Shown: positions 1 through 64,000 of the stretch, one piece after another
How the letters are laid out: each line of letters opens with the position of its first letter
Numbering within the stretch: position 1 is the stretch's first letter
NCBI GenBank assembly: GCA_019359445.1
Contig: JAHHHJ010000002.1
Coordinates: 1 to 64,000 of the forward strand
DNA length: 64,000 nucleotides
Reading direction: 5' to 3'
DNA from: Kastovskya adunca ATA6-11-RM4
Lineage (GTDB): Bacteria; Cyanobacteriota; Cyanobacteriia; Cyanobacteriales; Coleofasciculaceae
Translations under genes and position numbers: made by a program
The notes under the pieces: generated by a model
Told to the model about the DNA's origin: nothing
What the model saw: the letters and a program-made list of their open reading frames with translations, nothing else
Databases searched by the model: none

Positions 1-120
1 GACCATTGTTTCAGGTATTGGTTTTTCCACATTTTCTGACCTGATTTTTTCGGCGTTACACTAAACCTATTTTCCCTCCTCCACTTTTGCCCTTCTCTCT
101 TTTGTAAAAAACCTACACCT

Positions 121-290
121 GTGAGGCGGGGGAGCGGGGGAGCGGGGGAGCAGGGGTGCAGGGGAGCGGGGGTGCAGGGGTGCAGGGGAGCAGGGGAGCA
201 GGGGAGCAGGGGTGCAGGGGAGAGTAAGAGAACCAATAACCGAATTCACCCTTCATACTTCACCCTTCATACTTCATACTTCCTCCCCCA
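121..290. repeat. Short tandem repeats (GGGGAGCA-type and TTCATAC-type)
   Basis: Positions 121-220 are a run of seven- to eight-base G-rich units (GGGGAGC, GGGGTGCA). Positions 246-285 are a second run built on CTTCATA and CTTCACC. Both types recur elsewhere in the window: G-rich near 30540-30575, and the TTCATAC or GATGAAGG complement at 21240-21330 and 30580-30620. This is the pattern of cyanobacterial short tandemly repeated sequences. Bases 1-120 show nothing else recognisable, and the short open frames across the tract are composition artefacts. Confidence 0.8.
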
Positions 291-319
291 CTCAGCACTC
301 AGGACTCAGGACTCCGTCT

Positions 320-838
320 TCACACCTTCGCTTCCAGGGATTTGAGATACTCGGTATTGACGCCCGACTCGCGAATTAGGGCAATTTTCCCAGTCCGAGC
401 AATTTCCCGCAGTCCAAACTTGTTCAATAGCTGGACAATTGCCACCAGTTTGCCGGGATCGCCCACTACTTCTAATGTGAGGGTATCTTCACCGATATCT
501 ACAACTCGTGCCCGAAACACTTGCGCGAGTTCGATAATTTCAGGACGGGTTGAACTGCTGGCATTAACCTTAATCAGCATCAACTCCCGCTCTACACAAG
601 GCGTAGTAGTGATGTCTTGGACTTTTAGCACATTGACGAGCTTATAGAGTTGCTTGGTAAGTTGTTCAATGGTGCACTCATCTCCAGGAACCACCATCGT
701 AATTCGAGAGATCCCGACTGTTTCAGCCGGGCCAACTGCAAGACTTTCAATGTTGAAACCGCGACGGGCAAACAAGCCAGCAATCCGGGTTAAGACCCCG
801 GCTTCATCTTCGACAAGAACGGAAAGAGTATGCTTCAT
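320..838 (-). CDS. ilvN: Acetolactate synthase small (regulatory) subunit
   Basis: This 172-residue protein is the regulatory subunit of acetohydroxyacid synthase, the first common enzyme of branched-chain amino acid synthesis. It binds the catalytic subunit IlvB and confers valine feedback inhibition. The N-terminal ACT domain (about residues 2-75) opens [23 protein letters not shown] and includes the typical '[15 protein letters not shown]' segment; a second ACT-like domain fills the C-terminal half. The start is placed at the ATG giving MKHTLSV because the family begins there; twelve further in-frame codons upstream are not conserved in character. The gene stands alone, as ilvN usually does in cyanobacteria. 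Confidence 0.95.
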
Positions 839-1136
839 TACTGAAAATAGAGGCGCTACGCAGGCGTCACACAACCCACAAGTAACACACTCTTTTTAGA
901 GGATGTCTTGGGGGTCGTTAACCCATTCAATCGTTGTTTAATCTTTAATCTTACCCCCCTCTAGCCTGAATCCGAAAACTCTTAAGTTTTCACTCAAATT
1001 CTTCCTCCAAAACACTCTACTGCTCTGCCACAAGAGTTAGTGGCTAAACACCAAATCCTTTGCTCGGTAGATATGTTCATTACCCAGTTTCTCCATAATG
1101 TTAGGGGAAAACCCAATTTAAACGGAGAAAATCACT

Positions 1137-1514
1137 ATGGGTTGGTTACAAAGACTGTTCAAGATGAATAAGCCCAACAAAGCTCAGGTTAATCCCCAGC
1201 CTGCTCCTCAAGCCGCAGCTCCTCAATCAACGGCGGCTACTGGCGGTGGTGCTCAAGCTCAATCAGTTCCCCCAGAGCGCATGGGCTTAAATGGCGAGTA
1301 CGACCAAAGCGGTTTGGCAAAGCGAGTTGCCCTCGCCTTCGATGAAGACTCAGAGCTGGATGATGTTGAGACGCTCTACGTTGCTCAAACTGGCGGCACA
1401 GTCGTTTTAAAGGGAAAGGTTCCTAATCAACAAATGCTTAACAAGATGGTAAGTGTTGCTAAAGGAGTTTCTGGGGCAACTAGTGTTGAAACGAACCAGG
1501 TAACTATCGGTTAA
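1137..1514 (+). CDS. BON-domain protein
   Basis: This is a 125-residue protein with three parts: a short basic N-terminus, a low-complexity Pro/Ala/Gln linker (residues about 18-45) and a BON domain (about 57-124) containing 'GGTVVLKGKVPNQQ' and 'GVSGATSVETNQVTI'. BON domains are thought to bind phospholipid or other envelope ligands. There is no clear signal peptide, so the location is uncertain. The start is supported by a GGAG Shine-Dalgarno about nine bases upstream. The gene is monocistronic, with 298 bp of unannotated sequence upstream in which no motif was recognised. Confidence 0.8.
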   Translation: MGWLQRLFKMNKPNKAQVNPQPAPQAAAPQSTAATGGGAQAQSVPPERMGLNGEYDQSGLAKRVALAFDEDSELDDVETLYVAQTGGTVVLKGKVPNQQMLNKMVSVAKGVSGATSVETNQVTIG

Positions 1515-1820
1515 ACGTTTTTTCTACGGGTGAGACTGTTGACAATCTCATCCCCAAGAGAATTCTTATACACCTCCACCCCTCCCCAATTACAAGGGTT
1601 AAGGTGTATACACACTGACCAGATGGCTTCGCATCATTGAGATCTCCCTAACCCCCTTGAAGAAGCAGGGACTGGAGTCACAGAGTCCCCCGTCGTGATG
1701 ACTTCCTGACTCCCAGGAACCGGACATGTCCCAGTATCCTTTTAAGGGGGATGTCAGGGGGATCAAATAACGTTGTGCATCCTGGTAAGAGATGTGTGAA
1801 CACCGTAGGGCAATCAATGA
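1515..1820. other. Intergenic stretch with C-run/G-run inverted repeat
   Basis: This gap lies between two convergent genes. A C-rich arm near 1646-1660 (CCCTAACCCCCTTGAAG) is partly complementary to a G-rich arm near 1741-1762 (TTTTAAGGGGGATGTCAGGG), giving an imperfect long hairpin. The same CCCCCT...AGGGGG theme recurs at 12905-12989, 35507-35531 and 51538-51556. It may end transcription from both sides. No gene is seen. Confidence 0.5.
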
Positions 1821-2786
1821 TTAAGTTGCAGTGGAAAATCGGGTAATTTCAGAAGTCACTGGATGATGACAATTTGCCGCCAGCCAGTCTAAAAGAATTC
1901 GATTAACGGTTTCTGGACATTCATCGTGGGGACAATGACCCGCATTATCGAGTTCTACTAACTCCAGATGAGCATTGAGCGCGGTAAACTGCTGAGCCAG
2001 ATTTGCCGGAACCATCCGGTCTTGTCGTCCCCAAATGAGCAGCATAGGGATATCTAATGTTGGCAGTATTTTCTTAAGGGAAGGGCTAAATTGAGCACTG
2101 GTCATTGCCTGAAACAAGGCGCAGAAGGTAACTGCTGCCCCTCGATCCTGAGCCGGTTCAGCTAAGATCTCCACTAACTCATCGGTAATCGATGTCGGAT
2201 TGGCGTAGGCGATCGCTGCCCAACGGCGTACAAAAGCAGGGCGACGAACGATCTTGAACAGAGTTGTGATCAACAGGGGGGAGGCGATCGCTTTTTCTAG
2301 GGTTGTCACCACAGGTAACAGCCAAGAGGGAATTGCCTCTTCTCTGGCTCCAAAATCGGGCAAACTCATCATTGCCACGCCTTTAACCATCTCAGGATGG
2401 GCATCAGCAATAGCAAGACAAACCAAAGAGCCAATGGAGTTACCCACCAGTACAACGGGCTGTTGGATAAAGGTTTGCCAAAACTCGTAAACCTGCTGCA
2501 CCCAGAGATTGATGTTGTAGTCCACTCGTGCCTTACGAGATGCGCCAAATCCCAGCATATCGAGGGCATAAACGGTATGATGTTCTCCTAGCACCTCAAG
2601 GTTTTGACGCCAGTGACCAATGGAGGCTCCAAACCCGTGTAGTAAAATCACCGGGGTTGACCCTTGTACAGCCGTTTGAGCATTACGAAAATAGGTGTAA
2701 CGCGTCTGCCAACCTCGCCAAACCCAATCGCGTTGTCTGCCAACTCGCTGCTGCCACGGCACTAGAGTCGTCACGAAGAGCCTCAA
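1821..2786 (-). CDS. Alpha/beta-fold hydrolase
   Basis: This 321-residue cytosolic protein has the alpha/beta-hydrolase fold. Its likely triad is Ser117 in the nucleophile elbow GNSIGS, Asp256 in 'WGRQDRMVP' and His284 in 'NAGHCPHDE'. The oxyanion-hole region is 'LLHGFGASIGHWR' at about 49-60. The substrate is not known. Related cyanobacterial and plastid proteins are annotated broadly as hydrolases or haloperoxidase-like, and the sequence gives no stronger assignment. The N-terminal Arg/Trp-rich segment (about 10-35) is a usual feature of this cyanobacterial group and supports the chosen start. Confidence 0.85.
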   Translation of the reverse strand: MRLFVTTLVPWQQRVGRQRDWVWRGWQTRYTYFRNAQTAVQGSTPVILLHGFGASIGHWRQNLEVLGEHHTVYALDMLGFGASRKARVDYNINLWVQQVYEFWQTFIQQPVVLVGNSIGSLVCLAIADAHPEMVKGVAMMSLPDFGAREEAIPSWLLPVVTTLEKAIASPLLITTLFKIVRRPAFVRRWAAIAYANPTSITDELVEILAEPAQDRGAAVTFCALFQAMTSAQFSPSLKKILPTLDIPMLLIWGRQDRMVPANLAQQFTALNAHLELVELDNAGHCPHDECPETVNRILLDWLAANCHHPVTSEITRFSTAT

Positions 2787-3104
2787 CTTAAAAAACGTTT
2801 ACAAAGTCTGGTACTTATTCTAATAATTTCTTCGGGATTTAACTTCCCCCATCATGCCCTAAGATGCAGTTATTTAAAGCTTTAAACGGGTGTAACCCTG
2901 ACTCAGTCGTCCGACAACCGCCAATAGACTCCTAAAAAATTACTCTTCCCCTAGGGCGGTAATAACTACCCACCTCAACGATTTAGAAAGTTACATTAAC
3001 AACGTAGACAGAAATTTGATCAGACTCAGTAAAATGGCAAGTAAAATCAATTTTGTTGCTTGCCAACTTACTCTAACTAAACTATCCACATTAAGCAGAC
3101 GCCT
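2787..3104. other. Divergent intergenic region upstream of infC
   Basis: This 318-bp spacer separates the hydrolase gene (minus) from infC (plus), so it must hold both promoters. It is AT-rich near 2795-2830 and 2990-3060. No riboswitch, tRNA or convincing operator was recognised. Confidence 0.4.
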
Positions 3105-3632
3105 GTGACTGACAAAAGACGCCAACGCGATCTACCCCAAATCAACGAAAGAATTCGCTATCCCAAGATTCGTGCTATCGATACTGACGGCTCCCAACTC
3201 GGGATCATGTCACCGGAAGATGCTCTACGCATCGCCGAGACAAAAGAGCTGGATCTCGTCTTGGTGAGTGACAAGGCCGATCCGCCTGTTTGCCGGATTA
3301 TGAACTATGGCAAGTATAAATTTGAACAGGAGAAGAAAGCTAGAGAAGACCGGAAAAAGCAGCATACCGCTGATGTCAAAGAAGTGAAGATGCGCTACAA
3401 AATTGAAGAGCACGACTACCAAGTGCGCGTCAGTCAAGCCGAGCGATTTATCAAATCGGGAGATAAGGTGAAAGCCACAGTTACCTTCCGAGGTAGAGAA
3501 ATTCAGCACAGCGACTTGGCGGAGGATTTGCTCAAGCGGATGGCTACCGACTTAGAAGGGATCGCAGAAGTGCAGCAATATCCCAAACGAGAAGGTCGCA
3601 ACATGATGATGCTGCTATCTCCGAAAAAATAA
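3105..3632 (+). CDS. infC: Translation initiation factor IF-3
   Basis: This 175-residue protein is the normal length for IF-3, which binds the 30S subunit, prevents premature 50S joining and checks the start codon. The N-terminal domain carries '[19 protein letters not shown]' and '[20 protein letters not shown]'. The C-terminal domain starts after a lysine-rich linker (about residues 75-90, '[13 protein letters not shown]') and contains '[18 protein letters not shown]'. The start codon is GTG at 3105, which gives the family's usual short N-terminus. The rpmI-rplT genes that often follow infC in other bacteria are not downstream here. Confidence 0.96.
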
Positions 3633-3743
3633 ACATAAGCTTTGTCATTAGTCAAGAGTCCTTTGTCACCCGTTAAAGAATCGTTTGTCATTGGCATATC
3701 GGACAATTGACAAGGGACAACTGACAACTGACAAACATTCGTC

Positions 3744-6716
3744 ATGAAACTGCAAACTCGCGCTCGTGTTAAGGGTGACTGGGTCAGAAAACTCCAGCAA
3801 TGGGTAAATCTTCGCCCAGAAGAAGGCGAACGAACGTTACTAATGTTCGCTTTCTATACCACCACTTCCATCGGGCTGCTGTGGTTGGAGTATGGTGCGA
3901 TCGCACTGTTTTTAGAACAGTATGGGACTAAGTGGCTGCCAGCCATTTATATTGCTAGCGCCTTCATGGGATCAGGGCTAGGAGTCTTGTACTCCTGGCT
4001 TGAGAGAACTCTGCCCATGCGGAGCGTTTTGCTGATTATTGCGCTGCTGGCCACCCTGCCAATCCTGGTCTTTCGGATTGGACTTGAGGTACCTTACTTT
4101 GAAGGCGTCGTTGCTCTAGCAACAGTATTTCTGTTGCGGTTGTGGATGGATGCGGTAGAAATCCTCAACGACCTCAACAGCCAAGTTTCTGCCAATCAAC
4201 TCTTCAACATTCGGGAAATTAAACGCACCTATCCCCTCATCTCTAGCGGGGTTTTAGTTGCCGATGTCATTTCCGGCTTTTCCTTGCCGTTGTTGTTGTT
4301 CCTCGTCGGGCTTAACAACGTCATTGTCGTTGCCTCCTTAATGATGCTGCTGGGTGCTGGGGTGCTGTTTTATCTCACTCAGCGCTACCAACAAGCCTTT
4401 CCCGACTCCCCCGTGCGAGATTGGGAGGATATGCAGCCAGATTTCGCCTCGAAACGTGCGACGGGGCCGCTACGACGCTACATCGCCCCGTTATTTGGCT
4501 TCTTTATCTTGGCAGAAGCACTGTATTTACTGATTGAATTTCAATATCTCGGTCAGTTAGAGCAGTATTTGGAAACCGCAGAAATTGCCAGCTTTCTCGG
4601 CTTATTTAGCGGCTTTGTCGGACTGTTTGAACTAGCAACACAGTGGTTTATCTCCAGCCGGGTAATTGACCGCTTCGGTGTATTTGTCGCGGCGATGGTA
4701 TTGCCCGCCTGCTTGTCCTTCTTAGGCGTCCTCACCCTGGCTGGAGGGCTGGGCTTTTTCTTCATTGGTCTGGTTTTACTGAAGTTTCTCGACGAACTGC
4801 TGCGCTATACCCTGATTGCAGGCATTGAGCCTGTCTTGTTTCAGCCCCTGCCGGAATCTATTCGCAACTCCACTCAAGGGTTAGTGCAGGGTATTGCTGA
4901 ACCCCTGACGACTGGTACAACAGGGGCAAGCCTCCTAGCAATTATCTGGCTCATCCATGAGGCTTTCCCCAATCAGCCAGAGCAAGTTTTAGTGCAGTGG
5001 CAGGGGAGAATTTTTGTCTTTCTGATTGTTATCTGTTCTGTTAGCTGGCTGATCTGTGGTTGGTTATTGCGCTCTAGTTATGTAAACTTGCTGGTTCAGA
5101 GTGCAGAACAAGGACGCTTAGGTTTTTCTGATGTCGATTTGGGTGCTTTTAAGCGAGCAATTGCCGAAGCGTTAGAGCAACAGGGAACCGAGGCAGACAA
5201 ACGCTCTTGTATTCAGCTTTTGTCCCAAATGAACCCCACTAGGGTTGGGGACTGCCTTGCGCCGTTACTGCTCCAGTTATCTCCGGCATTGCAGCGTCAG
5301 AGTCTAGAAGCAATGCTAGAACACCCCAACTCGGTTCATCTCGATGAGGTGCAGGCACTAATTGAGCGCAAACCTCCCCCGGAAGTTCTTGCCCTAGCGC
5401 TGCGATATCTCTGGCTGACTCAAAAAGAACCGGATATTCGCACCATTAAGCCTTACTTACATTCTGGGGTTGACCCGATTGTGCGGGGAACTGCCGCTGC
5501 TCTGATTTTGCGACACGGGACACCGAACGAAAAGGCAGAAGCAACGAATACCCTGCGGCGAATGCTTACCCACAAAAGGGAACGCGAACGGGTGATGGGG
5601 ACACGGGCGTTGGGGGAGGCAGATTATTTGCAGGCACTGCGGCTTTATGTGCCGAACCTTTTGCAGGATGAGTCTTTGCGGGTGCGGTGTGCCTTGCTAG
5701 AGGTGATTGCTTCGACACGTTTAGAGGAATACTATCCTGCGCTGGTGCGGGGGCTGTATTTCAAATCAACCCGCGAGGCGGCGAGAAATGCCTTGGTGCG
5801 GTTAGGGGATGAGGCGTTGCCATTGCTGCGGGAGCTGTCAGAAGATGCGCGTCAACCTGACTTGGTGAGGCTGCAAGCCTGGGGAGGATTAGCTCAGGTT
5901 CACACCCCGGCAGCGTTGAATGAGCTGGTACAGCAATTGATCACTAGTTGGGGAACAGCCCGCCGCAACATCCTGCGAATTTTGCTGAAGATCCCGGAAG
6001 ATATTGGCATTGAGGGTGTGCTGGATCGTTTAGGTCGCAGTGGTGTGGAGATGTTGATTGAACAGGAGATGCTGTTTTTAGGTCAAGTTTTGGCGGCAAT
6101 CGTGGACTTGACGCCAGAACAGGTGCCGGGTTCAGAGGCGGACTTGCTGCGACGCGCCTTGCAGGATTTGCAAGCGGATATCATGGAGCGTTGCTTTTTG
6201 CTGATGAAGTTTCTCTACAAACCTGGGGCGATTCAAGCGGCGGCGTTCAATTTAGAGTCAGAGTCTCGCTCTAGTATCGCGTTGGGGTTGGAAATATTGG
6301 ATAATACTCTAGATATTCCTCGAAAGCGGGCATTATTAGGGGTACTAGACCGCCGTCCTCCCGCAGAACGCTTAGAACATCTCGCTGATATGGTGCCGTA
6401 TCAAGCGATGACGCCCAGCGATCGCTTGCGACGATTGTTAGATTTTCGCCATTTTCTTTCAGATTGGTCGTTGGCGTGCTGTTTCCATGTCGCTAGGTCG
6501 CTACGGTGGGGTCTGAGTCCTGAATCAACCCTAGTATGCTTGCGCCATCCCACTGGCTTTGTACGCGAAGCTGTGCTGGCTTACCTAAAAGTCGCTAGCC
6601 CCCGTACTTGTAGCGAACTCTTACCGGAGTTAAAAGACGACCCCGATCGATTGGTTGCCGCGCAAGTGAAAGAAATAATGGGAGAGTTGGGTTATCCTAC
6701 ACCCAATCCGACCTAA
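3744..6716 (+). CDS. NTT/MFS-like membrane protein with C-terminal HEAT repeats
   Basis: This is a 990-residue protein. Roughly residues 30-440 contain about twelve hydrophobic segments and resemble the nucleotide-transporter (NTT, ATP/ADP-carrier-like) and MFS fold. From about residue 480 to the end there are repeated helical pairs of HEAT type, for example 'DPIVRGTAAALILRHG' and 'DESLRVRCALLEVIAST'. Proteins joining an NTT-like domain to HEAT repeats and sometimes a cyclic-nucleotide-binding domain are known in several phyla. The next gene here encodes such a binding domain alone, which suggests a split version. The transported substrate is not known, and true nucleotide exchange is an inference. 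The start ATG at 3744 follows a short intergenic run of TGACAA-type repeats. Confidence 0.7.
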   Translation: MKLQTRARVKGDWVRKLQQWVNLRPEEGERTLLMFAFYTTTSIGLLWLEYGAIALFLEQYGTKWLPAIYIASAFMGSGLGVLYSWLERTLPMRSVLLIIALLATLPILVFRIGLEVPYFEGVVALATVFLLRLWMDAVEILNDLNSQVSANQLFNIREIKRTYPLISSGVLVADVISGFSLPLLLFLVGLNNVIVVASLMMLLGAGVLFYLTQRYQQAFPDSPVRDWEDMQPDFASKRATGPLRRYIAPLFGFFILAEALYLLIEFQYLGQLEQYLETAEIASFLGLFSGFVGLFELATQWFISSRVIDRFGVFVAAMVLPACLSFLGVLTLAGGLGFFFIGLVLLKFLDELLRYTLIAGIEPVLFQPLPESIRNSTQGLVQGIAEPLTTGTTGASLLAIIWLIHEAFPNQPEQVLVQWQGRIFVFLIVICSVSWLICGWLLRSSYVNLLVQSAEQGRLGFSDVDLGAFKRAIAEALEQQGTEADKRSCIQLLSQMNPTRVGDCLAPLLLQLSPALQRQSLEAMLEHPNSVHLDEVQALIERKPPPEVLALALRYLWLTQKEPDIRTIKPYLHSGVDPIVRGTAAALILRHGTPNEKAEATNTLRRMLTHKRERERVMGTRALGEADYLQALRLYVPNLLQDESLRVRCALLEVIASTRLEEYYPALVRGLYFKSTREAARNALVRLGDEALPLLRELSEDARQPDLVRLQAWGGLAQVHTPAALNELVQQLITSWGTARRNILRILLKIPEDIGIEGVLDRLGRSGVEMLIEQEMLFLGQVLAAIVDLTPEQVPGSEADLLRRALQDLQADIMERCFLLMKFLYKPGAIQAAAFNLESESRSSIALGLEILDNTLDIPRKRALLGVLDRRPPAERLEHLADMVPYQAMTPSDRLRRLLDFRHFLSDWSLACCFHVARSLRWGLSPESTLVCLRHPTGFVREAVLAYLKVASPRTCSELLPELKDDPDRLVAAQVKEIMGELGYPTPNPT

Positions 6717-6813
6717 AACAAGGATGAAGGGTGAAATTAATCAGGGGTACTACTCATGAAGCGTCAACAACTGACTAAGGACTAATAATTTAATGACTAG
6801 TGATTTTTAAAAG

Positions 6814-7275
6814 ATGTTAACCAGCGTTGAACGCCTATTATTTGTCAGGGGCGTCCCGATTTTTCAAGAACTGCGGGATGATTTTTTAGTGCGGCTAGCT
6901 TCTGTGATGGATGAGCTATCTTTTCCCGCCAATCACACCATTTTTACAGAAGGACAAGAGGGGCGAGCGCTTTACATTATTGTTTCTGGGGTGGTGCGCG
7001 TTCACATTGGCGATCGCGACTTGGCACATTTTTCAGTTGGCAAGTGCTTTGGTGAAATGTCGTTGTTTGATTCTGAACCCCGTTCGGCGTCAATCACCAC
7101 CATCGAAAAATGCGAATGTCTGATGCTCAATCAGTTGCAACTCTACGACGCCATTGACGAAACCCCCGGAATTGCCGTCAATATTATTCGCCTCCTGTCT
7201 CGTCGCATTCGAGAACTCAATGTTCAGGTGAATACGTCTGGGGGGAAGGTACTGGATTTGGGTAAGGCAGGATAA
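6814..7275 (+). CDS. Cyclic-nucleotide-binding domain protein
   Basis: This is a 153-residue protein made of a single cNMP-binding (CAP-type) domain at about residues 8-125 with no DNA-binding helix-turn-helix. The phosphate-binding cassette is visible as 'FGEMSLFDSEPRSASI', which keeps the Glu and Arg that contact the ribose and cyclic phosphate, so binding of cAMP or cGMP is plausible. It lies 97 bp after the membrane/HEAT gene on the same strand. Because some NTT-HEAT proteins carry this domain as a C-terminal fusion, the two products may work together; that is inference. Confidence 0.75.
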   Translation: MLTSVERLLFVRGVPIFQELRDDFLVRLASVMDELSFPANHTIFTEGQEGRALYIIVSGVVRVHIGDRDLAHFSVGKCFGEMSLFDSEPRSASITTIEKCECLMLNQLQLYDAIDETPGIAVNIIRLLSRRIRELNVQVNTSGGKVLDLGKAG

Positions 7276-7312
7276 GCTGGGAGCAGGAGAGGAATCTGGC
7301 AACTGAAGAGCG

Positions 7313-7345
7313 AGATCCCCGCCTTCTCTAAGAAATCGGGGATCT
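7313..7345. terminator. Bidirectional hairpin between convergent genes
   Basis: A perfect 9-bp stem, AGATCCCCG (7313-7321) with CGGGGATCT (7337-7345), and a 15-base loop lies between the ends of the cNMP-binding gene and the Rieske oxygenase gene. No long T-run follows on either side, so it may be an intergenic palindromic repeat acting as a terminator. The arm AGATCCCC is also found in the inverted repeat at 12905-12989. Confidence 0.55.
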
Positions 7346-7362
7346 AAACTAGCGACAACCGT

Positions 7363-8472
7363 TCAACAAGACTTCAAAAAGCGACGAATTAACCTTTGCT
7401 GGTGAAGAATACGTCCTTCAAGTTCGTTAGCAATACCAGCGGTATAAGCACCACTAGCGTACCCCTTTTGTACCCCTTCTGTAATTGCTATATCTTCTCG
7501 CATAAAAGCTTCAAAATCTCTTTCTAACTCCATTGCCAGAGGGCTAAATCCAGGGATACCGTAAATTTCTAGATTGACTTGACAAGTCTCGACAGTCACC
7601 GGATCGATGCGAATCCAAGCTAATACTCCATTCGGTAAAGCTACTAAATGCAGGTTAGGAAAAATACCATAAGTGAAGAATCCTAAGCGGGCGCGATCGC
7701 GAAGATGGTCTAAAACGGGATTATGCGATCGCCACTCCTTCGTCGTCGGTGTATAAAGCAAGTTCACATACTCATCAAAGGAATGCTCGTAGTAGCGCAC
7801 CGAACCTTGAAGAGGATTGAGGGTATGAGGATGAACTACAGGGACATGATAATCACAAAGGGTATTATCGTGATAATTTTTCCAGTTACAAGCTACTGAA
7901 TAATGTTTTTTGACCAGTAGTTGAGTGGATTCAGTACGATGCTCTTTAAGGCTGCCAGGAATTTCCCCTAAATACTCCAACAAAGGAGTTGTTTTTTCAC
8001 TAAAGCAAACAAAAATAAATCCTAACCATTCTTCACACTGAATCGTTTTTAAAGGAAAATCTTTGTAGCAAAAATGAGCAGGAAAGCGATTTTTTGCAGG
8101 TGTTCCCTTTAACTCCCCGTCTAAGTTATAAACCCAAGCGTGATAAGGACAGACTAACTGCTCGAGAGAATGAATTCCCGGTTGAGTAACTAACAAAGAA
8201 GCACGATGGGGACAGACATTGTGAAAAGCCTTAAGAGTGCTATTGCTATCTCGAACTATGAGGATACTACACCCAGCAACTTTTGTTACCCAAACCATTT
8301 CTGGTGTTGATAAGTTGGCTGCATCTCCTACATAAAGCCAAGTCCGCCGAAAAATCCCTTGAATTTCTTGAGGAAGTAGCTCTGGATCGGTATAATACTT
8401 AGCATCTAAAAAGGTTGATTCTAAATCGGTTGTTTGTAAATAATTTTGAAGATATTGTTTCATCTTTGGCAT
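7363..8472 (-). CDS. Rieske-type ring-hydroxylating/demethylating oxygenase, alpha subunit
   Basis: This 369-residue protein is a non-haem iron oxygenase. The Rieske [2Fe-2S] ligands are visible as Cys87-x-His89 and Cys108-x2-His111 ('NVCPHR' and 'CPYHAW'). The mononuclear iron site includes His209 and His214 in 'DYHVPVVHP', preceded by the conserved Asp in that segment. Such enzymes hydroxylate aromatic compounds or oxidatively demethylate quaternary amines; the substrate here is unknown. It is the last gene of a five-gene operon, and its ATG overlaps the TAA of the ABC ATPase gene by one base (TAATG), indicating translational coupling. No reductase gene is nearby, so electrons must come from elsewhere. 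Confidence 0.88.
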   Translation of the reverse strand: MPKMKQYLQNYLQTTDLESTFLDAKYYTDPELLPQEIQGIFRRTWLYVGDAANLSTPEMVWVTKVAGCSILIVRDSNSTLKAFHNVCPHRASLLVTQPGIHSLEQLVCPYHAWVYNLDGELKGTPAKNRFPAHFCYKDFPLKTIQCEEWLGFIFVCFSEKTTPLLEYLGEIPGSLKEHRTESTQLLVKKHYSVACNWKNYHDNTLCDYHVPVVHPHTLNPLQGSVRYYEHSFDEYVNLLYTPTTKEWRSHNPVLDHLRDRARLGFFTYGIFPNLHLVALPNGVLAWIRIDPVTVETCQVNLEIYGIPGFSPLAMELERDFEAFMREDIAITEGVQKGYASGAYTAGIANELEGRILHQQRLIRRFLKSC

Positions 8473-9272
8473 TAACGAAGCGTTTGCACAACCTGTCTTT
8501 TTAGCTCAATAAATTCAGGGGTTAACTTAATATCAATATCTCTTTGGAGAGGTAAATTAACCGCCACTTCATCTTTCATCCTTCCTGGATGATTTCCTAA
8601 GACATAAATGCGTTGAGACAGAAAAACTGCTTCCTCAATATCGTGAGTAACCATCAAAACTGTAATCTTCGTTTTTTCCCATAAATCTAACAAAAATTCC
8701 TGCAACTGTTCCTTTGTTTGAGCATCCAACGCTCCAAACGGTTCATCCATTAATAACACTTCCGGTTCAGTTGCCAAAGCACGCGCAATAGCAACCCGTT
8801 GTTTCATTCCTCCTGAGAGTTGTTTCGGGTAAGCATGGGCAAACTTGGACAAGCCAATCATTTCCAAGTAATAAGCAATGTGCTGCTTCCGTTCAGACGA
8901 AGGCATTTTCTGAAGTTGTAGTCCAAAACCAATATTTTGAGCAACCGTGAGCCAGGGGTAAAGGGTATAACTTTGGAAAACCATGCCTCGGTCAGAACCA
9001 GGCCCGTAAATCACTTCACCATCGACTAATACTTCCCCTGCTGTCGGTTTACTCAGTCCAGCAATGATATTCAGCAGAGTTGACTTCCCACATCCCGAAG
9101 CCCCGACGAGACAAACAAACTCGTTCGGAAAAAGATGCAAATTAATCTGCTCCAGCACGCTTAGAGATTTGCGCTTTTGCTGAAACACTTTTGATAAATT
9201 ACGGACAACTAACTTGGGTTCTCCGAGCGAACTCTGTCGTTGTTGGTCTAGAAGGGACTGGGGAGTCAACAT
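8472..9272 (-). CDS. ABC transporter ATPase, nitrate/sulfonate/taurine type
   Basis: This 266-residue ATPase powers the adjoining importer. It has Walker A 'GASGCGKSTLLN', the signature 'LSGGMKQRVAIARAL', Walker B 'VLLMDEPFGALD' and the switch histidine in 'VTHDIEEA'. It belongs to the SsuB/TauB/NrtD group by sequence character. It sits between the cysteine hydrolase and the Rieske oxygenase, whose start it overlaps. The ligand cannot be read from the ATPase. Confidence 0.9.
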   Translation of the reverse strand: MLTPQSLLDQQRQSSLGEPKLVVRNLSKVFQQKRKSLSVLEQINLHLFPNEFVCLVGASGCGKSTLLNIIAGLSKPTAGEVLVDGEVIYGPGSDRGMVFQSYTLYPWLTVAQNIGFGLQLQKMPSSERKQHIAYYLEMIGLSKFAHAYPKQLSGGMKQRVAIARALATEPEVLLMDEPFGALDAQTKEQLQEFLLDLWEKTKITVLMVTHDIEEAVFLSQRIYVLGNHPGRMKDEVAVNLPLQRDIDIKLTPEFIELKRQVVQTLR

Positions 9273-9281
9273 AAGACAATC

Positions 9282-9875
9282 TCAGGTAGGTTGTGCTAGA
9301 CATTCTGTAGCAGTCAGAAAGTCATTGAGGGTAATTCGGGACTGACTTTGCAAATACGCCATTGCTTTAAGTGCTGCCTCATGCGCCTCCCAGTCTGCAC
9401 CAATGCAACAGTCTTCAATTACATGAAAACGGTAATCATGCTGATGAGCATCAACGGCAGTGTAATGAACGCAAACATTCGTCAGCGCACCAATAATAAT
9501 CAAAGTTTCAACCTTCAATCCCTTCAACAAAATCTCTAAGTCAGTGGCATAAAAACAACTGTAACGGCGTTTAGTAATGGTAAATTCTCCATCCAAGGGA
9601 GCTAAGGAAGAATGAAAATTTGTTCCTGACCAAGTTTCTAAACAATGAACAGGTTCTGTGCCATCTAACTCTCGCCCAAAGTCCACCATCTCTTTCCGAT
9701 GCACTTCTTTAGTATGGATAATTGGGAGCTTAATACGTCGTGCTACAGCTAAAACTTGTTGAGCTTTGGGGAGAGCTTCTGCTGCACCCACAACCTTGAT
9801 TGCTCCTCCTGTAAAAATATCAGCTTGTAAATCAACGATCAGCAATGCTGTACGGTCTAAACTTTTTAATTTCAT
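9282..9875 (-). CDS. Isochorismatase-family cysteine hydrolase (biuret hydrolase/RutB-like)
   Basis: This 197-residue enzyme has the cysteine-hydrolase fold. The expected triad is Asp15 in 'LLIVDLQADIF', Lys102 in 'ITKRRYSCFYATDLE' and Cys135 in 'GALTNVCVHYTA'. Relatives hydrolyse small amides such as biuret, ureidoacrylate or nicotinamide, or isochorismate. The 'KRRYSCF...TDLE' segment resembles the amide-hydrolysing members. It lies inside an importer operon, ten bases before the ATPase gene, so it probably acts on the imported compound or on a product of the Rieske enzyme. Confidence 0.85.
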   Translation of the reverse strand: MKLKSLDRTALLIVDLQADIFTGGAIKVVGAAEALPKAQQVLAVARRIKLPIIHTKEVHRKEMVDFGRELDGTEPVHCLETWSGTNFHSSLAPLDGEFTITKRRYSCFYATDLEILLKGLKVETLIIIGALTNVCVHYTAVDAHQHDYRFHVIEDCCIGADWEAHEAALKAMAYLQSQSRITLNDFLTATECLAQPT

Positions 9876-9965
9876 AGAGCAGCCTTAGAGTAAATATTAC
9901 GTTAAATCCACTAATTTGGCATTCTGGTGAGAGGTAAAATCTGCTGAAATTATTGCTACTTACCT

Positions 9966-10796
9966 TTAAACGGAACGTTCCACCCAGGGCAAGGTAATAC
10001 GAGCAATTAACTTGAATAAGTAATCGATAAAAAGACCAATTAAACCAATTACAACGATACAGAAAAGTACCTTGTCAGTTTGAAGAAATCGCTGAGAGTA
10101 GATAATTTTAAAACCCAAACCATTTTGTGCTGCGATTAACTCTGAAATTACTAAAAAATTCCAAGCTCCTGCAACATTGACCCGAAGAGTATCTAAAATT
10201 CCAGGAAGCGTTGCGGGTAAAATAACTCGAAAGAGCAAATCAAGGCGGTTTGCCCCCAGAGTATAGGCAACATTGAGCATTTCGTTAGGAATGAACTTTA
10301 CTGTATCAGCAATCATGATGGCGTTGTAGAAGACAATTCCCAAAAAGACAATTAAAATTTTGGCAGATTCTCCTAACCCCGCCCATAGCACAATTAGGGG
10401 CATAAAAGCGGCGACGGGCATATAACGAACAATGCCGACAAAAGAGCCAAATAAGCTCTCCATACTGTAAAACGTTCCCATCGCGATACCAATGGGAATA
10501 CCTACTAGGGCTGCTAATAAAAAGCCTGCTAGGACTCGACTGGAACTTGCTAAAATATCCACCAGCAAGTCTTCCTCAAAGAGCATTTTTACTCCGGCTT
10601 GGAAAACGGCTGTGGGAGTAGGGAGAAAGCGATGGTCTACAAATCCCCCGTAGCTCAAGATTGCCCAAATCCCTAAAGGGAAAAGTATTGCAATTAGGGT
10701 GAGAAGTAAACTAAGCCACTTTGGAAATCCTTGTCGAATACTCCAAAATACAGAAGGTTGTAGGTAACGCTTACGCCTAGAAGTTGATTGAATCAT
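9966..10796 (-). CDS. ABC transporter permease, nitrate/sulfonate/taurine type
   Basis: This 276-residue inner-membrane protein has about six hydrophobic segments. The cytoplasmic EAA-like loop that docks the ATPase appears as 'AYTLGANRLDLLFRVILPATLPGILD'. It is of the SsuC/TauC/NrtB kind. It is the second gene of the operon, between the binding protein and the cysteine hydrolase. A 90-bp gap separates it from the hydrolase gene downstream. Confidence 0.9.
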   Translation of the reverse strand: MIQSTSRRKRYLQPSVFWSIRQGFPKWLSLLLTLIAILFPLGIWAILSYGGFVDHRFLPTPTAVFQAGVKMLFEEDLLVDILASSSRVLAGFLLAALVGIPIGIAMGTFYSMESLFGSFVGIVRYMPVAAFMPLIVLWAGLGESAKILIVFLGIVFYNAIMIADTVKFIPNEMLNVAYTLGANRLDLLFRVILPATLPGILDTLRVNVAGAWNFLVISELIAAQNGLGFKIIYSQRFLQTDKVLFCIVVIGLIGLFIDYLFKLIARITLPWVERSV

Positions 10797-10871
10797 TGTT
10801 ACAGATGCAATAGTACTGGTGTAGCAGAGTATTTAAGAATTCATCAGGTTAAGTGGGACTGAAATGCCTGT

Positions 10872-11906
10872 TTATTGTGTTTTAACTACAGCTTCAACAA
10901 ACCGAGGCTCTAACAAGTTTTTTAATTGAGGTACTTCCTCAACTTGCCCTTGTTTGGAGAGGAATGTTGCTAGCCTATTTAAAGGATTCAGCAAATAGAG
11001 ACCGCTCTGAGAATTCCCCAGCATTTCTAGATTGGTTTTCGCATCAGGAAGTTGAATCCCTTCTAAGTCAGCAGCGAGAGCTTCTGGTGTCACCTCAAAC
11101 TTCTTTGCAGCAATGGCTAACCCTTCCTCTGGATGTTCTTCTAAAAAGGTAATTCCTTTAAATATTCCTCGTACAAAGGCTTCAACTGCTTGGGGATTTT
11201 CTTCAATAAATTGTGTATCAAAAGCATAAACATCCGCTACTGCGGTGGGCATTTTTGATGAGTCGTAAATAATTCGCCCATCGGTTTGAGCCTTATCCGC
11301 CTGATTCATATACGGTGAGTAAGTTACGGCAATATCCACATTTCCCGCTTGATAAGCAGCAGCAGCAGCAGCAGGGGGAGCGTTAACAAATTTGACATCA
11401 GCATCAGATAGTCCAGCTTCTTCTAGTACTTGCAGTAAGAAGAAATGACTGACTGTTCCCTGCTCAACTGCAATCTTTTTGCCTTTAAAATCTTTAACAC
11501 TGTTAATCTTAGTTCGAGCTAGAATTCCATCCCCACCTACGGAGATACTTTCGACTAAGACAATGCGATAGTCTTTCCCTTTTGCTGCTAAAGACACAGC
11601 TTCTGAGGTGACGGGAGCCGCCGCATTAAGTTGTCCGGCTAAAAAGGCAGCATTATAATCAGCACTTGAGGAAAATCCTTTAAAATCTACCGTTAAATCT
11701 TCTTCGGCGAAGAAACCTTTTTCTTGGGCAATAAAAAATGGAGTTAGACCGATCCAAAGTGTACCGCCCAGGGTAAAAGACATTGACTCAGAACTTCCTG
11801 GGGAAGTAGTTTTATTTTGCTTGGTACAAGCATGAAGTAATGCGCCTCCGGCTACACCACCTATTAACTGGAGCGTTCGTCTTCGTGAATATTTTCCAGA
11901 AATCAT
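10872..11906 (-). CDS. ABC transporter substrate-binding lipoprotein (SsuA/NMT1-like)
   Basis: This 344-residue protein is the binding component and first gene of the operon. It has an N-terminal export signal with Arg-Arg-Arg followed by a hydrophobic run and a lipobox-like 'LLHAC' with Cys27, so lipoprotein processing (possibly Tat export) is likely. The mature part starts with 'FTLGGTLWIGLTPFFIAQEKGFFAEEDL', the hallmark opening of nitrate/sulfonate/thiamine-precursor-binding proteins. A run of GCA codons gives an Ala-rich stretch 'PPAAAAAAYQAG'. The ligand is unknown. The 173-bp gap to the divergent MBL gene must contain the operon promoter. Confidence 0.9.
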   Translation of the reverse strand: MISGKYSRRRTLQLIGGVAGGALLHACTKQNKTTSPGSSESMSFTLGGTLWIGLTPFFIAQEKGFFAEEDLTVDFKGFSSSADYNAAFLAGQLNAAAPVTSEAVSLAAKGKDYRIVLVESISVGGDGILARTKINSVKDFKGKKIAVEQGTVSHFFLLQVLEEAGLSDADVKFVNAPPAAAAAAYQAGNVDIAVTYSPYMNQADKAQTDGRIIYDSSKMPTAVADVYAFDTQFIEENPQAVEAFVRGIFKGITFLEEHPEEGLAIAAKKFEVTPEALAADLEGIQLPDAKTNLEMLGNSQSGLYLLNPLNRLATFLSKQGQVEEVPQLKNLLEPRFVEAVVKTQ

Positions 11907-12079
11907 AAGTCAAAACTTCATTGTAAGTTTTGTTAATAAGCCTTGGCAAACCAGAGCAAATGAACTACTGATTTAGTCAATTTATGTGGAGTTTATCTGC
12001 GTTTTCTGTGCGTTTAGCTACGATTCTTATAGATAAACAAAACTAATTTAAGAAGGCAACAGTATAGCAAAAAAAATCT

Positions 12080-12850
12080 ATGAAAAGTAATAAGCCCGTT
12101 TGCAACCATTGGTTTGCCACCCGCAAAATCAACGATAGACTGTACTGTATTAATGAGATTCACTATTGGGAATGGAATCGCGCCAATCTTTGGCTAGTGA
12201 AAGGACAAACCCAAGACCTCTTGATTGATACTGGGTTAGGGGTTGCAAGTTTACGTCAGCACATCGCTTCTTTAGTCGATAAACCGCTACTGGCGATCGC
12301 GTCTCACGTTCATTTTGACCATGCTGGCGGACTTTATGAATTTGAGCGTACTGCTATTCATGCCGCAGAAGCCGAGGCGTTAGGTTGTGCTGATGCAGTG
12401 GCAACTTTGTGTGACCCCTCCCTGGGGTGGATTTTAGATGAGCATTTTACCCAGCTACCTTATCCTGAGTTTACTGTCATGCAGTATAGCTTTCGAGGAG
12501 TGGAACCTAGCCAGATTTTACACGACGGTGATGTGATTGATTTAGGCGATCGCGCTTTGGAAGTCCTTCATTTGCCTGGTCATTCTCCAGGAGCGATCGC
12601 GCTGTACGATCCGATACACCAAGAACTATTTTCGGGAGATGTGGTTTATGACGGAGAACTACTAGACCAGTTACCTGGAAGCGATCCTTCTGCTTATTTA
12701 GCAACTTACGAACGCTTACAGAAGGTTCCAGTTGAAGTAGTTTTCCCAGGTCACTATCGTAGTTTTGGACAACAACGTTTACAAGAACTCATTGCGGATT
12801 ATTTAGAAGCGAAGCGAAAACCCGGTTGTCCTGCTGATATAGTTTCCTGA
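12080..12850 (+). CDS. Metallo-beta-lactamase-fold hydrolase
   Basis: This 256-residue hydrolase has the MBL-fold metal ligands: 'HVHFDH' at residues 76-81, 'LPGHSPG' around 172, 'SGDVVYDG' around 193 and 'FPGHY' near 225. This set is typical of glyoxalase II-like or other thioester and ester hydrolases. It diverges from the substrate-binding-protein operon across a 173-bp gap, which suggests it shares regulation with the importer and oxygenase genes. The substrate is unknown. A 20-residue N-terminal extension precedes the fold. Confidence 0.85.
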   Translation: MKSNKPVCNHWFATRKINDRLYCINEIHYWEWNRANLWLVKGQTQDLLIDTGLGVASLRQHIASLVDKPLLAIASHVHFDHAGGLYEFERTAIHAAEAEALGCADAVATLCDPSLGWILDEHFTQLPYPEFTVMQYSFRGVEPSQILHDGDVIDLGDRALEVLHLPGHSPGAIALYDPIHQELFSGDVVYDGELLDQLPGSDPSAYLATYERLQKVPVEVVFPGHYRSFGQQRLQELIADYLEAKRKPGCPADIVS

Positions 12851-13236
12851 TGAGAATAGGCGGCAGTAAGCTATCGAGTTAAACAATTTTAAATTCTCCC
12901 CCCGTTTAGATCCCCCCCTCACCCCCCTTAAAAAAGGGGGAGCCAGATGTTGCTTCGCTTTGATTTAACGGGGCTGGAGGGGATCTAAATCTGACGGAGC
13001 AGTTTGAAAACACTCCCCAAGGGCAACATTCAGTATTTTCCGAATCTGCGCCGTTTGCTCCTGTATCTACCTTTTATAGAATTTGATTACCTGGGAGCTG
13101 GTGAGATAACAGATCCGCTAACTCTGTCTGTAGATGCGATCGCGCTCTGTATAGCAGCGAAGGCGACGCAACCTTAGCGTTTGCAAAGATTTCACTCTAG
13201 ACAATATTCTCCCTACTGATACCCAAAGTTAAGACC
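12851..13236. other. Intergenic stretch with an 85-bp inverted-repeat element
   Basis: Positions 12905-12989 form an element bounded by TTTAGATCCCC (12905-12915) and GGGGATCTAAA (12979-12989), a perfect 11-bp terminal inverted repeat. An inner C-run/G-run pair lies around 12919-12941. It looks like a small non-autonomous palindromic repeat (MITE-like). The rest of the gap, including a HIP1 site near 13137, shows no gene. Confidence 0.6.
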
Positions 13237-15252
13237 ATGAAAGCGGAAGAGGTGCTGAGACGATATGCAGCAGGGGAAAGGGATTTTCGCCGTGTAAATC
13301 TTCGCGGTCAATCGTTCAAAGGGAAAGACCTGTCGGGAGCAGACTTTATTAAGGCGGATATTCGAGGGGCAAATTTTACGAATGCTTACCTCAAAGATGC
13401 CAAGTTTTGTGGGGCAAAAGCTGGACTACAGCGGCGATGGCAAACGGGTTTAACCGTATTGGCTTTACTGGTGTCGGCACTTTCAGGAATACTCAGCTGG
13501 TTCCCCTCACTTTTGGTATCACTCATATTCAATAGCGACTCTGACTCTATTGTCGCTGGTTGGGTTGCTCTCGGTCTAATCATTGTCTTCTGGATTGTTG
13601 TTATCCGCAAAGGTCTTAACACTGCCGTTGGAGCTGGAGCTGGAGCTTTCGCTGTCGCTGGAGCTGTCGCTGGAGCTGGAGCTTTCGCTGTCGCTGGAGC
13701 TGGAGCTTTCGCTGTCGCTGGAGCTGTCGCTGGAGCTGGAGCTTTCGCTGTCGCTGGAGCTGGAGCTGGAGCTGGAGCTGTCGCTGGAGCTGGAGCTGGA
13801 GCTGGAGCTGGAGCTGGAGCTGGAGCTTACATTGGCTGGCGAGGCTTGGCGGGAGATGAAAAGCACGTCTGGGTTCGCCCGATCGCGATTTCCTTTGCTG
13901 CCACAGGAGGCACCAGCTTCCGCAATGCAAATTTAACCGAGGCTGACTTCTCTCAAGCCACCCTTAAGAGTACAGATTTCAGAGGAGCTAACCTCACCCG
14001 GACTTGCTGGCGCAACACTCAAAAACTTGACCGCATTCGCCCTGGTACAACTTACCTGCAAGACGCAAAAGTGCGGCAGTTGTTGATTAGACAGGAACAA
14101 GACCAAAACCAAAACTTTGACCGCCAAAACCTGCGCGGAGTCAACTTATAAGGTGCAAACCTAGCCGATGCCAGCTTTATCGGCGCTGATTTAAGCGAAG
14201 CGAACTTGCAAGACGCGGACTTATCGAGAGCAAAACTAGTACAAACCCAATTAGATGAAGCTGATTTAACAGGTGCAACCCTCACCGGAGCCACGATTGA
14301 AGATTGGGGCATCACCAGTAGTACTAAGTTGCAGGGGGTTAGATGCAGATGTGTTTTCATGCGCTTACCGACAAAGGATGACCCCAACCCCCGCCGCAAA
14401 CCGGATAACTGGGAAGAGGAGTTTGAGGACGGGGATTTTGCTGACTTTATCAAGCCGATTATCGATACTCTCGACCTCTACCACAACCAAAGCGTTGACC
14501 CTCGTGCCATTGCAATTTCCTTCAAGCAATTAGCGGAAAACAATCCAGATGCCGAACTAGAGATTGTGGCGATGGAGAAGCGAGGTAAGGATAAGTTTTT
14601 ACTGCGTGCGACAACGGCTCCAAAAGCCGACCTTTCTCAGCTCAGTGCCGAGTATTTCACAACTTACAATGAGATAAAAGCCCTAACTGAGGCAGAAGTA
14701 AAAGCACTTATAGCTGAGAAAGATAATCGAATTTCGAGCTTAGAAAACATGATAGAAACAGCGCTACAGCGTCCAAGTTTTTATACAAATACACAAGTTG
14801 AACAGGTAGGTATTATGACAAACAATCCTGGTGGCATTTCTCAATCTAATACAGGTTCAATGAGTGGTGGACAGCAAGCCGCTATCGGTAACAACAATCA
14901 GCAAACAATGTCCATGCAAGCGGCTGCATCAGAAGGCAAACAGCTTTCTCAACAAGACGTATTGCAACTATTGGCAGAACTCGAACAGAGGATTAAGGAG
15001 TCAGAAATTCCTGCTGACACGAAAGAAGAAGCCACCACTTACCTAAGTGCGGCGAAAAAAGCACTTGATAAAGAGGAACCGAATAAAGAACGGGCAAAAA
15101 TTAACCTAGAAGGCGTAGCAGAAGAACTGGAAAAAGCCAGCAAGGTAGCAGAAGCAGGCACTACTCTATTTATAAAAGCAAAGCCAATTCTTGTTAAAGT
15201 CGCAGGTTGGTTAGGTGCCGTTGCTGCGGGTTCTTTCTTAGGTACTCTCTAG
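13237..15252 (+). pseudogene. Pentapeptide-repeat membrane protein interrupted by one in-frame TAA
   Basis: One reading frame runs from ATG 13237 to the stop at 15252, broken only by TAA at 14149-14151. Pentapeptide repeats (A[D/N]LXX) run at residues about 18-55 and resume after a membrane segment. They continue across the TAA without loss of frame: 'RQNLRGVNL', stop, 'GANLADASFIGADL'. The stop occupies the position of one repeat residue, consistent with a CAA-to-TAA change. Two hydrophobic segments (about 70-125) are followed by a 65-residue Ala/Gly tract. Beyond the repeats lie a charged domain (14400-14760), a Gln/Asn/Ser-rich linker and a helical region ending in a hydrophobic C-terminus. 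As sequenced, the product would be a 304-residue fragment. Readthrough or a sequence error are alternatives. Function unknown. Confidence 0.75.
13629..13827 (+). repeat. GGAGCT/GTCGCT hexamer tract with 60-bp higher-order repeat
   Basis: This tract is built from six-base units (GGAGCT, GTCGCT, TTCGCT), encoding Ala-Gly, Ala-Val and Ala-Phe pairs. The block at 13651-13680 is repeated exactly at 13711-13740, and the start of the 13681 block recurs at 13741, giving a 60-bp superimposed period. All units are multiples of three, so copy-number change would lengthen or shorten the protein without frameshift. Open frames on the other strand here (poly-Ser, Leu/Glu, Gln/Leu) are artefacts. Confidence 0.9.
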
Positions 15253-15489
15253 TCATAGAGACTGAGGCGCGAACCACCGTCCTCTGATTCCCATCCTCAA
15301 CAGTCCCAGCCTGACGTTGACAGGTGTTGATTGAGTTGGGGTTAGAGGAACGCCCCGATGCAGTTGTTAATCCTGGGAACGTCTGCCGCACTTGGCGATC
15401 GCTAAGTCACTCCTGAACCTTCTCACCTCCCTTCACTGCAGAACAACTAACGGCAGACCAATGACTTACCTGGTTAAACGCCTTGAGCC

Positions 15490-15516
15490 ACTCCCACGGA
15501 TTGAATCCGTGGGATT
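15490..15516. mobile_element. IS200/IS605-type right-end hairpin
   Basis: CCCACGGATT and AATCCGTGGG (about 15493-15512) form a stable hairpin just beyond the tnpB stop codon. Elements of this family have subterminal hairpins at both ends, recognised for transposition, and the tnpB 3' end plus right end gives rise to the guide (omega) RNA. The exact element boundary cannot be fixed from one copy. Confidence 0.6.
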
Positions 15517-16679
15517 CAGGCATCGAGCAGGGATTGCAGGAGTAACTCCTGTCTGACATCCCCTACGCCTAGAGTTGAACTCCCAACTCTTTTAATATTA
15601 ATGCTGGCATTCTCATCCCTGTCATTGACCGAATGACAGGATGGACAGCGCCAACGTCTAACCGATAAATCTAGAGAGTCTAGGACATGACCACAGCAAG
15701 AGCAAGTTTTAGTGGATGGATACCAGGGGTCAATATAGATGAGCTGTTTCCCTTTCTTCGACGCTACCCATTCCAGTATTTGCAGGAAGTCCCCTAACGC
15801 TAAATCATTAATTTTTCGTCCCCATAACCGTTGCATCCCTTTGAGGTTTAGTGTCTCGAAACACAACACATCAAACTCGTCAGTTAACTTGTGTGCCAGC
15901 TTCCAGAACCAGTCCCGCCGACGATTGCTAATAGCCTCGTGGTAGCGAACTAAATGTTTTCTTGCCTGCTCTCGGTTGTTTGACCCTTGGCGCTTCCTAG
16001 AATGCTGTTTGGACGCTTTCTGGAGTGTGGCGAGGGATGACTTTAGGAATAATGGTGACTCAATCTTGAAGCCTGACGCTCCTAACGTCGCTACCGCTAC
16101 GCTATCTGAGCAAGTGAGGAACACCTTCAACCCGAAGTCAAATCCAGCTATTTTACCCGTCTCGAACGTGACTTCTGGAATTGAATATCCGTCAACAACC
16201 ACAACCATGAACAGCTCACCCAATGCGGTGCGCTTGATGGTTAGTGTTTTGATAGTTCCCTCTATCTCTCTTGAGTTCCAGTATTGATATACCCGATTTC
16301 CTATCTTGACTCGATTCCCTCCTAGAAACTTGTATCCAGCCTGCTTGAGGGTGAATGATTTGTACTTTTTGACCTTCTTGAATCCTGGCGGCTTTACCCC
16401 TTTCTTGTGATGTTTGAAGAACAGTTGGTAGGCTTTGTCGATCCGTTGACAGATATCCTGAACAGCTTGAGAACCTACCAACTGCCAAAATGGGTTACGC
16501 TTCCGCCGCTTGGCAATATGTTTCTGAAGCCTTGCACAGTTCAAGTGCTTTCCCCACATCCGGTAGTACCGCTTGTGCAGGGCAATCCCATGGTTATAAA
16601 TTACACCAGCGGCATTGATTGTCCGCTTGAGGTGTTTATTCCGCTTGTGACTGTACAGCTTAAACTTCAGGGTTTTCAT
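15516..16679 (-). CDS. tnpB: IS200/IS605-family TnpB (OrfB) RNA-guided nuclease
   Basis: This 387-residue protein has all key TnpB residues. The RuvC-like catalytic set is Asp181 ('GFDFGLKVFLT'), Glu275 ('FETLNLKGM') and Asp355 ('DRDENASINI'). The zinc finger is Cys326-x2-Cys329 and Cys345-x2-Cys348. It therefore looks intact. TnpB is now known as an RNA-guided DNA nuclease that helps retain the element. No tnpA Y1 transposase is present, so the copy would depend on one in trans. The start at 16679 (MKTLKFKLYSHKRN) fits the family; nine extra in-frame codons upstream are unlikely to be used. Confidence 0.93.
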   Translation of the reverse strand: MKTLKFKLYSHKRNKHLKRTINAAGVIYNHGIALHKRYYRMWGKHLNCARLQKHIAKRRKRNPFWQLVGSQAVQDICQRIDKAYQLFFKHHKKGVKPPGFKKVKKYKSFTLKQAGYKFLGGNRVKIGNRVYQYWNSREIEGTIKTLTIKRTALGELFMVVVVDGYSIPEVTFETGKIAGFDFGLKVFLTCSDSVAVATLGASGFKIESPLFLKSSLATLQKASKQHSRKRQGSNNREQARKHLVRYHEAISNRRRDWFWKLAHKLTDEFDVLCFETLNLKGMQRLWGRKINDLALGDFLQILEWVASKKGKQLIYIDPWYPSTKTCSCCGHVLDSLDLSVRRWRCPSCHSVNDRDENASINIKRVGSSTLGVGDVRQELLLQSLLDA

Positions 16680-16720
16680 GCCTTTAATGATATTGTGTAT
16701 CCACACAACGTATAGATATT

Positions 16721-16870
16721 ATGCAGAAAAAACCTCTAAGCCTGCGAATTGAGGAAAGCCGTTTAGAAAAGCTAAAGCAACACGCCAGCCTAAAAAAGAA
16801 GACAATGACCCAGCTAATAGAGGATTGGATAGATAGGCTGCCCCCAACCCCTAGCACTGACGGCACTTAA
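16721..16870 (+). CDS. Small ribbon-helix-helix-like protein next to tnpB
   Basis: This is a 49-residue open frame divergent from tnpB, with 41 bp between the two starts. The sequence 'KPLSLRIEESRLEKLKQHASLKKKTMTQLIEDWIDRL' has the strand-helix-helix pattern of CopG/Arc-type DNA-binding proteins (alternating 'LSLRI' strand, then two amphipathic helices). It lies inside the probable left-end region of the element, so it may be an element-borne regulator. The homology is by pattern only. Confidence 0.6.
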   Translation: MQKKPLSLRIEESRLEKLKQHASLKKKTMTQLIEDWIDRLPPTPSTDGT

Positions 16871-16885
16871 AAGTGCCTACGCTAC

Positions 16886-16916
16886 ATCCCACCCATAAAT
16901 GAGGTGGGCTTTGCTT
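16886..16916. mobile_element. Probable left-end hairpin of the tnpB element
   Basis: CCCACC and GGTGGG, separated by about eight bases, form a hairpin at about 16889-16911, followed by CTTTGCTTATTG. It lies just past the small RHH gene and before the GH116 gene. It may be the subterminal left-end hairpin of the IS200/IS605-type element or simply a terminator for the small gene. Confidence 0.45.
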
Positions 16917-16937
16917 ATTGTTTTGTAAAATCAGGGA

Positions 16938-19370
16938 ATGATTTATCACCCTTCGCCACCTCCGCGCCCAAAAATTCCTGAGTGTAGCTGGAAGCGTCCC
17001 CTCGGTCTTGGTTGGGAAAAGCCCTACACTGTCCGTTACCCTAGCAATCTTGACGATGGCCCTTGGCATGGAATGCCTTTGGGCGGTTTTGGAGCGGGTT
17101 GCATTGGGCGATCGCCACGGGGAGAGTTTAATCTCTGGCATATAGATGGTGGAGAACACGTCTTTAAAAGCCTCCCAGCCTGTCAATTTAGTGTTTTTGA
17201 GCAATCAGAGAATGCGCCCTCCCAAGCGTATGCCATGTGTACGGAGCCACCCGCAGATGGGACGTTAGATTGGTGGCAATGGTATCCCAAGGAAGGCAAG
17301 GGAGAATCTTCAGGGACTTACCATGCGCTATATCCCCGCAGTTGGTTTGCCTATGAGGGTGTCTTTCAGACGCAACTAACCTGCGAGCAGTTTTCTCCCG
17401 TTTGGGCAGGATGCTATCAAGAAAGTAGCTATCCGGTGGCGATTTTTGAGTGGACGGTTCATAACCCCACGGATGCGCCGATTACGCTGAGTATTATGCT
17501 CACCTGGCAGAATATGGTGGGCTGGTTTACGAATGCGGTACAAAATCCCCAGGTGCGAGTGCGGGATGACGGCAGCCCGGAATATGAGTACAAAGCTCGT
17601 TGGGGAGATAGTACCGGGAATTTTAATCAATGGATTCAAGACCACTACCGGGTTGGTTGTTTGCTAGACCGGGTGAGATTGGATGAAGAGGTTCGAGAGG
17701 GCGAAGGACAACTGTGTATCGCTACGATTACAAATCCGGCGACGGAAGTGTTTTATCACAGTCGTTGGAACCCAGCCAGTAATGGGGCGCAAGTTTGGGG
17801 AACCTTTGCCCAAAATGGCACCTTAGGAGATACCCAGGATGAAACGCCAGCCTCTCCTGGAGAGCAGATTGCCGCCGCGATCGCTATTCGCTTTACCATC
17901 CGTCCTGGCAAAACGCGCAAGATTCCCTTTATCCTGGCGTGGGACTTCCCCGTTACCGAATTTGCCCCAGGAATTAACTACTACCGCCGCTACACCGATT
18001 TCTTTGGACGCAGCGGCAACAATGCTTGGCCCATCGTCCGGACTGCCCTCAAGCACGATGAACTTTGGCAAGAGCGCATTGAGTCTTGGCAAGCTCCAAT
18101 TTTGCAGCGGGATGATTTACCAGACTGGTTCAAAATGGCGCTGTTCAACGAGTTGTACCTCCTAACGGATGGTGGCACATTGTGGACGGCAGCAGACGAG
18201 CACGATCCCGTGGGGCAATTCGGCGTTTTGGAATGCCTAGATTACCGCTGGTACGAAAGTCTGGATGTCCGACTTTATGGCTCCTTTGCCTTGATGATGC
18301 TGTTTCCCCGGTTGGATAAAGCGGTGCTGGAAGCCTTTGCTAGGGCAATTCCTACTAGCGACGATACACCAAGAATGATCGGTTACAACCAGGCATTCGC
18401 CCTTCGTAAAACAGCAGATGCCACACCCCATGACCTAGGCGCACCCAACGAGCATCCGTGGAAAAAAACCAATTATACCAGTTACCAAGATTGCAATCAG
18501 TGGAAAGATTTGCCTTGCGATTTTGTTTTGCAGGTGTATCGCGACTTCGTTCTCACGGGTTCTAAAGATACGGAATTTTTGTGGGAATGCTGGAGTGCGA
18601 TTGTCAAGGCGCTTGCCTACTTGAAAACCTTTGACAAAGATGGGGATGGCATTCCGGAAAACTCTGGGGCACCGGATCAGACCTTTGATGATTGGCAGTT
18701 GCAGGGGATTAGTGCCTACTGTGGTGGCTTGTGGTTAGCCGCCTTGGAAGCCGCGATCGCTATTGGCGAAATCTTACTGAATAACCCCTCCATGCAGCCG
18801 CAGTTTACGGACGCTTATGATCCCGAATCAATTCAAGCAACGATTAGCAACTATCATCAGTGGTTAGAACAAGCTAAACCCCTTTATCACCAAACTCTCT
18901 GGAACGGTCAATACTACAAGCTCGATAGTGAAAGCGGCTCGGATGTGGTGATGGCAGACCAACTTTGCGGTCAGTTTTACGCCCGTTTGTTAGGGCTTCC
19001 TGATATTGTCCCCCAGGAATACGCCGAGTCGGCTCTCAAGACGGTGTACGAGTCGTGCTTTCTGAAGTTCCATCAGGGTGAATTTGGGGCAGCCAATGGC
19101 GTCAGACCGGATGGTTCGCCAGAAAACCCTAACGCTACTCATCCCCTAGAAGTCTGGACGGGGATCAACTTCGGATTGGCAGCTTATCTGGTGCAGATGG
19201 GGATGAAAGCAGAAGCCATGCAACTTACCGAAGCCGTCGTCAAGCAAGTGTACGAAAACGGCTTACAATTTAGAACCCCCGAAGCCATTACGGCGGTGGG
19301 GACGTTCCGCGCCAGTCACTACCTGCGAGCAATGGCAATTTGGGGAGTGTATTTAGCTCTTGATCGGTGA
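16938..19370 (+). CDS. GH116 beta-glucosidase / GBA2-like glucosylceramidase
   Basis: This 810-residue protein belongs to glycoside hydrolase family 116 (bile-acid beta-glucosidase GBA2 type). The N-terminal beta-sandwich domain carries 'GPWHGMPLGGFGAGCIGRSPRGEF'. The C-terminal (alpha/alpha)6 barrel holds the catalytic segments: Glu432 in 'LECLDYRWYESLDVRLYGS' aligns with the family nucleophile, and the acid/base Asp lies in 'APDQTFDDW' (about 580-585). No signal peptide is seen, so it is probably cytosolic. Natural substrates could be glucosides, glucosylated lipids or a storage glucoside. The gene lies between the tnpB element and another IS-end-like hairpin at its stop codon. Confidence 0.9.
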   Translation: MIYHPSPPPRPKIPECSWKRPLGLGWEKPYTVRYPSNLDDGPWHGMPLGGFGAGCIGRSPRGEFNLWHIDGGEHVFKSLPACQFSVFEQSENAPSQAYAMCTEPPADGTLDWWQWYPKEGKGESSGTYHALYPRSWFAYEGVFQTQLTCEQFSPVWAGCYQESSYPVAIFEWTVHNPTDAPITLSIMLTWQNMVGWFTNAVQNPQVRVRDDGSPEYEYKARWGDSTGNFNQWIQDHYRVGCLLDRVRLDEEVREGEGQLCIATITNPATEVFYHSRWNPASNGAQVWGTFAQNGTLGDTQDETPASPGEQIAAAIAIRFTIRPGKTRKIPFILAWDFPVTEFAPGINYYRRYTDFFGRSGNNAWPIVRTALKHDELWQERIESWQAPILQRDDLPDWFKMALFNELYLLTDGGTLWTAADEHDPVGQFGVLECLDYRWYESLDVRLYGSFALMMLFPRLDKAVLEAFARAIPTSDDTPRMIGYNQAFALRKTADATPHDLGAPNEHPWKKTNYTSYQDCNQWKDLPCDFVLQVYRDFVLTGSKDTEFLWECWSAIVKALAYLKTFDKDGDGIPENSGAPDQTFDDWQLQGISAYCGGLWLAALEAAIAIGEILLNNPSMQPQFTDAYDPESIQATISNYHQWLEQAKPLYHQTLWNGQYYKLDSESGSDVVMADQLCGQFYARLLGLPDIVPQEYAESALKTVYESCFLKFHQGEFGAANGVRPDGSPENPNATHPLEVWTGINFGLAAYLVQMGMKAEAMQLTEAVVKQVYENGLQFRTPEAITAVGTFRASHYLRAMAIWGVYLALDR

Positions 19371-19412
19371 CATCCTCCCTCGCCAAATCAATATATGGTG
19401 AGGGCTTCCCAG
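19368..19412. mobile_element. Relic of an IS200/IS605-like end
   Basis: Starting at the GH116 stop codon, TGACATCCTCCCTCGCC and GGTGAGGGCTTCCC form a hairpin (CCCTCGCC 19377-19384 with GGTGAGGG 19397-19404, one G-T pair). 'GACATCCTCCC...GGGCTTCCC' resembles the hairpin ends of cyanobacterial IS200/IS605 copies. No transposase remains beside it. A plain terminator is the alternative. Confidence 0.4.
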
Positions 19413-19493
19413 CGAACCAGATCATCTTTGTGGCGGCGTCATCTGAAGTGGAAAATTCGGAATTGTCCCTGTACATTCCCCACTCAAAAACGG

Positions 19494-20210
19494 CTAATTT
19501 TTCTTTGGGGAAGGTACTGAACGCAAACCAGATGCCCCAGGAGGATCACTGTCTGGGGAGCGTCTAGGGGGAATCATATCAGGGAGCAGAGCATCTCGCC
19601 CATTGCGAACAATCCGGAGCATGTCATTGAGCTGAGTCTCAATACTACCGAGAACGCGATCGGCGTAGTCGTCTGCTCCGTTTTGGATATCTTCACAGTC
19701 CGCCAGGGCTAACTGCCGAATTTGCTCCATCTCCTGTTGGGCTTGCAGGCGCATCCGCTCAATCTCTGAGAGCGTCTGTTCTTGAATCGCTTCACATTCT
19801 TGTTGGACTCGTTGCCGAATTTGGTTGGCTTCCAGTTCCGCTTGCTGGATAATGCCTAGCTCATCCAAAATCTGGTCAGCTCGCCGTTCCGCCGCATCCA
19901 TAATTTCCTGCGCGTACTCTTCGGCTTGCAGGAGAATCTCGTCGCGCTGACGAACGATTTTTTCGGCTTCCTCAAAGGCTACGGGGAGATTTTCCCGTAC
20001 CAAATCGAGCTGAGACAGCAGCAATTCCTCATCCACCACTGTCCATTTAGTCCAGGGGATGTGAGGGCGGCTGTCAAAGATAATATCCTCGATCCGGTTT
20101 AGTTCCTGTTGGATATCTATGCCTCCCGATCGGCTCTGAGGTGGCTCCCCTTGATTACTTTGTCTGTCGCGGTCGGGGGGATCAATTCGGGATTGGTCTC
20201 GGCGTAACAT
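19494..20210 (-). CDS. DivIVA/F0F1 subunit b-like coiled-coil protein
   Basis: This 238-residue protein follows coaD. Its N-terminal 40 residues are polar and Pro/Arg-rich. A conserved segment '[19 protein letters not shown]' follows, then a long charged coiled coil (about residues 75-200) rich in Glu, Gln and Arg. It is conserved in cyanobacteria and often labelled DivIVA-like or ATP-synthase-b-like; the real function is unknown. The start [12 protein letters not shown] matches the usual N-terminus and makes the gene overlap the end of coaD by 94 bp in another frame. Confidence 0.7.
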
Positions 20211-20671
20211 TGGCAAATATCCAGTGCAACCTGCTGAGGAACAAGATGATCGATAGAGCCGCCAAATCTGGCAACCTCTTTCACTACACTACTACTTAAA
20301 AAACTGTACTCGTTGGACGTGGCGAGAAACACAGTTTCAATCTCATCCCAGAGGGTTTGATTGGTGTGAGCCATTTGGAGTTCTTTCTCAAAATCAGAAA
20401 GCACCCGTAGACCCCGCAGTAGCACCTGTGCATTCCTCAGTCTGGCATATTCCACGGTCAATCCAACAAAGCTATCAACTTCTACATTTGGTAGATGTTG
20501 GGTACAAAGACCAATTTGTTCTACACGTTGCTGTATAGAAAACAAGGGCGATTTATTGGGATTGCGGAGTACAGCCACAATCACCCGCTCAAAGAGCTTG
20601 CAGCCCCGCTCAATAATGTCTAGATGCCCTAGGGTAATCGGATCAAAGCTGCCAGGATAGATTGCAATCAC
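20117..20671 (-). CDS. coaD: Pantetheine-phosphate adenylyltransferase
   Basis: This 184-residue protein catalyses the penultimate step of coenzyme A synthesis, joining ATP and 4'-phosphopantetheine to give dephospho-CoA. It has the nucleotidyltransferase motif '[16 protein letters not shown]' at the N-terminus, '[19 protein letters not shown]' in the middle and '[18 protein letters not shown]', the C-terminal 'ISSxxV' equivalent. Usual family length is about 160; the extra C-terminal tail is the part that overlaps the downstream gene. Confidence 0.95.
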
Positions 20672-20847
20672 AAAAAGGGTTCAAATATTGAGGACGGCAA
20701 TAGTACTGATACAGTACCGCTAAATTGAATCCTTGAGTGTAAAAACTATACAAGTGACTGCGATTGAATTGATAAGATCGACGCAAAAACTAGAAAGTTG
20801 GTCGTTAAGTAGGTAGTTTACTGCAGGTAAGGGATGAAAGAGCCGTT

Positions 20848-21252
20848 ATGGAGATAAACAAGCAACAGCGCTCTGAGCAGGATTCGCTTGAGCAGAAGGA
20901 AGAGAAGCGAGACAAGGCAGAACAGAGGAGACAAGACCAAGAAGAGCAGCGCCAAGTTGATGAAGAAGGACGCCAGTCGTCAGAACAGGTACGGCAGGCA
21001 GCAGAACAGGCGCGGCAGGCAGCAGAACAGGCGCGGGTGTATACCGAGCAACTTCGGCAGCACGAGGAGCAAGCGCGGATGTATACCGAGCAAGCGCGGC
21101 TATATACCGAGCAAGCGCGGCTGTATGCCGAGCAGATTCGACAGGACGCCGAGAAAATACGAAAAGCTCAGGTGGAGCAAGAGCAGATTTTAAAGGAAAT
21201 ACAGCAGTCTACTCAGTTGTACCGCCGGGTGAAGGAGTGGGATGAAGGGTGA
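20848..21252 (+). CDS. Gln/Glu/Arg-rich coiled-coil protein with heptad repeats
   Basis: This is a 134-residue, highly charged protein that is almost entirely coiled coil. Seven-residue units such as 'QAAEQAR' and 'LYTEQAR' repeat from about residue 48 to 100. At DNA level they appear as near-perfect 21-bp repeats (for example around 20990-21035). There is no signal peptide or membrane segment. No enzyme function is suggested; a structural or spacer protein is possible. A second open frame in the same region is its shadow. The gene runs into GATGAAGG-type short repeats after its stop. Confidence 0.6.
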   Translation: MEINKQQRSEQDSLEQKEEKRDKAEQRRQDQEEQRQVDEEGRQSSEQVRQAAEQARQAAEQARVYTEQLRQHEEQARMYTEQARLYTEQARLYAEQIRQDAEKIRKAQVEQEQILKEIQQSTQLYRRVKEWDEG

Positions 21253-21593
21253 AGGATGAAGGATGAAGGGTGAAGGATGAAGTATGAAGGATGAAGGGTG
21301 AAGGATGAAGTATGAAGGGTGAGGGGTTATAGGTTCTAGGTTAGGGTTTTACCTAGTTACCCCATCTCCTCTACTCCTCCGCTCCCGTTTGGACTTCGCG
21401 GCTCGACGCTTCGAGAAGCCTCAGCGACCACTGAGCTTCGCCGAACGTCTGAGCGCGGTTCCTGAGCACTTCGACAAGACTTCGGCGTGAGCGCTCAGTC
21501 GAACGCTCAGTGTTCCACCTGCCGAAGGGCAGTCGAACGCTGAACTCACGTCGAGGCGTGTTTCCCTGATCCTGCCAGATATGTAACAAGTTA
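21240..21593. repeat. Short tandem repeats plus GTCGAACGCTCAG-type palindromes
   Basis: Positions 21241-21325 are tandem GATGAAGG/GTGAAGG/AGTATGA units. Positions 21380-21565 contain repeated short palindromic elements such as CGCTCAGTCGAACGCTCAG, CACTTCGACAAGACTTCGGC and GCCGAAGGGCAGTCGAACGCT. These resemble the interspersed hairpin repeats of filamentous cyanobacteria. An open frame on the minus strand across them is not convincing as a gene. Confidence 0.65.
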
Positions 21594-22079
21594 TTAAGCA
21601 ATGTCAGGGGGAATCGGATTGGGCTGGGCTTTGGGTACAGAGCGCATTTGCTGGAGTTGGGAATGGATAAGGTTTTGCAAGTCTTCGCGATTCACTTCAG
21701 TTCCGCTGGCAAGGTTCCCCGGTGTTTCAAAGAAAACCGTACTATTAACGATGTCCATTGCAAACATTTGGAACAGAATGTGAGTGACTGGAAGTGGCAA
21801 GGCAACAATCTGAGGGTCTGGCTCTACCTGAAAATCAGCAGCATCTTTGAGAGTTGGGAAGGCATAAAGGACGTTTTTTTCTACATCGGGTTGTGCGCGG
21901 TTACTGAGGGTCGTTAGCACCCAACCCTCGTCCAGGGTTTGGAGAATGTAGTACTCCAAATGCTGCAACTGACTAGCAAAGAGTTTAAGTACCGGAGCAA
22001 TTGCTGCGATCGCTTCCGGAGTCCGACCATCTGACGGGGCATTTTCAATCAGGGCTTGAAGTTGTTGGTCTAAATCCAT
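21594..22079 (-). CDS. Conserved hypothetical protein
   Basis: This is a 161-residue acidic soluble protein starting MDLDQQLQALIENAP. No catalytic motif, membrane segment or known domain was recognised. The central part 'LEYYILQTLDEGWVLTTLSNR' followed by 'KNVLYAFPTLKDA' looks like a compact alpha/beta domain. It diverges from hetZ, with only 90 bp between the two starts, so shared regulation is possible. The function is unknown. Confidence 0.65.
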   Translation of the reverse strand: MDLDQQLQALIENAPSDGRTPEAIAAIAPVLKLFASQLQHLEYYILQTLDEGWVLTTLSNRAQPDVEKNVLYAFPTLKDAADFQVEPDPQIVALPLPVTHILFQMFAMDIVNSTVFFETPGNLASGTEVNREDLQNLIHSQLQQMRSVPKAQPNPIPPDIA

Positions 22080-22169
22080 ATTGACAAGCAATTGTAAGGT
22101 TTAACTGTGCTGTTATATGCAGTCTAAACCTAGATTAGAACGGTGGGAGTTAGGTATGTTAGGGTCTTG

Positions 22170-23354
22170 ATGAACTATCAACAATTAAGCATGGGGAAAA
22201 TCTGCCAGGACGTGGAGGCAATTTTTCAACCGCTCTTTGACCAGTTTCAGCAGTCTACGCGGGCGTCAGTTCCGGACTGTCGTGCTGTAGCAGCACGTCT
22301 AGCCAACGAAGTCAACCGTATTTGTAACGAAAGTCAGCGTATTCAAGACTCTGGAGAAGTGGAAAGCTGGGCGATGACTTTAGCAAATCATCGCCTCAAG
22401 CAATGTTTGCACTTCTACCACTTAGGCTCCCATCGGGGCAGAGTTGAACTCCAAAGTACCCTCAGCGCGATCATTTACCGCTACATTAGCCGACAACAGA
22501 TGCCCCTCAGCTACCAAGCGAGGCTGACGTTGATTGAAGATTTCTTACAGGGGTTTTATGCGGAGTCCTTGAATGCCTTTCGGCGGGAAAATGCTATGGA
22601 TGCGACCTATTCCCCCCGAACGCTGCTAGAGCTAGCGGAGTATATGGCATTTACCGAGCGTTACGGAAAGCGTCGCATTCCCTTACCTCGTCGCCGCTCT
22701 CAGCAACTGATTATCCTGCGAGCGCAAACTTTCACGGCTTCGCAACCGATAGAAACCTCTGTCGATATGGACACCGCTGCCGAAGGCGGTATCCTGGAGT
22801 CTGACACATCTTGGAATGATACCGCCGTACAGCAGGTACGAGAGATGATGGTGGCGGCGGAACCCGATCCCCTGGAAGCTAACCTGCGGGAGACAGTGAC
22901 TGAGGAGTTGTTGCAATATTTAGAAGAACGTCAGCAATCCGATTGTGCGGAGTACTTTGTCTATCGTCTAAAAGACCTCCCAGCCAGTGAAATTGAAGCC
23001 TTGATGGGGCTAACGCCTCGGCAACGTGACTACTTACAGCAGCGGTTCAAATATCATCTGATTCGCTTTGCCTTGTCTCATCGCTGGGAGCTGGTGCATC
23101 AATGGCTAGGAGCCGATTTGGAGCACAACTTAGGACTAACTCCGCAAGAATGGCAAGTTTTGCAGGCACAAACTACCTCCCAGCAGTCAGAATTACTTCA
23201 GTTGAAACAAACAGGACGCTCCAATTCTGAAATTGCACAAGCCATTGGTTGCACCGTTAATCAGGCGGAAAAACAATGGTTAAAGGTACTTGAGCTTGCC
23301 TGGGAAATTCGCAATTCTTCAGTATCCGGAGCAGGTGCATCTAAGGATGAATAG
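22170..23354 (+). CDS. hetZ: HetZ-like regulator of filament differentiation
   Basis: This 394-residue protein matches my recollection of HetZ, a transcription factor required early in heterocyst differentiation in Anabaena and conserved in filamentous cyanobacteria generally. Characteristic segments include 'NEVNRICNESQRIQDSGEVESWAMTLANHRL', 'PRTLLELAEYMAFTERYGKRRIPLPRRRSQQLIILRAQTF' and 'LTPRQRDYLQQRFKYHLIRFAL'. A helix-turn-helix-like region ('RSNSEIAQAIGCTVNQAEKQW') lies near the C-terminus. The start is set at MNYQQLSMGK; nine upstream codons are possible. It overlaps patU by eight bases, indicating an operon. Confidence 0.8.
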   Translation: MNYQQLSMGKICQDVEAIFQPLFDQFQQSTRASVPDCRAVAARLANEVNRICNESQRIQDSGEVESWAMTLANHRLKQCLHFYHLGSHRGRVELQSTLSAIIYRYISRQQMPLSYQARLTLIEDFLQGFYAESLNAFRRENAMDATYSPRTLLELAEYMAFTERYGKRRIPLPRRRSQQLIILRAQTFTASQPIETSVDMDTAAEGGILESDTSWNDTAVQQVREMMVAAEPDPLEANLRETVTEELLQYLEERQQSDCAEYFVYRLKDLPASEIEALMGLTPRQRDYLQQRFKYHLIRFALSHRWELVHQWLGADLEHNLGLTPQEWQVLQAQTTSQQSELLQLKQTGRSNSEIAQAIGCTVNQAEKQWLKVLELAWEIRNSSVSGAGASKDE

Positions 23355-24384
23355 TGACATGGATAATTCCTCCGAAGCCCTATATAGCCGTTTAATCGCT
23401 TGGCTCCTCCAAGAGCCAGTCTCAGCCCCCTCGCCCCTTGAATCACAATCAGGTAGTGCAGGCGATCGCGCAGGGGCAGAATGGGAGAGCGATCGCTTAG
23501 ACTTATTAGATTGTGATGAGTTGGATTGTGACGAGTTGACTCTGGCATTCTCTGAGACTGATGAAGCGGCTTCCGGGCATAAACCTCGTAACTTGGAAGA
23601 AATGCAAACCGTGCAAAACCGTTTTCAAGCGCTTTTGAAGCGTCGCCTGCAATCAGAAATTGAAGCTCGTCCCCCCCTATTTCCCTGGGAGACAGAAATT
23701 TCTGATTATGAACCCGAAAAGATTGACGTTGTCGAACAAAACTGGGTTCCTTCTGTTCGATTGTGGATGCCTCAGCTTTCTAAGCTAACTCTGCCTGTAC
23801 CTGTACCCGAAGCGATCCTCTCGCAACTACTCAACGCCTGCTCGGAAGCCGTGTATTCGCGGCGGCAACTGGGAGCCAAATTGGTGGGTGCTGTAACCAA
23901 CCTCTTTCCTGACTGCTCTGAGTCCCTCAACCAGTTGGCAGGGATGGTGTTAATGTATCCGAGTCGTTCACCAGGACAACCCCAATCTCTACCTAACAGT
24001 TACGAATCAGCGGCGGTTGAACAACAAATGACCCTAGCAATGCTAGCCGCCAAAGAGATCATCAAAGCCCTAAGTGTCTCTGTATCCCCCAACCAAAGCC
24101 CTGTAGAACGGCAGTGGGAAACAGCGGCGGGAATGGTGACATTAAAGGCAGAGTATCAATTACAAGGGCAAACTCCGAAATTGCAGATTACGACGCGGCT
24201 GCCTCGTGGTGGCAGTCTGACGCTGCGAACCCCGCAAGCCACCGCCACCGCCGAGCGTACCTACCCCGGCTACCTAAGTGTAGAATCCTTTGATTTACAG
24301 GCGAATCAAACTTATCCGTTAGAAATTCGTTTCCAGGATTTAGAACAAGCCCCACTAGTTTTTGCTATTTGTCCGACAATATAG
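23347..24384 (+). CDS. patU: PatU-like protein
   Basis: This 345-residue protein is encoded directly after hetZ with an 8-bp overlap (ATGAATAG). In Anabaena the corresponding region is split into patU5 and patU3, and patU3 modulates heterocyst pattern; other filamentous species have one gene, as here. An acidic N-terminal part with 'DCDELDCDELTL' (about residues 55-66) is followed by 'ETEISDYEP' and a C-terminal region of mixed helices and strands. The assignment rests on position and on partial recollection of the family. No catalytic motif is visible. Confidence 0.7.
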   Translation: MNSDMDNSSEALYSRLIAWLLQEPVSAPSPLESQSGSAGDRAGAEWESDRLDLLDCDELDCDELTLAFSETDEAASGHKPRNLEEMQTVQNRFQALLKRRLQSEIEARPPLFPWETEISDYEPEKIDVVEQNWVPSVRLWMPQLSKLTLPVPVPEAILSQLLNACSEAVYSRRQLGAKLVGAVTNLFPDCSESLNQLAGMVLMYPSRSPGQPQSLPNSYESAAVEQQMTLAMLAAKEIIKALSVSVSPNQSPVERQWETAAGMVTLKAEYQLQGQTPKLQITTRLPRGGSLTLRTPQATATAERTYPGYLSVESFDLQANQTYPLEIRFQDLEQAPLVFAICPTI

Positions 24385-24483
24385 TTAATCAGTTGTCCGT
24401 TGTTTTTTTTTCTTGGCTAGTGGCACTCCTGGCAATGAACCATGAACACAAATAACTGACTTTTGAAAACTAACACCTGACAA

Positions 24484-26811
24484 ATGACAAACTCCTTTAG
24501 GCTAGGGCAACTGCGGCATCTACCTGTTTTTCGTCAGTACTGGCAACGCTTAGAAGCAATGCCCGTACCGGAAGTGGAAAACTCAATTTTGCTGCGGGTG
24601 TTGGTGCAGGCAATGGTGGTAGTCGGAATTATCGCCACAGATATTGCAGCGGGAACCCAGACGAGTTTGTGGGCAGTTCCGCTGAGTATTGTCGGTGCAA
24701 CCTGGAGTGGGTTTCGCCGACGAGAGCGCAATATCCCGGTCAAATTCGCTTTAGCGATTGGGATGCTGCTAGCGATGGCAGCGTTCTTTGGCAATTTGTT
24801 TGCCCAGCTTAATGACACGCGCCTGGTGCTGGCAGAGTTACTGATTCAACTACAAGTTCTCCACAGCTTTGATTTGCCCCGCCGCAAGGACTTGGGCTAC
24901 TCGATGGTGATTGGGCTAATTTTGGTGGCGGTGGCGGGTACTCTCTCGCAAACCTTAACCTTTGCACCAATGTTGCTGGTGTTTTTGGCGATCGCACTTC
25001 CGGTTCTCATCCTAGACTACCGCTCCCGTTTGGGGCTATCTCCCATAAAACTCAAGCAACGCCGTGGCGCATCTCTACAAAACGCCTCGCCTCTATCACT
25101 CCAGCGTCTAGGGCTATTTCTATTGGTGATTCTGGCATTAGGACTGACGATTTTTGCCTTTATGCCCCGATTTCCCGGCTACCAGTTGCGGACATTTCCC
25201 GTAAGTGCGCCTGTTGATTTTGATGAGCAGAATTTTCAGGGAAGTAATAGCGGCATTATCAACCCTGGCTACGAGCGCGAGGGAGAAGACGGTAGTGGTA
25301 GCGGAGAAACAGGGCGATCGCCTACACGGGGACAAGGGGAACTTGATGACACGTTTTACTACGGTTTTAGTAGCCAGATAAACCAAAATCTGCGCGGAGA
25401 GCTAAAGCCGAAAGTTGTGATGCGGGTGCGTTCTCAAGCACCGGGCTTCTGGCGCGTTCTAGCTTTTGACCGCTATACAGGTCAAGGGTGGGAAATTTCG
25501 CGGGATAAACAACTGCTGAAGGTGACGCGCCCTGAATGGTCTTATCGCTTTTTTCTTTCCCTAGCGCCGACAACGGGTAGAACAAAAGAAATTATTCAAA
25601 GCTATACGGCTGTCTCTGAGTTACCGAACTTAATTCCGGCTTTGGCTTATCCCAGGGAACTTTATTTTCCGACGCGGGAAGTGACAATTGATGCAGAAGG
25701 GGGTTTGCGATCGCCTCTCGGTTTAATTGAAGGACTAACCTACACGGTCATTTCGGAAGTTCCCTATCGCGATCGCTCCCTGCTGCAACAAGCAGGCGAA
25801 GATTACCCCAAATCAATTCAAAAAAACTACTTGGGTGTTCCCCCAGCGATTGGTGAGAAGGTACGACAGCGCACCGAAGAACTCCTCGCCACCTCCAACC
25901 GACCGATTACCTCCCCCTACGAGAAAGCCTTATATTTGGCTCAGGCGCTCAAACAGCGGTATTCCATTCCCGAAAATCCTTTCGGCTTACCCTTTTTCGC
26001 AGAGGATGAAGACCTAGTAGAAGCCTTTCTCTTCAAAAACCAAGGCGGCTACCCAGACCACTTTTCTACGACTTTAACCATCATGCTGCGCTCGATTGGC
26101 ATTCCGGCACGGTTAGTTGTCGGGTTTGGCGCGGGTGAGTTTAATCCCTTTACTGGGTTGTACATTGTGAAGAACACCGATGCTTACGCGATGACGGAGG
26201 TGTTCTTTCCCGACTACGGCTGGTTTGCCTTTGACCCGATTCCCGGTCACGAATTATTCCCCCCCTCCATCGAAGAATCACAAACCTTTGGGGTCTTGCG
26301 GCAGTTTTGGAGTTGGGTAGCCGGGTGGTTACCTTCACCCGTGACAAATTTTGTTGCTAACGTCTGGAGTGTAATTCTGCGATCGCTCATCCGAGTAGTT
26401 TCCTGGCTGTGGTCACTCGTATCTAGCGGTTGGGTGGGCTTATTTATCGGGCTGATTTTAGCGATCGCTCTCGGTTTCTTGGGTTGGCTAGGTTGGGATC
26501 GGTGGAAAAACTGGCGCTACCATCGCTGGTTGTCGAAACTTCCACCCATGGAAAGGCTATATCAGCAAATGCTCCATACTTTAGGAGCCAAAGGCTATAG
26601 GAAACACCCCGCTCAAACCCCTAGCGAATACGCTCTGGGGTTACGGCAACACCTTCAGTCCGCTTCAGCAGAAATTATCGACGAAATCTCAAGTGCTTAC
26701 GTAAGCTGGCGCTACGGCACTCAAACGCCGAATATTAAGTACCTACAACAACGACTGCGTGCCTTGATTAAAAGCACGCAGCGATTGGGTTCTAGAGCCT
26801 CAAGCCAGTAA
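24484..26811 (+). CDS. TgpA-like membrane transglutaminase-fold protein (DUF3488/DUF4129)
   Basis: This 775-residue membrane protein has N-terminal hydrophobic helices (about 30-220), an extracytoplasmic transglutaminase-like domain (about 480-600) and C-terminal hydrophobic segments (about 640-680) followed by a DUF4129-like tail. In active relatives the Cys lies in 'GxCxxFA' and the His in 'HAWxE'. Here the matching segments read 'GGYPDHFSTTLTIMLRSIGIPAR' and 'NTDAYAMTEVFFPDYGWFAFDPI', so Cys and His appear absent while the Asp is kept. It may be a non-enzymatic binding or scaffold protein. Its start lies 99 bp after patU. Confidence 0.8.
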   Translation: MTNSFRLGQLRHLPVFRQYWQRLEAMPVPEVENSILLRVLVQAMVVVGIIATDIAAGTQTSLWAVPLSIVGATWSGFRRRERNIPVKFALAIGMLLAMAAFFGNLFAQLNDTRLVLAELLIQLQVLHSFDLPRRKDLGYSMVIGLILVAVAGTLSQTLTFAPMLLVFLAIALPVLILDYRSRLGLSPIKLKQRRGASLQNASPLSLQRLGLFLLVILALGLTIFAFMPRFPGYQLRTFPVSAPVDFDEQNFQGSNSGIINPGYEREGEDGSGSGETGRSPTRGQGELDDTFYYGFSSQINQNLRGELKPKVVMRVRSQAPGFWRVLAFDRYTGQGWEISRDKQLLKVTRPEWSYRFFLSLAPTTGRTKEIIQSYTAVSELPNLIPALAYPRELYFPTREVTIDAEGGLRSPLGLIEGLTYTVISEVPYRDRSLLQQAGEDYPKSIQKNYLGVPPAIGEKVRQRTEELLATSNRPITSPYEKALYLAQALKQRYSIPENPFGLPFFAEDEDLVEAFLFKNQGGYPDHFSTTLTIMLRSIGIPARLVVGFGAGEFNPFTGLYIVKNTDAYAMTEVFFPDYGWFAFDPIPGHELFPPSIEESQTFGVLRQFWSWVAGWLPSPVTNFVANVWSVILRSLIRVVSWLWSLVSSGWVGLFIGLILAIALGFLGWLGWDRWKNWRYHRWLSKLPPMERLYQQMLHTLGAKGYRKHPAQTPSEYALGLRQHLQSASAEIIDEISSAYVSWRYGTQTPNIKYLQQRLRALIKSTQRLGSRASSQ

Positions 26812-26904
26812 TTAGTCCTGAGTCGGTGAGTAGGGGAGAAAGGATGAAGGATGTTTTCCTCATCTCCCCATTTACCAAAACCGATAAATTAAGTACCTAG
26901 TAGC

Positions 26905-27501
26905 TTAGTATCCCTGAGCCTGCTTATCTTGTAAGTTGAGGGCAGCCGGGTCATCTTTGTGGGCATCGTATATTCCCCATTCCTCAATCCCTCTGTTGTT
27001 GAGCAGCATTGCTTCTGCCCGCATAATTTCATCGCTTCTACCTTCGATGATCACCAGGTAGTCACCCTGAGAAAGGCGATCGCTGTAAACTTTTGCCCGG
27101 TGTCCGGGAACTCCCATACCTGCCAGCGCCCCTACAAGACCGCCAGATACAGCACCAATGCCGCCGCCAGCTAAAGTAGTGGCAAGGGTCGTTCCGATGC
27201 TTCCTGCTGCCACTACAGGGCCAACACCAGGAATCACCAAACTGCCAAGTCCTGCCAGTAAACCACCGAGCATTCCCAAGGCAGTTCCCGTGACTGAACC
27301 AATTGCAGCCCCTTCTCCGGCTTCGTTTCCAGACTTCTTATTTAGGTCAGTTCCCTCAAAGTCTTTGTGATCTAAATCTTTGGCAATCACAGACACTCTA
27401 TCCATCGGGAACCCAGCCTCTTGCAGTTCCCGCATGGCATATTCCGCATCTTGGCGTCGAGAAAATACACCAATCCCTCGCCGATATTGTCCTAAAACCA
27501 T
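26905..27501 (-). CDS. General stress protein with glycine-zipper region
   Basis: This is a 198-residue protein. The N-terminal part 'RRGIGVFSRRQDAEYAMRELQEAGFPMDRVSVIAKD' is a small ferredoxin-fold-like domain seen in YflT/heat-induced stress proteins. Residues about 65-130 form a Gly/Ala-rich hydrophobic zipper that may insert into membrane. A C-terminal 'GDYLVIIEGRSDEIMRAEAMLLNNRGIEEWGIYDA' domain follows. The exact role is unknown; relatives are stress-induced. A GAGG Shine-Dalgarno lies before the ATG. Confidence 0.75.
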   Translation of the reverse strand: MVLGQYRRGIGVFSRRQDAEYAMRELQEAGFPMDRVSVIAKDLDHKDFEGTDLNKKSGNEAGEGAAIGSVTGTALGMLGGLLAGLGSLVIPGVGPVVAAGSIGTTLATTLAGGGIGAVSGGLVGALAGMGVPGHRAKVYSDRLSQGDYLVIIEGRSDEIMRAEAMLLNNRGIEEWGIYDAHKDDPAALNLQDKQAQGY

Positions 27502-28320
27502 ATTTTTACCTCCTGCTTTAATTTAAAAAATCCTCAAAACTATTAGGATTTCAAAGAATAACTTCTAATATTGTCGAAATTTTCCTTTTAGATTTCATCG
27601 CTCAATAGGGATAACTCATACCCGTCCATACGACAGGTTTGTGCATTATTAATCGCCAATCGCTAATTCCCCATCGCCTATCGCCGCTCCCCTGATTAAT
27701 TTCATCCTCACGCTATGCAACATCCTTTATATTTATTTGGTCAGATTATTTTGCGCCAAAACGGGGTTCTGATGGCAGGTTCAGAATCCTGTGTGGATGG
27801 AATGGCGATCGCTTTTTAGCCAGTCGTTTTAACAATGCCCGTAGTGGTTAAGTCACCCAATCGGGTAAAAGATACCTAATTTACTAAACGTTATTTCTAA
27901 TTTTTCATCTATAAATAACCTCTAAAAACGGAGATTTTCTCTTTATATAACAATCCTAAATAGTTTACGAAATGCTCTACTCTCTTTTCTTTGCGGTTTG
28001 TTTAAAAAATGTTGCAGATCAAATCAATTGATATCGTTTAATAATGAAGTAAAAAAACGAACCACACCAGGCGCAGAGGACACGGAGAGAAGAAAAGAGA
28101 GTTTTTGAGGAAAGTTACACGCTAGTTGTTGAAAGGAGCGATCGCTAACTTAGAAGGGCGTGTTTCTGGCTACAAGCTTGACAGCTGATTTCCCAATTAA
28201 TACCCAAAGTTGAACAAATATTAACTTTATCGGAATTTAGGATTACGTCAGCGTAGTGGCTTTAACAACAGTATTCCTAATGACTAAATCGGGATACTGT
28301 AGTCAACAAATATCAATCAA
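27502..28320. other. 819-bp intergenic region
   Basis: The region is AT-rich between two divergent genes. It holds a few HIP1-like octamers (near 27805 and 28139), a 'CGCAGAGGACACGGAGAG' segment at 28072-28090 that resembles a repeat common in cyanobacterial intergenic DNA, and no open frame with a convincing start. No RNA gene was recognised. Confidence 0.5.
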
Positions 28321-30531
28321 ATGCAAACAATGGAAAACCTCACTGTCGTTTACATTCATGGCATAGGAAACAAACCCGCGCCGGAGATTTTTAAAGAGAG
28401 TTGGGATAAAGCTTTATTTGGGACAAAAATGGGAGCGCGGACGCGTCTTGCCTACTGGGCAGATATCCGCTACCCGCAGCCTATCCCACCTACCGGACAG
28501 AAGGGAAGTGCATTAGCGATCGCTGCTACAGCCGATCTGCGACGTCCTTTAAGTGATGCTGAAATTATTGAGGAAAGTAAACTACTCGTTCCGGATACGC
28601 CAGAAGCCCAAGCCTTTGCTGAGGCGGCGGCTAGACAAATTCTGAATCAGGAATCAGAACGGGCGATTAGGGCGCGGCAAGTTCAGGCAAAGTTGCGGCT
28701 CTTACCCGATCCAGTGCGCGGAAAAATTACGGAATGGGTCACTACAACCTTTATACAAGATGCGGCGGCGTACTTCTTTGACGCCGAGCAAAAAGCGCAA
28801 ATTCAACAACGATTGCGTCAAATTCTCATTCCAGAAAAAGGGCCCTACGTAGTAATCGGTCATAGTATGGGGTCGATTATCGCCTACGACGTGCTGCGTC
28901 AGATGGAAAGTGCGGGTCTGGAAGTGCCGTTATTGGTGACGCTGGGTTCTCCCCTGGCTATCGAAGCCGTTAAAGATAATGTGGAAAAACCCTGGCAAGT
29001 TCCCCAACAGGTGAGGAGTTGGAAGAATTTTTGTGACGCTTTTGATGCCGTAGCGTTTGACAAAGACCTCAATGATGACTTTGATGGCAGTATTGTAGAC
29101 CTGTTGATTGAGAACACCGAACGGCGCGGCGGTGTCTTCAGCTTTTTTGACCTCAATGCCGCTCATTCGGGAGTCGGTTATCTCAGTACAAAAGCTGTGC
29201 AGCAGGCGGTGCAAGAGGTAGTAGGGACAACCTTCGCTCAACCGATTGCATCGTTTGTGATTGCTCGCGATGTGGCAGCAGAGATGGCAGGCCCAATCAA
29301 GCGAATCCCTGTCTTGATCGAACTCAGCGATGAAATTGCGGGTGCAACCTCCGTTGATAAACAAAAAACCCTCATCAACAAGTTGCAGCAGCTCACAAAT
29401 GGCTCAGAGGAGGCAAACATTGACCCTCTGCGTCGCTATGTTGCCGCCAATTTAACTCCAGAAGAAATAGACCGCCTCTCAGCTCAGTATAAAAACTTGC
29501 CCTTCGCTCGGATCTGGAAAAACACCCAAAAGCGTGCCCTGCTCGAGACCTCCACCCACACCGTGCAAGCGCACACCGCCCAACTTGGATACGGAGCAAC
29601 GGGTCGGGGCATTAGCTGGGCAATTCTCGACACGGGTATTAACGCCAATCATCCCCATTTCTACAACTACAAAAACATCGTGCAGCAGTGGGATTGTACC
29701 CAGGTAGGGGAACCCCCAGCGGGTAATGCGACAGACCGAAACGGACACGGCACCCACGTAGCTGGCATTATTGCGGGTACAGGCAGAGACGAACATGAAA
29801 CGCTGCGAGGCATGGCACCAGAAGCAAAGTTGCATATTTACAAAGTCTTGGATGACGAAGGCTTTGGCAATGACTCTTGGATTATCAAGGCGCTAGACCA
29901 CATTGCCAGCGTCAATGACTCCTCGCCCAATTTAGTCATTCACGGCGTCAACCTCAGCCTGGGCGGTTCCTTTGACCCCACCGTCTATGGATGCGGTCAC
30001 TCTCCCATCTGTCGAGAACTGCGGCGGCTGTGGCGTCAGGGGGTTGTTGTGTGCATTGCGGCGGGGAATGAAGGGCGGATTTTGATCGAAACCTTGGATG
30101 GTAGCGCCGAAGTGAACCTCGATCTATCCATCGGCGACCCCGCAAACTTAGAAGATGCGATCGCTGTCGGTTCGGTTCACAAGTCACAACCCCACACCTA
30201 CGGCATTTCCTACTTTTCCTCGCGAGGGCCCACCGCTGACGGACGCGCCAAACCCGACCTAGTTGCACCGGGAGAGCGAATTATTTCCGCCAATGCTCAT
30301 TTTTCGCAAAACCCCCAAGAATCGGAGTATGTAGAAATGAGCGGCACCAGCATGGCATGTCCCCACGTTTCCGGCATTATTGCCGCCTTCCTCTCAGTGC
30401 GTCAGGAATTCATCGGCTATCCCGATCGCGTTAAAGAAATCTTACTGTCCCACTGCACCGACTTAAAACGCGATCGCTACCACCAAGGCGCAGGAATGCC
30501 TAACCTAGTCAAGATGTTGAGCAGAACCTAG
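28321..30531 (+). CDS. Fusion of alpha/beta hydrolase and subtilisin-like serine protease
   Basis: This 736-residue protein joins two serine hydrolases. Residues about 1-330 form an alpha/beta hydrolase starting 'VVYIHGIGNKPAPE', with nucleophile Ser182 in 'GHSMGS' and a likely His in 'NAAHSGVGYLS'. Residues about 410-730 form an S8 subtilase with Asp437 ('AILDTGIN'), His476 ('NGHGTHVAG'), the oxyanion Asn in 'AAGNEG' and Ser677 ('GTSMACPHVSG'). A helical linker (about 330-410) joins them. No signal peptide or propeptide is seen, so it is probably cytosolic. Both active sites look complete. Substrates are unknown; lipase, esterase or toxin-like roles are all possible. It is monocistronic. Confidence 0.88.
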   Translation: MQTMENLTVVYIHGIGNKPAPEIFKESWDKALFGTKMGARTRLAYWADIRYPQPIPPTGQKGSALAIAATADLRRPLSDAEIIEESKLLVPDTPEAQAFAEAAARQILNQESERAIRARQVQAKLRLLPDPVRGKITEWVTTTFIQDAAAYFFDAEQKAQIQQRLRQILIPEKGPYVVIGHSMGSIIAYDVLRQMESAGLEVPLLVTLGSPLAIEAVKDNVEKPWQVPQQVRSWKNFCDAFDAVAFDKDLNDDFDGSIVDLLIENTERRGGVFSFFDLNAAHSGVGYLSTKAVQQAVQEVVGTTFAQPIASFVIARDVAAEMAGPIKRIPVLIELSDEIAGATSVDKQKTLINKLQQLTNGSEEANIDPLRRYVAANLTPEEIDRLSAQYKNLPFARIWKNTQKRALLETSTHTVQAHTAQLGYGATGRGISWAILDTGINANHPHFYNYKNIVQQWDCTQVGEPPAGNATDRNGHGTHVAGIIAGTGRDEHETLRGMAPEAKLHIYKVLDDEGFGNDSWIIKALDHIASVNDSSPNLVIHGVNLSLGGSFDPTVYGCGHSPICRELRRLWRQGVVVCIAAGNEGRILIETLDGSAEVNLDLSIGDPANLEDAIAVGSVHKSQPHTYGISYFSSRGPTADGRAKPDLVAPGERIISANAHFSQNPQESEYVEMSGTSMACPHVSGIIAAFLSVRQEFIGYPDRVKEILLSHCTDLKRDRYHQGAGMPNLVKMLSRT

Positions 30532-30740
30532 GGGAGTAGAGGAGCAGGGGAGCAGGGGAGCAGGGGAGCAGGGGAGCACCTCTTACCTTTCATACTTCAT
30601 ACTTCATCCTTCATCCTTTCTCCCAACTCTCTTCACCAAACACTGACAAATCGGATTCTGTCCACTCCTAGGAACCGATTTGAGCCGACAGAGGAGTATT
30701 TTTAAGAAAAAGAAAGTAGATTAACTCTACAGGGGATTGA
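30532..30740. repeat. Short tandem repeats upstream of the acyl-ACP synthetase gene
   Basis: GGGGAGCA units (about 30538-30578) are followed by CTTCATA/CCTTCAT units (30587-30620). They are the same two repeat types as at 121-290. No gene is seen. Confidence 0.75.
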
Positions 30741-30743
30741 GTG

Positions 30744-32729
30744 ATGTTAAAAAACCGCCCTCCTAATTCTCCTACTCCAATGGCAACGCAAGAGCGTGAA
30801 AACCTTAAAAAGGGTGCCGATTGGTCATTTGTGCAGTCTCTGCCGGAAATTTGGCCCTTGGCTGCCAAGCGCTTCAACAATATTGTTGCGCTCAAAGACC
30901 CCCATGCCAAACCGGAAGTTGCTCTAACCTACAGCCAGCTATCTCAGCAGATTCAGCAATTTGCGGCGGGGTTGCAGGCGCTGGGCTTCAAGCCAGAGAT
31001 GGATGAAGCAGGCATTCCCTCCCGAATTGCTCTGATTTCCGACAACAGCCCCCGGTGGATGATTGCCGACCAAGGAATTATGACCGCTGGGGCGGCTAAT
31101 GTGGTGCGGAGTGCCCAAGCAGAACGAGAAGAACTGCTGTATATCCTGGCAGATAGCGGTAGTATCGCTTTGGTGGTGGAAGACCTGAAGACTCTAGGGA
31201 AGTTGCGCGATCGCCTTCATTCCCTGCCGATTCAGTTTGTCGTGATCCTTTCTGACGAACAGCCTCCCACAGAGGAAACGCTGAACATCGTCAACTTTTC
31301 TCAACTGCTAGCGGCAGGAGCCTCCCAGCAACTGACCCCCGCCAACCACAACCGGGAGACACTAGCCACTCTTCTGTATACCTCTGGCACTACTGGCAAA
31401 CCCAAAGGCGTCATGCTGACTCATGGCAACTTGCTGCATCAGGTGACCAGCTACGGAACTGTATTAATACCTCAGCCAGGGAGTATTGTTTTATCCATTC
31501 TCCCAACCTGGCACGCTTACGAGCGCTCGGCAGAGTACTTCATTCTTTCCCAGGGATGCACCCAGGTTTACACCAACCTCCGTAATGTCAAAAAAGACCT
31601 AAAAGACTTTAAACCCCAGCTCATGGTCGGCGTACCACGCCTGTGGGAGTCAATTTATGAGGGAGTGCAAAAGCAATTTCGCGAACAACCGGAGAACAAG
31701 CAGCGATTGGTACAAAGGTTTCTCGGTATTAGCCAACGCTACATTAAGGCGCGGCGTCTAGTGCAGGGGTTGAGCTTGGATAACCTCAACCCTTCGGTTG
31801 GGGAACGCTTGGGGGCGATGAGTCAGGTTGTTGCCCTGGCACCACTACATAGGTTGGCAGACAAGCTGGTTTATCAAAAAGTCCGCGAAGCAACTGGCGG
31901 CAAGATTCAACAAGTAATCAGCGGTGGGGGTTCCTTAGCACGGCACATCGACACCTTCTTTGAGATTGTTGGCGTTGAGGTGCTGGTGGGTTACGGCTTG
32001 ACGGAAACGTCTCCTGTAACTAACGTGCGGCGTCCCTGGCATAACCTCCGGGGTTCGTCGGGGCAACCTATGGTGGAAACGGAGGTTCGGATTGTTGACC
32101 CAGAAACCCGTAAGCCTCTCCCTCAAGGCGAGAAGGGTTTAGTGATGATCCGAGGGCCGCAGATTATGCGCGGTTATTACAAAAACCCAGAAGCGACGGC
32201 AAAGGCGATTAATCCGGAAGGGTGGTTTGATACCGGGGATTTGGGCTGGCTGACTCCTGTTAACGATTTGGTGATCACGGGTCGAGCCAAGGATACAATT
32301 GTGCTGACAAATGGCGAAAACATTGAGCCACAGCCGATTGAGGATGCTTGTTTGCGGAGTCCTTATATCGATCAAATGATGCTGGTAGGGCAAGATCAGC
32401 GATCGCTAGGGGCAGTAATCGTTCCTAACCTGGAAGCCCTACAAAAATGGGCAGACTCGCAAAAACTACCCTTGCAGCTACTCAATGACGACGGCTCTGT
32501 GCCAACGTCTGACTTAAATAGTAAAGAGGTACAAAACTTGTTCCGGCAAGAATTGAACCGGGAAGTACAAGATCGTCCGGGTTATCGCCCAGATGACCGG
32601 ATCGGCACCTTTAGGCTGATTACAGAGCCATTTTCTGTGGAAAACGGCATGATGACTCAGACGTTGAAGATTCGCCGCCCCGTTGTTACGGAACGCTATC
32701 GCGATATTATTAACGCGATGTTTGAATAA
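30744..32729 (+). CDS. aas: Long-chain acyl-ACP/acyl-CoA synthetase (AMP-binding)
   Basis: This 661-residue adenylate-forming enzyme activates free fatty acids; in cyanobacteria the single enzyme of this type (Aas) loads acyl-carrier protein for recycling of membrane fatty acids. It has the P-loop 'LLYTSGTTGKPKGVMLTH', 'YGLTETSPV', 'WFDTGDLGWL' with the adenylate-binding Asp, and the C-terminal 'TLKIRRPVV' with the catalytic Lys region. An alternative GTG lies three bases upstream at 30741, and a second ATG lies at 30780 just before 'ATQERENLKKG'. The short hydrophilic N-terminus favours one of these. Confidence 0.9.
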   Translation: MLKNRPPNSPTPMATQERENLKKGADWSFVQSLPEIWPLAAKRFNNIVALKDPHAKPEVALTYSQLSQQIQQFAAGLQALGFKPEMDEAGIPSRIALISDNSPRWMIADQGIMTAGAANVVRSAQAEREELLYILADSGSIALVVEDLKTLGKLRDRLHSLPIQFVVILSDEQPPTEETLNIVNFSQLLAAGASQQLTPANHNRETLATLLYTSGTTGKPKGVMLTHGNLLHQVTSYGTVLIPQPGSIVLSILPTWHAYERSAEYFILSQGCTQVYTNLRNVKKDLKDFKPQLMVGVPRLWESIYEGVQKQFREQPENKQRLVQRFLGISQRYIKARRLVQGLSLDNLNPSVGERLGAMSQVVALAPLHRLADKLVYQKVREATGGKIQQVISGGGSLARHIDTFFEIVGVEVLVGYGLTETSPVTNVRRPWHNLRGSSGQPMVETEVRIVDPETRKPLPQGEKGLVMIRGPQIMRGYYKNPEATAKAINPEGWFDTGDLGWLTPVNDLVITGRAKDTIVLTNGENIEPQPIEDACLRSPYIDQMMLVGQDQRSLGAVIVPNLEALQKWADSQKLPLQLLNDDGSVPTSDLNSKEVQNLFRQELNREVQDRPGYRPDDRIGTFRLITEPFSVENGMMTQTLKIRRPVVTERYRDIINAMFE

Positions 32730-32850
32730 TTGCTCTCATTGGTCAAATTGTTCATCGCTTTGCCCCTTTAGACCCCTGAGCGATGAACCAAAGAACAACG
32801 ATAATTGAGAACGGATACAACTGATTAAGGATAGTAGCAGCGCAATATTC

Positions 32851-33300
32851 ATGGACGAGTCTAAAAACAACCTACTCTTAAAACGCCCAGTCAATATCAA
32901 AGCCATCGTCACACCGCGATGGAAGGAAGAAGTGCAGCAGCAATTGCAAGGGCAAATCAACCAAAGTGATTCTCAACTCCAGCAGTTGGATATGCAAGGA
33001 CAAAGAGCGATCGCCGAAATCCAAAAACAAAGTTTGCAGCCCCCTGGCCCACAAGTGGCGCAGCAAATTGAAAACATTCAAGGTCAAGTCAATGAAAAGA
33101 AAAGCGAACTGCTAGAGCAGAAAAATCAACTGCTTCAGCAACTCCAACAAGTGCAGCTACTCGAACTTGAGCAGGAAGTAAATCAGGGTCAGATTGACAG
33201 CTTCTTCCGCATTGAACCGGGTGACAACCTAGTTCGCAAAATGAATGTGGAAATTCTGCTGCGTGACGGCGTAGTTGAAGAAATTCGCGGCGACGTGTAG
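32851..33300 (+). CDS. YlqD-like coiled-coil protein
   Basis: This 149-residue protein begins 'LLLKRPVNIKAIVTPRWKEEVQQQLQGQINQ', has a central Gln-rich coiled coil (about residues 30-105), and ends in a beta-rich domain 'FFRIEPGDNLVRKMNVEILLRDGVVEEIRGDV'. This layout matches the YlqD family, whose function is unsettled. The gene follows the acyl-ACP synthetase on the same strand at a distance of 121 bp. Confidence 0.75.
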   Translation: MDESKNNLLLKRPVNIKAIVTPRWKEEVQQQLQGQINQSDSQLQQLDMQGQRAIAEIQKQSLQPPGPQVAQQIENIQGQVNEKKSELLEQKNQLLQQLQQVQLLELEQEVNQGQIDSFFRIEPGDNLVRKMNVEILLRDGVVEEIRGDV

Positions 33301-33325
33301 TTAACTTCAAATAATAGTAGGGATA

Positions 33326-33350
33326 GTAGGGGCGAACGGCTTGCCCCTAC
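33326..33350. terminator. Hairpin repeat between convergent genes
   Basis: GTAGGGGC (33326-33333) and GCCCCTAC (33343-33350) form an 8-bp stem with a nine-base loop. This 'GTAGGGGCG...GCCCCTAC' palindrome is a common intergenic repeat in filamentous cyanobacteria and may serve as a bidirectional terminator here. Confidence 0.6.
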
Positions 33351-33388
33351 AGTCTATTAGAGACGCCTGAGCGAGCGATCGCTGATCG

Positions 33389-33943
33389 CTACAAACAAAG
33401 TTCTGTTGACCAATCTTGATGACCGCGGCTTGGTTGGCACTTAAACTGACGACCCGCCCAGACGGTTTGCCAAGACGGATTGGTTGGGGAAGGGGTAGTT
33501 GATTCCATCTCTAGGCGATAGCGGAAGCCATTAACCGAGTCATCTGCCACCCCAGTTTGGGTAAGGATAACGACGGCTTGGTCAGGCTGAGGATAATCAA
33601 CCGTGACTGTTTGGGAAAGGTTTCCCTCCGATTCAGAAATTCCGAAAGCAGCCAGAGCGCTCGCTTCTGGGTCGCTCCCTGCTAGTTGTAGAGGCTTGGC
33701 AGTGGCTTCTAAATCGATGGGTTCGTATTGGACACGCTCAGTAGCCGTCTGCGTTGGGGTATTTTGATTGGCTTGACGGCGATTCGGTGCCACCGGAACC
33801 GATTCAGACGGTGACCCCACCTCACCTGAAAGGGTAGGCGTAGTCGCCACTTCCGCATCGCGAGTGCTGATATAAGCCCCCGCCCCGGCACTCATCAGTA
33901 CTCCTGCCAGTATCGCTAACGTAACCTTTCCCTTGGCAGACAT
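33389..33943 (-). CDS. Membrane-anchored or secreted hypothetical protein
   Basis: This 184-residue protein starts 'MSAKGKVTLAILAGVLMSAGAGAYI', a signal peptide or membrane anchor. A disordered Pro/Thr/Gln-rich linker (about 35-70) precedes a C-terminal domain containing 'TVTVDYPQPDQAVVILTQTGVADDSVNGFRYRLEME' and two late Cys residues ('FKCQPSRG', 'STELCL') that could form a disulphide outside the cytoplasm. An earlier in-frame ATG (33949) is an alternative start. No family was recognised. Confidence 0.65.
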   Translation of the reverse strand: MSAKGKVTLAILAGVLMSAGAGAYISTRDAEVATTPTLSGEVGSPSESVPVAPNRRQANQNTPTQTATERVQYEPIDLEATAKPLQLAGSDPEASALAAFGISESEGNLSQTVTVDYPQPDQAVVILTQTGVADDSVNGFRYRLEMESTTPSPTNPSWQTVWAGRQFKCQPSRGHQDWSTELCL

Positions 33944-34153
33944 TGGCATCCCCCCGTCTTTACGGGATTTTAAGTGTATTGTAGTCAGCGAGCCTTTCAT
34001 AGCGTACGCTTTGAGGTTAGCGATCGCTTCGCCATCTAAACTTTGAGACGAGCCGGGGATTTGAATAGTTTCAACGGTCGTTGCTCAAGATACAATGCAA
34101 TAGCCGTAAAAATCCTTGTTGTCCTAGCCGTCGATTCGGGTCTATCCTTCCCC

Positions 34154-35452
34154 ATGATTAACGAAATTTTCATGCCCGCTCTCAGCTCCACAATGACCGA
34201 AGGCAAAATTGTCTCCTGGGAGAAATCCCCCGGAGACAAAGTAGAAAAAGGCGAAACCGTTGTGGTGGTTGAGTCAGATAAAGCGGATATGGATGTAGAG
34301 TCCTTCTACGAAGGGTATCTAGCTGTCATTACCGTGCAAGCTGGGGACACAGCTCCAGTTGGGTCAGCCATTGCCTTTGTCGCCGAAACGGAAGCCGAAA
34401 TCGAAACGGCTAAACAACAAGCCAGTTCTAGTCAAGACGCCGCCAAACCCGCTGCCCAAGCCGCCTCTGAACCGGAGCCAGAACCCGTCGCTGCGGCATC
34501 TGCCCCGACAACAGATACCCCCAGCCGCCGCAACGGACGTACGATCATTTCCCCCCGCGCCCGCAAACTGGCAAAAGAACTCAAGGTTGATGTCAGCAAC
34601 TTAAAGGGGAGTGGGCCTCACGGACGAGTTGTTACCGAAGATGTGGAAACTGCCGCTGGTAAAAGTAGCACCCCTGCACCTGAGGCGAAAACAGCCGCAC
34701 CCAGTCCCGCCCCGGCATCTGCCCCCCCACTCAGACCTGCTGCCACCCCTGCTCCCGCCGCCGCTAGTACTGCGCCTTTGGGCGAGACGGTTCCCCTAAA
34801 CACGCTGCAAAATGCAGTGGTGCGGAATATGATGGCGAGCCTGGAGGTTCCTACCTACCGCGTTGGTTACACCATCACCACAGACGCCCTCGACAACCTG
34901 TACAAAAAACTGAAGTCCAAGGGAGTGACGATGACGGCAATGCTTGCTAAAGCGGTTGCCATGACGCTACAAAAACACCCGCTTGTCAATGCGAGTTTTG
35001 CCGATAAGGGCATTCAATACCACAGCAGCATTAACGTTTCGGTTGCTGTGGCAATGCCGGATGGCGGTTTGATTACGCCAGTGTTGCAAAAGGCTGACCA
35101 GGTGGACATCTACTCTCTTTCTCGTACCTGGAAAGATTTGGTAGAACGCTCTCGCACCAAGCAACTACAACCGGATGAGTACAGCTCTGGCACCTTTACC
35201 CTCTCCAATTTGGGGATGTATGGCGTTGACCGCTTTGATGCTATTCTGCCTCCCGGACAAGGCTCGATTCTGGCAATTGGGGCATCTCGTCCGCAAGTTG
35301 TGGCAACACCTGACGGCATGATGGGTGTGAAGCGGCAGATGCAGGTGAATATTACTTGCGACCACCGGATCATCTACGGTGCGGATGCGGCGGCGTTTCT
35401 ACAAGACTTAGCGAAGTTGATTGAAACGGATGTGCAGTCGTTGACGATGTAG
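34154..35452 (+). CDS. pdhC: Pyruvate dehydrogenase E2 (dihydrolipoamide acetyltransferase)
   Basis: This 432-residue protein is the E2 core of the pyruvate dehydrogenase complex. The lipoyl domain (residues 3-78) carries the lipoylated Lys43 in 'ESDKADMD'. An Ala/Pro-rich linker is followed by the peripheral-subunit-binding domain ('IISPRARKLAKELKVDVSNLKGSGPHGRVVTEDV'). A second Ala/Pro linker leads to the acyltransferase domain, whose catalytic His is in 'ITCDHRIIYGADAA'. The usual Asp of 'HRVVDG' is Tyr, as in plastid-type E2s. The start MINEIFMPALSSTMTEGK is the family N-terminus. Confidence 0.93.
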   Translation: MINEIFMPALSSTMTEGKIVSWEKSPGDKVEKGETVVVVESDKADMDVESFYEGYLAVITVQAGDTAPVGSAIAFVAETEAEIETAKQQASSSQDAAKPAAQAASEPEPEPVAAASAPTTDTPSRRNGRTIISPRARKLAKELKVDVSNLKGSGPHGRVVTEDVETAAGKSSTPAPEAKTAAPSPAPASAPPLRPAATPAPAAASTAPLGETVPLNTLQNAVVRNMMASLEVPTYRVGYTITTDALDNLYKKLKSKGVTMTAMLAKAVAMTLQKHPLVNASFADKGIQYHSSINVSVAVAMPDGGLITPVLQKADQVDIYSLSRTWKDLVERSRTKQLQPDEYSSGTFTLSNLGMYGVDRFDAILPPGQGSILAIGASRPQVVATPDGMMGVKRQMQVNITCDHRIIYGADAAAFLQDLAKLIETDVQSLTM

Positions 35453-35506
35453 GGACGTGTAAGCACACTTTTTTCGGTCTTATGCACAAAAGACCTCATC
35501 TCTCAG

Positions 35507-35541
35507 CCCCCTTACCTGTCTAGGAAGGGGGTGTAATTTTT
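35507..35541 (+). terminator. Rho-independent terminator after pdhC
   Basis: CCCCCTT (35507-35513) pairs with AAGGGGG (35525-35531), then TGTAATTTTTT follows. This fits an intrinsic terminator on the plus strand, separating pdhC from the CRISPR-Cas locus. A smaller hairpin (GGTCTT...AAGACC) precedes it near 35476-35495. Confidence 0.6.
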
Positions 35542-35693
35542 TGATCAAGATTATTGACAAATGAGGCGCGATGTAATGTGCAAAAACTGGAGAAAGGCGA
35601 TCGCAACTAAGCCCGCTCCTACTCCACAGAAAAGGCGGAATCAGTGATTTTTCGGAAGGCGGAAGTGTTTTTGCCGGGTAGCTTGTTTAGGAT

Positions 35694-36725
35694 GTGGCTA
35701 ATCTATCCATTGCTTTGTTTGTGTCCCGCCATTTAGAACGACTATTGCAAATTGATGCCAGACTGCGAACCGAACAACGGCAAACGGTTCCCAGTCTGGC
35801 AGAAGCGCTCGAAGTCAGCGATCGCACTATTCGCAGTGACTTAGCTTTCTTGCGCGATCGCTTTAATGCACCGTTGGAGTTTAGCCGCAAGCAGGGTCAT
35901 TATTACACCGATCCACAGTGGCGTTTGCCAAGTATTTCCCTGTCTCAAGGAGAGCTATTTGCTTTGACCTTGGGAGCCAGGATGCTAGAAGCTTATGCGG
36001 GTTCTACCTATGCTGAGGAGTTGCGCTCTTCCATCCTGCGATTGACTGAGCGATTGCCAGAGCAGACTTGGGTGGACTTGCAACAAATCGCTGACGAGCG
36101 AATTATTTTTAGAGCGGGGGCAGAAACTTATTTTGACCCAGAGATTTGGAGCCAGCTAGTAGAAGCGAGCCGTACCTCACGGCAGGTGTGGATGCGCTAT
36201 TTCACAGCCAGTCGCAATACTGAATCGGAACGGGTATTAGACCCTTATCTGCTCCATATTTATCGCGGGACAAATCCCTATTTGATTGGGTTTTGCCACA
36301 AACGTCAAGATATTCGTTGGTTTCGGGTAGACCGGATTCAAGAGTTACAGGTACTAGAGGAAAAGTTTATCCGAGACCCAAACTTTAATGCTAAGGAGCA
36401 TTTGGACAAAATTTTTCAGCATGAAGTAGGAGGCATTCCTGTTCCTGTAGCCATCTGGTTTGATGCACCAACAGCTCCCTATGTCCGAGAACGTCGCTGG
36501 CATCCCACTCAAGAAATTCAGGAACATCCAGATGGTTCGCTGACATTGCGCTTGGTAGTGGGAGGACTCAATGACTTGAAACGCTGGGTTTTGGGATATG
36601 GGAAGGGGGCTGTGGTTAAGGAACCGCCAGAGTTAGTGGAGATGATGCGAGAAGAAGTTGAGGGAATGAATCGTCATTACTGGTATTCGGAAGACGTTCA
36701 ACAATGTCACTCGGTAGAACCCTAA
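35694..36725 (+). CDS. WYL-domain transcriptional regulator of the cas operon (inferred)
   Basis: This 343-residue protein has an N-terminal winged helix-turn-helix ('RQTVPSLAEALEVSDRTIRSDLAFLRDRF') and a central WYL domain ('YFTASRNTESERVLDPYLLHIYRGTNPYLIGFC') with a C-terminal WCX-like extension. WYL domains bind nucleotide-type ligands, and such regulators often sit beside CRISPR-cas operons. The start is GTG at 35694. It ends 22 bp before cas6 on the same strand, so it may be cotranscribed and autoregulatory. No operator was recognised in the upstream 150 bp. Confidence 0.82.
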   Translation: MANLSIALFVSRHLERLLQIDARLRTEQRQTVPSLAEALEVSDRTIRSDLAFLRDRFNAPLEFSRKQGHYYTDPQWRLPSISLSQGELFALTLGARMLEAYAGSTYAEELRSSILRLTERLPEQTWVDLQQIADERIIFRAGAETYFDPEIWSQLVEASRTSRQVWMRYFTASRNTESERVLDPYLLHIYRGTNPYLIGFCHKRQDIRWFRVDRIQELQVLEEKFIRDPNFNAKEHLDKIFQHEVGGIPVPVAIWFDAPTAPYVRERRWHPTQEIQEHPDGSLTLRLVVGGLNDLKRWVLGYGKGAVVKEPPELVEMMREEVEGMNRHYWYSEDVQQCHSVEP

Positions 36726-36747
36726 GTTGTCTATTAGAGATTAGCCA

Positions 36748-37413
36748 ATGCATAACATTATTAATTTGTCGTTTCCGGTCATGGGAACAGAGTTATCATC
36801 TGACCACAACTATCGGCTGTATGCCGCAATTTCCAAGCAATTCCCCGAACTGCATAAACTAGATGGACTTGCCATCAATACGATTCCAGGCATTCCAGAT
36901 AAACAGGGCAAAATTCGTCTTACTCGCAGTTCAAGACTACTGTTGAGACTGCCTGTTGAAGCGATCGCTCAAGTTTACCCATTGGCAGGTCAAACTCTAG
37001 ATGTTGGTGGTTATGCCATCCAACTGGGGAATCCTGAACTACAGACACTGAAACCAGCAGATTCTCTTAATGCTAGGCTCGTGACCATTAAGGGCTACAC
37101 CGAACCTGCACCATTTTTGGAAGCGGCTCAAAGACAATTACAAGCACTGGATATCAACGCCAATATCGGCATTCCTGCCAATGATAAAGGGGAACCCAAG
37201 CGCCTGACCCTCAAAATTACCAAACCTAAGAGGAGTTACACGGTTGTTGGTTTCAGTGTAGTCGTTTCCGATCTGACTCCTGACGATTCAATTAAGCTAC
37301 AAATTCATGGTTTAGGTGGCAAGCGTCGCATCGGCTGCGGGGTGTTCTGTCTTCCTATTTCAGTCCAGTGTTATGGAAGGAGCGATCGCCATGCCGCAAC
37401 AGCTATGGGCTAA
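36748..37413 (+). CDS. cas6: Cas6, MYXAN type (Cmx6) crRNA-processing endonuclease
   Basis: This 221-residue protein opens 'INLSFPVMGTELSSDHNYRLYAAISKQFPELH' and contains 'LVTIKGYTEPAPFLEAAQRQL' and a Gly-rich 'GLGGKRRIGCGVFCLP' near the C-terminus, matching the Cas6/Cmx6 family of MYXAN-type systems. It would cut the repeat transcript at the base of the ATGCC-GCAA-GGCGT hairpin. The end of the gene overlaps cas3 by 23 bp. The 15-20 residues after 'GVFCLP' are not typical of the family and come from this overlap. Confidence 0.88.
   Translation: MHNIINLSFPVMGTELSSDHNYRLYAAISKQFPELHKLDGLAINTIPGIPDKQGKIRLTRSSRLLLRLPVEAIAQVYPLAGQTLDVGGYAIQLGNPELQTLKPADSLNARLVTIKGYTEPAPFLEAAQRQLQALDINANIGIPANDKGEPKRLTLKITKPKRSYTVVGFSVVVSDLTPDDSIKLQIHGLGGKRRIGCGVFCLPISVQCYGRSDRHAATAMG
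37377..37390 (+). promoter_or_regulatory. Ribosome binding site fixing the cas3 start
   Basis: AAGGAG at 37377-37382 followed by a HIP1 octamer half lies eight bases before the ATG at 37391. This excellent spacing selects 37391 over two upstream in-frame starts. Confidence 0.75.
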
Positions 37414-39652
37414 AAGTCCTAGACCGGATGGAAAAAAGCTGACCCTAGAGCAACACTTACTAGATACAGAGAAAGCTGCACTCTTCATCTTTAAGGATCG
37501 GATACTGCAAAACTGGTGTCGTTTTTTCAAGGTATGTGATGCCAATAAATTCCTCAGACACCTTCAAATTGCAGCTCTTTTTCACGATATTGGTAAGGCA
37601 AATGCTGAGTTTTACGCGGCTGTTACAGGAAGTCGAGAAACCCAGACGCTACGCCATGAATGGTTTAGCGCTCTAATTCTTCACCTCAAGAGTGTTAGGG
37701 CATGGCTAGAGCCAAGTGGATTAGATCTAGAAGCGATCGCGGCGGCGGTACTGTGTCACCATCTCAAAGCCAGTTACAAGGACTGGGCAAAGCCTCGCAC
37801 ACAGGTTAAGCAGGTTGAATTGTATCTGAATTACCCGGAAGTTAACGCAATTTTGTGGCGAATTGCTGAGATTGCTGGTGTTGAAGGGTTGCCAGAATTA
37901 CCTAAAAAATGGATAGCAGAAGATAACTTTTGGGAACAAGTCTATCTGGAAGCTAACCAAATTGGTCGCCAATTCTCTCGTCAAGTTAAGCGAGATGATG
38001 AACGTCGCTCCCTTATGTTAGCAGTCAAAGCAGGCGTAATTGCGGCTGATTCAGCAGCATCTGGTTTATTTCGTGAGGGGTATTCTATCCAGCAATGGAT
38101 TGATGACACTCTTCACAGACCTCCTATCACTCCAGAAGAGATAGAAACTGAGATTTTACAGCCTCGTTATCGCCAAATCTCTTCAAAATCAGGACAAGAA
38201 TTTAAGCTAAAGAATTTTCAAAGAAAAGCTCAAGATTTAGGCGATCGCGTTTTACTACTTAGCGGTTGTGGCACTGGCAAAACAATCTTTGCGTACAAAT
38301 GGGAGCAGTCAGCGCTGACTCGTTACGAAGTTGGACACATTATTTTCCTTTATCCAACTCGTGGTACAGCCACTGAAGGATTTAAAGATTATGTCTCCTG
38401 GGCACCGGAATCTGACGCCAGCCTTCTTACGGGTACAGCTTCCTACGAGCTAATGGAGATGGCAAAAAACCCTGGTGATTCTAGCGAAGGGAAAGATTTC
38501 ACAACAGAAGAACGGCTCTTTGCGTTGGGATTTTGGGGGAAGCGATTCTTTTCAGCTACAGTAGATCAATTTCTCTCATTCCTTACTCACAGTTATAGCG
38601 GTTTGTGTCTGTTACCAGTATTAGCTGATTCTGTGGTGGTGATTGATGAGATTCACAGTTTCTCGCGTGGAATGTTCGATAACTTAATCAGTTTTCTCGA
38701 ACATTTCGATATTCCTGTACTGTGCATGACTGCCACATTGCCTAAGACACGGCGGTTAGAGTTGGAACGAGTGGGGCTAAAGGTATTCTCAACGGTTGCA
38801 GATGAGGAACTCGAAAAGGTTGAAAAACAACCCCGATATAACGTCCAAGCGACAGACTTTGACACAGCCTATCATCAAGCGATTGAAGCCTATCAAAAAG
38901 GTGATCGCGTCTTGTGGGTGGTCAATACTGTGGATCGATGTCGTGATATAGCTGCCAATTTAGAGAATACTCTGGGCGTTGAAGTACTGACCTATCACAG
39001 TCGGTTTCGACTCAAAGATAGGCAAAAGCGACATAAAGAAACAGTTGACGCCTTCGCTTATCAGAAGGATGATCGACAACCCGCGATCTCTGTAACAACT
39101 CAAGTCTGCGAGATGTCGTTAGATTTGGATGCTGATGTCCTTATTAGCGAACTTGCACCAATTTATGCACTCGTTCAACGGTTTGGTCGTTCTAACCGTC
39201 ACTTATCCCGTGGTTCAGACTTTCTATCTCAGATATTTGTTTACGAACCACCCAAAGTATTACCTTATAAACCCAAAGAACTGGACAAGGCGTGTGAGTT
39301 TTTAGCTGAGGTATCCGGTGCAGTTAGCCAGTGGCAATTAGCAGAAAAACTAGAGCATCACTCTCTAGATGAGCGCTTTGCGGATGGCAGTAGCCGTTTT
39401 GTTGAGGGGGGTTACTGGGCTACTTCTGAACCTTTTCGGGATACAGATGATTATTCAGTAGATGCGTTGCTAGATACTGACTTGAACGCTGTCAAGGAAT
39501 TAGTTAATAAACGAGAACCCTATGACGGGTATGTAGTACCAGTACCAAAGCGACTGCTAACTACCACAGAAGGTCGTCCAGCTTGGATGCCACGTTACTT
39601 GGAAATTGCCGACCATCACAAGTATTGTCCCAGAAGGGGGTTTGGAGAGTGA
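37391..39652 (+). CDS. cas3: Cas3 nuclease-helicase (HD plus DExH)
   Basis: This 753-residue effector degrades target DNA after Cascade binding. The N-terminal HD nuclease domain shows His22 and 'FHDIGKAN' (His65-Asp66) plus 'CHHLKASYKDW'. The helicase part has Walker A 'SGCGTGKT' (about 291-298), motif II 'DEIH' (419-422), motif III 'MTATLP' and motif VI 'QRFGRSNRH'. Both halves look intact. Its TGA overlaps the GTG start of cas8 (GTGA), so translation is coupled. Confidence 0.94.
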   Translation: MPQQLWAKSPRPDGKKLTLEQHLLDTEKAALFIFKDRILQNWCRFFKVCDANKFLRHLQIAALFHDIGKANAEFYAAVTGSRETQTLRHEWFSALILHLKSVRAWLEPSGLDLEAIAAAVLCHHLKASYKDWAKPRTQVKQVELYLNYPEVNAILWRIAEIAGVEGLPELPKKWIAEDNFWEQVYLEANQIGRQFSRQVKRDDERRSLMLAVKAGVIAADSAASGLFREGYSIQQWIDDTLHRPPITPEEIETEILQPRYRQISSKSGQEFKLKNFQRKAQDLGDRVLLLSGCGTGKTIFAYKWEQSALTRYEVGHIIFLYPTRGTATEGFKDYVSWAPESDASLLTGTASYELMEMAKNPGDSSEGKDFTTEERLFALGFWGKRFFSATVDQFLSFLTHSYSGLCLLPVLADSVVVIDEIHSFSRGMFDNLISFLEHFDIPVLCMTATLPKTRRLELERVGLKVFSTVADEELEKVEKQPRYNVQATDFDTAYHQAIEAYQKGDRVLWVVNTVDRCRDIAANLENTLGVEVLTYHSRFRLKDRQKRHKETVDAFAYQKDDRQPAISVTTQVCEMSLDLDADVLISELAPIYALVQRFGRSNRHLSRGSDFLSQIFVYEPPKVLPYKPKELDKACEFLAEVSGAVSQWQLAEKLEHHSLDERFADGSSRFVEGGYWATSEPFRDTDDYSVDALLDTDLNAVKELVNKREPYDGYVVPVPKRLLTTTEGRPAWMPRYLEIADHHKYCPRRGFGE

Positions 39653-41253
39653 ATGAGTTAAAACTAACCTACCATTTAGCTGAACTGCCCTCTGCTCAAC
39701 ATCGCGCAGGTTTGGCTGGTTTAGTACTAATGGTGCAATATCTAGATCAGCAACCTTGGTTTAAAGAGCGCAAGGATGCGGTTGCTAATTTCACTAATTT
39801 AAATGAGTTCAGTGCGACGCTAAAACTAAACTTGGAAGGACTTAAGGCACTTTTTGACTTAACTTATGCAGCCTTTACAGAGGAGCGTTCAACCGATAAA
39901 AAAATCAAGAAATTTGACCGTATAGAAGAGGTTAAAACAACCGATCTTAAAGGAAACACTAAGTTAATCAACCGCTACTACTATTCTGTTACCGTACCTT
40001 ATGGTGCATTTTTACCTGACTGGGATAAATCTAGCGATGACCCGGATAACGGGCTTTGGGTGAAGTTGTGGCGAGATATGCTTTGGCAAATTATTCGGGG
40101 AGTTCCTGCTACTCGCAACCCCTTCAACAATCGCCTGAATGGATCATACTCCAAGGATGCTGAAGGCGTTTGGAAAGAACTAAAACATCCAGAAAAGAGT
40201 ACAGGACAGTCAGGAAATTATTACCTAGGCGCGATGGCATCAAATCCGGAAAATGTTCCCACTAAAGACATAGTAATCTATCAGTTTTTGCTACATTTTT
40301 GGCCTTTTGTTGCTCAAGTTTACCGCCCAGCAACCTTTGATAAAGATGGTCGTCGCGAGTTAGGGGGCTATGTGCTGGCAATTCCTGATGTCGCTAATTT
40401 GATTGATTTTTGTGATGAATTCCCGAATGTCCTAGAAGAAAGGGAATCACTTAAATCAGGTTATCTCCCCCGTGAGGCAATCATTGACTTGACAGAAGAA
40501 GGGGCATTAGATCTACTGCGATTATTACGCGATCGCATCGCTCGAAAAACGGGTTCTCAAACCCTTGTAGATTTAATTTTGGGAGTTGAATTAATTCACG
40601 CCGAAAAGGTGGGGAACAGTGGGGTCAAAATTCGCTCCATCAGTCAAGTTGAACCTGTAGACACTCAAATAGACAAATACACCCAAATAAAAAAGGCTTA
40701 CTGGTGTCCTTGGTTCCGTAAACAGCGCTTGCTCAATCTGCTACAAGAAAACCCTTGGTGGTATGACTTTGATGCTTTACTCAGTCGAATTCCACGTAAA
40801 TGGCTGGAGGACTCCCGTTTCAGTCATGATACCCGCGAACTATTTCATATTGAAGGAGAAATTAACGTGAAAGCTGATGTTCGCTCAAATGCTCAAATTG
40901 TTTATCAAGTTTGTCAGCACTATGTATTGAGCAAATTAGAGTCTAAATATGGACTGAAATGGGATGAGTGTAAGGGAAATTCTAAAAAGGAAAATGGCTA
41001 CAACGAAAAAAAAGGGAAAATTGCTAATGAAGCATTTCTTGCCGTGCGATCGCGTACAGAATCTAAAGTCTTTGTCGATTACTTTGTCTCTACCCTTTAT
41101 CCCTTTGTCCGAAAAGACGAATTTGTTGATTTTGCGGATGCTCTATTCAATAAATCGGATGAAATTCGTGCTTTGACTCTGTTAGCACTCTCTAGCCAGT
41201 TCCCTTCTAAAAAGAAGTCAGAGAGTGAAAATTCTGAAGCTGAAGTGGCTTAA
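39649..41253 (+). CDS. cas8: Cas8, MYXAN type (Cmx8), Cascade large subunit
   Basis: This 534-residue protein is the predicted large subunit that recognises the PAM. The N-terminus 'LKLTYHLAELPSAQHRAGLAGLVLMVQYLDQQPWF' is typical of Cmx8 proteins. The start is GTG at 39649, overlapping the cas3 stop. The last 128 residues are helical and Lys/Glu-rich and have their own internal start (see 40867). The region 'KGNSKKENGYNEKKGK' is a flexible basic loop. It lies between cas3 and cas7, as expected. Confidence 0.88.
   Translation: MNELKLTYHLAELPSAQHRAGLAGLVLMVQYLDQQPWFKERKDAVANFTNLNEFSATLKLNLEGLKALFDLTYAAFTEERSTDKKIKKFDRIEEVKTTDLKGNTKLINRYYYSVTVPYGAFLPDWDKSSDDPDNGLWVKLWRDMLWQIIRGVPATRNPFNNRLNGSYSKDAEGVWKELKHPEKSTGQSGNYYLGAMASNPENVPTKDIVIYQFLLHFWPFVAQVYRPATFDKDGRRELGGYVLAIPDVANLIDFCDEFPNVLEERESLKSGYLPREAIIDLTEEGALDLLRLLRDRIARKTGSQTLVDLILGVELIHAEKVGNSGVKIRSISQVEPVDTQIDKYTQIKKAYWCPWFRKQRLLNLLQENPWWYDFDALLSRIPRKWLEDSRFSHDTRELFHIEGEINVKADVRSNAQIVYQVCQHYVLSKLESKYGLKWDECKGNSKKENGYNEKKGKIANEAFLAVRSRTESKVFVDYFVSTLYPFVRKDEFVDFADALFNKSDEIRALTLLALSSQFPSKKKSESENSEAEVA
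40853..40866 (+). promoter_or_regulatory. Internal Shine-Dalgarno within cas8
   Basis: AAGGAG (40853-40858) lies eight bases before an in-frame GTG at 40867 in the cas8 coding sequence. Such a strong site inside a gene is unusual and suggests a second translation start. Confidence 0.6.
40867..41253 (+). CDS. cas11: Predicted internally initiated Cas11 small subunit
   Basis: An in-frame GTG inside cas8, preceded by AAGGAG, would give a separate 128-residue protein starting 'VKADVRSNAQIVYQVCQHYVLSKLESKYGL' (with fMet). It is helix-rich and about the size of the Cascade small subunit Cas11. No separate cas11 gene exists in the operon. Internal translation of Cas11 from the large-subunit gene has been shown for types I-B, I-C and I-D; its occurrence here is inference from the site, length and position. 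Confidence 0.55.
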   Translation: MKADVRSNAQIVYQVCQHYVLSKLESKYGLKWDECKGNSKKENGYNEKKGKIANEAFLAVRSRTESKVFVDYFVSTLYPFVRKDEFVDFADALFNKSDEIRALTLLALSSQFPSKKKSESENSEAEVA

Positions 41254-41308
41254 AAATTAGGCTTGTCCTTTGATTGCCGTTAGGCGAGTTGTCTTTCCAG
41301 AAATTATC

Positions 41309-42229
41309 ATGAACAAACTTAATCTATTCGCAACCGTTCTGACCTATCCTGCTCCTTCTGGAAACTATCGCGGTGAGTCGGAAGAAAACCGCACTGTTCT
41401 GCAAAAAATCGTTAAGGATGGGCAAAAGTATGCCATTGTTAGCCCTGAATCAATTCGCAATGCTCTACGCGAAATACTGATTTTAATGGGGTTGCCACAT
41501 AATCGCACCCGTCTCCACAACCAAGAACAGCTTGCTGTGGAGTTCAAAGAATATCCGAATGCTAGTAAGTATGCTGATGATTATTTATTTGGCTTCATGG
41601 TCGCTAAACCGGAAGAAGCGAAAAAACATAAAGATTTACCGCCCAAACGAGATAGCATCTTTCGTTGCAATATGGCGGTTGCGCTGAGTCCTTATAAATA
41701 CGATGCGGTGTTTCATCAGTCTCCGCTTAATGCAGGTGCAAGTCCTTGGAAAAATTCTAGTACATCTGCCCTACTGTATCGGGAAGTAACCCATACTGCG
41801 TTTCAGTATCCTTTTGCTTTGTCTGGGCGTGATTGCCTTGATCAACCAGATTGGACTAAGGCTTTGCTGAAAGCGATCGCTCAACTCAATAGTGTTGCTG
41901 GCGGTCATGCACGGGCTTATTATGAGTTTGCCCCTCGTTCAGTTGTGGTGAGACTTACCCCTAAGTTAGTGGCTGGATACAATACCTATGGCTTTAATGA
42001 GGTGGGTGAGTTTCCAGAGTTAAGCCGTTTGGGTAAGGCTGATGATTCTGATTGCGATCTGCCAGGAAATGAGTTTTGGGTTGGCGGTGAAATAGTCCGT
42101 ACTATGGATGGAGATGAAAAAACTCGTCTAGATGATGCTGGAGTTCATCTTTATGCCAACCCTGAACAATTATTTGATGCTCTAGCGGAGGAATTTTTGG
42201 GAGGTGGCGAACGTGTATCTGCGGCTTAA
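41309..42229 (+). CDS. cas7: Cas7/DevR, Cascade backbone subunit
   Basis: This 306-residue protein belongs to the DevR/Cas7 family that coats crRNA along the Cascade backbone. The N-terminus 'LNLFATVLTYPAPSGNYRGESEENRTVLQKIVKDG' and 'YAIVSPESIRNALREILI' are characteristic. 'DSIFRCNMAVALSPYKYDAVFHQSPLNAG' follows. The start at 41309 fits the family; a TTG 39 bases upstream is less likely. The gene ends inside the start of cas5 (26-bp overlap). Confidence 0.92.
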   Translation: MNKLNLFATVLTYPAPSGNYRGESEENRTVLQKIVKDGQKYAIVSPESIRNALREILILMGLPHNRTRLHNQEQLAVEFKEYPNASKYADDYLFGFMVAKPEEAKKHKDLPPKRDSIFRCNMAVALSPYKYDAVFHQSPLNAGASPWKNSSTSALLYREVTHTAFQYPFALSGRDCLDQPDWTKALLKAIAQLNSVAGGHARAYYEFAPRSVVVRLTPKLVAGYNTYGFNEVGEFPELSRLGKADDSDCDLPGNEFWVGGEIVRTMDGDEKTRLDDAGVHLYANPEQLFDALAEEFLGGGERVSAA

Positions 42230-42899
42230 AGCTCCCTTCGCAACGTTCCGTCCCTTTCAATCGGGGGCATACCGTTCTACAACACCAGTGCCTTCACTAT
42301 CAACGGTGTACGGATTGCTTCTTAATCTAGCAGGTATCGAACAGCGTGCTCCATTTACTGCACCTGTTACTCTGATTCGGGAAGATTTACCCGCAATGGC
42401 AGTGGCGATTGGCATTCCTGAAGGCGCAGCGCCCAAAACAGCGATGCTTTCCCAGCAGCTACATCAATATTTAGTAGGAAGTTCAGACAAGGAACTTTCT
42501 CAAAAGACTCACGGTGCTAAACCTTGGATTGCACCAGTACGTCGTGAGGTTCTAGTCGATCTTGACCTAGTGGTGGGTATTCAGGCTGAACAATGGTTAT
42601 GCGATCGCATCATTGCCGGACTCAATGGTGAGCTAGATGAACCGCGTTATGGACTACCATTTGCGGGTGACAATAACTTCCTGTTTGACTCAATCGAGCT
42701 GATTAGTAGTCCCCCGATGGCAAGGTGGTACAGTCCTTTACAAAATAGTACCCGTCCCAGCAGAGGTGTTTGTCGGCTGACAACTTGGATCGATCGGGCG
42801 GATAACAGTAAAACGCAAACTGCTGTATTTGCTCCCAGTAATTTTGTTCTCAATCCTCCTGAGTCAGCTTGGGTAAACCTTCCTAGTCAGGCAAATTAG
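42204..42899 (+). CDS. cas5: Cas5/DevS, Cascade 5'-handle subunit
   Basis: This 231-residue protein has the RAMP-type N-terminus 'VYLRLKAPFATFRPFQSGAYRSTTPVPSLSTVYGLLLNLAG', typical of Cas5 of the Dev type, which caps the crRNA 5' handle. The start is taken as GTG 42204, 11 bases after GGAGGA; GTG 42213 is an alternative. It overlaps cas7. The C-terminus 'FVLNPPESAWVNLP' is compact. Confidence 0.9.
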   Translation: MANVYLRLKAPFATFRPFQSGAYRSTTPVPSLSTVYGLLLNLAGIEQRAPFTAPVTLIREDLPAMAVAIGIPEGAAPKTAMLSQQLHQYLVGSSDKELSQKTHGAKPWIAPVRREVLVDLDLVVGIQAEQWLCDRIIAGLNGELDEPRYGLPFAGDNNFLFDSIELISSPPMARWYSPLQNSTRPSRGVCRLTTWIDRADNSKTQTAVFAPSNFVLNPPESAWVNLPSQAN

Positions 42900-42927
42900 G
42901 TTTGAGTAATTCTCCCCAAATGTCCCC

Positions 42928-43488
42928 ATGCTAGAGTCAAAAACCTACTTAACCATTGAAGAGTTTCTGGTACTTCCAGAGGGAGATATTACCTATGAAT
43001 TTATTGACGGTCAAGCTGTCCCCAAAATGTCTCCTAAACTTTTCCATTCTCTGATGCAATTAGCCCTAGTGAACCTGCTCAAAGAATGGCATCAAAATAG
43101 AGGCATTGCCTGTCAAGAATGGGCAGTTATTCTCAAGCGCCAGGGTAAAGATTGGGTGCCTGTACCGGATGTGACCTATATTTCGTTTGAACGCTTGGGT
43201 GAAGATTGGTTGCAAGATCGAGCCTGTCCCATTGCACCGGAACTGATAGTGGAAATCATCTCACCTGGGCAATCTTTTGGGGATTTAGCCGAAAAAGCAG
43301 TCGATTATCTGCAAGCCGGGGTATTAAGGGTGTGGGTCGTTGATGTTCACGCTAGGACAATTACAGTATTTTATCCCGATGCCCCACCTCAGACGAAACG
43401 AGGGGATGCAACGTTAACGGATACCCTTTTAGAAGGACTCCAACTTACTCCTCAAAATGTTTTCCAACAAGCAGGACTACCTGAGTAA
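42928..43488 (+). CDS. Uma2-family (DUF820) putative endonuclease inside the cas operon
   Basis: This 186-residue protein has the PD-(D/E)XK-like layout of the Uma2/DUF820 family, very abundant in cyanobacteria. Segments are 'LTIEEFLVLPEGDITYEFIDGQAVPKMSP', 'VPVPDVTYISFERL', 'APELIVEIISPGQSFGDLAEKAVDYLQAGVLRVWVVD' with the catalytic Asp and Glu-x-Ile/Lys-type residues in 'DVTY' and 'VEII'. It lies between cas5 and cas4-cas1 in the same direction. It could be a passenger or an accessory nuclease; the family's role is not established. Confidence 0.82.
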   Translation: MLESKTYLTIEEFLVLPEGDITYEFIDGQAVPKMSPKLFHSLMQLALVNLLKEWHQNRGIACQEWAVILKRQGKDWVPVPDVTYISFERLGEDWLQDRACPIAPELIVEIISPGQSFGDLAEKAVDYLQAGVLRVWVVDVHARTITVFYPDAPPQTKRGDATLTDTLLEGLQLTPQNVFQQAGLPE

Positions 43489-43553
43489 CCTGCCAGTTTT
43501 TTACCTCAGATGCCGTCAGGTGTTAATCCCATCCCACCTAATGAGCATTTGCT

Positions 43554-45212
43554 ATGCAAACTTTAAACTCCGAAATTACCCAACAAGACACGATCCGCGT
43601 TTCTGCCCTCCACGCCCTCGCCTACTGCCCGCGCCTGTTCTACCTTGAAGAAGTGGAAGAACTCTACACCCAAGACGCTGCCGTCTTTGCGGGACGACGG
43701 CTGCACGCGGAACTGGAAAAACAGGAGGATGAGGACTGGGAAGAGTTATTTCTCAAAAGCGAAGAATTAGGATTGCGGGGTCGGGTGGACGCCTTGCGGA
43801 CTCGTGACGGGAAAACGATTCCCTACGAACACAAACGCGGTCGCTGTCACCGAGACGAGAAGAAGCAACCCCAAGCTTGGGAAAGCGATAAGCTGCAAAT
43901 CCTCGCCTATGCCTGCCTGATTGAGTCTGCCTTGGGTATCCCGATTGAGGAAGGCAGAATCCGCTACCATGCCGATAATGTGCTGGTTCGCGTCCCCCTT
44001 GATGAGGCGGGGCGGGCAGCGGTTCGCGAGGCAATTCAGCAGGCGCTCAAGCTTCGACAATCACCTCACCGTCCCCCTGTCACGGATAACGAGCGACTCT
44101 GCACCCGTTGCTCCCTTGCCCCAGTCTGCCTTCCAGAAGAAGCGCGACTCGCCCACAACCGGGAGTGGCAACCGCTGCGGCTATTTCCCAAGGACGATGA
44201 ACGTCAGATTGTTCATGTCTTGGAACCGGGAACGGTTGTCGGTCGCACTGGAGAGCAACTCAAACTGACGCGTCGCGGTCAACCTGTTGAAACCCTTCCC
44301 GTTCGTCAGGTGGGACAGCTAGTGCTTCACAGTTTCTCCCAAATCTCCACCCAAGCCTTACACTTTTGTGCGGGACAGGAAATCGGGGTGCATTTTATCT
44401 CCGGCGGCGGGCGATATATCGGCAGCTTTGATACGCGGCAAGGAAGTATTCAACGCCGTATCCGTCAGTATGGGGCGTTGTGCAATGCTGAGACTTGCCT
44501 GACTCTAGCGCGGAAGTTGGTGATGTGTCGCGCTCAAGGACAGCGGAAGTTCTTGATGCGCGGGCAGCGGGGGAGGAAAGATGTGGAGGGGTTGCGAAAA
44601 GCAATAGCCCAAATGAAAGCTGTCCTTAAACAGGTTCCCAAAGCCCAATCTCTAGACTCCCTGTTGGGGCTAGAAGGCAATTTGGCAGCTTTGTATTTTG
44701 GCGCACTACCTGCTTTAGTCTCGGATAGCGTTGCTTCGGAGTTGCACTTTGGGGGTCGGAATCGTCGCCCCCCCAAAGATCGCTTCAATTCGCTGATCGG
44801 TTTCGGCTACGCTTTGCTGCTCAAAGATGTGATGAATGCCATTTTGACGGTGGGGCTAGAACCTGCTTTAGGTTTTTACCATCAGCCGCGCTCCCAGACA
44901 CCACCCCTGGCACTAGATCTGATGGAAATTTTCAGGGTGCCGTTGGTGGATATGCCCGTGATGGCTTCTATCAACAAGAATCAGTGGGACGCAAAAGCGG
45001 ACTTTGACATTCGGGGAGGGCAGGTTTGGTTAAGCGACGCGGGACGGCGAAAGCTGGTGAGTGTGTACGAACGTCGCAAGGAGGAAAGCTGGAAGCATCC
45101 CGTTACAGGTTATTCCCTTACCTATCGCCGTCTATTGGAGTTGGAAGTGCGCCTGCTGGAAAAGGAATGGTCGGGCGAAGGTGGTTTGTTTGGTCAGCTA
45201 GTCGTGCGGTGA
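43554..45212 (+). CDS. cas4-cas1: Cas4-Cas1 fusion, spacer acquisition nuclease/integrase
   Basis: This 552-residue fusion acts in adaptation. The Cas4 part (about 1-205) has the Fe-S cysteines Cys25 and Cys183/186/192 and RecB-type nuclease residues Asp79 and Glu92-x-Lys94 ('YEHKRG'). The Cas1 part (about 210-552) has Glu374 ('GLEGNLAALYF'), His443 ('FYHQPRSQTPP') and acidic residues at 455-458 ('LDLMEIFR'). Cas4 trims prespacers in a PAM-dependent manner and Cas1-Cas2 integrate them. All catalytic residues are present. Three bases separate it from cas2. Confidence 0.94.
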   Translation: MQTLNSEITQQDTIRVSALHALAYCPRLFYLEEVEELYTQDAAVFAGRRLHAELEKQEDEDWEELFLKSEELGLRGRVDALRTRDGKTIPYEHKRGRCHRDEKKQPQAWESDKLQILAYACLIESALGIPIEEGRIRYHADNVLVRVPLDEAGRAAVREAIQQALKLRQSPHRPPVTDNERLCTRCSLAPVCLPEEARLAHNREWQPLRLFPKDDERQIVHVLEPGTVVGRTGEQLKLTRRGQPVETLPVRQVGQLVLHSFSQISTQALHFCAGQEIGVHFISGGGRYIGSFDTRQGSIQRRIRQYGALCNAETCLTLARKLVMCRAQGQRKFLMRGQRGRKDVEGLRKAIAQMKAVLKQVPKAQSLDSLLGLEGNLAALYFGALPALVSDSVASELHFGGRNRRPPKDRFNSLIGFGYALLLKDVMNAILTVGLEPALGFYHQPRSQTPPLALDLMEIFRVPLVDMPVMASINKNQWDAKADFDIRGGQVWLSDAGRRKLVSVYERRKEESWKHPVTGYSLTYRRLLELEVRLLEKEWSGEGGLFGQLVVR

Positions 45213-45215
45213 GGT

Positions 45216-45515
45216 GTGACTGTGGCAGAAGCAAAAAACTGGTATTTGATTTGCTACGATATTCGCTGCCCTAAGCGCTGGCGCAAGGCTTACAAGCTAC
45301 TCCAAGGATATGGAGAACGGATGCAATACTCTATTTTTCGCTGTTGGCTTAGTCAGCGGGAGCGGGAGAAGTTGCGCTGGGAGTTGGAGAAGGTGTTGGT
45401 AGCTGAAGACAGCTTGCTGTTGATTCGTCTTTCCCATCAATGCGTCGGCGGAATTAGAGCCTACAATCGTCCAGAGTCTTGGCCTGTGGAGGAGGCGGGG
45501 TATCGAGTTATCTGA
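45216..45515 (+). CDS. cas2: Cas2, spacer acquisition subunit
   Basis: This 99-residue Cas2 begins 'WYLICYDIRCPKRWRKAYKLLQGYGERMQYSIFRCWL', with the conserved first-strand Asp in 'YDI'. It forms the dimer that bridges Cas1 in the integrase. The start is GTG at 45216, three bases after cas4-cas1. The leader and array follow in the same direction. Confidence 0.94.
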   Translation: MTVAEAKNWYLICYDIRCPKRWRKAYKLLQGYGERMQYSIFRCWLSQREREKLRWELEKVLVAEDSLLLIRLSHQCVGGIRAYNRPESWPVEEAGYRVI

Positions 45516-45776
45516 TGCAAGGATCTGTGAGTGTGAAGCTGTTCCAGTTGGTAGGAGGGTGAGAAACTTTGACGGCAACAGGGTTATAGGGTTTTTAGGA
45601 GTTCTGAGGATGCTTGCATTAAGCGCTTGTTCTACTCTCTATAGGGCTTTTAGCCGTTGGGGAGTTACGGTGAAATAAGTTTTTTGGAGGAGGTTGGTGT
45701 CTAAGGTTAGGTCTGTGCTAAGGTACTTGCAAAAGCTCTTAGGAACTCTTTCACCGCAAGGATTTCAGCCGTCGCT
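45516..45776 (+). promoter_or_regulatory. CRISPR leader region
   Basis: The 261 bp between cas2 and the first repeat contain no gene and should hold the array promoter and leader motifs needed for integration. The degenerate terminal repeat lies at the opposite end of the array, which supports this side as the leader. No clear promoter was identified. Confidence 0.65.
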
Positions 45777-48700
45777 GTGTTTCTACCTTTGATGCCGCAA
45801 GGCGTTGAGCACATAAAGAACGGAAACTGCGCTCTGCCCTAGGAGGTGTGTTTCTACCTTTGATGCCGCAAGGCGTTGAGCACAAACAAATCCTAGACAA
45901 GTGAAACCGGGCAGACCTGGTGTTTCTACCTTTGATGCCGCAAGGCGTTGAGCACGGAACGGAAGCCTCCTTTATCCAGTGAGATTTACGTGTTTCTACC
46001 TTTGATGCCGCAAGGCGTTGAGCACACGGTAGAAGGGCGGCGCTTAACATCAATTTTATTGAGTGTTTCTACCTTTGATGCCGCAAGGCGTTGAGCACAT
46101 GCCCGTGTGGTAGCCAATTAGTCTTAGATACCAGGTGTTTCTACCTTTGATGCCGCAAGGCGTTGAGCACGGGAATGGAATGCCAGCGGCGATACCTGCT
46201 TCCTTGGTGTTTCTACCTTTGATGCCGCAAGGCGTTGAGCACTTAGCGTCTGTTTGCCTGTTAAAGAGGAACTGAGGAGTGTTTCTACCTTTGATGCCGC
46301 AAGGCGTTGAGCACGAAGTTTGCTTTATCCAGTAAGCTTTACCGGATTGTGTTTCTACCTTTGATGCCGCAAGGCGTTGAGCACAGGAAATTGCTACAGC
46401 GCTTCTGTATCTTGGCTATCCGGTGTTTCTACCTTTGATGCCGCAAGGCGTTGAGCACTTCAAGGTAATCGCTGAGGTAGTCGAAGCCCAGGAAGTGTTT
46501 CTACCTTTGATGCCGCAAGGCGTTGAGCACATACAATAGAGAGGAGAAGCAACCAAGGCTAAACAGTGTTTCTACCTTTGATGCCGCAAGGCGTTGAGCA
46601 CCTAGCTCCTCTATTTGGGTCAATTGCTGGGGGATCTTGTGTTTCTACCTTTGATGCCGCAAGGCGTTGAGCACATAGCCGCTGGAGAACTTTAAATGAT
46701 ACTAGTAAATGTGTTTCTACCTTTGATGCCGCAAGGCGTTGAGCACTAGCGGTAGGCAGTCCGATTTGTCCCCCTGATTGGGTGTTTCTACCTTTGATGC
46801 CGCAAGGCGTTGAGCACTACCCTTCGGCTTTCGCGTACACGGCGGACATTCCCGTGTTTCTACCTTTGATGCCGCAAGGCGTTGAGCACAATTTCCCAAC
46901 CGTGGATAAAGTGATTGCTGCTCTGTGTTTCTACCTTTGATGCCGCAAGGCGTTGAGCACATGTAGATGGGGACTATAAAGACGGATCTAAATTCGTGTT
47001 TCTACCTTTGATGCCGCAAGGCGTTGAGCACATTCATTTGACAGTTTGACCCGGTTGGCAGCCGCGTGTTTCTACCTTTGATGCCGCAAGGCGTTGAGCA
47101 CTGAACAGAAAAAAAGCGATCACTGAGATGCGATCGCGTGTTTCTACCTTTGATGCCGCAAGGCGTTGAGCACGAGATGGAGTATAGCTACGGTAAGAGA
47201 AGGGGTCGTGTTTCTACCTTTGATGCCGCAAGGCGTTGAGCACCTCCAAAGCAGACACCCAGTTAGTCAGTCCTATGGGTGTTTCTACCTTTGATGCCGC
47301 AAGGCGTTGAGCACAATCCAAAGCTAGGATTTGCTTGAAAACCTATGCTGGTGTTTCTACCTTTGATGCCGCAAGGCGTTGAGCACCTAATTGCTCTAAT
47401 AGATTGCTCTACAGCGATAGCAGGTGTTTCTACCTTTGATGCCGCAAGGCGTTGAGCACGAAAGTAAATATGTTCAATTCGATCCGGTTACTCGGTGTTT
47501 CTACCTTTGATGCCGCAAGGCGTTGAGCACAAGACACTGGAAATATGGTTGTGATGCGGTTATTCCTCGTGTTTCTACCTTTGATGCCGCAAGGCGTTGA
47601 GCACACTTAGATAAGTTAACGGGCGGCATTCCTAGGGATGTGTTTCTACCTTTGATGCCGCAAGGCGTTGAGCACTTGATTCATTGTGGATTAGATGTGT
47701 TTTGTTTGTGGTGTTTCTACCTTTGATGCCGCAAGGCGTTGAGCACATACAAATAATCCCTAAAGGGGATTAAATGCTTGATAGTGTTTCTACCTTTGAT
47801 GCCGCAAGGCGTTGAGCACATCAAGCGCATCACCAGCAACCCGACAGTGGCAACATGTGTTTCTACCTTTGATGCCGCAAGGCGTTGAGCACGCGGCAGC
47901 GCAGAAAGTGATAATGCTAGGTTCAGGTGTTTCTACCTTTGATGCCGCAAGGCGTTGAGCACATTCTCCAAGAGCATGGGTAAAGAGCGATCGCTTGTGT
48001 TTCTACCTTTGATGCCGCAAGGCGTTGAGCACATCGCGGCGATGGCCCCGACCGCTCAAGGGCAACGGTGTTTCTACCTTTGATGCCGCAAGGCGTTGAG
48101 CACGGCATGAGTGCAAGCTTCTACTGTGTAACGCTTATCGTGTTTCTACCTTTGATGCCGCAAGGCGTTGAGCACCTCAATCCGAGTCACTAAGCTCAGA
48201 TACTGCATAAAAGTGTTTCTACCTTTGATGCCGCAAGGCGTTGAGCACGCAAGACTGCATAAATAATCCTGGCAAATGGAAAGGTGTTTCTACCTTTGAT
48301 GCCGCAAGGCGTTGAGCACGGATTAGAATCTGCCGTCGCCGCCGTGCCTGCTCTGTGTTTCTACCTTTGATGCCGCAAGGCGTTGAGCACGAGAAAGCGC
48401 CCGATCAAATGTTTCGGGCGCGATGTGTTTCTACCTTTGATGCCGCAAGGCGTTGAGCACCTGAGATAGAATAATCCCCCCCCCAATCAGGTATGTGGTG
48501 TTTCTACCTTTGATGCCGCAAGGCGTTGAGCACGATTTATCGAATCAGGAATATCAAGAGCTAATAATCGTGTTTCTACCTTTGATGCCGCAAGGCGTTG
48601 AGCACACTTGAAAGATGTGCCTAGAGAGATATTTGAAGAACTTGTGTTTCTACCTTTGATGCCGCAAGGCGTTGAGCACATGGAATTTGCTGAGGCGATC

Positions 48701-49185
48701 GCAAAGTATGGGGCAGTGTTTCTACCTTTGATGCCGCAAGGCGTTGAGCACGCCCCCAACCTTGCCGCCGTCCTGGTGCGATCGCGTGTTTCTACCTTTG
48801 ATGCCGCAAGGCGTTGAGCACATCCAGAGATGCTGTACTCATTTTTTACTTGGTAGATGTGTTTCTACCTTTGATGCCGCAAGGCGTTGAGCACTTGAAG
48901 AAGTAAGGAAACCTCACCGCGAGATTCTCCTGTGTTTCTACCTTTGATGCCGCAAGGCGTTGAGCACTCCCGTAAGGGGGAAATTTGTCCAAAATTTCCA
49001 ACACGTGTTTCTACCTTTGATGCCGCAAGGCGTTGAGCACCCATTACGAGGCATAGACTTCATCTCTTCATCCTTACGGTGTTTCTACCTTTGATGCCGC
49101 AAGGCGTTGAGCACAGGAAAGGTCAAAATCTCTACAGCTTTAGAATACTGTGTTTCTACCTTTGATGCCGTAAGGCGTTGAGCAC
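45777..49185 (+). CRISPR. CRISPR array, 48 repeats and 47 spacers
   Basis: I counted 48 copies of a 36-bp repeat, starting at 45777, 45848, 45920 and so on to 49150, with period 70-74 bp and spacers of 34-38 bp. The repeat begins GTGTTTCTACC and ends GGCGTTGAGCAC. The segment ATGCC-GCAA-GGCGT forms a 5-bp stem with a GNRA tetraloop, and cutting at its 3' base would leave the 8-base handle TTGAGCAC. The last repeat (49150) has one change, C to T, in the loop (GCAA to GTAA). The others checked are identical. Open frames on the minus strand through the array are artefacts of the repeat. Confidence 0.97.
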
Positions 49186-49231
49186 TTAGATAGGCACTCT
49201 TTTTAAGTAATCCACACGCCTTGTTTCTACC
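49186..49231 (+). repeat. Remnant spacer and truncated repeat beyond the array
   Basis: After the last full repeat there is a 35-base spacer-sized segment (49186-49220) and then TTGTTTCTACC (49221-49231), the first eleven bases of a repeat with one mismatch. The sequence then diverges. This looks like decay or deletion of older array units at the distal end. Confidence 0.7.
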
Positions 49232-49333
49232 AAGAGGTTTTAGCGGGAATCAAATTAATTGATCTAAACTCCAAAGAGTGAGTACTAAACAAAACGCTAA
49301 TCGCCTTCGGACAATTAGCAATTTTCAATTGTT

Positions 49334-50983
49334 ATGCAAATTACTTCATCAGTGCTATCAGCTTGGCAGCAACTGAGAAATCACGAGATTACCTGCGAAG
49401 AGGCACTGCACCTCTTAATCGATGACCAAGGTAACGTCAATCGGGAACGTTTAGATAGGGACGTGGCTTACCGATTCTTTCGCCACTTCCCCGATAGAAA
49501 TACCTTGCCGCCTGTGATTCCCTTGTTGCTTTGGCGGGGTTGCTACTACTTGGGAAGTCCGGTGAGTTTGTCTGGCGCAGTGCTTCAGGAATTAAGCGAT
49601 CGCACTCTTACCGAAATCAAATTTATTCCGATCGCCAACAAAAGCTACCGCATCTGGTTCCACTCGGAAAACCTCGACCCCAACCGCATTAGCTCTGTTC
49701 CTCTGGTTAATCCCCTGACTGGCGAACAGGAAAAAGAAAATATTAGCGAAACAACAGAAATCTACCTCTCCAAGGCGGTTGACCAAATTGGTCGCATCAG
49801 AACCTTGATATCTGGAGCCTTACGCAACCGTGCCAGCGACATCCACTTAGAACCCCTACCAGACGGCTTGCGGGTACGCTATCGCATTGATGGCGTGCTG
49901 CGAGACATTACTCGACTCTCCCCCGATGTCAGCCGCAAGGTGATTGTCGCCTTGAAAGTGATGTCGGAGATGGATATTGCCGAAAGCCGCCGTCCCCAGG
50001 ATGGACGCATTGGGGAAAAGTACGTCGGTGCGGAAGAAGCCGAACTAGGGATGGACATGCGCGTCAGTACGCTTCCCTGTGTTGGTGGGGAAAAAGCAGT
50101 GATTCGCTTACTCCCCCAGCAGAATCCATTTAAAGAAATTGAAGACTTAGGCTTTTCCCGCAAGACGCTAGAAACCTATACCACCTGGTTGCAGCAACCT
50201 CAAGGGATGATTATCCTTACCGGGCCAACCGGGAGTGGTAAAACTAGTACGCTCTATACCAGCTTGCAGTACGTCGCGACGGAACACGTTAACGTCGTGA
50301 CGGTGGAAGACCCCGTGGAGTATGTCTTAGCGGGCATTACCCAAACCCAGGTACGCGAACGGGCTGGGATGACCTTTGCTGCCGGGTTACGCTCGATTTT
50401 GCGCCAAGATCCAGACATTATTATGGTGGGGGAAATCCGCGATCGCGAAACGGCGGAGACAGCAGTACGAGCCGCACTAACAGGGCATTTAGTCTTTACC
50501 ACTCTGCACACCAATGATGCTCCCGGTGCCATTCCCCGGATGAAAGATATTGGCCCTGACCCTGGTTTAATTAGCGACGCTTTGCTAGGTATTGTCGCCC
50601 AGCGTTTGGTGCGGCGAGTCTGTCCTCATTGTGCTGCACCCCATCAGCCTACAGCCGCCGAGTTGCGAGTGCTGGGATTAGAGGAGGAACAAGCCAATGT
50701 CTTGCAATGGCGTAAAGGTCGCGGCTGCGATAAGTGCTTTAATTCTGGGTATCTAGGACGAGAAGCGATCGTCGAGTTGCTGGATATCGATGACCAAGTA
50801 CGGGAAATTATCTACGACGGCACAATCACGCAGTTGCACCGCTATCTTCGAGAGAGTCACTTTGCTTCCTTTGGGGTGGCGGCAAGATACAAAGTGACAA
50901 CCGGGGTGACAACAGTAGAGGAAGTGTTGCGAGTACTACCCCGGAGTGCATTTTATCGTCCAGCGATCGCCTCACAGTCATAA
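49334..50983 (+). CDS. GspE/PilB-family secretion or pilus assembly ATPase
   Basis: This 549-residue ATPase is of the type II secretion/type IV pilus assembly family. It has 'RASDIHLEPLPDGLRVRYRIDG', Walker A 'GPTGSGKTSTLYT' (about 295-307), an Asp box, Walker B 'IIMVGEIRDRETAE' and a His box 'HLVFTTLHTND'. A tetracysteine zinc motif follows ('CPHC' and 'CDKC'). It is shorter at the N-terminus than the main PilB, and pilT or pilC are not adjacent, so it may be a PilB paralogue. It starts about 100 bp after the CRISPR remnant. Confidence 0.85.
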   Translation: MQITSSVLSAWQQLRNHEITCEEALHLLIDDQGNVNRERLDRDVAYRFFRHFPDRNTLPPVIPLLLWRGCYYLGSPVSLSGAVLQELSDRTLTEIKFIPIANKSYRIWFHSENLDPNRISSVPLVNPLTGEQEKENISETTEIYLSKAVDQIGRIRTLISGALRNRASDIHLEPLPDGLRVRYRIDGVLRDITRLSPDVSRKVIVALKVMSEMDIAESRRPQDGRIGEKYVGAEEAELGMDMRVSTLPCVGGEKAVIRLLPQQNPFKEIEDLGFSRKTLETYTTWLQQPQGMIILTGPTGSGKTSTLYTSLQYVATEHVNVVTVEDPVEYVLAGITQTQVRERAGMTFAAGLRSILRQDPDIIMVGEIRDRETAETAVRAALTGHLVFTTLHTNDAPGAIPRMKDIGPDPGLISDALLGIVAQRLVRRVCPHCAAPHQPTAAELRVLGLEEEQANVLQWRKGRGCDKCFNSGYLGREAIVELLDIDDQVREIIYDGTITQLHRYLRESHFASFGVAARYKVTTGVTTVEEVLRVLPRSAFYRPAIASQS

Positions 50984-51069
50984 CTAAGCATGATTAAGAG
51001 CTAACCCCCGATAGAGGCAGAGTGACACGCGATCGCTCTACTGTCGATTGAGCCTTTTCTCTGTCCCCT

Positions 51070-51516
51070 ATGTCTAAAACACTCCACAATGGCGATCGCC
51101 GCAAAGAAATTCTTCGGGGTGTCCTTGCCGTGTCTATGATTATCGTTGGCATCACCCATTTTCTCAGACCAGAGCAGTATGCTCGCATGGTGCCACCACC
51201 CTTTCCACCATTGGTATCTGTCTACCTTAGCGGGTTCTTTGAGATTCTAGGCGGTATTGGTTTAGCCATTCCCTTAGTTAGTGTAGCGGCAGCGTGGGGA
51301 CTAATTTCCCTATTTATTGCCGTATTTCCTGCCAACATCTATATGACTTTGCACAACATTAAGATTGAGGGAATTCCTCACAGTCAAATACTTTATTTAG
51401 CAAGATTACCCTTTCAAGCCGTATTGATTGCTTGGGCATATTGGTACACTCGCCGACCAGATACACAATCAGCAGCCTCGGAAATCGCCGGAAGTAATAC
51501 CAATTTCATAAAATAG
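51070..51516 (+). CDS. DoxX-like integral membrane protein
   Basis: This 148-residue protein has four hydrophobic segments. 'LRGVLAVSMIIVGITHFLRPEQYARMVPPPFPP' and 'GFFEILGGIGLAIPLVSVAAAWGLISLFIAVFPANIYM' are typical of the DoxX/DUF417-like group. The function of the family is poorly known; some members act in redox or respiratory contexts. It is monocistronic, 87 bp after the ATPase gene. Confidence 0.75.
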   Translation: MSKTLHNGDRRKEILRGVLAVSMIIVGITHFLRPEQYARMVPPPFPPLVSVYLSGFFEILGGIGLAIPLVSVAAAWGLISLFIAVFPANIYMTLHNIKIEGIPHSQILYLARLPFQAVLIAWAYWYTRRPDTQSAASEIAGSNTNFIK

Positions 51517-52011
51517 CGCTACAAATCGACCCCCTAACCCCCCTTATTAAGGGGGGAAATCACATAGTATCTGCAACAAACATTCAGAAATTTGGTATAA
51601 GTAGGCGGAAATAAATCCAACGTTGTGTTGCCATATAAGAATTTTAAAATGGGTTCGTATTCAGGAATCTAGCCCTTTGCTTGAGGAATTTAATCCTAAA
51701 TAAAAACCTTCAATGATTTACCTGTCCTACTTAAGAACAATGGCACTAATTTAAAAAAAATCATCACAACCGATCAAACCTTGTGCAGGGGGTCTGGGGG
51801 AGGCACTCATCCCAAGAGTGGGGGGATTGGGGGGAAGCCCCCCCAAGCTGGGTTTTTCTCAAGAACAACTACTTACCGCTTAAGCCAGTACCACTCGACT
51901 TAAGAAGCAGAATCTTCGATTCATTGCTGAACTAACTGCGCCAAACTGATTCCAATAGAAAAAGGCATCCAGTGAGGATGCCCCTTTATGCTTAAAATTG
52001 CTGACGACTAA
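51517..52011. other. Intergenic region with palindromes between convergent genes
   Basis: It contains the C/G-run hairpin CCCCCCTT...AAGGGGGG (51538-51556) just after the DoxX gene and a second one, TTGGGGGG...CCCCCCAA (about 51827-51846). The chlB terminator lies at 51959-51982. No gene is seen. Confidence 0.6.
51959..51982 (-). terminator. Rho-independent terminator of chlB
   Basis: Read on the minus strand, GGCATCC pairs with GGATGCC around a five-base loop (51964-51982), followed by five T residues (51963-51959). This lies 29 bp after the chlB stop. Confidence 0.8.
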
Positions 52012-53538
52012 TTACGCGCCCACAGCTTCCTTGGCAGCGTACATTACCTCAAGAGTAATTTCACTCAGACCGCGATCGCGAGCAAATTTCTCAGTATTGC
52101 GTTTCACCTTACCGCGAACAAAACCAGGAACTTTGTTCAGCTCAGTTTGGGCTTCCTTGTTCCAGTTCAGGTCAGAATCAGCAGACATACCTTTGTGAAT
52201 AACTTCCTTGGTATCGTGTCCGCCGAAGATTTCTAAGAGGTGGTCTTCCATTCCGAGGGTGAAAGAGTTGTATACCAAGTCAGCCAACTGGTTGGTGCCT
52301 TCGTAACCCAGGAAAGGCTTGTAACCGATGGGGAAGTCTTGGATGTGGATAGGAGCAGCAATCACACCGCAGGGGATGCTCAGGCGCTTACCAACGTGGC
52401 GTTCCATTTGGGTGCCGAAGATAGCAGAGGGTTCAATACGAGCGATCGCATCGGCAATTGCTCCGTTATCATCGCTAATCAAAACTTCATCGCAGTATTC
52501 GCTAACTTGATCCTTAAACCAGTCAGCATCGTACTTACAGTAAGTGCCAGCCAGAACAACGTGAATGCCCATCTCCCGCGCCAGAACCTTCGTCATCGCA
52601 GCCGCGTGGGTATTGTCGCCAAAGACAACAGCTTTCTTTCCGGTCAAATTCTGGCAGTCAATGGAACGCGAAAACCAAGCCGCTTGAGAGACGTACAGGG
52701 TTTGGTTGTCGATGAACTCTTCGTAGTTAACATCAGCACCTTGATCATTGAGAATTTGCTGAATCTTGTGGATGCAACGTGCCGTTTCCACCACACCCAT
52801 CGGCGTGATCTCCACATAGGGCATGTCAAACTCTTTCTCCAGATACCGCGCTGCCATTAAGCCAATTTCGCGATAGGGTACGAGGTTAAACCAAGCGCGA
52901 GGCAGATTCTTTAGGTTGTGAACTGAAGCCCCTTCGGGAATCACTTCGTTGACTTCGATTCCCAAATCCGCCATCAGCCGTTTCAACTCGATGCAATCGT
53001 GGTGATTGTGGAAACCGAGGGAAGTGATGCCGAGGATGTTAACAGAGGGCTTTTCGGTTTTGCCTTCTGGCAGATCCCCTTTCTTTTGCGCCTTAGCGAT
53101 GTAGTACTGGATGATTTGTTCGAGGGTGCGGTCTGCGGCTTGCAGTTCGTTGACGCGGTAATGGTTCACATCTGCCAGCATCACGTCTGCTTTGGCTTCT
53201 ATCTGCGCCCGCTCTACAAAGTTAGCTAGGTCTTCTTGCAGAATACTGGAGGTGCAGGTTGGGGTGAGCATGATCAGGTCAGGAGTTTCCTCAACATCCT
53301 TGCGTGTGATGTTGTCAACGACCTTCTCTTGGGAGCCACGCGCTAAAACATTACGGTCAACGGAACTGATCGTCACAGGGGTAAAGTTGCGATCGCGCTC
53401 CAGCATTGAACGCATGACGTTGAAGTAGTCATCGCCAATCGGCGCGTGCATAATGGCATGAACGTTTTTAAAAGAACTGGAAACCCGCAGTGTGCCAATG
53501 TGAGCGGGGCCTGCATACATCCAGTAAGCTAATTTCAT
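52012..53538 (-). CDS. chlB: Light-independent protochlorophyllide reductase subunit B
   Basis: This 508-residue protein is the ChlB subunit of DPOR, which with ChlN and ChlL reduces protochlorophyllide to chlorophyllide in the dark. The N-terminus '[42 protein letters not shown]' is nearly invariant in the family, and '[15 protein letters not shown]' carries the Cys near the Fe-S cluster. Length matches the family (about 508). chlL and chlN are not adjacent, as is common in cyanobacteria. Confidence 0.97.
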
Positions 53539-53978
53539 ACAATGTTCTCCCTATATCTCTGGCTGGAGCAGTAAATTAAGTATTGGATTGCCTCTGATCT
53601 TCTCAGAAGTAGAGGCAAGTACTAACGGCAGCACAGGGCGTTCATTAGCCGCTACCAATCGCTGAAAACTGCTTTCTGATAGGAACACAGAATTTTATAG
53701 AGGCGATCGCGCCCGGTCTAAACTGCAACTATTCTTAATCTTTAGTTACATTTTGTTGGCACTCTTCAACCCTAGGTGCTTAGGGGACTCTCGCTGGGTT
53801 TGACACTCCCCGACATGAAGGTACGGGGATGCTTTAATCTACGAGCCAACTTGGCTTTTGCAGAATTGCTCCCAACCACAGTTGGCATTTTTCGCGATCA
53901 ATTCCAGGCTTTTGCGGGTTGTAGCGGGTGATTTCTCGTTAAAATAAATTCATAAAGTTAAGTTAAGTTACCCGCATC
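53539..53978. other. chlB upstream region with an IS-end-like hairpin
   Basis: The 440-bp gap contains the chlB promoter and, at 53801-53835, TGACACTCCCCGACATGAAGGTACGGGGATGC, split here as CTCCCCG (53806-53812) and CGGGGAT (53824-53830). 'CTCCCCG...CGGGGAT' hairpins with this layout are typical of IS200/IS605 ends in cyanobacteria. No transposase gene remains. Confidence 0.5.
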
Positions 53979-54125
53979 ATGGCAAATTCTCAAGAACGCA
54001 AACAGCAAATCATGGATCACGTCAAAAGAACGACACAACTTCCTCAACAGTTGGCTTTGACAAATACCAATTCAGATGCCAAGAAGCAGCAAATCATAGA
54101 TCATGTCAAAAGGACACGCGGTTAA
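53979..54125 (+). CDS. 48-residue peptide with an internal duplication
   Basis: This small open frame encodes MANSQERKQQIMDHVKRTTQ, then 'LPQQLALTNTNSDA', then 'KKQQIIDHVKRTRG'. The segment 'RKQQIMDHVKRT' is repeated as 'KKQQIIDHVKRT' 26 residues later, so the protein is two copies of a basic amphipathic helix joined by a linker. The repeat at amino-acid level with diverged DNA suggests selection on the protein. No family was recognised; it may bind DNA, RNA or another protein. Confidence 0.55.
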   Translation: MANSQERKQQIMDHVKRTTQLPQQLALTNTNSDAKKQQIIDHVKRTRG

Positions 54126-54152
54126 AAACCGAGTTGCTGTATTTGGTGGGAG

Positions 54153-55598
54153 TTAGGGAGTCAAGTGTTGCTTCGGCAATCCCATGACAAGGCGGTAATG
54201 GGCTTCGATTTGGCTCACTGTCTGAGACTGGCGGCGATCAATCCATTGACTGCGAGCAAATAATTCCTTTTGCAATTCATCCACGTCAATCGTTGTCACC
54301 TTGCCATCTGCCACTATACGCTTACCGTCTACCCAGACGCTATCTACTGCATTGGTAGGACGCCCCAACACTAGTAAGCCAATGGGATCGGTGCGAGGTA
54401 GCAAAGAGAGATTGGTGAGGTCATAAAGTACCAAATCTGCTTTTTTCCCCACCGTCAGCGAACCGAGTTCATCCGCTAGATTCAATCCCCTCGCCCCACC
54501 CAAAGATGCCATCTCCACCGACTGACGGGGTGTAATCCAGTGGTGATAGTCTGAGTCTGTGATGTTGTGTAAAATCGAACCGATCTTAATCGCTTCTAGC
54601 AAGTCTTGAGAGTCGTTACTCGATGCCCCATCACAGCCGAAGCTAACATTCACTCCGGCTTGCAGGTACTTTAAAATAGGGGCAATGCCACTGCCTAAGC
54701 GCAAATTACTCAGGGGATTGTGAACGACGGTTGACTGCGTTTCGGCAAGGATGGCAATATCGTCATCATTGAGCCAAACGCAATGGGCAAGGGATGTGCG
54801 AGGGCTGAGATAACCGATGCGCTTCAGGTGTTCGACAGCACTACAGCCGTATTTTTCCTGGGCTAACAGCTTTTGGGCGGCGGTTTCTAATAGGTGGGAG
54901 TGACGACAGAGTTGGGCGCGATCGCTCAATTCAATGCAGCCCTCAAATAAAGCATCAGAACACAGTTGAATCCCTGTTGGTGCAAGGAGAATATTCACAC
55001 CCTCTTCCGGTTTATGAAACGTCTCCACCACCTTTGCCATCAACGCCAGCGTCGCTTCTGTAGAACGGAGATAGGTTTCGTGTTCCCGATTCGCCTCTCC
55101 ATCCGGAATCCCCGCCGTTAGGGATTCATCTTGAATCAAGGGAGCAATAAACGCCCGGATGCCGATTTTCTGATAAGCCCGTACCGCTGCGGCGACGGTT
55201 TCTATTTCTTTACCGGGGATCAATACTAGGTGATCCACAACGCTCGTACCGCCAGATAGTAACGTCTCTACGGCGGTGCCTAAGGCACTCAGGTAGACTT
55301 GTTCCGGTTCTAAGGGCGCAAAGTCGTAGAGTTCCGCAAGCCAAAGTTCTAGAGGAACTGGAGGAATTGCCCCCCGTTGCCACATTTCAGAAGAGTGGGT
55401 GTGGGCGTTAACAAAGCCGGGGAGTAAAAGTTTGTTTTTGCCATCAACTGCCGTGCCGATGACTTCTAAATGGGGAGCGATCGCTTCAATGATAGATGTA
55501 GGGCGATCGCCTTCTGAGGAACCCTCTACAAGTTGCACGTCAACCGTTGCGTAACCTTGTTCGACGGGAATTAAAACATCTTTAATTGTAAAATTCAC
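54153..55598 (-). CDS. Amidohydrolase (MTA/SAH deaminase-like, TRZ/ATZ family)
   Basis: This 481-residue metal-dependent hydrolase has 'GFVNAHTHSSEMWQRG' (the two metal-binding His), 'CRHSHLLETAAQ' and 'SLAHCVWLNDDD' (further His) and the catalytic Asp in 'FGCDGASSNDSQ'. The pattern is that of 5-methylthioadenosine/S-adenosylhomocysteine deaminases and related guanine or chlorohydrolase enzymes. The substrate cannot be fixed from sequence. The gene stands alone in the minus direction, with the polysaccharide cluster divergent upstream. Confidence 0.85.
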   Translation of the reverse strand: MNFTIKDVLIPVEQGYATVDVQLVEGSSEGDRPTSIIEAIAPHLEVIGTAVDGKNKLLLPGFVNAHTHSSEMWQRGAIPPVPLELWLAELYDFAPLEPEQVYLSALGTAVETLLSGGTSVVDHLVLIPGKEIETVAAAVRAYQKIGIRAFIAPLIQDESLTAGIPDGEANREHETYLRSTEATLALMAKVVETFHKPEEGVNILLAPTGIQLCSDALFEGCIELSDRAQLCRHSHLLETAAQKLLAQEKYGCSAVEHLKRIGYLSPRTSLAHCVWLNDDDIAILAETQSTVVHNPLSNLRLGSGIAPILKYLQAGVNVSFGCDGASSNDSQDLLEAIKIGSILHNITDSDYHHWITPRQSVEMASLGGARGLNLADELGSLTVGKKADLVLYDLTNLSLLPRTDPIGLLVLGRPTNAVDSVWVDGKRIVADGKVTTIDVDELQKELFARSQWIDRRQSQTVSQIEAHYRLVMGLPKQHLTP

Positions 55599-56169
55599 AA
55601 CTTAAACCTGAATTTATATTTTTCTACCGCTGATATTACTCGTCCTCCCCTTACCCCACAACTGATTACTCTGCCCACGAACACAAAAAAACTGCATCTG
55701 GACTTAGCAAAAGCCGCGATCTAGTAATTGATAAATGACTTCTGTATCTTCAAATAACTTTACATCTTCATGAAATCTTCATGAATCCTTCATGAAGTTT
55801 CTCTTTTTTTATGTAAACATACTGAAATGTTCACCTCGATTGAAATTGATTCACGAATTGTCTCAGTAATACTGAAGGTGGCTAGAACTGCCAAATAAGT
55901 TGCGATCGTCGTTACGAGGCTCGCTCCGAAGGACGATACAAACCTGTATAGACTGCTCGGCAAATGAAATCTTTGCCAACCGTATCTGTTGTTAAGGGAA
56001 GATAAAGCAAAGGTAGAACAATCAAAAGCGTTTTCATGAAGATGCGTTTTTATGAAGGTGTTGCAATACTTTCGATTGATTTCTATTCCTCCAGAATGAT
56101 CAAAGGAAAACAACAAGATTTTAAGATGCAAGGTTACGGGTTTTAGTTGTTTAGAGCTAGGATGTTTGG
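55599..56169. promoter_or_regulatory. Regulatory region upstream of the polysaccharide cluster
   Basis: Three TTCATGAA palindromes lie at 55767-55774, 55778-55785 and 55789-55796, exactly 11 bp apart, and a fourth lies at 56033-56040. Three eight-base units with three-base spacers is the layout of PhoB/OmpR-type response-regulator sites in cyanobacteria, but the sequence differs from the known Pho box. They lie between the divergent amidohydrolase and glycosyltransferase genes. A minus-strand open frame at 55790-56182 is not convincing. Confidence 0.55.
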
Positions 56170-57291
56170 ATGAAGATCGCATTAGTCCACGACTATTTGA
56201 CGCAAAAAGGTGGGGCAGAGCGCGTATTTGAACTCCTCTGTAAATACTTTCCCACAGCAGATATATTTACATCTTTATATGATCCAGAACACACGATTGA
56301 TCTCAAAGAACGTCTAGTCAACACAACATTTCTTCAGAATATTCCAGGAGCAAAGAAGCATTTTCGACTATTGGCTCCCTTGTATTTCCCAGCCTTTCGA
56401 ACTTTAGATCTGCAAGATTACGATCTGATTATTAGTAGTAGTAGCAGCTTCGCTAAGGTAGTGCGAAAAAAACCAGGAGCCCAGCATATTTGTTTCTGCC
56501 ACAACGTCACTCGTTTTTTGTGGGATACAGAAACTTACCTCCAGAATTACGGACACTATAAGTCCTTTTATCCTGCTCTGAAAATACTATTTCAAGGCAT
56601 GAGAAATATAGATTTAATGTATGCCAATGAGCCTGATATTTATATTGCCAATTCAACTACTGTAGCCCATCGCATACAAGATTTTTATGGGAGAGCGGCA
56701 TATGTCGTTAACTACCCAATTGATACTAGTAAATTTGCTTTTTCAGACCGCAAAGATGATTTTTACTTAGTATCGTCGCGCTTGCTCAGCTATAAGCGAA
56801 TTGATGTGATTGTTGAAGCATTTAATAGGCTGGGATGGCCGCTACGGGTAATAGGCGATGGTCCAGAGCGAAAGCGTCTAGAAGCTAAAGCTTTGGAAAA
56901 CGTTCAATTTTTAGGATATCGAAGCGATGAGGAGCGTTGTCAGTTAATGGCAAGAGCTCGCTCTGTAATCGTTGCTGGTCTAGAAGATTACGGTCTAGTG
57001 CCAATAGAAGCCAATGCCAGTGGAACACCAGTTATTGCTTACGGTGCTGGGGGTGTATTAGATACCCAGATCCCTGGGAAAACGGGAATATTTTTTAACC
57101 AGCAGACACCGGAAGCCCTGCAAGATGCCCTGCTCAAAGCAAATAAAATTTCCTGGAACTACAGAAAAATACACAACCATGTTCTAAGCAATTTCACTGA
57201 GGACGTGTTCTTCAATAAAGTGGAGCAAATGCTAGAGAAGGTTGCTAGCATAAAGCCTGAAAGCTGGACAAATTCGACTATTCAAGTTTAA
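56170..57291 (+). CDS. GT4-family glycosyltransferase
   Basis: This 373-residue enzyme has the GT-B fold of family 4. The N-terminus 'KIALVHDYLTQKGGAERVFELLCKYFPTADIFTSL' is typical of WbaZ-like mannosyl- or glucosyltransferases of cell-surface polysaccharides. The C-terminal donor-binding part has 'GDGPERKRLE', 'GLEDYGLVPIEANASGTPVIAYGAGG' with the E-x7-E motif. It is the first gene of the cluster and lies 10 bp before the kinase gene, indicating cotranscription. The sugar donor is not known. Confidence 0.88.
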   Translation: MKIALVHDYLTQKGGAERVFELLCKYFPTADIFTSLYDPEHTIDLKERLVNTTFLQNIPGAKKHFRLLAPLYFPAFRTLDLQDYDLIISSSSSFAKVVRKKPGAQHICFCHNVTRFLWDTETYLQNYGHYKSFYPALKILFQGMRNIDLMYANEPDIYIANSTTVAHRIQDFYGRAAYVVNYPIDTSKFAFSDRKDDFYLVSSRLLSYKRIDVIVEAFNRLGWPLRVIGDGPERKRLEAKALENVQFLGYRSDEERCQLMARARSVIVAGLEDYGLVPIEANASGTPVIAYGAGGVLDTQIPGKTGIFFNQQTPEALQDALLKANKISWNYRKIHNHVLSNFTEDVFFNKVEQMLEKVASIKPESWTNSTIQV

Positions 57292-57301
57292 CGGTATAGC
57301 A

Positions 57302-59512
57302 GTGACACCAAGTAATCCTCAGGGAACGGACACTGATTTTGGATATGGGCAATTATTTGCCATCTTGCTGCGTCGGCGCTTTTGGCTGCTAGGTGTATTT
57401 TGTGGAGTGTTGGCGATCGCCACCCCCATGGCTTTGACCAAAGAACCCACCTATAAAAGTTCTATGCAGTTGTTGATAGAACCTTATTTTGAACAAAAAA
57501 ACTCAGGTGCCGGCCAAGCAGACGCTCAATTTACTGACTCGAATCTTCAAGTAGACTATGCTACTCAGTTAAACCTGATGCGTAGTACCCAACTGCTTCA
57601 AGAAGCCGTGGATTTACTTAAGCCTGAGTATCCGACGATTGGGGTAGACGAAATTAGAAACTCATTAACCTTAACCCGCCTACAGGGAGAGAGTGCTAAG
57701 AGTAAGACTGAAACTAAACTCGTTCAAGCAGATTACACTAGCGACGATCCGCTAAAAGCCCAAGAAGTACTAGAAGCGATTAAAAAAGTTTATCAGGATT
57801 TCAACCTTACTCAACAGAAACAGCGCTTAAACGATGGTTTGGCGTTTATCAACGATCAAGTGCCTGCGGCTGAAAAGAGCGTGCTTGAGGCAGAGAAATC
57901 GCTAGAGCAGTTTCGTCAAAAGCAGGGACTAATCGATCCAGCGCAACAGGCAGCAACTGTAACTGAATCTCTAACCAACATTGAGCAAGAACGACAGGCA
58001 ATCCGCGCCCAGTACCAAGAAACCCAGTCTCGCTATATTACTTTGCAACAGAACCTGGCTCGTTCTCCCCAAGAAGCACTCACCGCCTCCCGCCTGAGCC
58101 AGTCGTCACGCTACCAAACATTGCTCAACGAACTTCAAAAAACAGAACTGGCGCTAACAGAGCGACGAGTGAGATTTACAGATACTGACCCCAGCGTGCA
58201 GAAGTTAATTGAACAACGTCAGCGTCAGCAATCTCTCTTGCAGGAAGAAGCCCAAAGGGCATTAGGAAGAGCGCCGAGTCAAGCCGACCTTGCTCCAGAC
58301 ACTCTAATGAGCGAGGGACAACTTGGTAATACAGATTTGGGGCTTTCTAGCCAGCTAGTGGAGGCTCGAACTACTCTCGAAGCTCTAAAGGCTCGTGATT
58401 CTAGTCTGGCTAAAACTCAACAGCAACTCCGTGCAGAGTTAAATCGATTTCCGATGCTGATGGCAGAGTACCAGCGCTTGCAGCCAGAGGTGCAACTTAA
58501 ACGCGATACGCTGCAAAAACTGCTTGAGGCAAGACAGGAGTTAGGTATAGAACTTGCCAGAGGAGGATTTAACTGGCAAGTTGTAGAGGCACCCCAACCC
58601 GGTTGGCAAACGGGCCCCGATACAAAGCAAGACCTGATGTTAGCTGTAGTAGTGGGGTTATTCTTGGGAGGGATCGCAGCCTTTGGGCGCGAAGCCCTAG
58701 ATGATGCGGTTCATACCTCGGATCAGTTGGAGCGGCAGGTGGCTCTCCCCTTGTTAGGAATCATTCCAGAAGTGCCAGCACCTGGAACTAACGGACTGCC
58801 GATTAACCTACCGTTTCGCAAATCAGAAATAGCTCCTTCGATCCTGCAAATGGTTTCTTGGGTTCCCTTCCGAGAATCCCTGGATCTAATTTACAAGCAC
58901 ATCCAACTGCTCAATTCTGCTTCGGCACTCAGGTCGCTAGTTGTCACCTCGGCGCTACCTGGTGAGGGAAAGTCAATCTTAGTGCTGGGGCTAGCGTTCA
59001 GTGCTGCCCGTTTGCACCAACGGGTACTGCTAATCGATGCCGATCTGCGCCGTCCGACGCTACACCAAAAGCTCAACCTGTCTAATGAGCAAGGGTTGTC
59101 AACTTTACTGGCTAGCAATATGACGGTGGCAAAACCCCAGCACGTCTCTTTATCCGGTTCAGGTATTGATGTTTTAACAGCGGGACCAACACCACCCGAC
59201 CCAGTACAACTATTGAGTTCCCAACGAATGAAGGAGCTAATGGAAAGGTTTCAAGAGACCTACGATCTGGTATTAGTGGATACTCCTCCCATTCTCGGCA
59301 TGGTGGATGCTATCCAGATTGCCTCCTTTTGCAGTGGAGTAGTGATGGTTGGACGCATTGACCGAGTCACACAATCGGAACTCACTGAGGCGACAACAAT
59401 ACTGAGCCACTTAAATGCGCTCGGGGTTGTAGCTAACGGAGCTAGCAGTTCTACAAATCGCTATCTCGCTTATGCCGAACAAAACAGCCGCTCGTTGTTT
59501 CAACTGAATTAA
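57302..59512 (+). CDS. Wzc-type tyrosine autokinase/polysaccharide co-polymerase
   Basis: This 736-residue inner-membrane protein controls chain length and export of exopolysaccharide. An N-terminal Wzz domain and first membrane helix (about 25-45) are followed by a long coiled-coil periplasmic part and a second helix (about 445-465). The BY-kinase domain then has Walker A 'PGEGKS' (about 555), Walker A' 'LLIDADLRRPTLH' and Walker B 'LVLVDTPP'. The C-terminal tail has few Tyr ('RYLAYAEQNSRS'), so autophosphorylation may be limited. The start is GTG at 57302. Confidence 0.9.
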   Translation: MTPSNPQGTDTDFGYGQLFAILLRRRFWLLGVFCGVLAIATPMALTKEPTYKSSMQLLIEPYFEQKNSGAGQADAQFTDSNLQVDYATQLNLMRSTQLLQEAVDLLKPEYPTIGVDEIRNSLTLTRLQGESAKSKTETKLVQADYTSDDPLKAQEVLEAIKKVYQDFNLTQQKQRLNDGLAFINDQVPAAEKSVLEAEKSLEQFRQKQGLIDPAQQAATVTESLTNIEQERQAIRAQYQETQSRYITLQQNLARSPQEALTASRLSQSSRYQTLLNELQKTELALTERRVRFTDTDPSVQKLIEQRQRQQSLLQEEAQRALGRAPSQADLAPDTLMSEGQLGNTDLGLSSQLVEARTTLEALKARDSSLAKTQQQLRAELNRFPMLMAEYQRLQPEVQLKRDTLQKLLEARQELGIELARGGFNWQVVEAPQPGWQTGPDTKQDLMLAVVVGLFLGGIAAFGREALDDAVHTSDQLERQVALPLLGIIPEVPAPGTNGLPINLPFRKSEIAPSILQMVSWVPFRESLDLIYKHIQLLNSASALRSLVVTSALPGEGKSILVLGLAFSAARLHQRVLLIDADLRRPTLHQKLNLSNEQGLSTLLASNMTVAKPQHVSLSGSGIDVLTAGPTPPDPVQLLSSQRMKELMERFQETYDLVLVDTPPILGMVDAIQIASFCSGVVMVGRIDRVTQSELTEATTILSHLNALGVVANGASSSTNRYLAYAEQNSRSLFQLN

Positions 59513-59604
59513 TTTTTTAGTCTCTTGCCAAGTCACTTACTATCAACAACAAGGGTTTATTTATTCCTATCTATTGAACCCTCCCTTCCTGTCTAAAAAT
59601 AGCT

Positions 59605-61455
59605 ATGCCCTTAAAATTGTCCGCACCAATCCGAAGTTTCCTGAAAGCTACCGATGTTTGGCGAAAAAACGCATTCATTTTGCGAGAATTCAAAAATTTT
59701 CGCAAAATAGCAATTCTCGCTTTAGTATTTACCCTTTTTTCGGCAGTTTTTGAGGGATTTGGTGTCGGCTTTATTTTGTCATTTCTACAAAATTTTACCA
59801 GCCCCGATGCTGAACCTATTAAAACAGGTTTCAACTGGTTTGATGTTTTTATCTTAGGGGTAAATGCACCTGTTATCGAGCGTCTATATCGGATATCTGC
59901 TTTAATTTTACTGATAACTTGGCTGCGTTGTTGGTTTACCTATCTAGGAGAAATTTATACTAAAACGGCTCAAATTAAGCTAGTTGATGGACTGCGAAAA
60001 CAACTTTTTGAGCAGCTTCAAGCGTTGAGTTTGCGTTACTTTTCTAAGACGCGTTCTGGCGAACTGATTAATAGCTTGACCACAGAAATTGAGCAAATTA
60101 AGCAAGCTTTTGAAGTTCTTGCTTTTTTTATTGCCAAAGGTTCTACTCTTTTAGCCTACGTTGTTTCACTACTGTTACTCTCTTGGCAGCTAACCATTGT
60201 TTCATTGATGCTGTTTAGTTTGCTAGCAGTAGGAGTCTCAACGCTGATTGCTACGGTTAGAGAGGCTAGTTTTGAACGTTCAAAAGCTAATGGAATGTTT
60301 GTTGGAACTGCAGTGGAATTTATCAATGGAATTCGTACTGTTCAGGCCTTCGGAACCCAAGATTTTGAACGCCGACGCTTTTATGAGGCGAGTTCTCAAA
60401 TCGTAAATACAGTAACAAAAATTGTCAAAGCTAGCGCATTAGTTGTTCCGCTTTCAGAGGGGATATCGATTACGATTCTCATGGGAATGCTAGTTCTAGC
60501 TTTTACTATTTTTATTCCCAGCGGTCAGATGCAACCCGCTGCCTTATTGACATTTTTATTCGTCTTATTTCGCTTGATGCCCATTGTGCGTCAATTTAAT
60601 GGTGCGAGAGTAAGGATGGGTGACTTTCATGGTTCAGTAAATAATATTAGAGAACTGCTGAAAAGGGATAATAAGCCATATTTGAAGAATGGTAAAATTC
60701 CGTTTTCGGGATTGCAGCGCTCTATTGAGTTTGTGTCTGTAGATTTTGGTTATGATGCTGAGCATCTGGTGCTACATGACGTTAATTTAGCCATTGAACA
60801 AGGAAAAACAACTGCATTGGTTGGTTCCTCTGGTGCGGGTAAAACAACGCTGGCTGATCTTATTCCCCGCTTTTACGATTTAGTAGGTGGGAAGATTTTG
60901 ATCGATGGTGTTGATTTGCAGGACTTTGAGATTAATTCAGTCCGCCGCCAGATGGCGATCGTCAGTCAGGATACCTTTATTTTCAACACCTCTGTTCGCA
61001 ACAATATTGCTTACGGCACACAGGAGGCAGATGATGCAGCAATTCGGGAGGTAGCGCGATTAGCGAATGCGCTGGAGTTTATTGAAGAGATGCCTGAAGG
61101 CTTTGATACCTTACTGGGAGATCGGGGAACTAGGTTATCAGGGGGACAGCGGCAGCGAATTGCGATCGCTCGCGCTTTGCTTCGCAATCCTGAGATTTTA
61201 ATTCTTGATGAAGCGACAAGTGCGCTGGATTCTATCTCTGAACGATTGATTCAAGAGTCGTTAGAAAAGCTGACTGTAGGACGGACGGTAATTGCGATCG
61301 CGCACCGTTTATCTACGATCGTGCGAGCAGATAAGGTAGTAGTACTCGAACAAGGAAGAATTGTAGAACAAGGAACCTATCAAGAGTTGCTAGAGCGGCG
61401 CGGGAAGCTTTGGAAATATCATCAGATGCAGCACGAATCTGGTCTAGTAAGCTAA
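59605..61455 (+). CDS. HepA-like ABC exporter (fused membrane and ATPase domains)
   Basis: This 616-residue half-transporter has six hydrophobic segments (about 40-330) and an ATPase domain with Walker A 'GSSGAGKTTL' (about 407), signature 'LSGGQRQRIAIARAL' (about 511) and Walker B 'ILILDEATSALD'. It resembles HepA, needed for the heterocyst envelope polysaccharide in Anabaena, and MsbA-like lipid-linked exporters. In this cluster it probably exports a polysaccharide unit or lipid-linked intermediate. The substrate is inferred from context. Confidence 0.85.
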   Translation: MPLKLSAPIRSFLKATDVWRKNAFILREFKNFRKIAILALVFTLFSAVFEGFGVGFILSFLQNFTSPDAEPIKTGFNWFDVFILGVNAPVIERLYRISALILLITWLRCWFTYLGEIYTKTAQIKLVDGLRKQLFEQLQALSLRYFSKTRSGELINSLTTEIEQIKQAFEVLAFFIAKGSTLLAYVVSLLLLSWQLTIVSLMLFSLLAVGVSTLIATVREASFERSKANGMFVGTAVEFINGIRTVQAFGTQDFERRRFYEASSQIVNTVTKIVKASALVVPLSEGISITILMGMLVLAFTIFIPSGQMQPAALLTFLFVLFRLMPIVRQFNGARVRMGDFHGSVNNIRELLKRDNKPYLKNGKIPFSGLQRSIEFVSVDFGYDAEHLVLHDVNLAIEQGKTTALVGSSGAGKTTLADLIPRFYDLVGGKILIDGVDLQDFEINSVRRQMAIVSQDTFIFNTSVRNNIAYGTQEADDAAIREVARLANALEFIEEMPEGFDTLLGDRGTRLSGGQRQRIAIARALLRNPEILILDEATSALDSISERLIQESLEKLTVGRTVIAIAHRLSTIVRADKVVVLEQGRIVEQGTYQELLERRGKLWKYHQMQHESGLVS

Positions 61456-61934
61456 GTCTAGAATACGATATGGAAAGATTGAAAGCCGCAACAGATAGAG
61501 ATTTCTTTTTCTCAGTAGCAATAAGTGGTGCGAAGTTTGTGTATCAGCCTGGCTGTGACTCGATCTATAGAAGGTATGGTAACGTCACAGCTTCTACATC
61601 CAATAAAACGCTTTGGCGAGATTATCACTTTTTGGTAATGGAAAAGGCAGAAGCTAAACTAACACAGTTAGATAAACTTCCAAATAGCTATCGACAGGCA
61701 TTAGCTGATTCCTATTTTGGAAAAATTAGAGCGGCGCGTGCTGACATTGATTATTCACAATATTTATGGGTATTGAATAAAATTATTTCTCTATGTCCTA
61801 ATTTTCGGGGTGAGAGTCAAGCGGCAGGATACAATCTCATCCAAAAAACTCTGGGTTTTAAAAATGCGGAGATAGGTTTGAGATTTTTGAAGCAGCTAAC
61901 AAATAACAGGAAAACGGAAATTCAGAGTAGTTGA
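61456..61934 (+). pseudogene. C-terminal remnant of a GT2 glycosyltransferase
   Basis: The frame continues from within the end of the ABC gene and encodes 'YDMERLKAATDRDFFFSVAISGAKFVYQPGCDSIYRRYGNVTAST', which matches the distal part of GT2 transferases (the 'EDRDFFLRVA...' and 'YRRYGN' segments), followed by a helical tail. The nucleotide-binding N-terminal half with DDGSTD is missing. The first ATG is at 61470. It is probably a decayed gene left after deletion; expression as a short protein is possible but unlikely to be active. Confidence 0.65.
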
Positions 61935-61989
61935 AGTTAGGCTTACTAAAAGCTCTCTCCCCTCAACGTAGTCTACACATTTGCTCAAA

Positions 61990-62985
61990 ATGAATAAAAT
62001 TCTCTATTTAATTGCTTCTCATACTAACCCTGAACAAGTGGTCAGGTTGGTAAAAACAATCAAAATTGGAAGTCTTGATTCTCAAATTTTAATTCATCAT
62101 GATTACTCCAGTTCCTACCTGAACATTGCTGATTTTGAAGGCTTGAGCAATGTTCGCGTTATAGAAAATTATGTTCCAGTTACGTGGGGGGATTTTTCTC
62201 AAGTAGAAATGGAGCTTAACTGCATCAACTGGTTAATGACTCATTCTATTGAATTTGACTGGTTAGTATTTCTTTCTGGTCAAGACTATCCAATTAAACC
62301 ATTGGCTGAAATCGAGCAGTTTCTTGAGAAAACCCGGTATGACGGATTTATGGAGTATTTTTCAGCTAAAGAACCGCCAAAAGAACCGACAGAATATGGT
62401 TTGAGGTGGAATAAAAATACTGGAGTAGGGCGATTTTTTTTTCATTACTACAAATTGCCTTCACCCAAAATTATCAAGAGCTTAATATTTAGGATAGGTC
62501 GCATTATTAATGGGCGACAGCCACTAATTACTATGATTGCTGATAGAAATGGTGCTCGCTTAGGAGTCCGCTGTTTTTCGACCCCTTTTACGTCAGAATT
62601 TCAGTGCTATGCAGGATCTCAGTGGTACACCTTATCCTATCGCTGCATTCAATACATCCATGATTTTGTTCAACATCATCCAGGTTTTGTGAAACATTAC
62701 CAAAATACTATTATTCCCGATGAATCTTTTTTTCAAACTATTTTAATTAATAATATTAAACTAAAAATTCTTAATAATAATAAGCGCTACATCCCCTGGA
62801 CAAATACCTCCCCGATTGTTTTAGGGATTCAAGATTTTGACAGCCTCATTACATCCGATAAGCACTTTGCCCGTAAATTTGATGTCAATGTAGACGCACA
62901 GGTGTTAAAGCGACTAGATCGGTATCTCTCAACTAATCAAGAGCAGCTCTGTAGCGGTTCTTGGTCACAGGAGGCAAAAACCTAA
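61990..62985 (+). CDS. Core-2/I-branching (GT14-like) glycosyltransferase
   Basis: This 331-residue protein resembles the beta-1,6-N-acetylglucosaminyltransferase (GT14, core-2/I-branching) family. It begins 'NKILYLIASHTNPEQVVRLVKTIK' and contains 'LIHHDYSSS', 'WGDFSQVEMELNCINWLM', 'FLSGQDYPIKPLAEIEQFL' and 'SQWYTLSYRCIQYI', which are diagnostic of the group; 'PDESFFQTIL' carries the likely catalytic acid. It probably adds a side branch to the polysaccharide. The start ATG at 61990 is preferred to an in-frame TTG at 61981. Confidence 0.82.
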   Translation: MNKILYLIASHTNPEQVVRLVKTIKIGSLDSQILIHHDYSSSYLNIADFEGLSNVRVIENYVPVTWGDFSQVEMELNCINWLMTHSIEFDWLVFLSGQDYPIKPLAEIEQFLEKTRYDGFMEYFSAKEPPKEPTEYGLRWNKNTGVGRFFFHYYKLPSPKIIKSLIFRIGRIINGRQPLITMIADRNGARLGVRCFSTPFTSEFQCYAGSQWYTLSYRCIQYIHDFVQHHPGFVKHYQNTIIPDESFFQTILINNIKLKILNNNKRYIPWTNTSPIVLGIQDFDSLITSDKHFARKFDVNVDAQVLKRLDRYLSTNQEQLCSGSWSQEAKT

Positions 62986-63220
62986 AGCTGAAGGGCTTGA
63001 AAAACTGGATGACCGCATATTTTTTATGTGAAAACTTCTAGATATCCCCATGATGATCATTACCGTTGTTATTTCTACATATCGCCGTTAAGCACTACCT
63101 CTGTACGAAGTTTCATACCGCTTTAATTAGAATAAACTTTAACCAAAATACATCAACTTTATTTAACTCTGTGTAAATTTTTAAAATATTATTGCTAATC
63201 TTCATCACCCACTTAAGCTA

Positions 63221-64000
63221 ATGATTTCACCTCAACCTTTAGTTAGTGTTATAGTTAACAACTATAACTATGATTGTTACTTACCAGAGGCGATAGATAG
63301 CGCCATAAATCAGACCTATCCTCGTACTGAGATAATCGTCGTAGATGATGGTTCTACTGATAAATCGCAGCAAATAATTACAAGTTATCAAGATAAAGTT
63401 ATTCCTATTTTTAAAGAGAATGGTGGACAAGCCTCAGCCTTCAATGCTGGATTTGCCGTCAGTCAAGGAGAGATAATTTGCCTCTTAGATTCTGATGATG
63501 TATGGTTGCCACAAAAAGTTGAGCAAGTAGTTGAAGCGGCTCTTGCCTATCCTCAGGCAGCGGTTATTTATCACCGAGTGCAAAACATTAACCAAATTGG
63601 TCTACCAACTGGCAAACCATGGCCGCCTTATAAAGTTATTAAAAAGAACATTGCTAGTCAGGTAGCAAAGACTGGAGGCTGGTGGCCCTTTCCCCCATCA
63701 ACGGGATTAAGTTTTACCCGGAGATTTCTCTCCCAAATTATGCCTATTCCCGCAACAGAGTATCGACTATGTGCTGATACTTATCTTGCCGATCTAGCTC
63801 CATTTTTTGGTGAAGTAATTGGGATAGAACTTGCTCTATCCCAATACCGAATTCATAACGCTAACAACTGGAGTAATTCTTTGAACAAGCAGCTACGAGA
63901 TTTACAGTTTCACGAACTGCGAGTAAAAATATTAAATCAAATTCTCAAGAAATCAGGAATTAATGTGGAAGTAAATTTAGCAGAACACTTGCCCTATCAG
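63221..64000 (+). CDS. GT2-family glycosyltransferase (runs off the window)
   Basis: From ATG 63221 an open frame of 260 codons reaches the window end. The GT-A fold starts 'PLVSVIVNNYNYDCYLPEAIDSAINQTYPRTEIIVVDDGSTD' with the nucleotide-binding Asp, then 'NGGQASAFNAGFAVSQGEIICLLDSDDVW', which has the metal-binding DXD-like 'DSDD'. The downstream part has 'STGLSFTRRFLSQIMPIP' and 'YRIHNANNWSN'. It is an intact-looking member of the family whose remnant lies at 61456. The 235-bp gap before it shows nothing. Confidence 0.88.
   Translation, partial: MISPQPLVSVIVNNYNYDCYLPEAIDSAINQTYPRTEIIVVDDGSTDKSQQIITSYQDKVIPIFKENGGQASAFNAGFAVSQGEIICLLDSDDVWLPQKVEQVVEAALAYPQAAVIYHRVQNINQIGLPTGKPWPPYKVIKKNIASQVAKTGGWWPFPPSTGLSFTRRFLSQIMPIPATEYRLCADTYLADLAPFFGEVIGIELALSQYRIHNANNWSNSLNKQLRDLQFHELRVKILNQILKKSGINVEVNLAEHLPYQ

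What the first reader, a model, noticed from the sequence alone, without database searches (positions are those of the whole stretch)
55767..56040. Helically phased TTCATGAA palindromes upstream of the exopolysaccharide cluster
TTCATGAA starts at 55767, 55778 and 55789, each exactly 11 bp apart, and again at 56033. Three 8-base units with 3-base spacers put binding sites on one face of DNA and match the geometry of cyanobacterial PhoB/OmpR-type boxes, but with a different, palindromic core. The sites could control the divergent amidohydrolase, the polysaccharide genes or both.
Basis: partly seen in the sequence, partly recalled or inferred. Interest (0 to 1): 0.6.

Follow-up and report, generated by a model that had tools for sequence, protein, structure and literature searches.

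The report
Three-repeat operator before sugar-coat genes
Three copies of an 8-base word, one DNA turn apart, look like a docking site for a two-component response regulator in front of a cyanobacterial exopolysaccharide cluster, and the same kind of site recurs beside surface-polysaccharide and regulator genes in other cyanobacteria.

Summary
In detail: TTCATGAA lies at 55767, 55778, 55789 and 56033. The triplet is not chance: the best triple in 60 random 64-kb sequences had at least 5 mismatches. The copy at 56033 is out of phase and can be chance.

The triplet is best read as an operator for an OmpR/PhoB-family response regulator (11-bp direct repeats). Two locus sets chosen without the motif support this. 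Around 80 orthologues of one OmpR-type regulator, TTCATGAA with period 11 ranked first of 768 word/period pairs (15 of 80 loci). Upstream of 30 STAND-ATPase homologues it ranked first again (11 of 30, next 5). In this genome that regulator lies on contig C1 with its kinase, a degenerate box and glycosyltransferases.

The likely target is the exopolysaccharide cluster from 56170, with a -10-like TATGTA 13 bp after the box; the divergent amidohydrolase is less likely.

Against: 7 of the 11 STAND boxes are in genomes without this regulator, so the binding protein is not settled. The array could also be a terminator hairpin. Orthologous glycosyltransferase starts lack the box (0 of 12). Whole-genome counts do not separate period 11 from 12; intergenic versus coding position does. 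The searches listed found no such box in print.

The parts
55767..55774 (+). TTCATGAA unit 1 (palindromic half-site)
55778..55785 (+). TTCATGAA unit 2, 11 bp after unit 1
55789..55796 (+). TTCATGAA unit 3, 11 bp after unit 2
55810..55815 (+). TATGTA, candidate -10 element 13 bp after the box, toward the exopolysaccharide genes (inferred)
   Evidence: read directly; TA at 12 bp after the box in 15 of 22 regulator-locus elements, full TAnnnT in 5 of 22
55777..55797 (+). hairpin formed by units 2 and 3, followed by a T-rich run to 55809; terminator-like, rival reading
   Evidence: 1 found, 0.5 expected in shuffles; RNA -8.8 kcal/mol
56033..56040 (+). isolated TTCATGAA, out of phase, probably chance
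55628..55745 (+). remnant of an isochorismatase-family gene; its homology ends 21 bases before the box
   Evidence: intact relative PF00857
54153..55598 (-). amidohydrolase (PF01979), divergent neighbour
56170..57291 (+). glycosyltransferase (PF00534/PF13439), first gene of the presumed target cluster
57302..59512 (+). Wzc-like polysaccharide co-polymerase / tyrosine autokinase
   Evidence: TIGR01007 above cut-off
59605..61455 (+). ABC transporter (membrane + ATPase)
61981..62985 (+). Core-2/I-branching type glycosyltransferase (PF02485)

Best explanation
The array is an operator of three half-sites on one face of the DNA for a dimerising OmpR/PhoB-family response regulator. It sits just upstream of a -10-like element (TATGTA, 55810) and probably activates the exopolysaccharide cluster that starts at 56170. 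The most likely regulator is the histidine kinase/response regulator pair on contig C1 of the same genome (kinase about 14029-15597, regulator 15572-16237). Shown here: phasing, non-chance occurrence, recurrence of degenerate boxes at orthologues of that regulator and upstream of STAND-ATPase genes, and intergenic position. Inferred: binding, activation rather than repression, which of the 19 OmpR-type DNA-binding domains in this genome binds, and the target genes.
For: 1) Chance excluded. 2) Motif-blind test at 80 orthologues of the C1 regulator: TTCATGAA, period 11, at most 5 mismatches of 24, is first of 768 word/period pairs, 15 of 80 loci; no other pair reaches more than 3 loci. 3) A profile from 22 such elements (the own C1 element among them) scores the window site 25.3; every other site in the 64 kb scores below 0, apart from the same array on the other strand, 12.6. 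4) Of the 19 OmpR-type DNA-binding-domain loci in this genome (about 1.5 kb each side), only the C1 one has the element: 5 mismatches against 8 or more. 5) Among 34 loci of boxes with at most 3 mismatches, 6 carry the C1-type regulator in the stretch held; with all 19 own loci as queries no other type matches at E 1e-25 except by overlapping the same gene (weaker receiver-like matches at 1e-8 in L103 and L111). 6) Box and regulator co-occur: 21 of 31 box genomes against 108 of 357 others, Fisher p 8e-5. 7) 12 of 15 regulator loci with the element also hold GT28-type glycosyltransferases, against 11 of 65 without. 8) TA at 12 bp after the box in 15 of 22 elements, 1 of 22 on the other side. 9) Upstream of 30 STAND-ATPase homologues the same word and period rank first of 768 at all three thresholds: 4 of 30 loci (next 1), 11 (next 5), 16 (next 12) at up to 5, 6, 7 mismatches. 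10) In this genome a degenerate triple (at most 3 mismatches) occurs at 6 places, control 0: here, the regulator, a STAND gene, near a PEP-CTERM protein gene, and two others.
Against: Of the 11 STAND boxes, 7 are in genomes without the C1-type regulator at E 1e-60; for 5 of the 7 a looser search gave a best relative of only 46-47% identity. Another protein must read the box there. With pairs instead of triples (at most 2 mismatches of 16) the regulator loci do not single out TTCATGAA: 7 of 80 loci, the same as CAAATTTG at period 11. The window box lacks the ATGAGAAnnTTCTCAT part of the regulator-locus element. In 22 other boxes whose direction I set by hand, TA at 12 bp is only 5 of 22; full TAnnnT at 12 bp is 5 of 22 even in the regulator loci. 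The upstream regions of 12 orthologous glycosyltransferase starts lack the box (best triple 9-12 mismatches). The 5' leader would be about 350 nt. Whole-genome counts alone do not separate period 11 (23 of 271 genomes) from period 12 (20 of 271). Sites at orthologous loci share ancestry, so they are not independent; genome size may add to the co-occurrence.
Confidence: 0.65

Rival explanations
1. The array is an operator of the same geometry, but for a different OmpR-type regulator (for example a metal or stress regulator of the CopR kind, or one more widespread than the C1 regulator).
For: 7 of 11 STAND boxes are in genomes without the C1-type regulator; the published CopR site is TTCATN4-5TTCAT (PMC4182526, passage); the genome has 19 OmpR-type DNA-binding domains.
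Against: No other own OmpR type matches near the boxes at E 1e-25 (34 loci) or has the element within about 1.5 kb; the nearest relatives in 7 genomes without it have no box within about 1.5 kb (best triple 8 or more mismatches); CopR spacing gives 9-10 bp, not 11.
Confidence: 0.25
2. The array is an intrinsic terminator (hairpin of units 2 and 3 plus T-run) that stops transcription coming from the isochorismatase remnant or beyond.
For: CTTCATGAATCCTTCATGAAG followed by a T-rich run is called terminator-like (1 found, 0.5 expected); RNA fold -8.8 kcal/mol, z -4.6. The other family member with an exact pair (L003) also has a T-rich tail.
Against: Any direct repeat of a palindrome forms such a hairpin; unit 1 is not needed for it; I see few T-runs after the other boxes; in regulator loci triples of period 11 stand in 15 loci against 1 for period 12 and 0 for 13, although hairpin loops of 4-5 would serve as well; the upstream gene is only a remnant.
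Confidence: 0.12
3. The box controls the divergent amidohydrolase (54153-55598) rather than, or as well as, the polysaccharide genes.
For: It lies 168 bp from that gene's start; the regulator-locus profile scores higher on the strand whose promoter side faces the amidohydrolase (25.3 against 12.6).
Against: On that side no TA at 12 bp (TATTTG at 10 bp only); the box lies on the polysaccharide side of the point where homology to the isochorismatase gene stops (55745); L019 shows an amidohydrolase-like ORF (by eye) beside an intact isochorismatase gene with no polysaccharide genes between.
Confidence: 0.15
4. The array is a simple tandem repeat without function.
For: Short tandem repeats occur elsewhere in the window; 8 of 35 period-11 loci have identical first and second units.
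Against: Spacers differ while the 8-mers are identical here; 27 of 35 loci have differing units and none is in an ORF of 80 aa or more; recurrence at motif-blind loci.
Confidence: 0.05

Closest known systems
SphR/PhoB Pho box of cyanobacteria and E. coli (PMC1906773, passages seen)
   Same: 8-bp direct repeats with 3-bp linkers, three in a row for SphR; in E. coli 10 bp upstream of a -10 TAN3T/A
   Different: sequence CTTAACCT (or CTGTACTA) instead of TTCATGAA; phosphate genes instead of polysaccharide genes
CopR site of Synechocystis sp. PCC 6803 (PMC4182526, passages seen)
   Same: TTCAT direct repeats; the C1 regulator's best NCBIfam model is the heavy-metal CopR/SilR family, below its cut-off
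   Different: spacing N4-5 (period 9-10) against N6 (period 11); copper genes
XssS/XssR/XssQ regulation of synechan (PMC8205485 and PMC13125312, passages seen)
   Same: two-component control of a cyanobacterial exopolysaccharide; XssQ is a STAND protein with an N-terminal DNA-binding domain, which the box-bearing STAND genes resemble (N-terminal resemblance by eye only; NB-ARC)
   Different: XssQ binds AAGTTNNAC and XssR lacks a DNA-binding domain; here an OmpR-type regulator with its own domain and a TTCATGAA box
PEP-CTERM/exosortase regulation by PrsK/PrsR (recalled; PMC1569441 seen only in search listings)
   Same: two-component control of surface polysaccharide and PEP-CTERM genes (recalled)
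   Different: sigma-54 type regulator there (recalled), OmpR type here

Membership tests
OmpR/PhoB-type tandem operator | two or more direct repeats spaced about one helical turn (10-11 bp) | tested here: met
   three exact units, 11 bp apart
OmpR/PhoB-type tandem operator | fixed distance to a -10 element | tested here: inconclusive
   TATGTA at 13 bp in the window; TA at 12 bp in 15 of 22 regulator-locus elements, 5 of 22 others
OmpR/PhoB-type tandem operator | recurs at orthologous promoters and next to its regulator gene | tested here: inconclusive
   met elsewhere: 15 of 80 regulator loci, 11 of 30 STAND loci, rank 1 of 768 in both; not met at the window's own glycosyltransferase orthologues, 0 of 12
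OmpR/PhoB-type tandem operator | bound by an OmpR-family response regulator | not testable with these tools
   needs protein-DNA binding
SphR Pho box | CTTAACCT units | tested here: not met
   units are TTCATGAA (consensus from PMC1906773)
CopR box | TTCAT with N4-5 spacing | tested here: not met
   TTCAT with N6 spacing (CopR from PMC4182526)
Intrinsic terminator | stable hairpin followed by T-run | tested here: met
Intrinsic terminator | lies at the 3' end of a transcribed gene | tested here: inconclusive
   only a gene remnant upstream
Simple tandem repeat | units and spacers identical, position indifferent to genes | tested here: not met
   spacers ATC and TCC differ; 0 of 35 period-11 loci in an ORF of 80 aa or more, against 9 of the 10 period-12 loci held

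The most novel reading that the evidence does not exclude
An undescribed cyanobacterial surface-polysaccharide regulon: a CopR-like two-component pair reads a TTCATnAA-n3 tandem box and controls exopolysaccharide clusters, GT28 glycosyltransferase pairs, PEP-CTERM proteins and a STAND-ATPase activator gene of XssQ-like architecture, which would link it to the second, XssQ-type layer of control.
Probability: 0.35. Interest if true: 0.65.

Novelty: new member of a known kind. Interest (0 to 1): 0.5.

Why it matters
How cyanobacteria switch exopolysaccharide production on and off is, to my knowledge, worked out for few systems. A box with a candidate regulator, a short list of places in the same genome and a spacing rule makes that question testable with one binding assay and one deletion. 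The operator is of the PhoB/SphR kind; what would be new is its sequence and its polysaccharide targets.

Tried and rejected
Pattern with the GTTTnCTC tail over 388 genomes: 15 genomes, 18 match rows against 8 control hits, too weak to use. The whole-genome triple count looked decisive against the reversed-pattern control (31 of 388 genomes against 4), but a period-12 control gave 20 of 271 genomes against 23 of the same 271 for period 11. I therefore do not rest the case on that count; the two sets differ in position (period 11: 0 of 35 loci in an ORF of 80 aa or more; period 12: 9 of the 10 loci held, from 20 genomes). Pairs with at most 3 mismatches in the own genome: 44 places against 27 control, mostly noise. 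Pairs in the regulator loci: not distinctive.

An error of mine, mended: loci from the genome search are not turned to the match, so read the wrong side for minus-strand loci (10 of 12 glycosyltransferase loci; 12 of 30 STAND loci), and one search used 14 of the 19 own regulator loci. One search repeats these on the right side and with all 19.

Conservation at orthologous glycosyltransferase starts: none (0 of 12; up to 900 bases upstream, 444 in L008). RNA family in 55400-56400: none at the gathering threshold. Closest regulators in 7 genomes without the C1 type: no box. A phosphate regulon was rejected on sequence.

Literature: (open-licence PMC only) showed me no TTCATGAA box or such a regulon, but I saw capped listings. 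One search found 23 papers with the string and a cyanobacterial word, 10 listed, none opened. One paper with TTCATGA was checked: it is a primer (PMC4390870). A review on Nostoc flagelliforme was checked for passages (PMC12157317).

Selection: for I chose 22 of the 35 period-11 loci by hand (most tandem-like ones and all regulator-locus ones left out) and set their direction by hand to a nearby gene. The count of polysaccharide genes beside boxes (12 of 35) is partly by eye from ORF starts (Pfam on 35 hand-picked proteins) and has no base-rate control. Part of the output was cut; one search shows those loci again. The profile was not cross-validated.

Full report
Observation. TTCATGAA occurs four times in the window, at 55767, 55778, 55789 and 56033, and nowhere else in it. 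Four copies are not unusual (9 of 100 shuffles reach that), but three in exact 11-bp register are: in 60 random sequences of the same length and neighbour frequencies the best triple had at least 5 mismatches of 24, and the window has none. Apart from this array, the scan for an 8-mer repeated three times at a fixed period of 9-15 listed two other places, a period-12 array at 13759 and a period-14 array at 21257. The exact pair occurs only here in the 5.09-Mb genome and in 1 further genome of 96 relatives. The copy at 56033 is not in phase.

Surroundings. To the left lies a divergent amidohydrolase (54153-55598) and, on the + strand, a 118-bp remnant of an isochorismatase-family gene whose homology stops at 55745 (the family is shown on the intact relative L019). 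To the right lie a glycosyltransferase, a Wzc-like polysaccharide co-polymerase/kinase, an ABC transporter and a further glycosyltransferase. The box therefore sits at the edge of the polysaccharide cluster, 21 bases beyond the scar. No known RNA family reaches its threshold in 55400-56400.

Does the box recur? Over 388 genomes of the order, a triple with at most 3 mismatches is in 31, and the reversed pattern in 4. A fairer control, period 12, is in 20 of 271 genomes against 23 of the same 271 for period 11, so the count by itself proves little. The kind of place differs: of 35 period-11 loci (34 fetched plus the window) none lies in an ORF of 80 aa or more and 27 have differing first and second units; of the 10 period-12 loci held, 9 lie in ORFs of 134 aa or more and 6 have identical units. 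Most of those period-12 hits are coding repeats; period-11 hits are intergenic and mostly degenerate, as operators are.

Which regulator? A two-mismatch pair in the own genome lies directly behind an OmpR-type response regulator and its kinase on contig C1, and before a GT28-type and a GT4-type glycosyltransferase. I then chose loci by the regulator alone: 129 of 388 genomes have a match at E 1e-60, and I took up to about 10 kb around 80 of them. Among 64 palindromes of the same composition and 12 periods, triples of TTCATGAA at period 11 came first (15 of 80 loci; no other pair above 3). With pairs at most 2 mismatches off, the word is not distinctive (7 of 80 loci, like CAAATTTG). Aligned, 22 elements (15 of these plus 7 from loci held already) give the consensus TTnATGAAnntTTcATGAAnntTTnATGAGAAaatTCTCATGaa, with TA 12 bp beyond one end in 15 of 22 and beyond the other in 1 of 22. 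The element goes with GT28-type glycosyltransferases in the same stretch (12 of 15 loci with it, 11 of 65 without). None of the other 18 OmpR-type loci in the own genome has such an element within about 1.5 kb, and with all 19 as queries only the C1 type is found near boxes at E 1e-25 (6 of 34 loci). Box and regulator co-occur across genomes (21 of 31 against 108 of 357; p 8e-5), though genome size may add to this.

A second target. The own genome has a degenerate box before a STAND-ATPase gene, and two other genomes found by the box have one before a homologue (G138, G152). Chosen by the protein alone, the upstream regions of 30 homologues again put TTCATGAA, period 11, first of 768: 4, 11 and 16 of 30 loci at up to 5, 6 and 7 mismatches, against 1, 5 and 12 for the next pair; the 11 boxes begin 160-200 bases before the start used (which replaces, where 12 of the 30 loci had been read on the wrong side). 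The protein has an NB-ARC domain and an N-terminal region that looks, by eye, like the DNA-binding region described for XssQ, the activator of synechan genes (PMC8205485, passages). But 7 of these 11 genomes have no C1-type regulator at E 1e-60, and for 5 of the 7 a looser search found only 46-47% identical relatives. Another protein reads the box there, or the box outlived its reader. This is the main reason for doubt about the regulator's identity.

Which gene does the window box serve? Toward the polysaccharide genes a TATGTA lies 13 bp after the box; toward the amidohydrolase there is only TATTTG at 10 bp. Boxes elsewhere lie beside polysaccharide genes in about 12 of 35 loci by my reading (WecG-type, GT2, GT28, UDP-glucose dehydrogenase and acyltransferase genes) and beside or near PEP-CTERM protein genes in two genomes, one of them this one. 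Against this, the profile fits better on the strand that would face the amidohydrolase, the orthologous glycosyltransferase starts lack the box (0 of 12), and the palindromic units make the direction ambiguous. I take the polysaccharide cluster as the likelier target.

A rival at the same place. Units 2 and 3 plus the T-rich run form a terminator-like hairpin. Any repeated palindrome does that, and I see few T-runs after other boxes, but it may be real here, and the two functions do not exclude each other.

Compared with what is known. The geometry is that of Pho boxes, and the half-site TTCAT is that of the CopR site, with one or two more bases of spacing. It fails the sequence test for the first and the spacing test for the second, so it is filed under neither; it works like them. 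The searches of open-licence papers that I ran showed no TTCATGAA operator and no such regulon in what they listed.

Noticed in passing
46135-49187: CRISPR-like array with a 36-nt repeat and spacers of about 35 nt.
   Followed up: no
55628-55745: Remnant of an isochorismatase-family gene; in a relative (L019) the intact gene stands beside a divergent amidohydrolase-like ORF.
   Followed up: partly
129-222, 245-282, 21227-21322, 30530-30578: Short tandem arrays of 7- and 8-bp units (GGGGAGCA, CTTCATA, GGATGAA, AGGGGAGC), two of them containing TTCAT or its complement.
   Followed up: no
L120 (own genome C1:6000-24000): Kinase-regulator operon followed by GT28 and GT4 glycosyltransferases; in several other genomes a short second regulator ORF (receiver only, by its length) and, in some, a HAMP-type sensor ORF sit in the same locus.
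   Followed up: partly
L164 and L183: The regulator-locus element lies near a gene whose start resembles SulP-type transporters instead of glycosyltransferases (by eye).
   Followed up: no
L003 (G002:C35:33554): An exact TTCATGAA pair with a T-rich tail like that of the window, before a 98-aa ORF without a Pfam match.
   Followed up: partly
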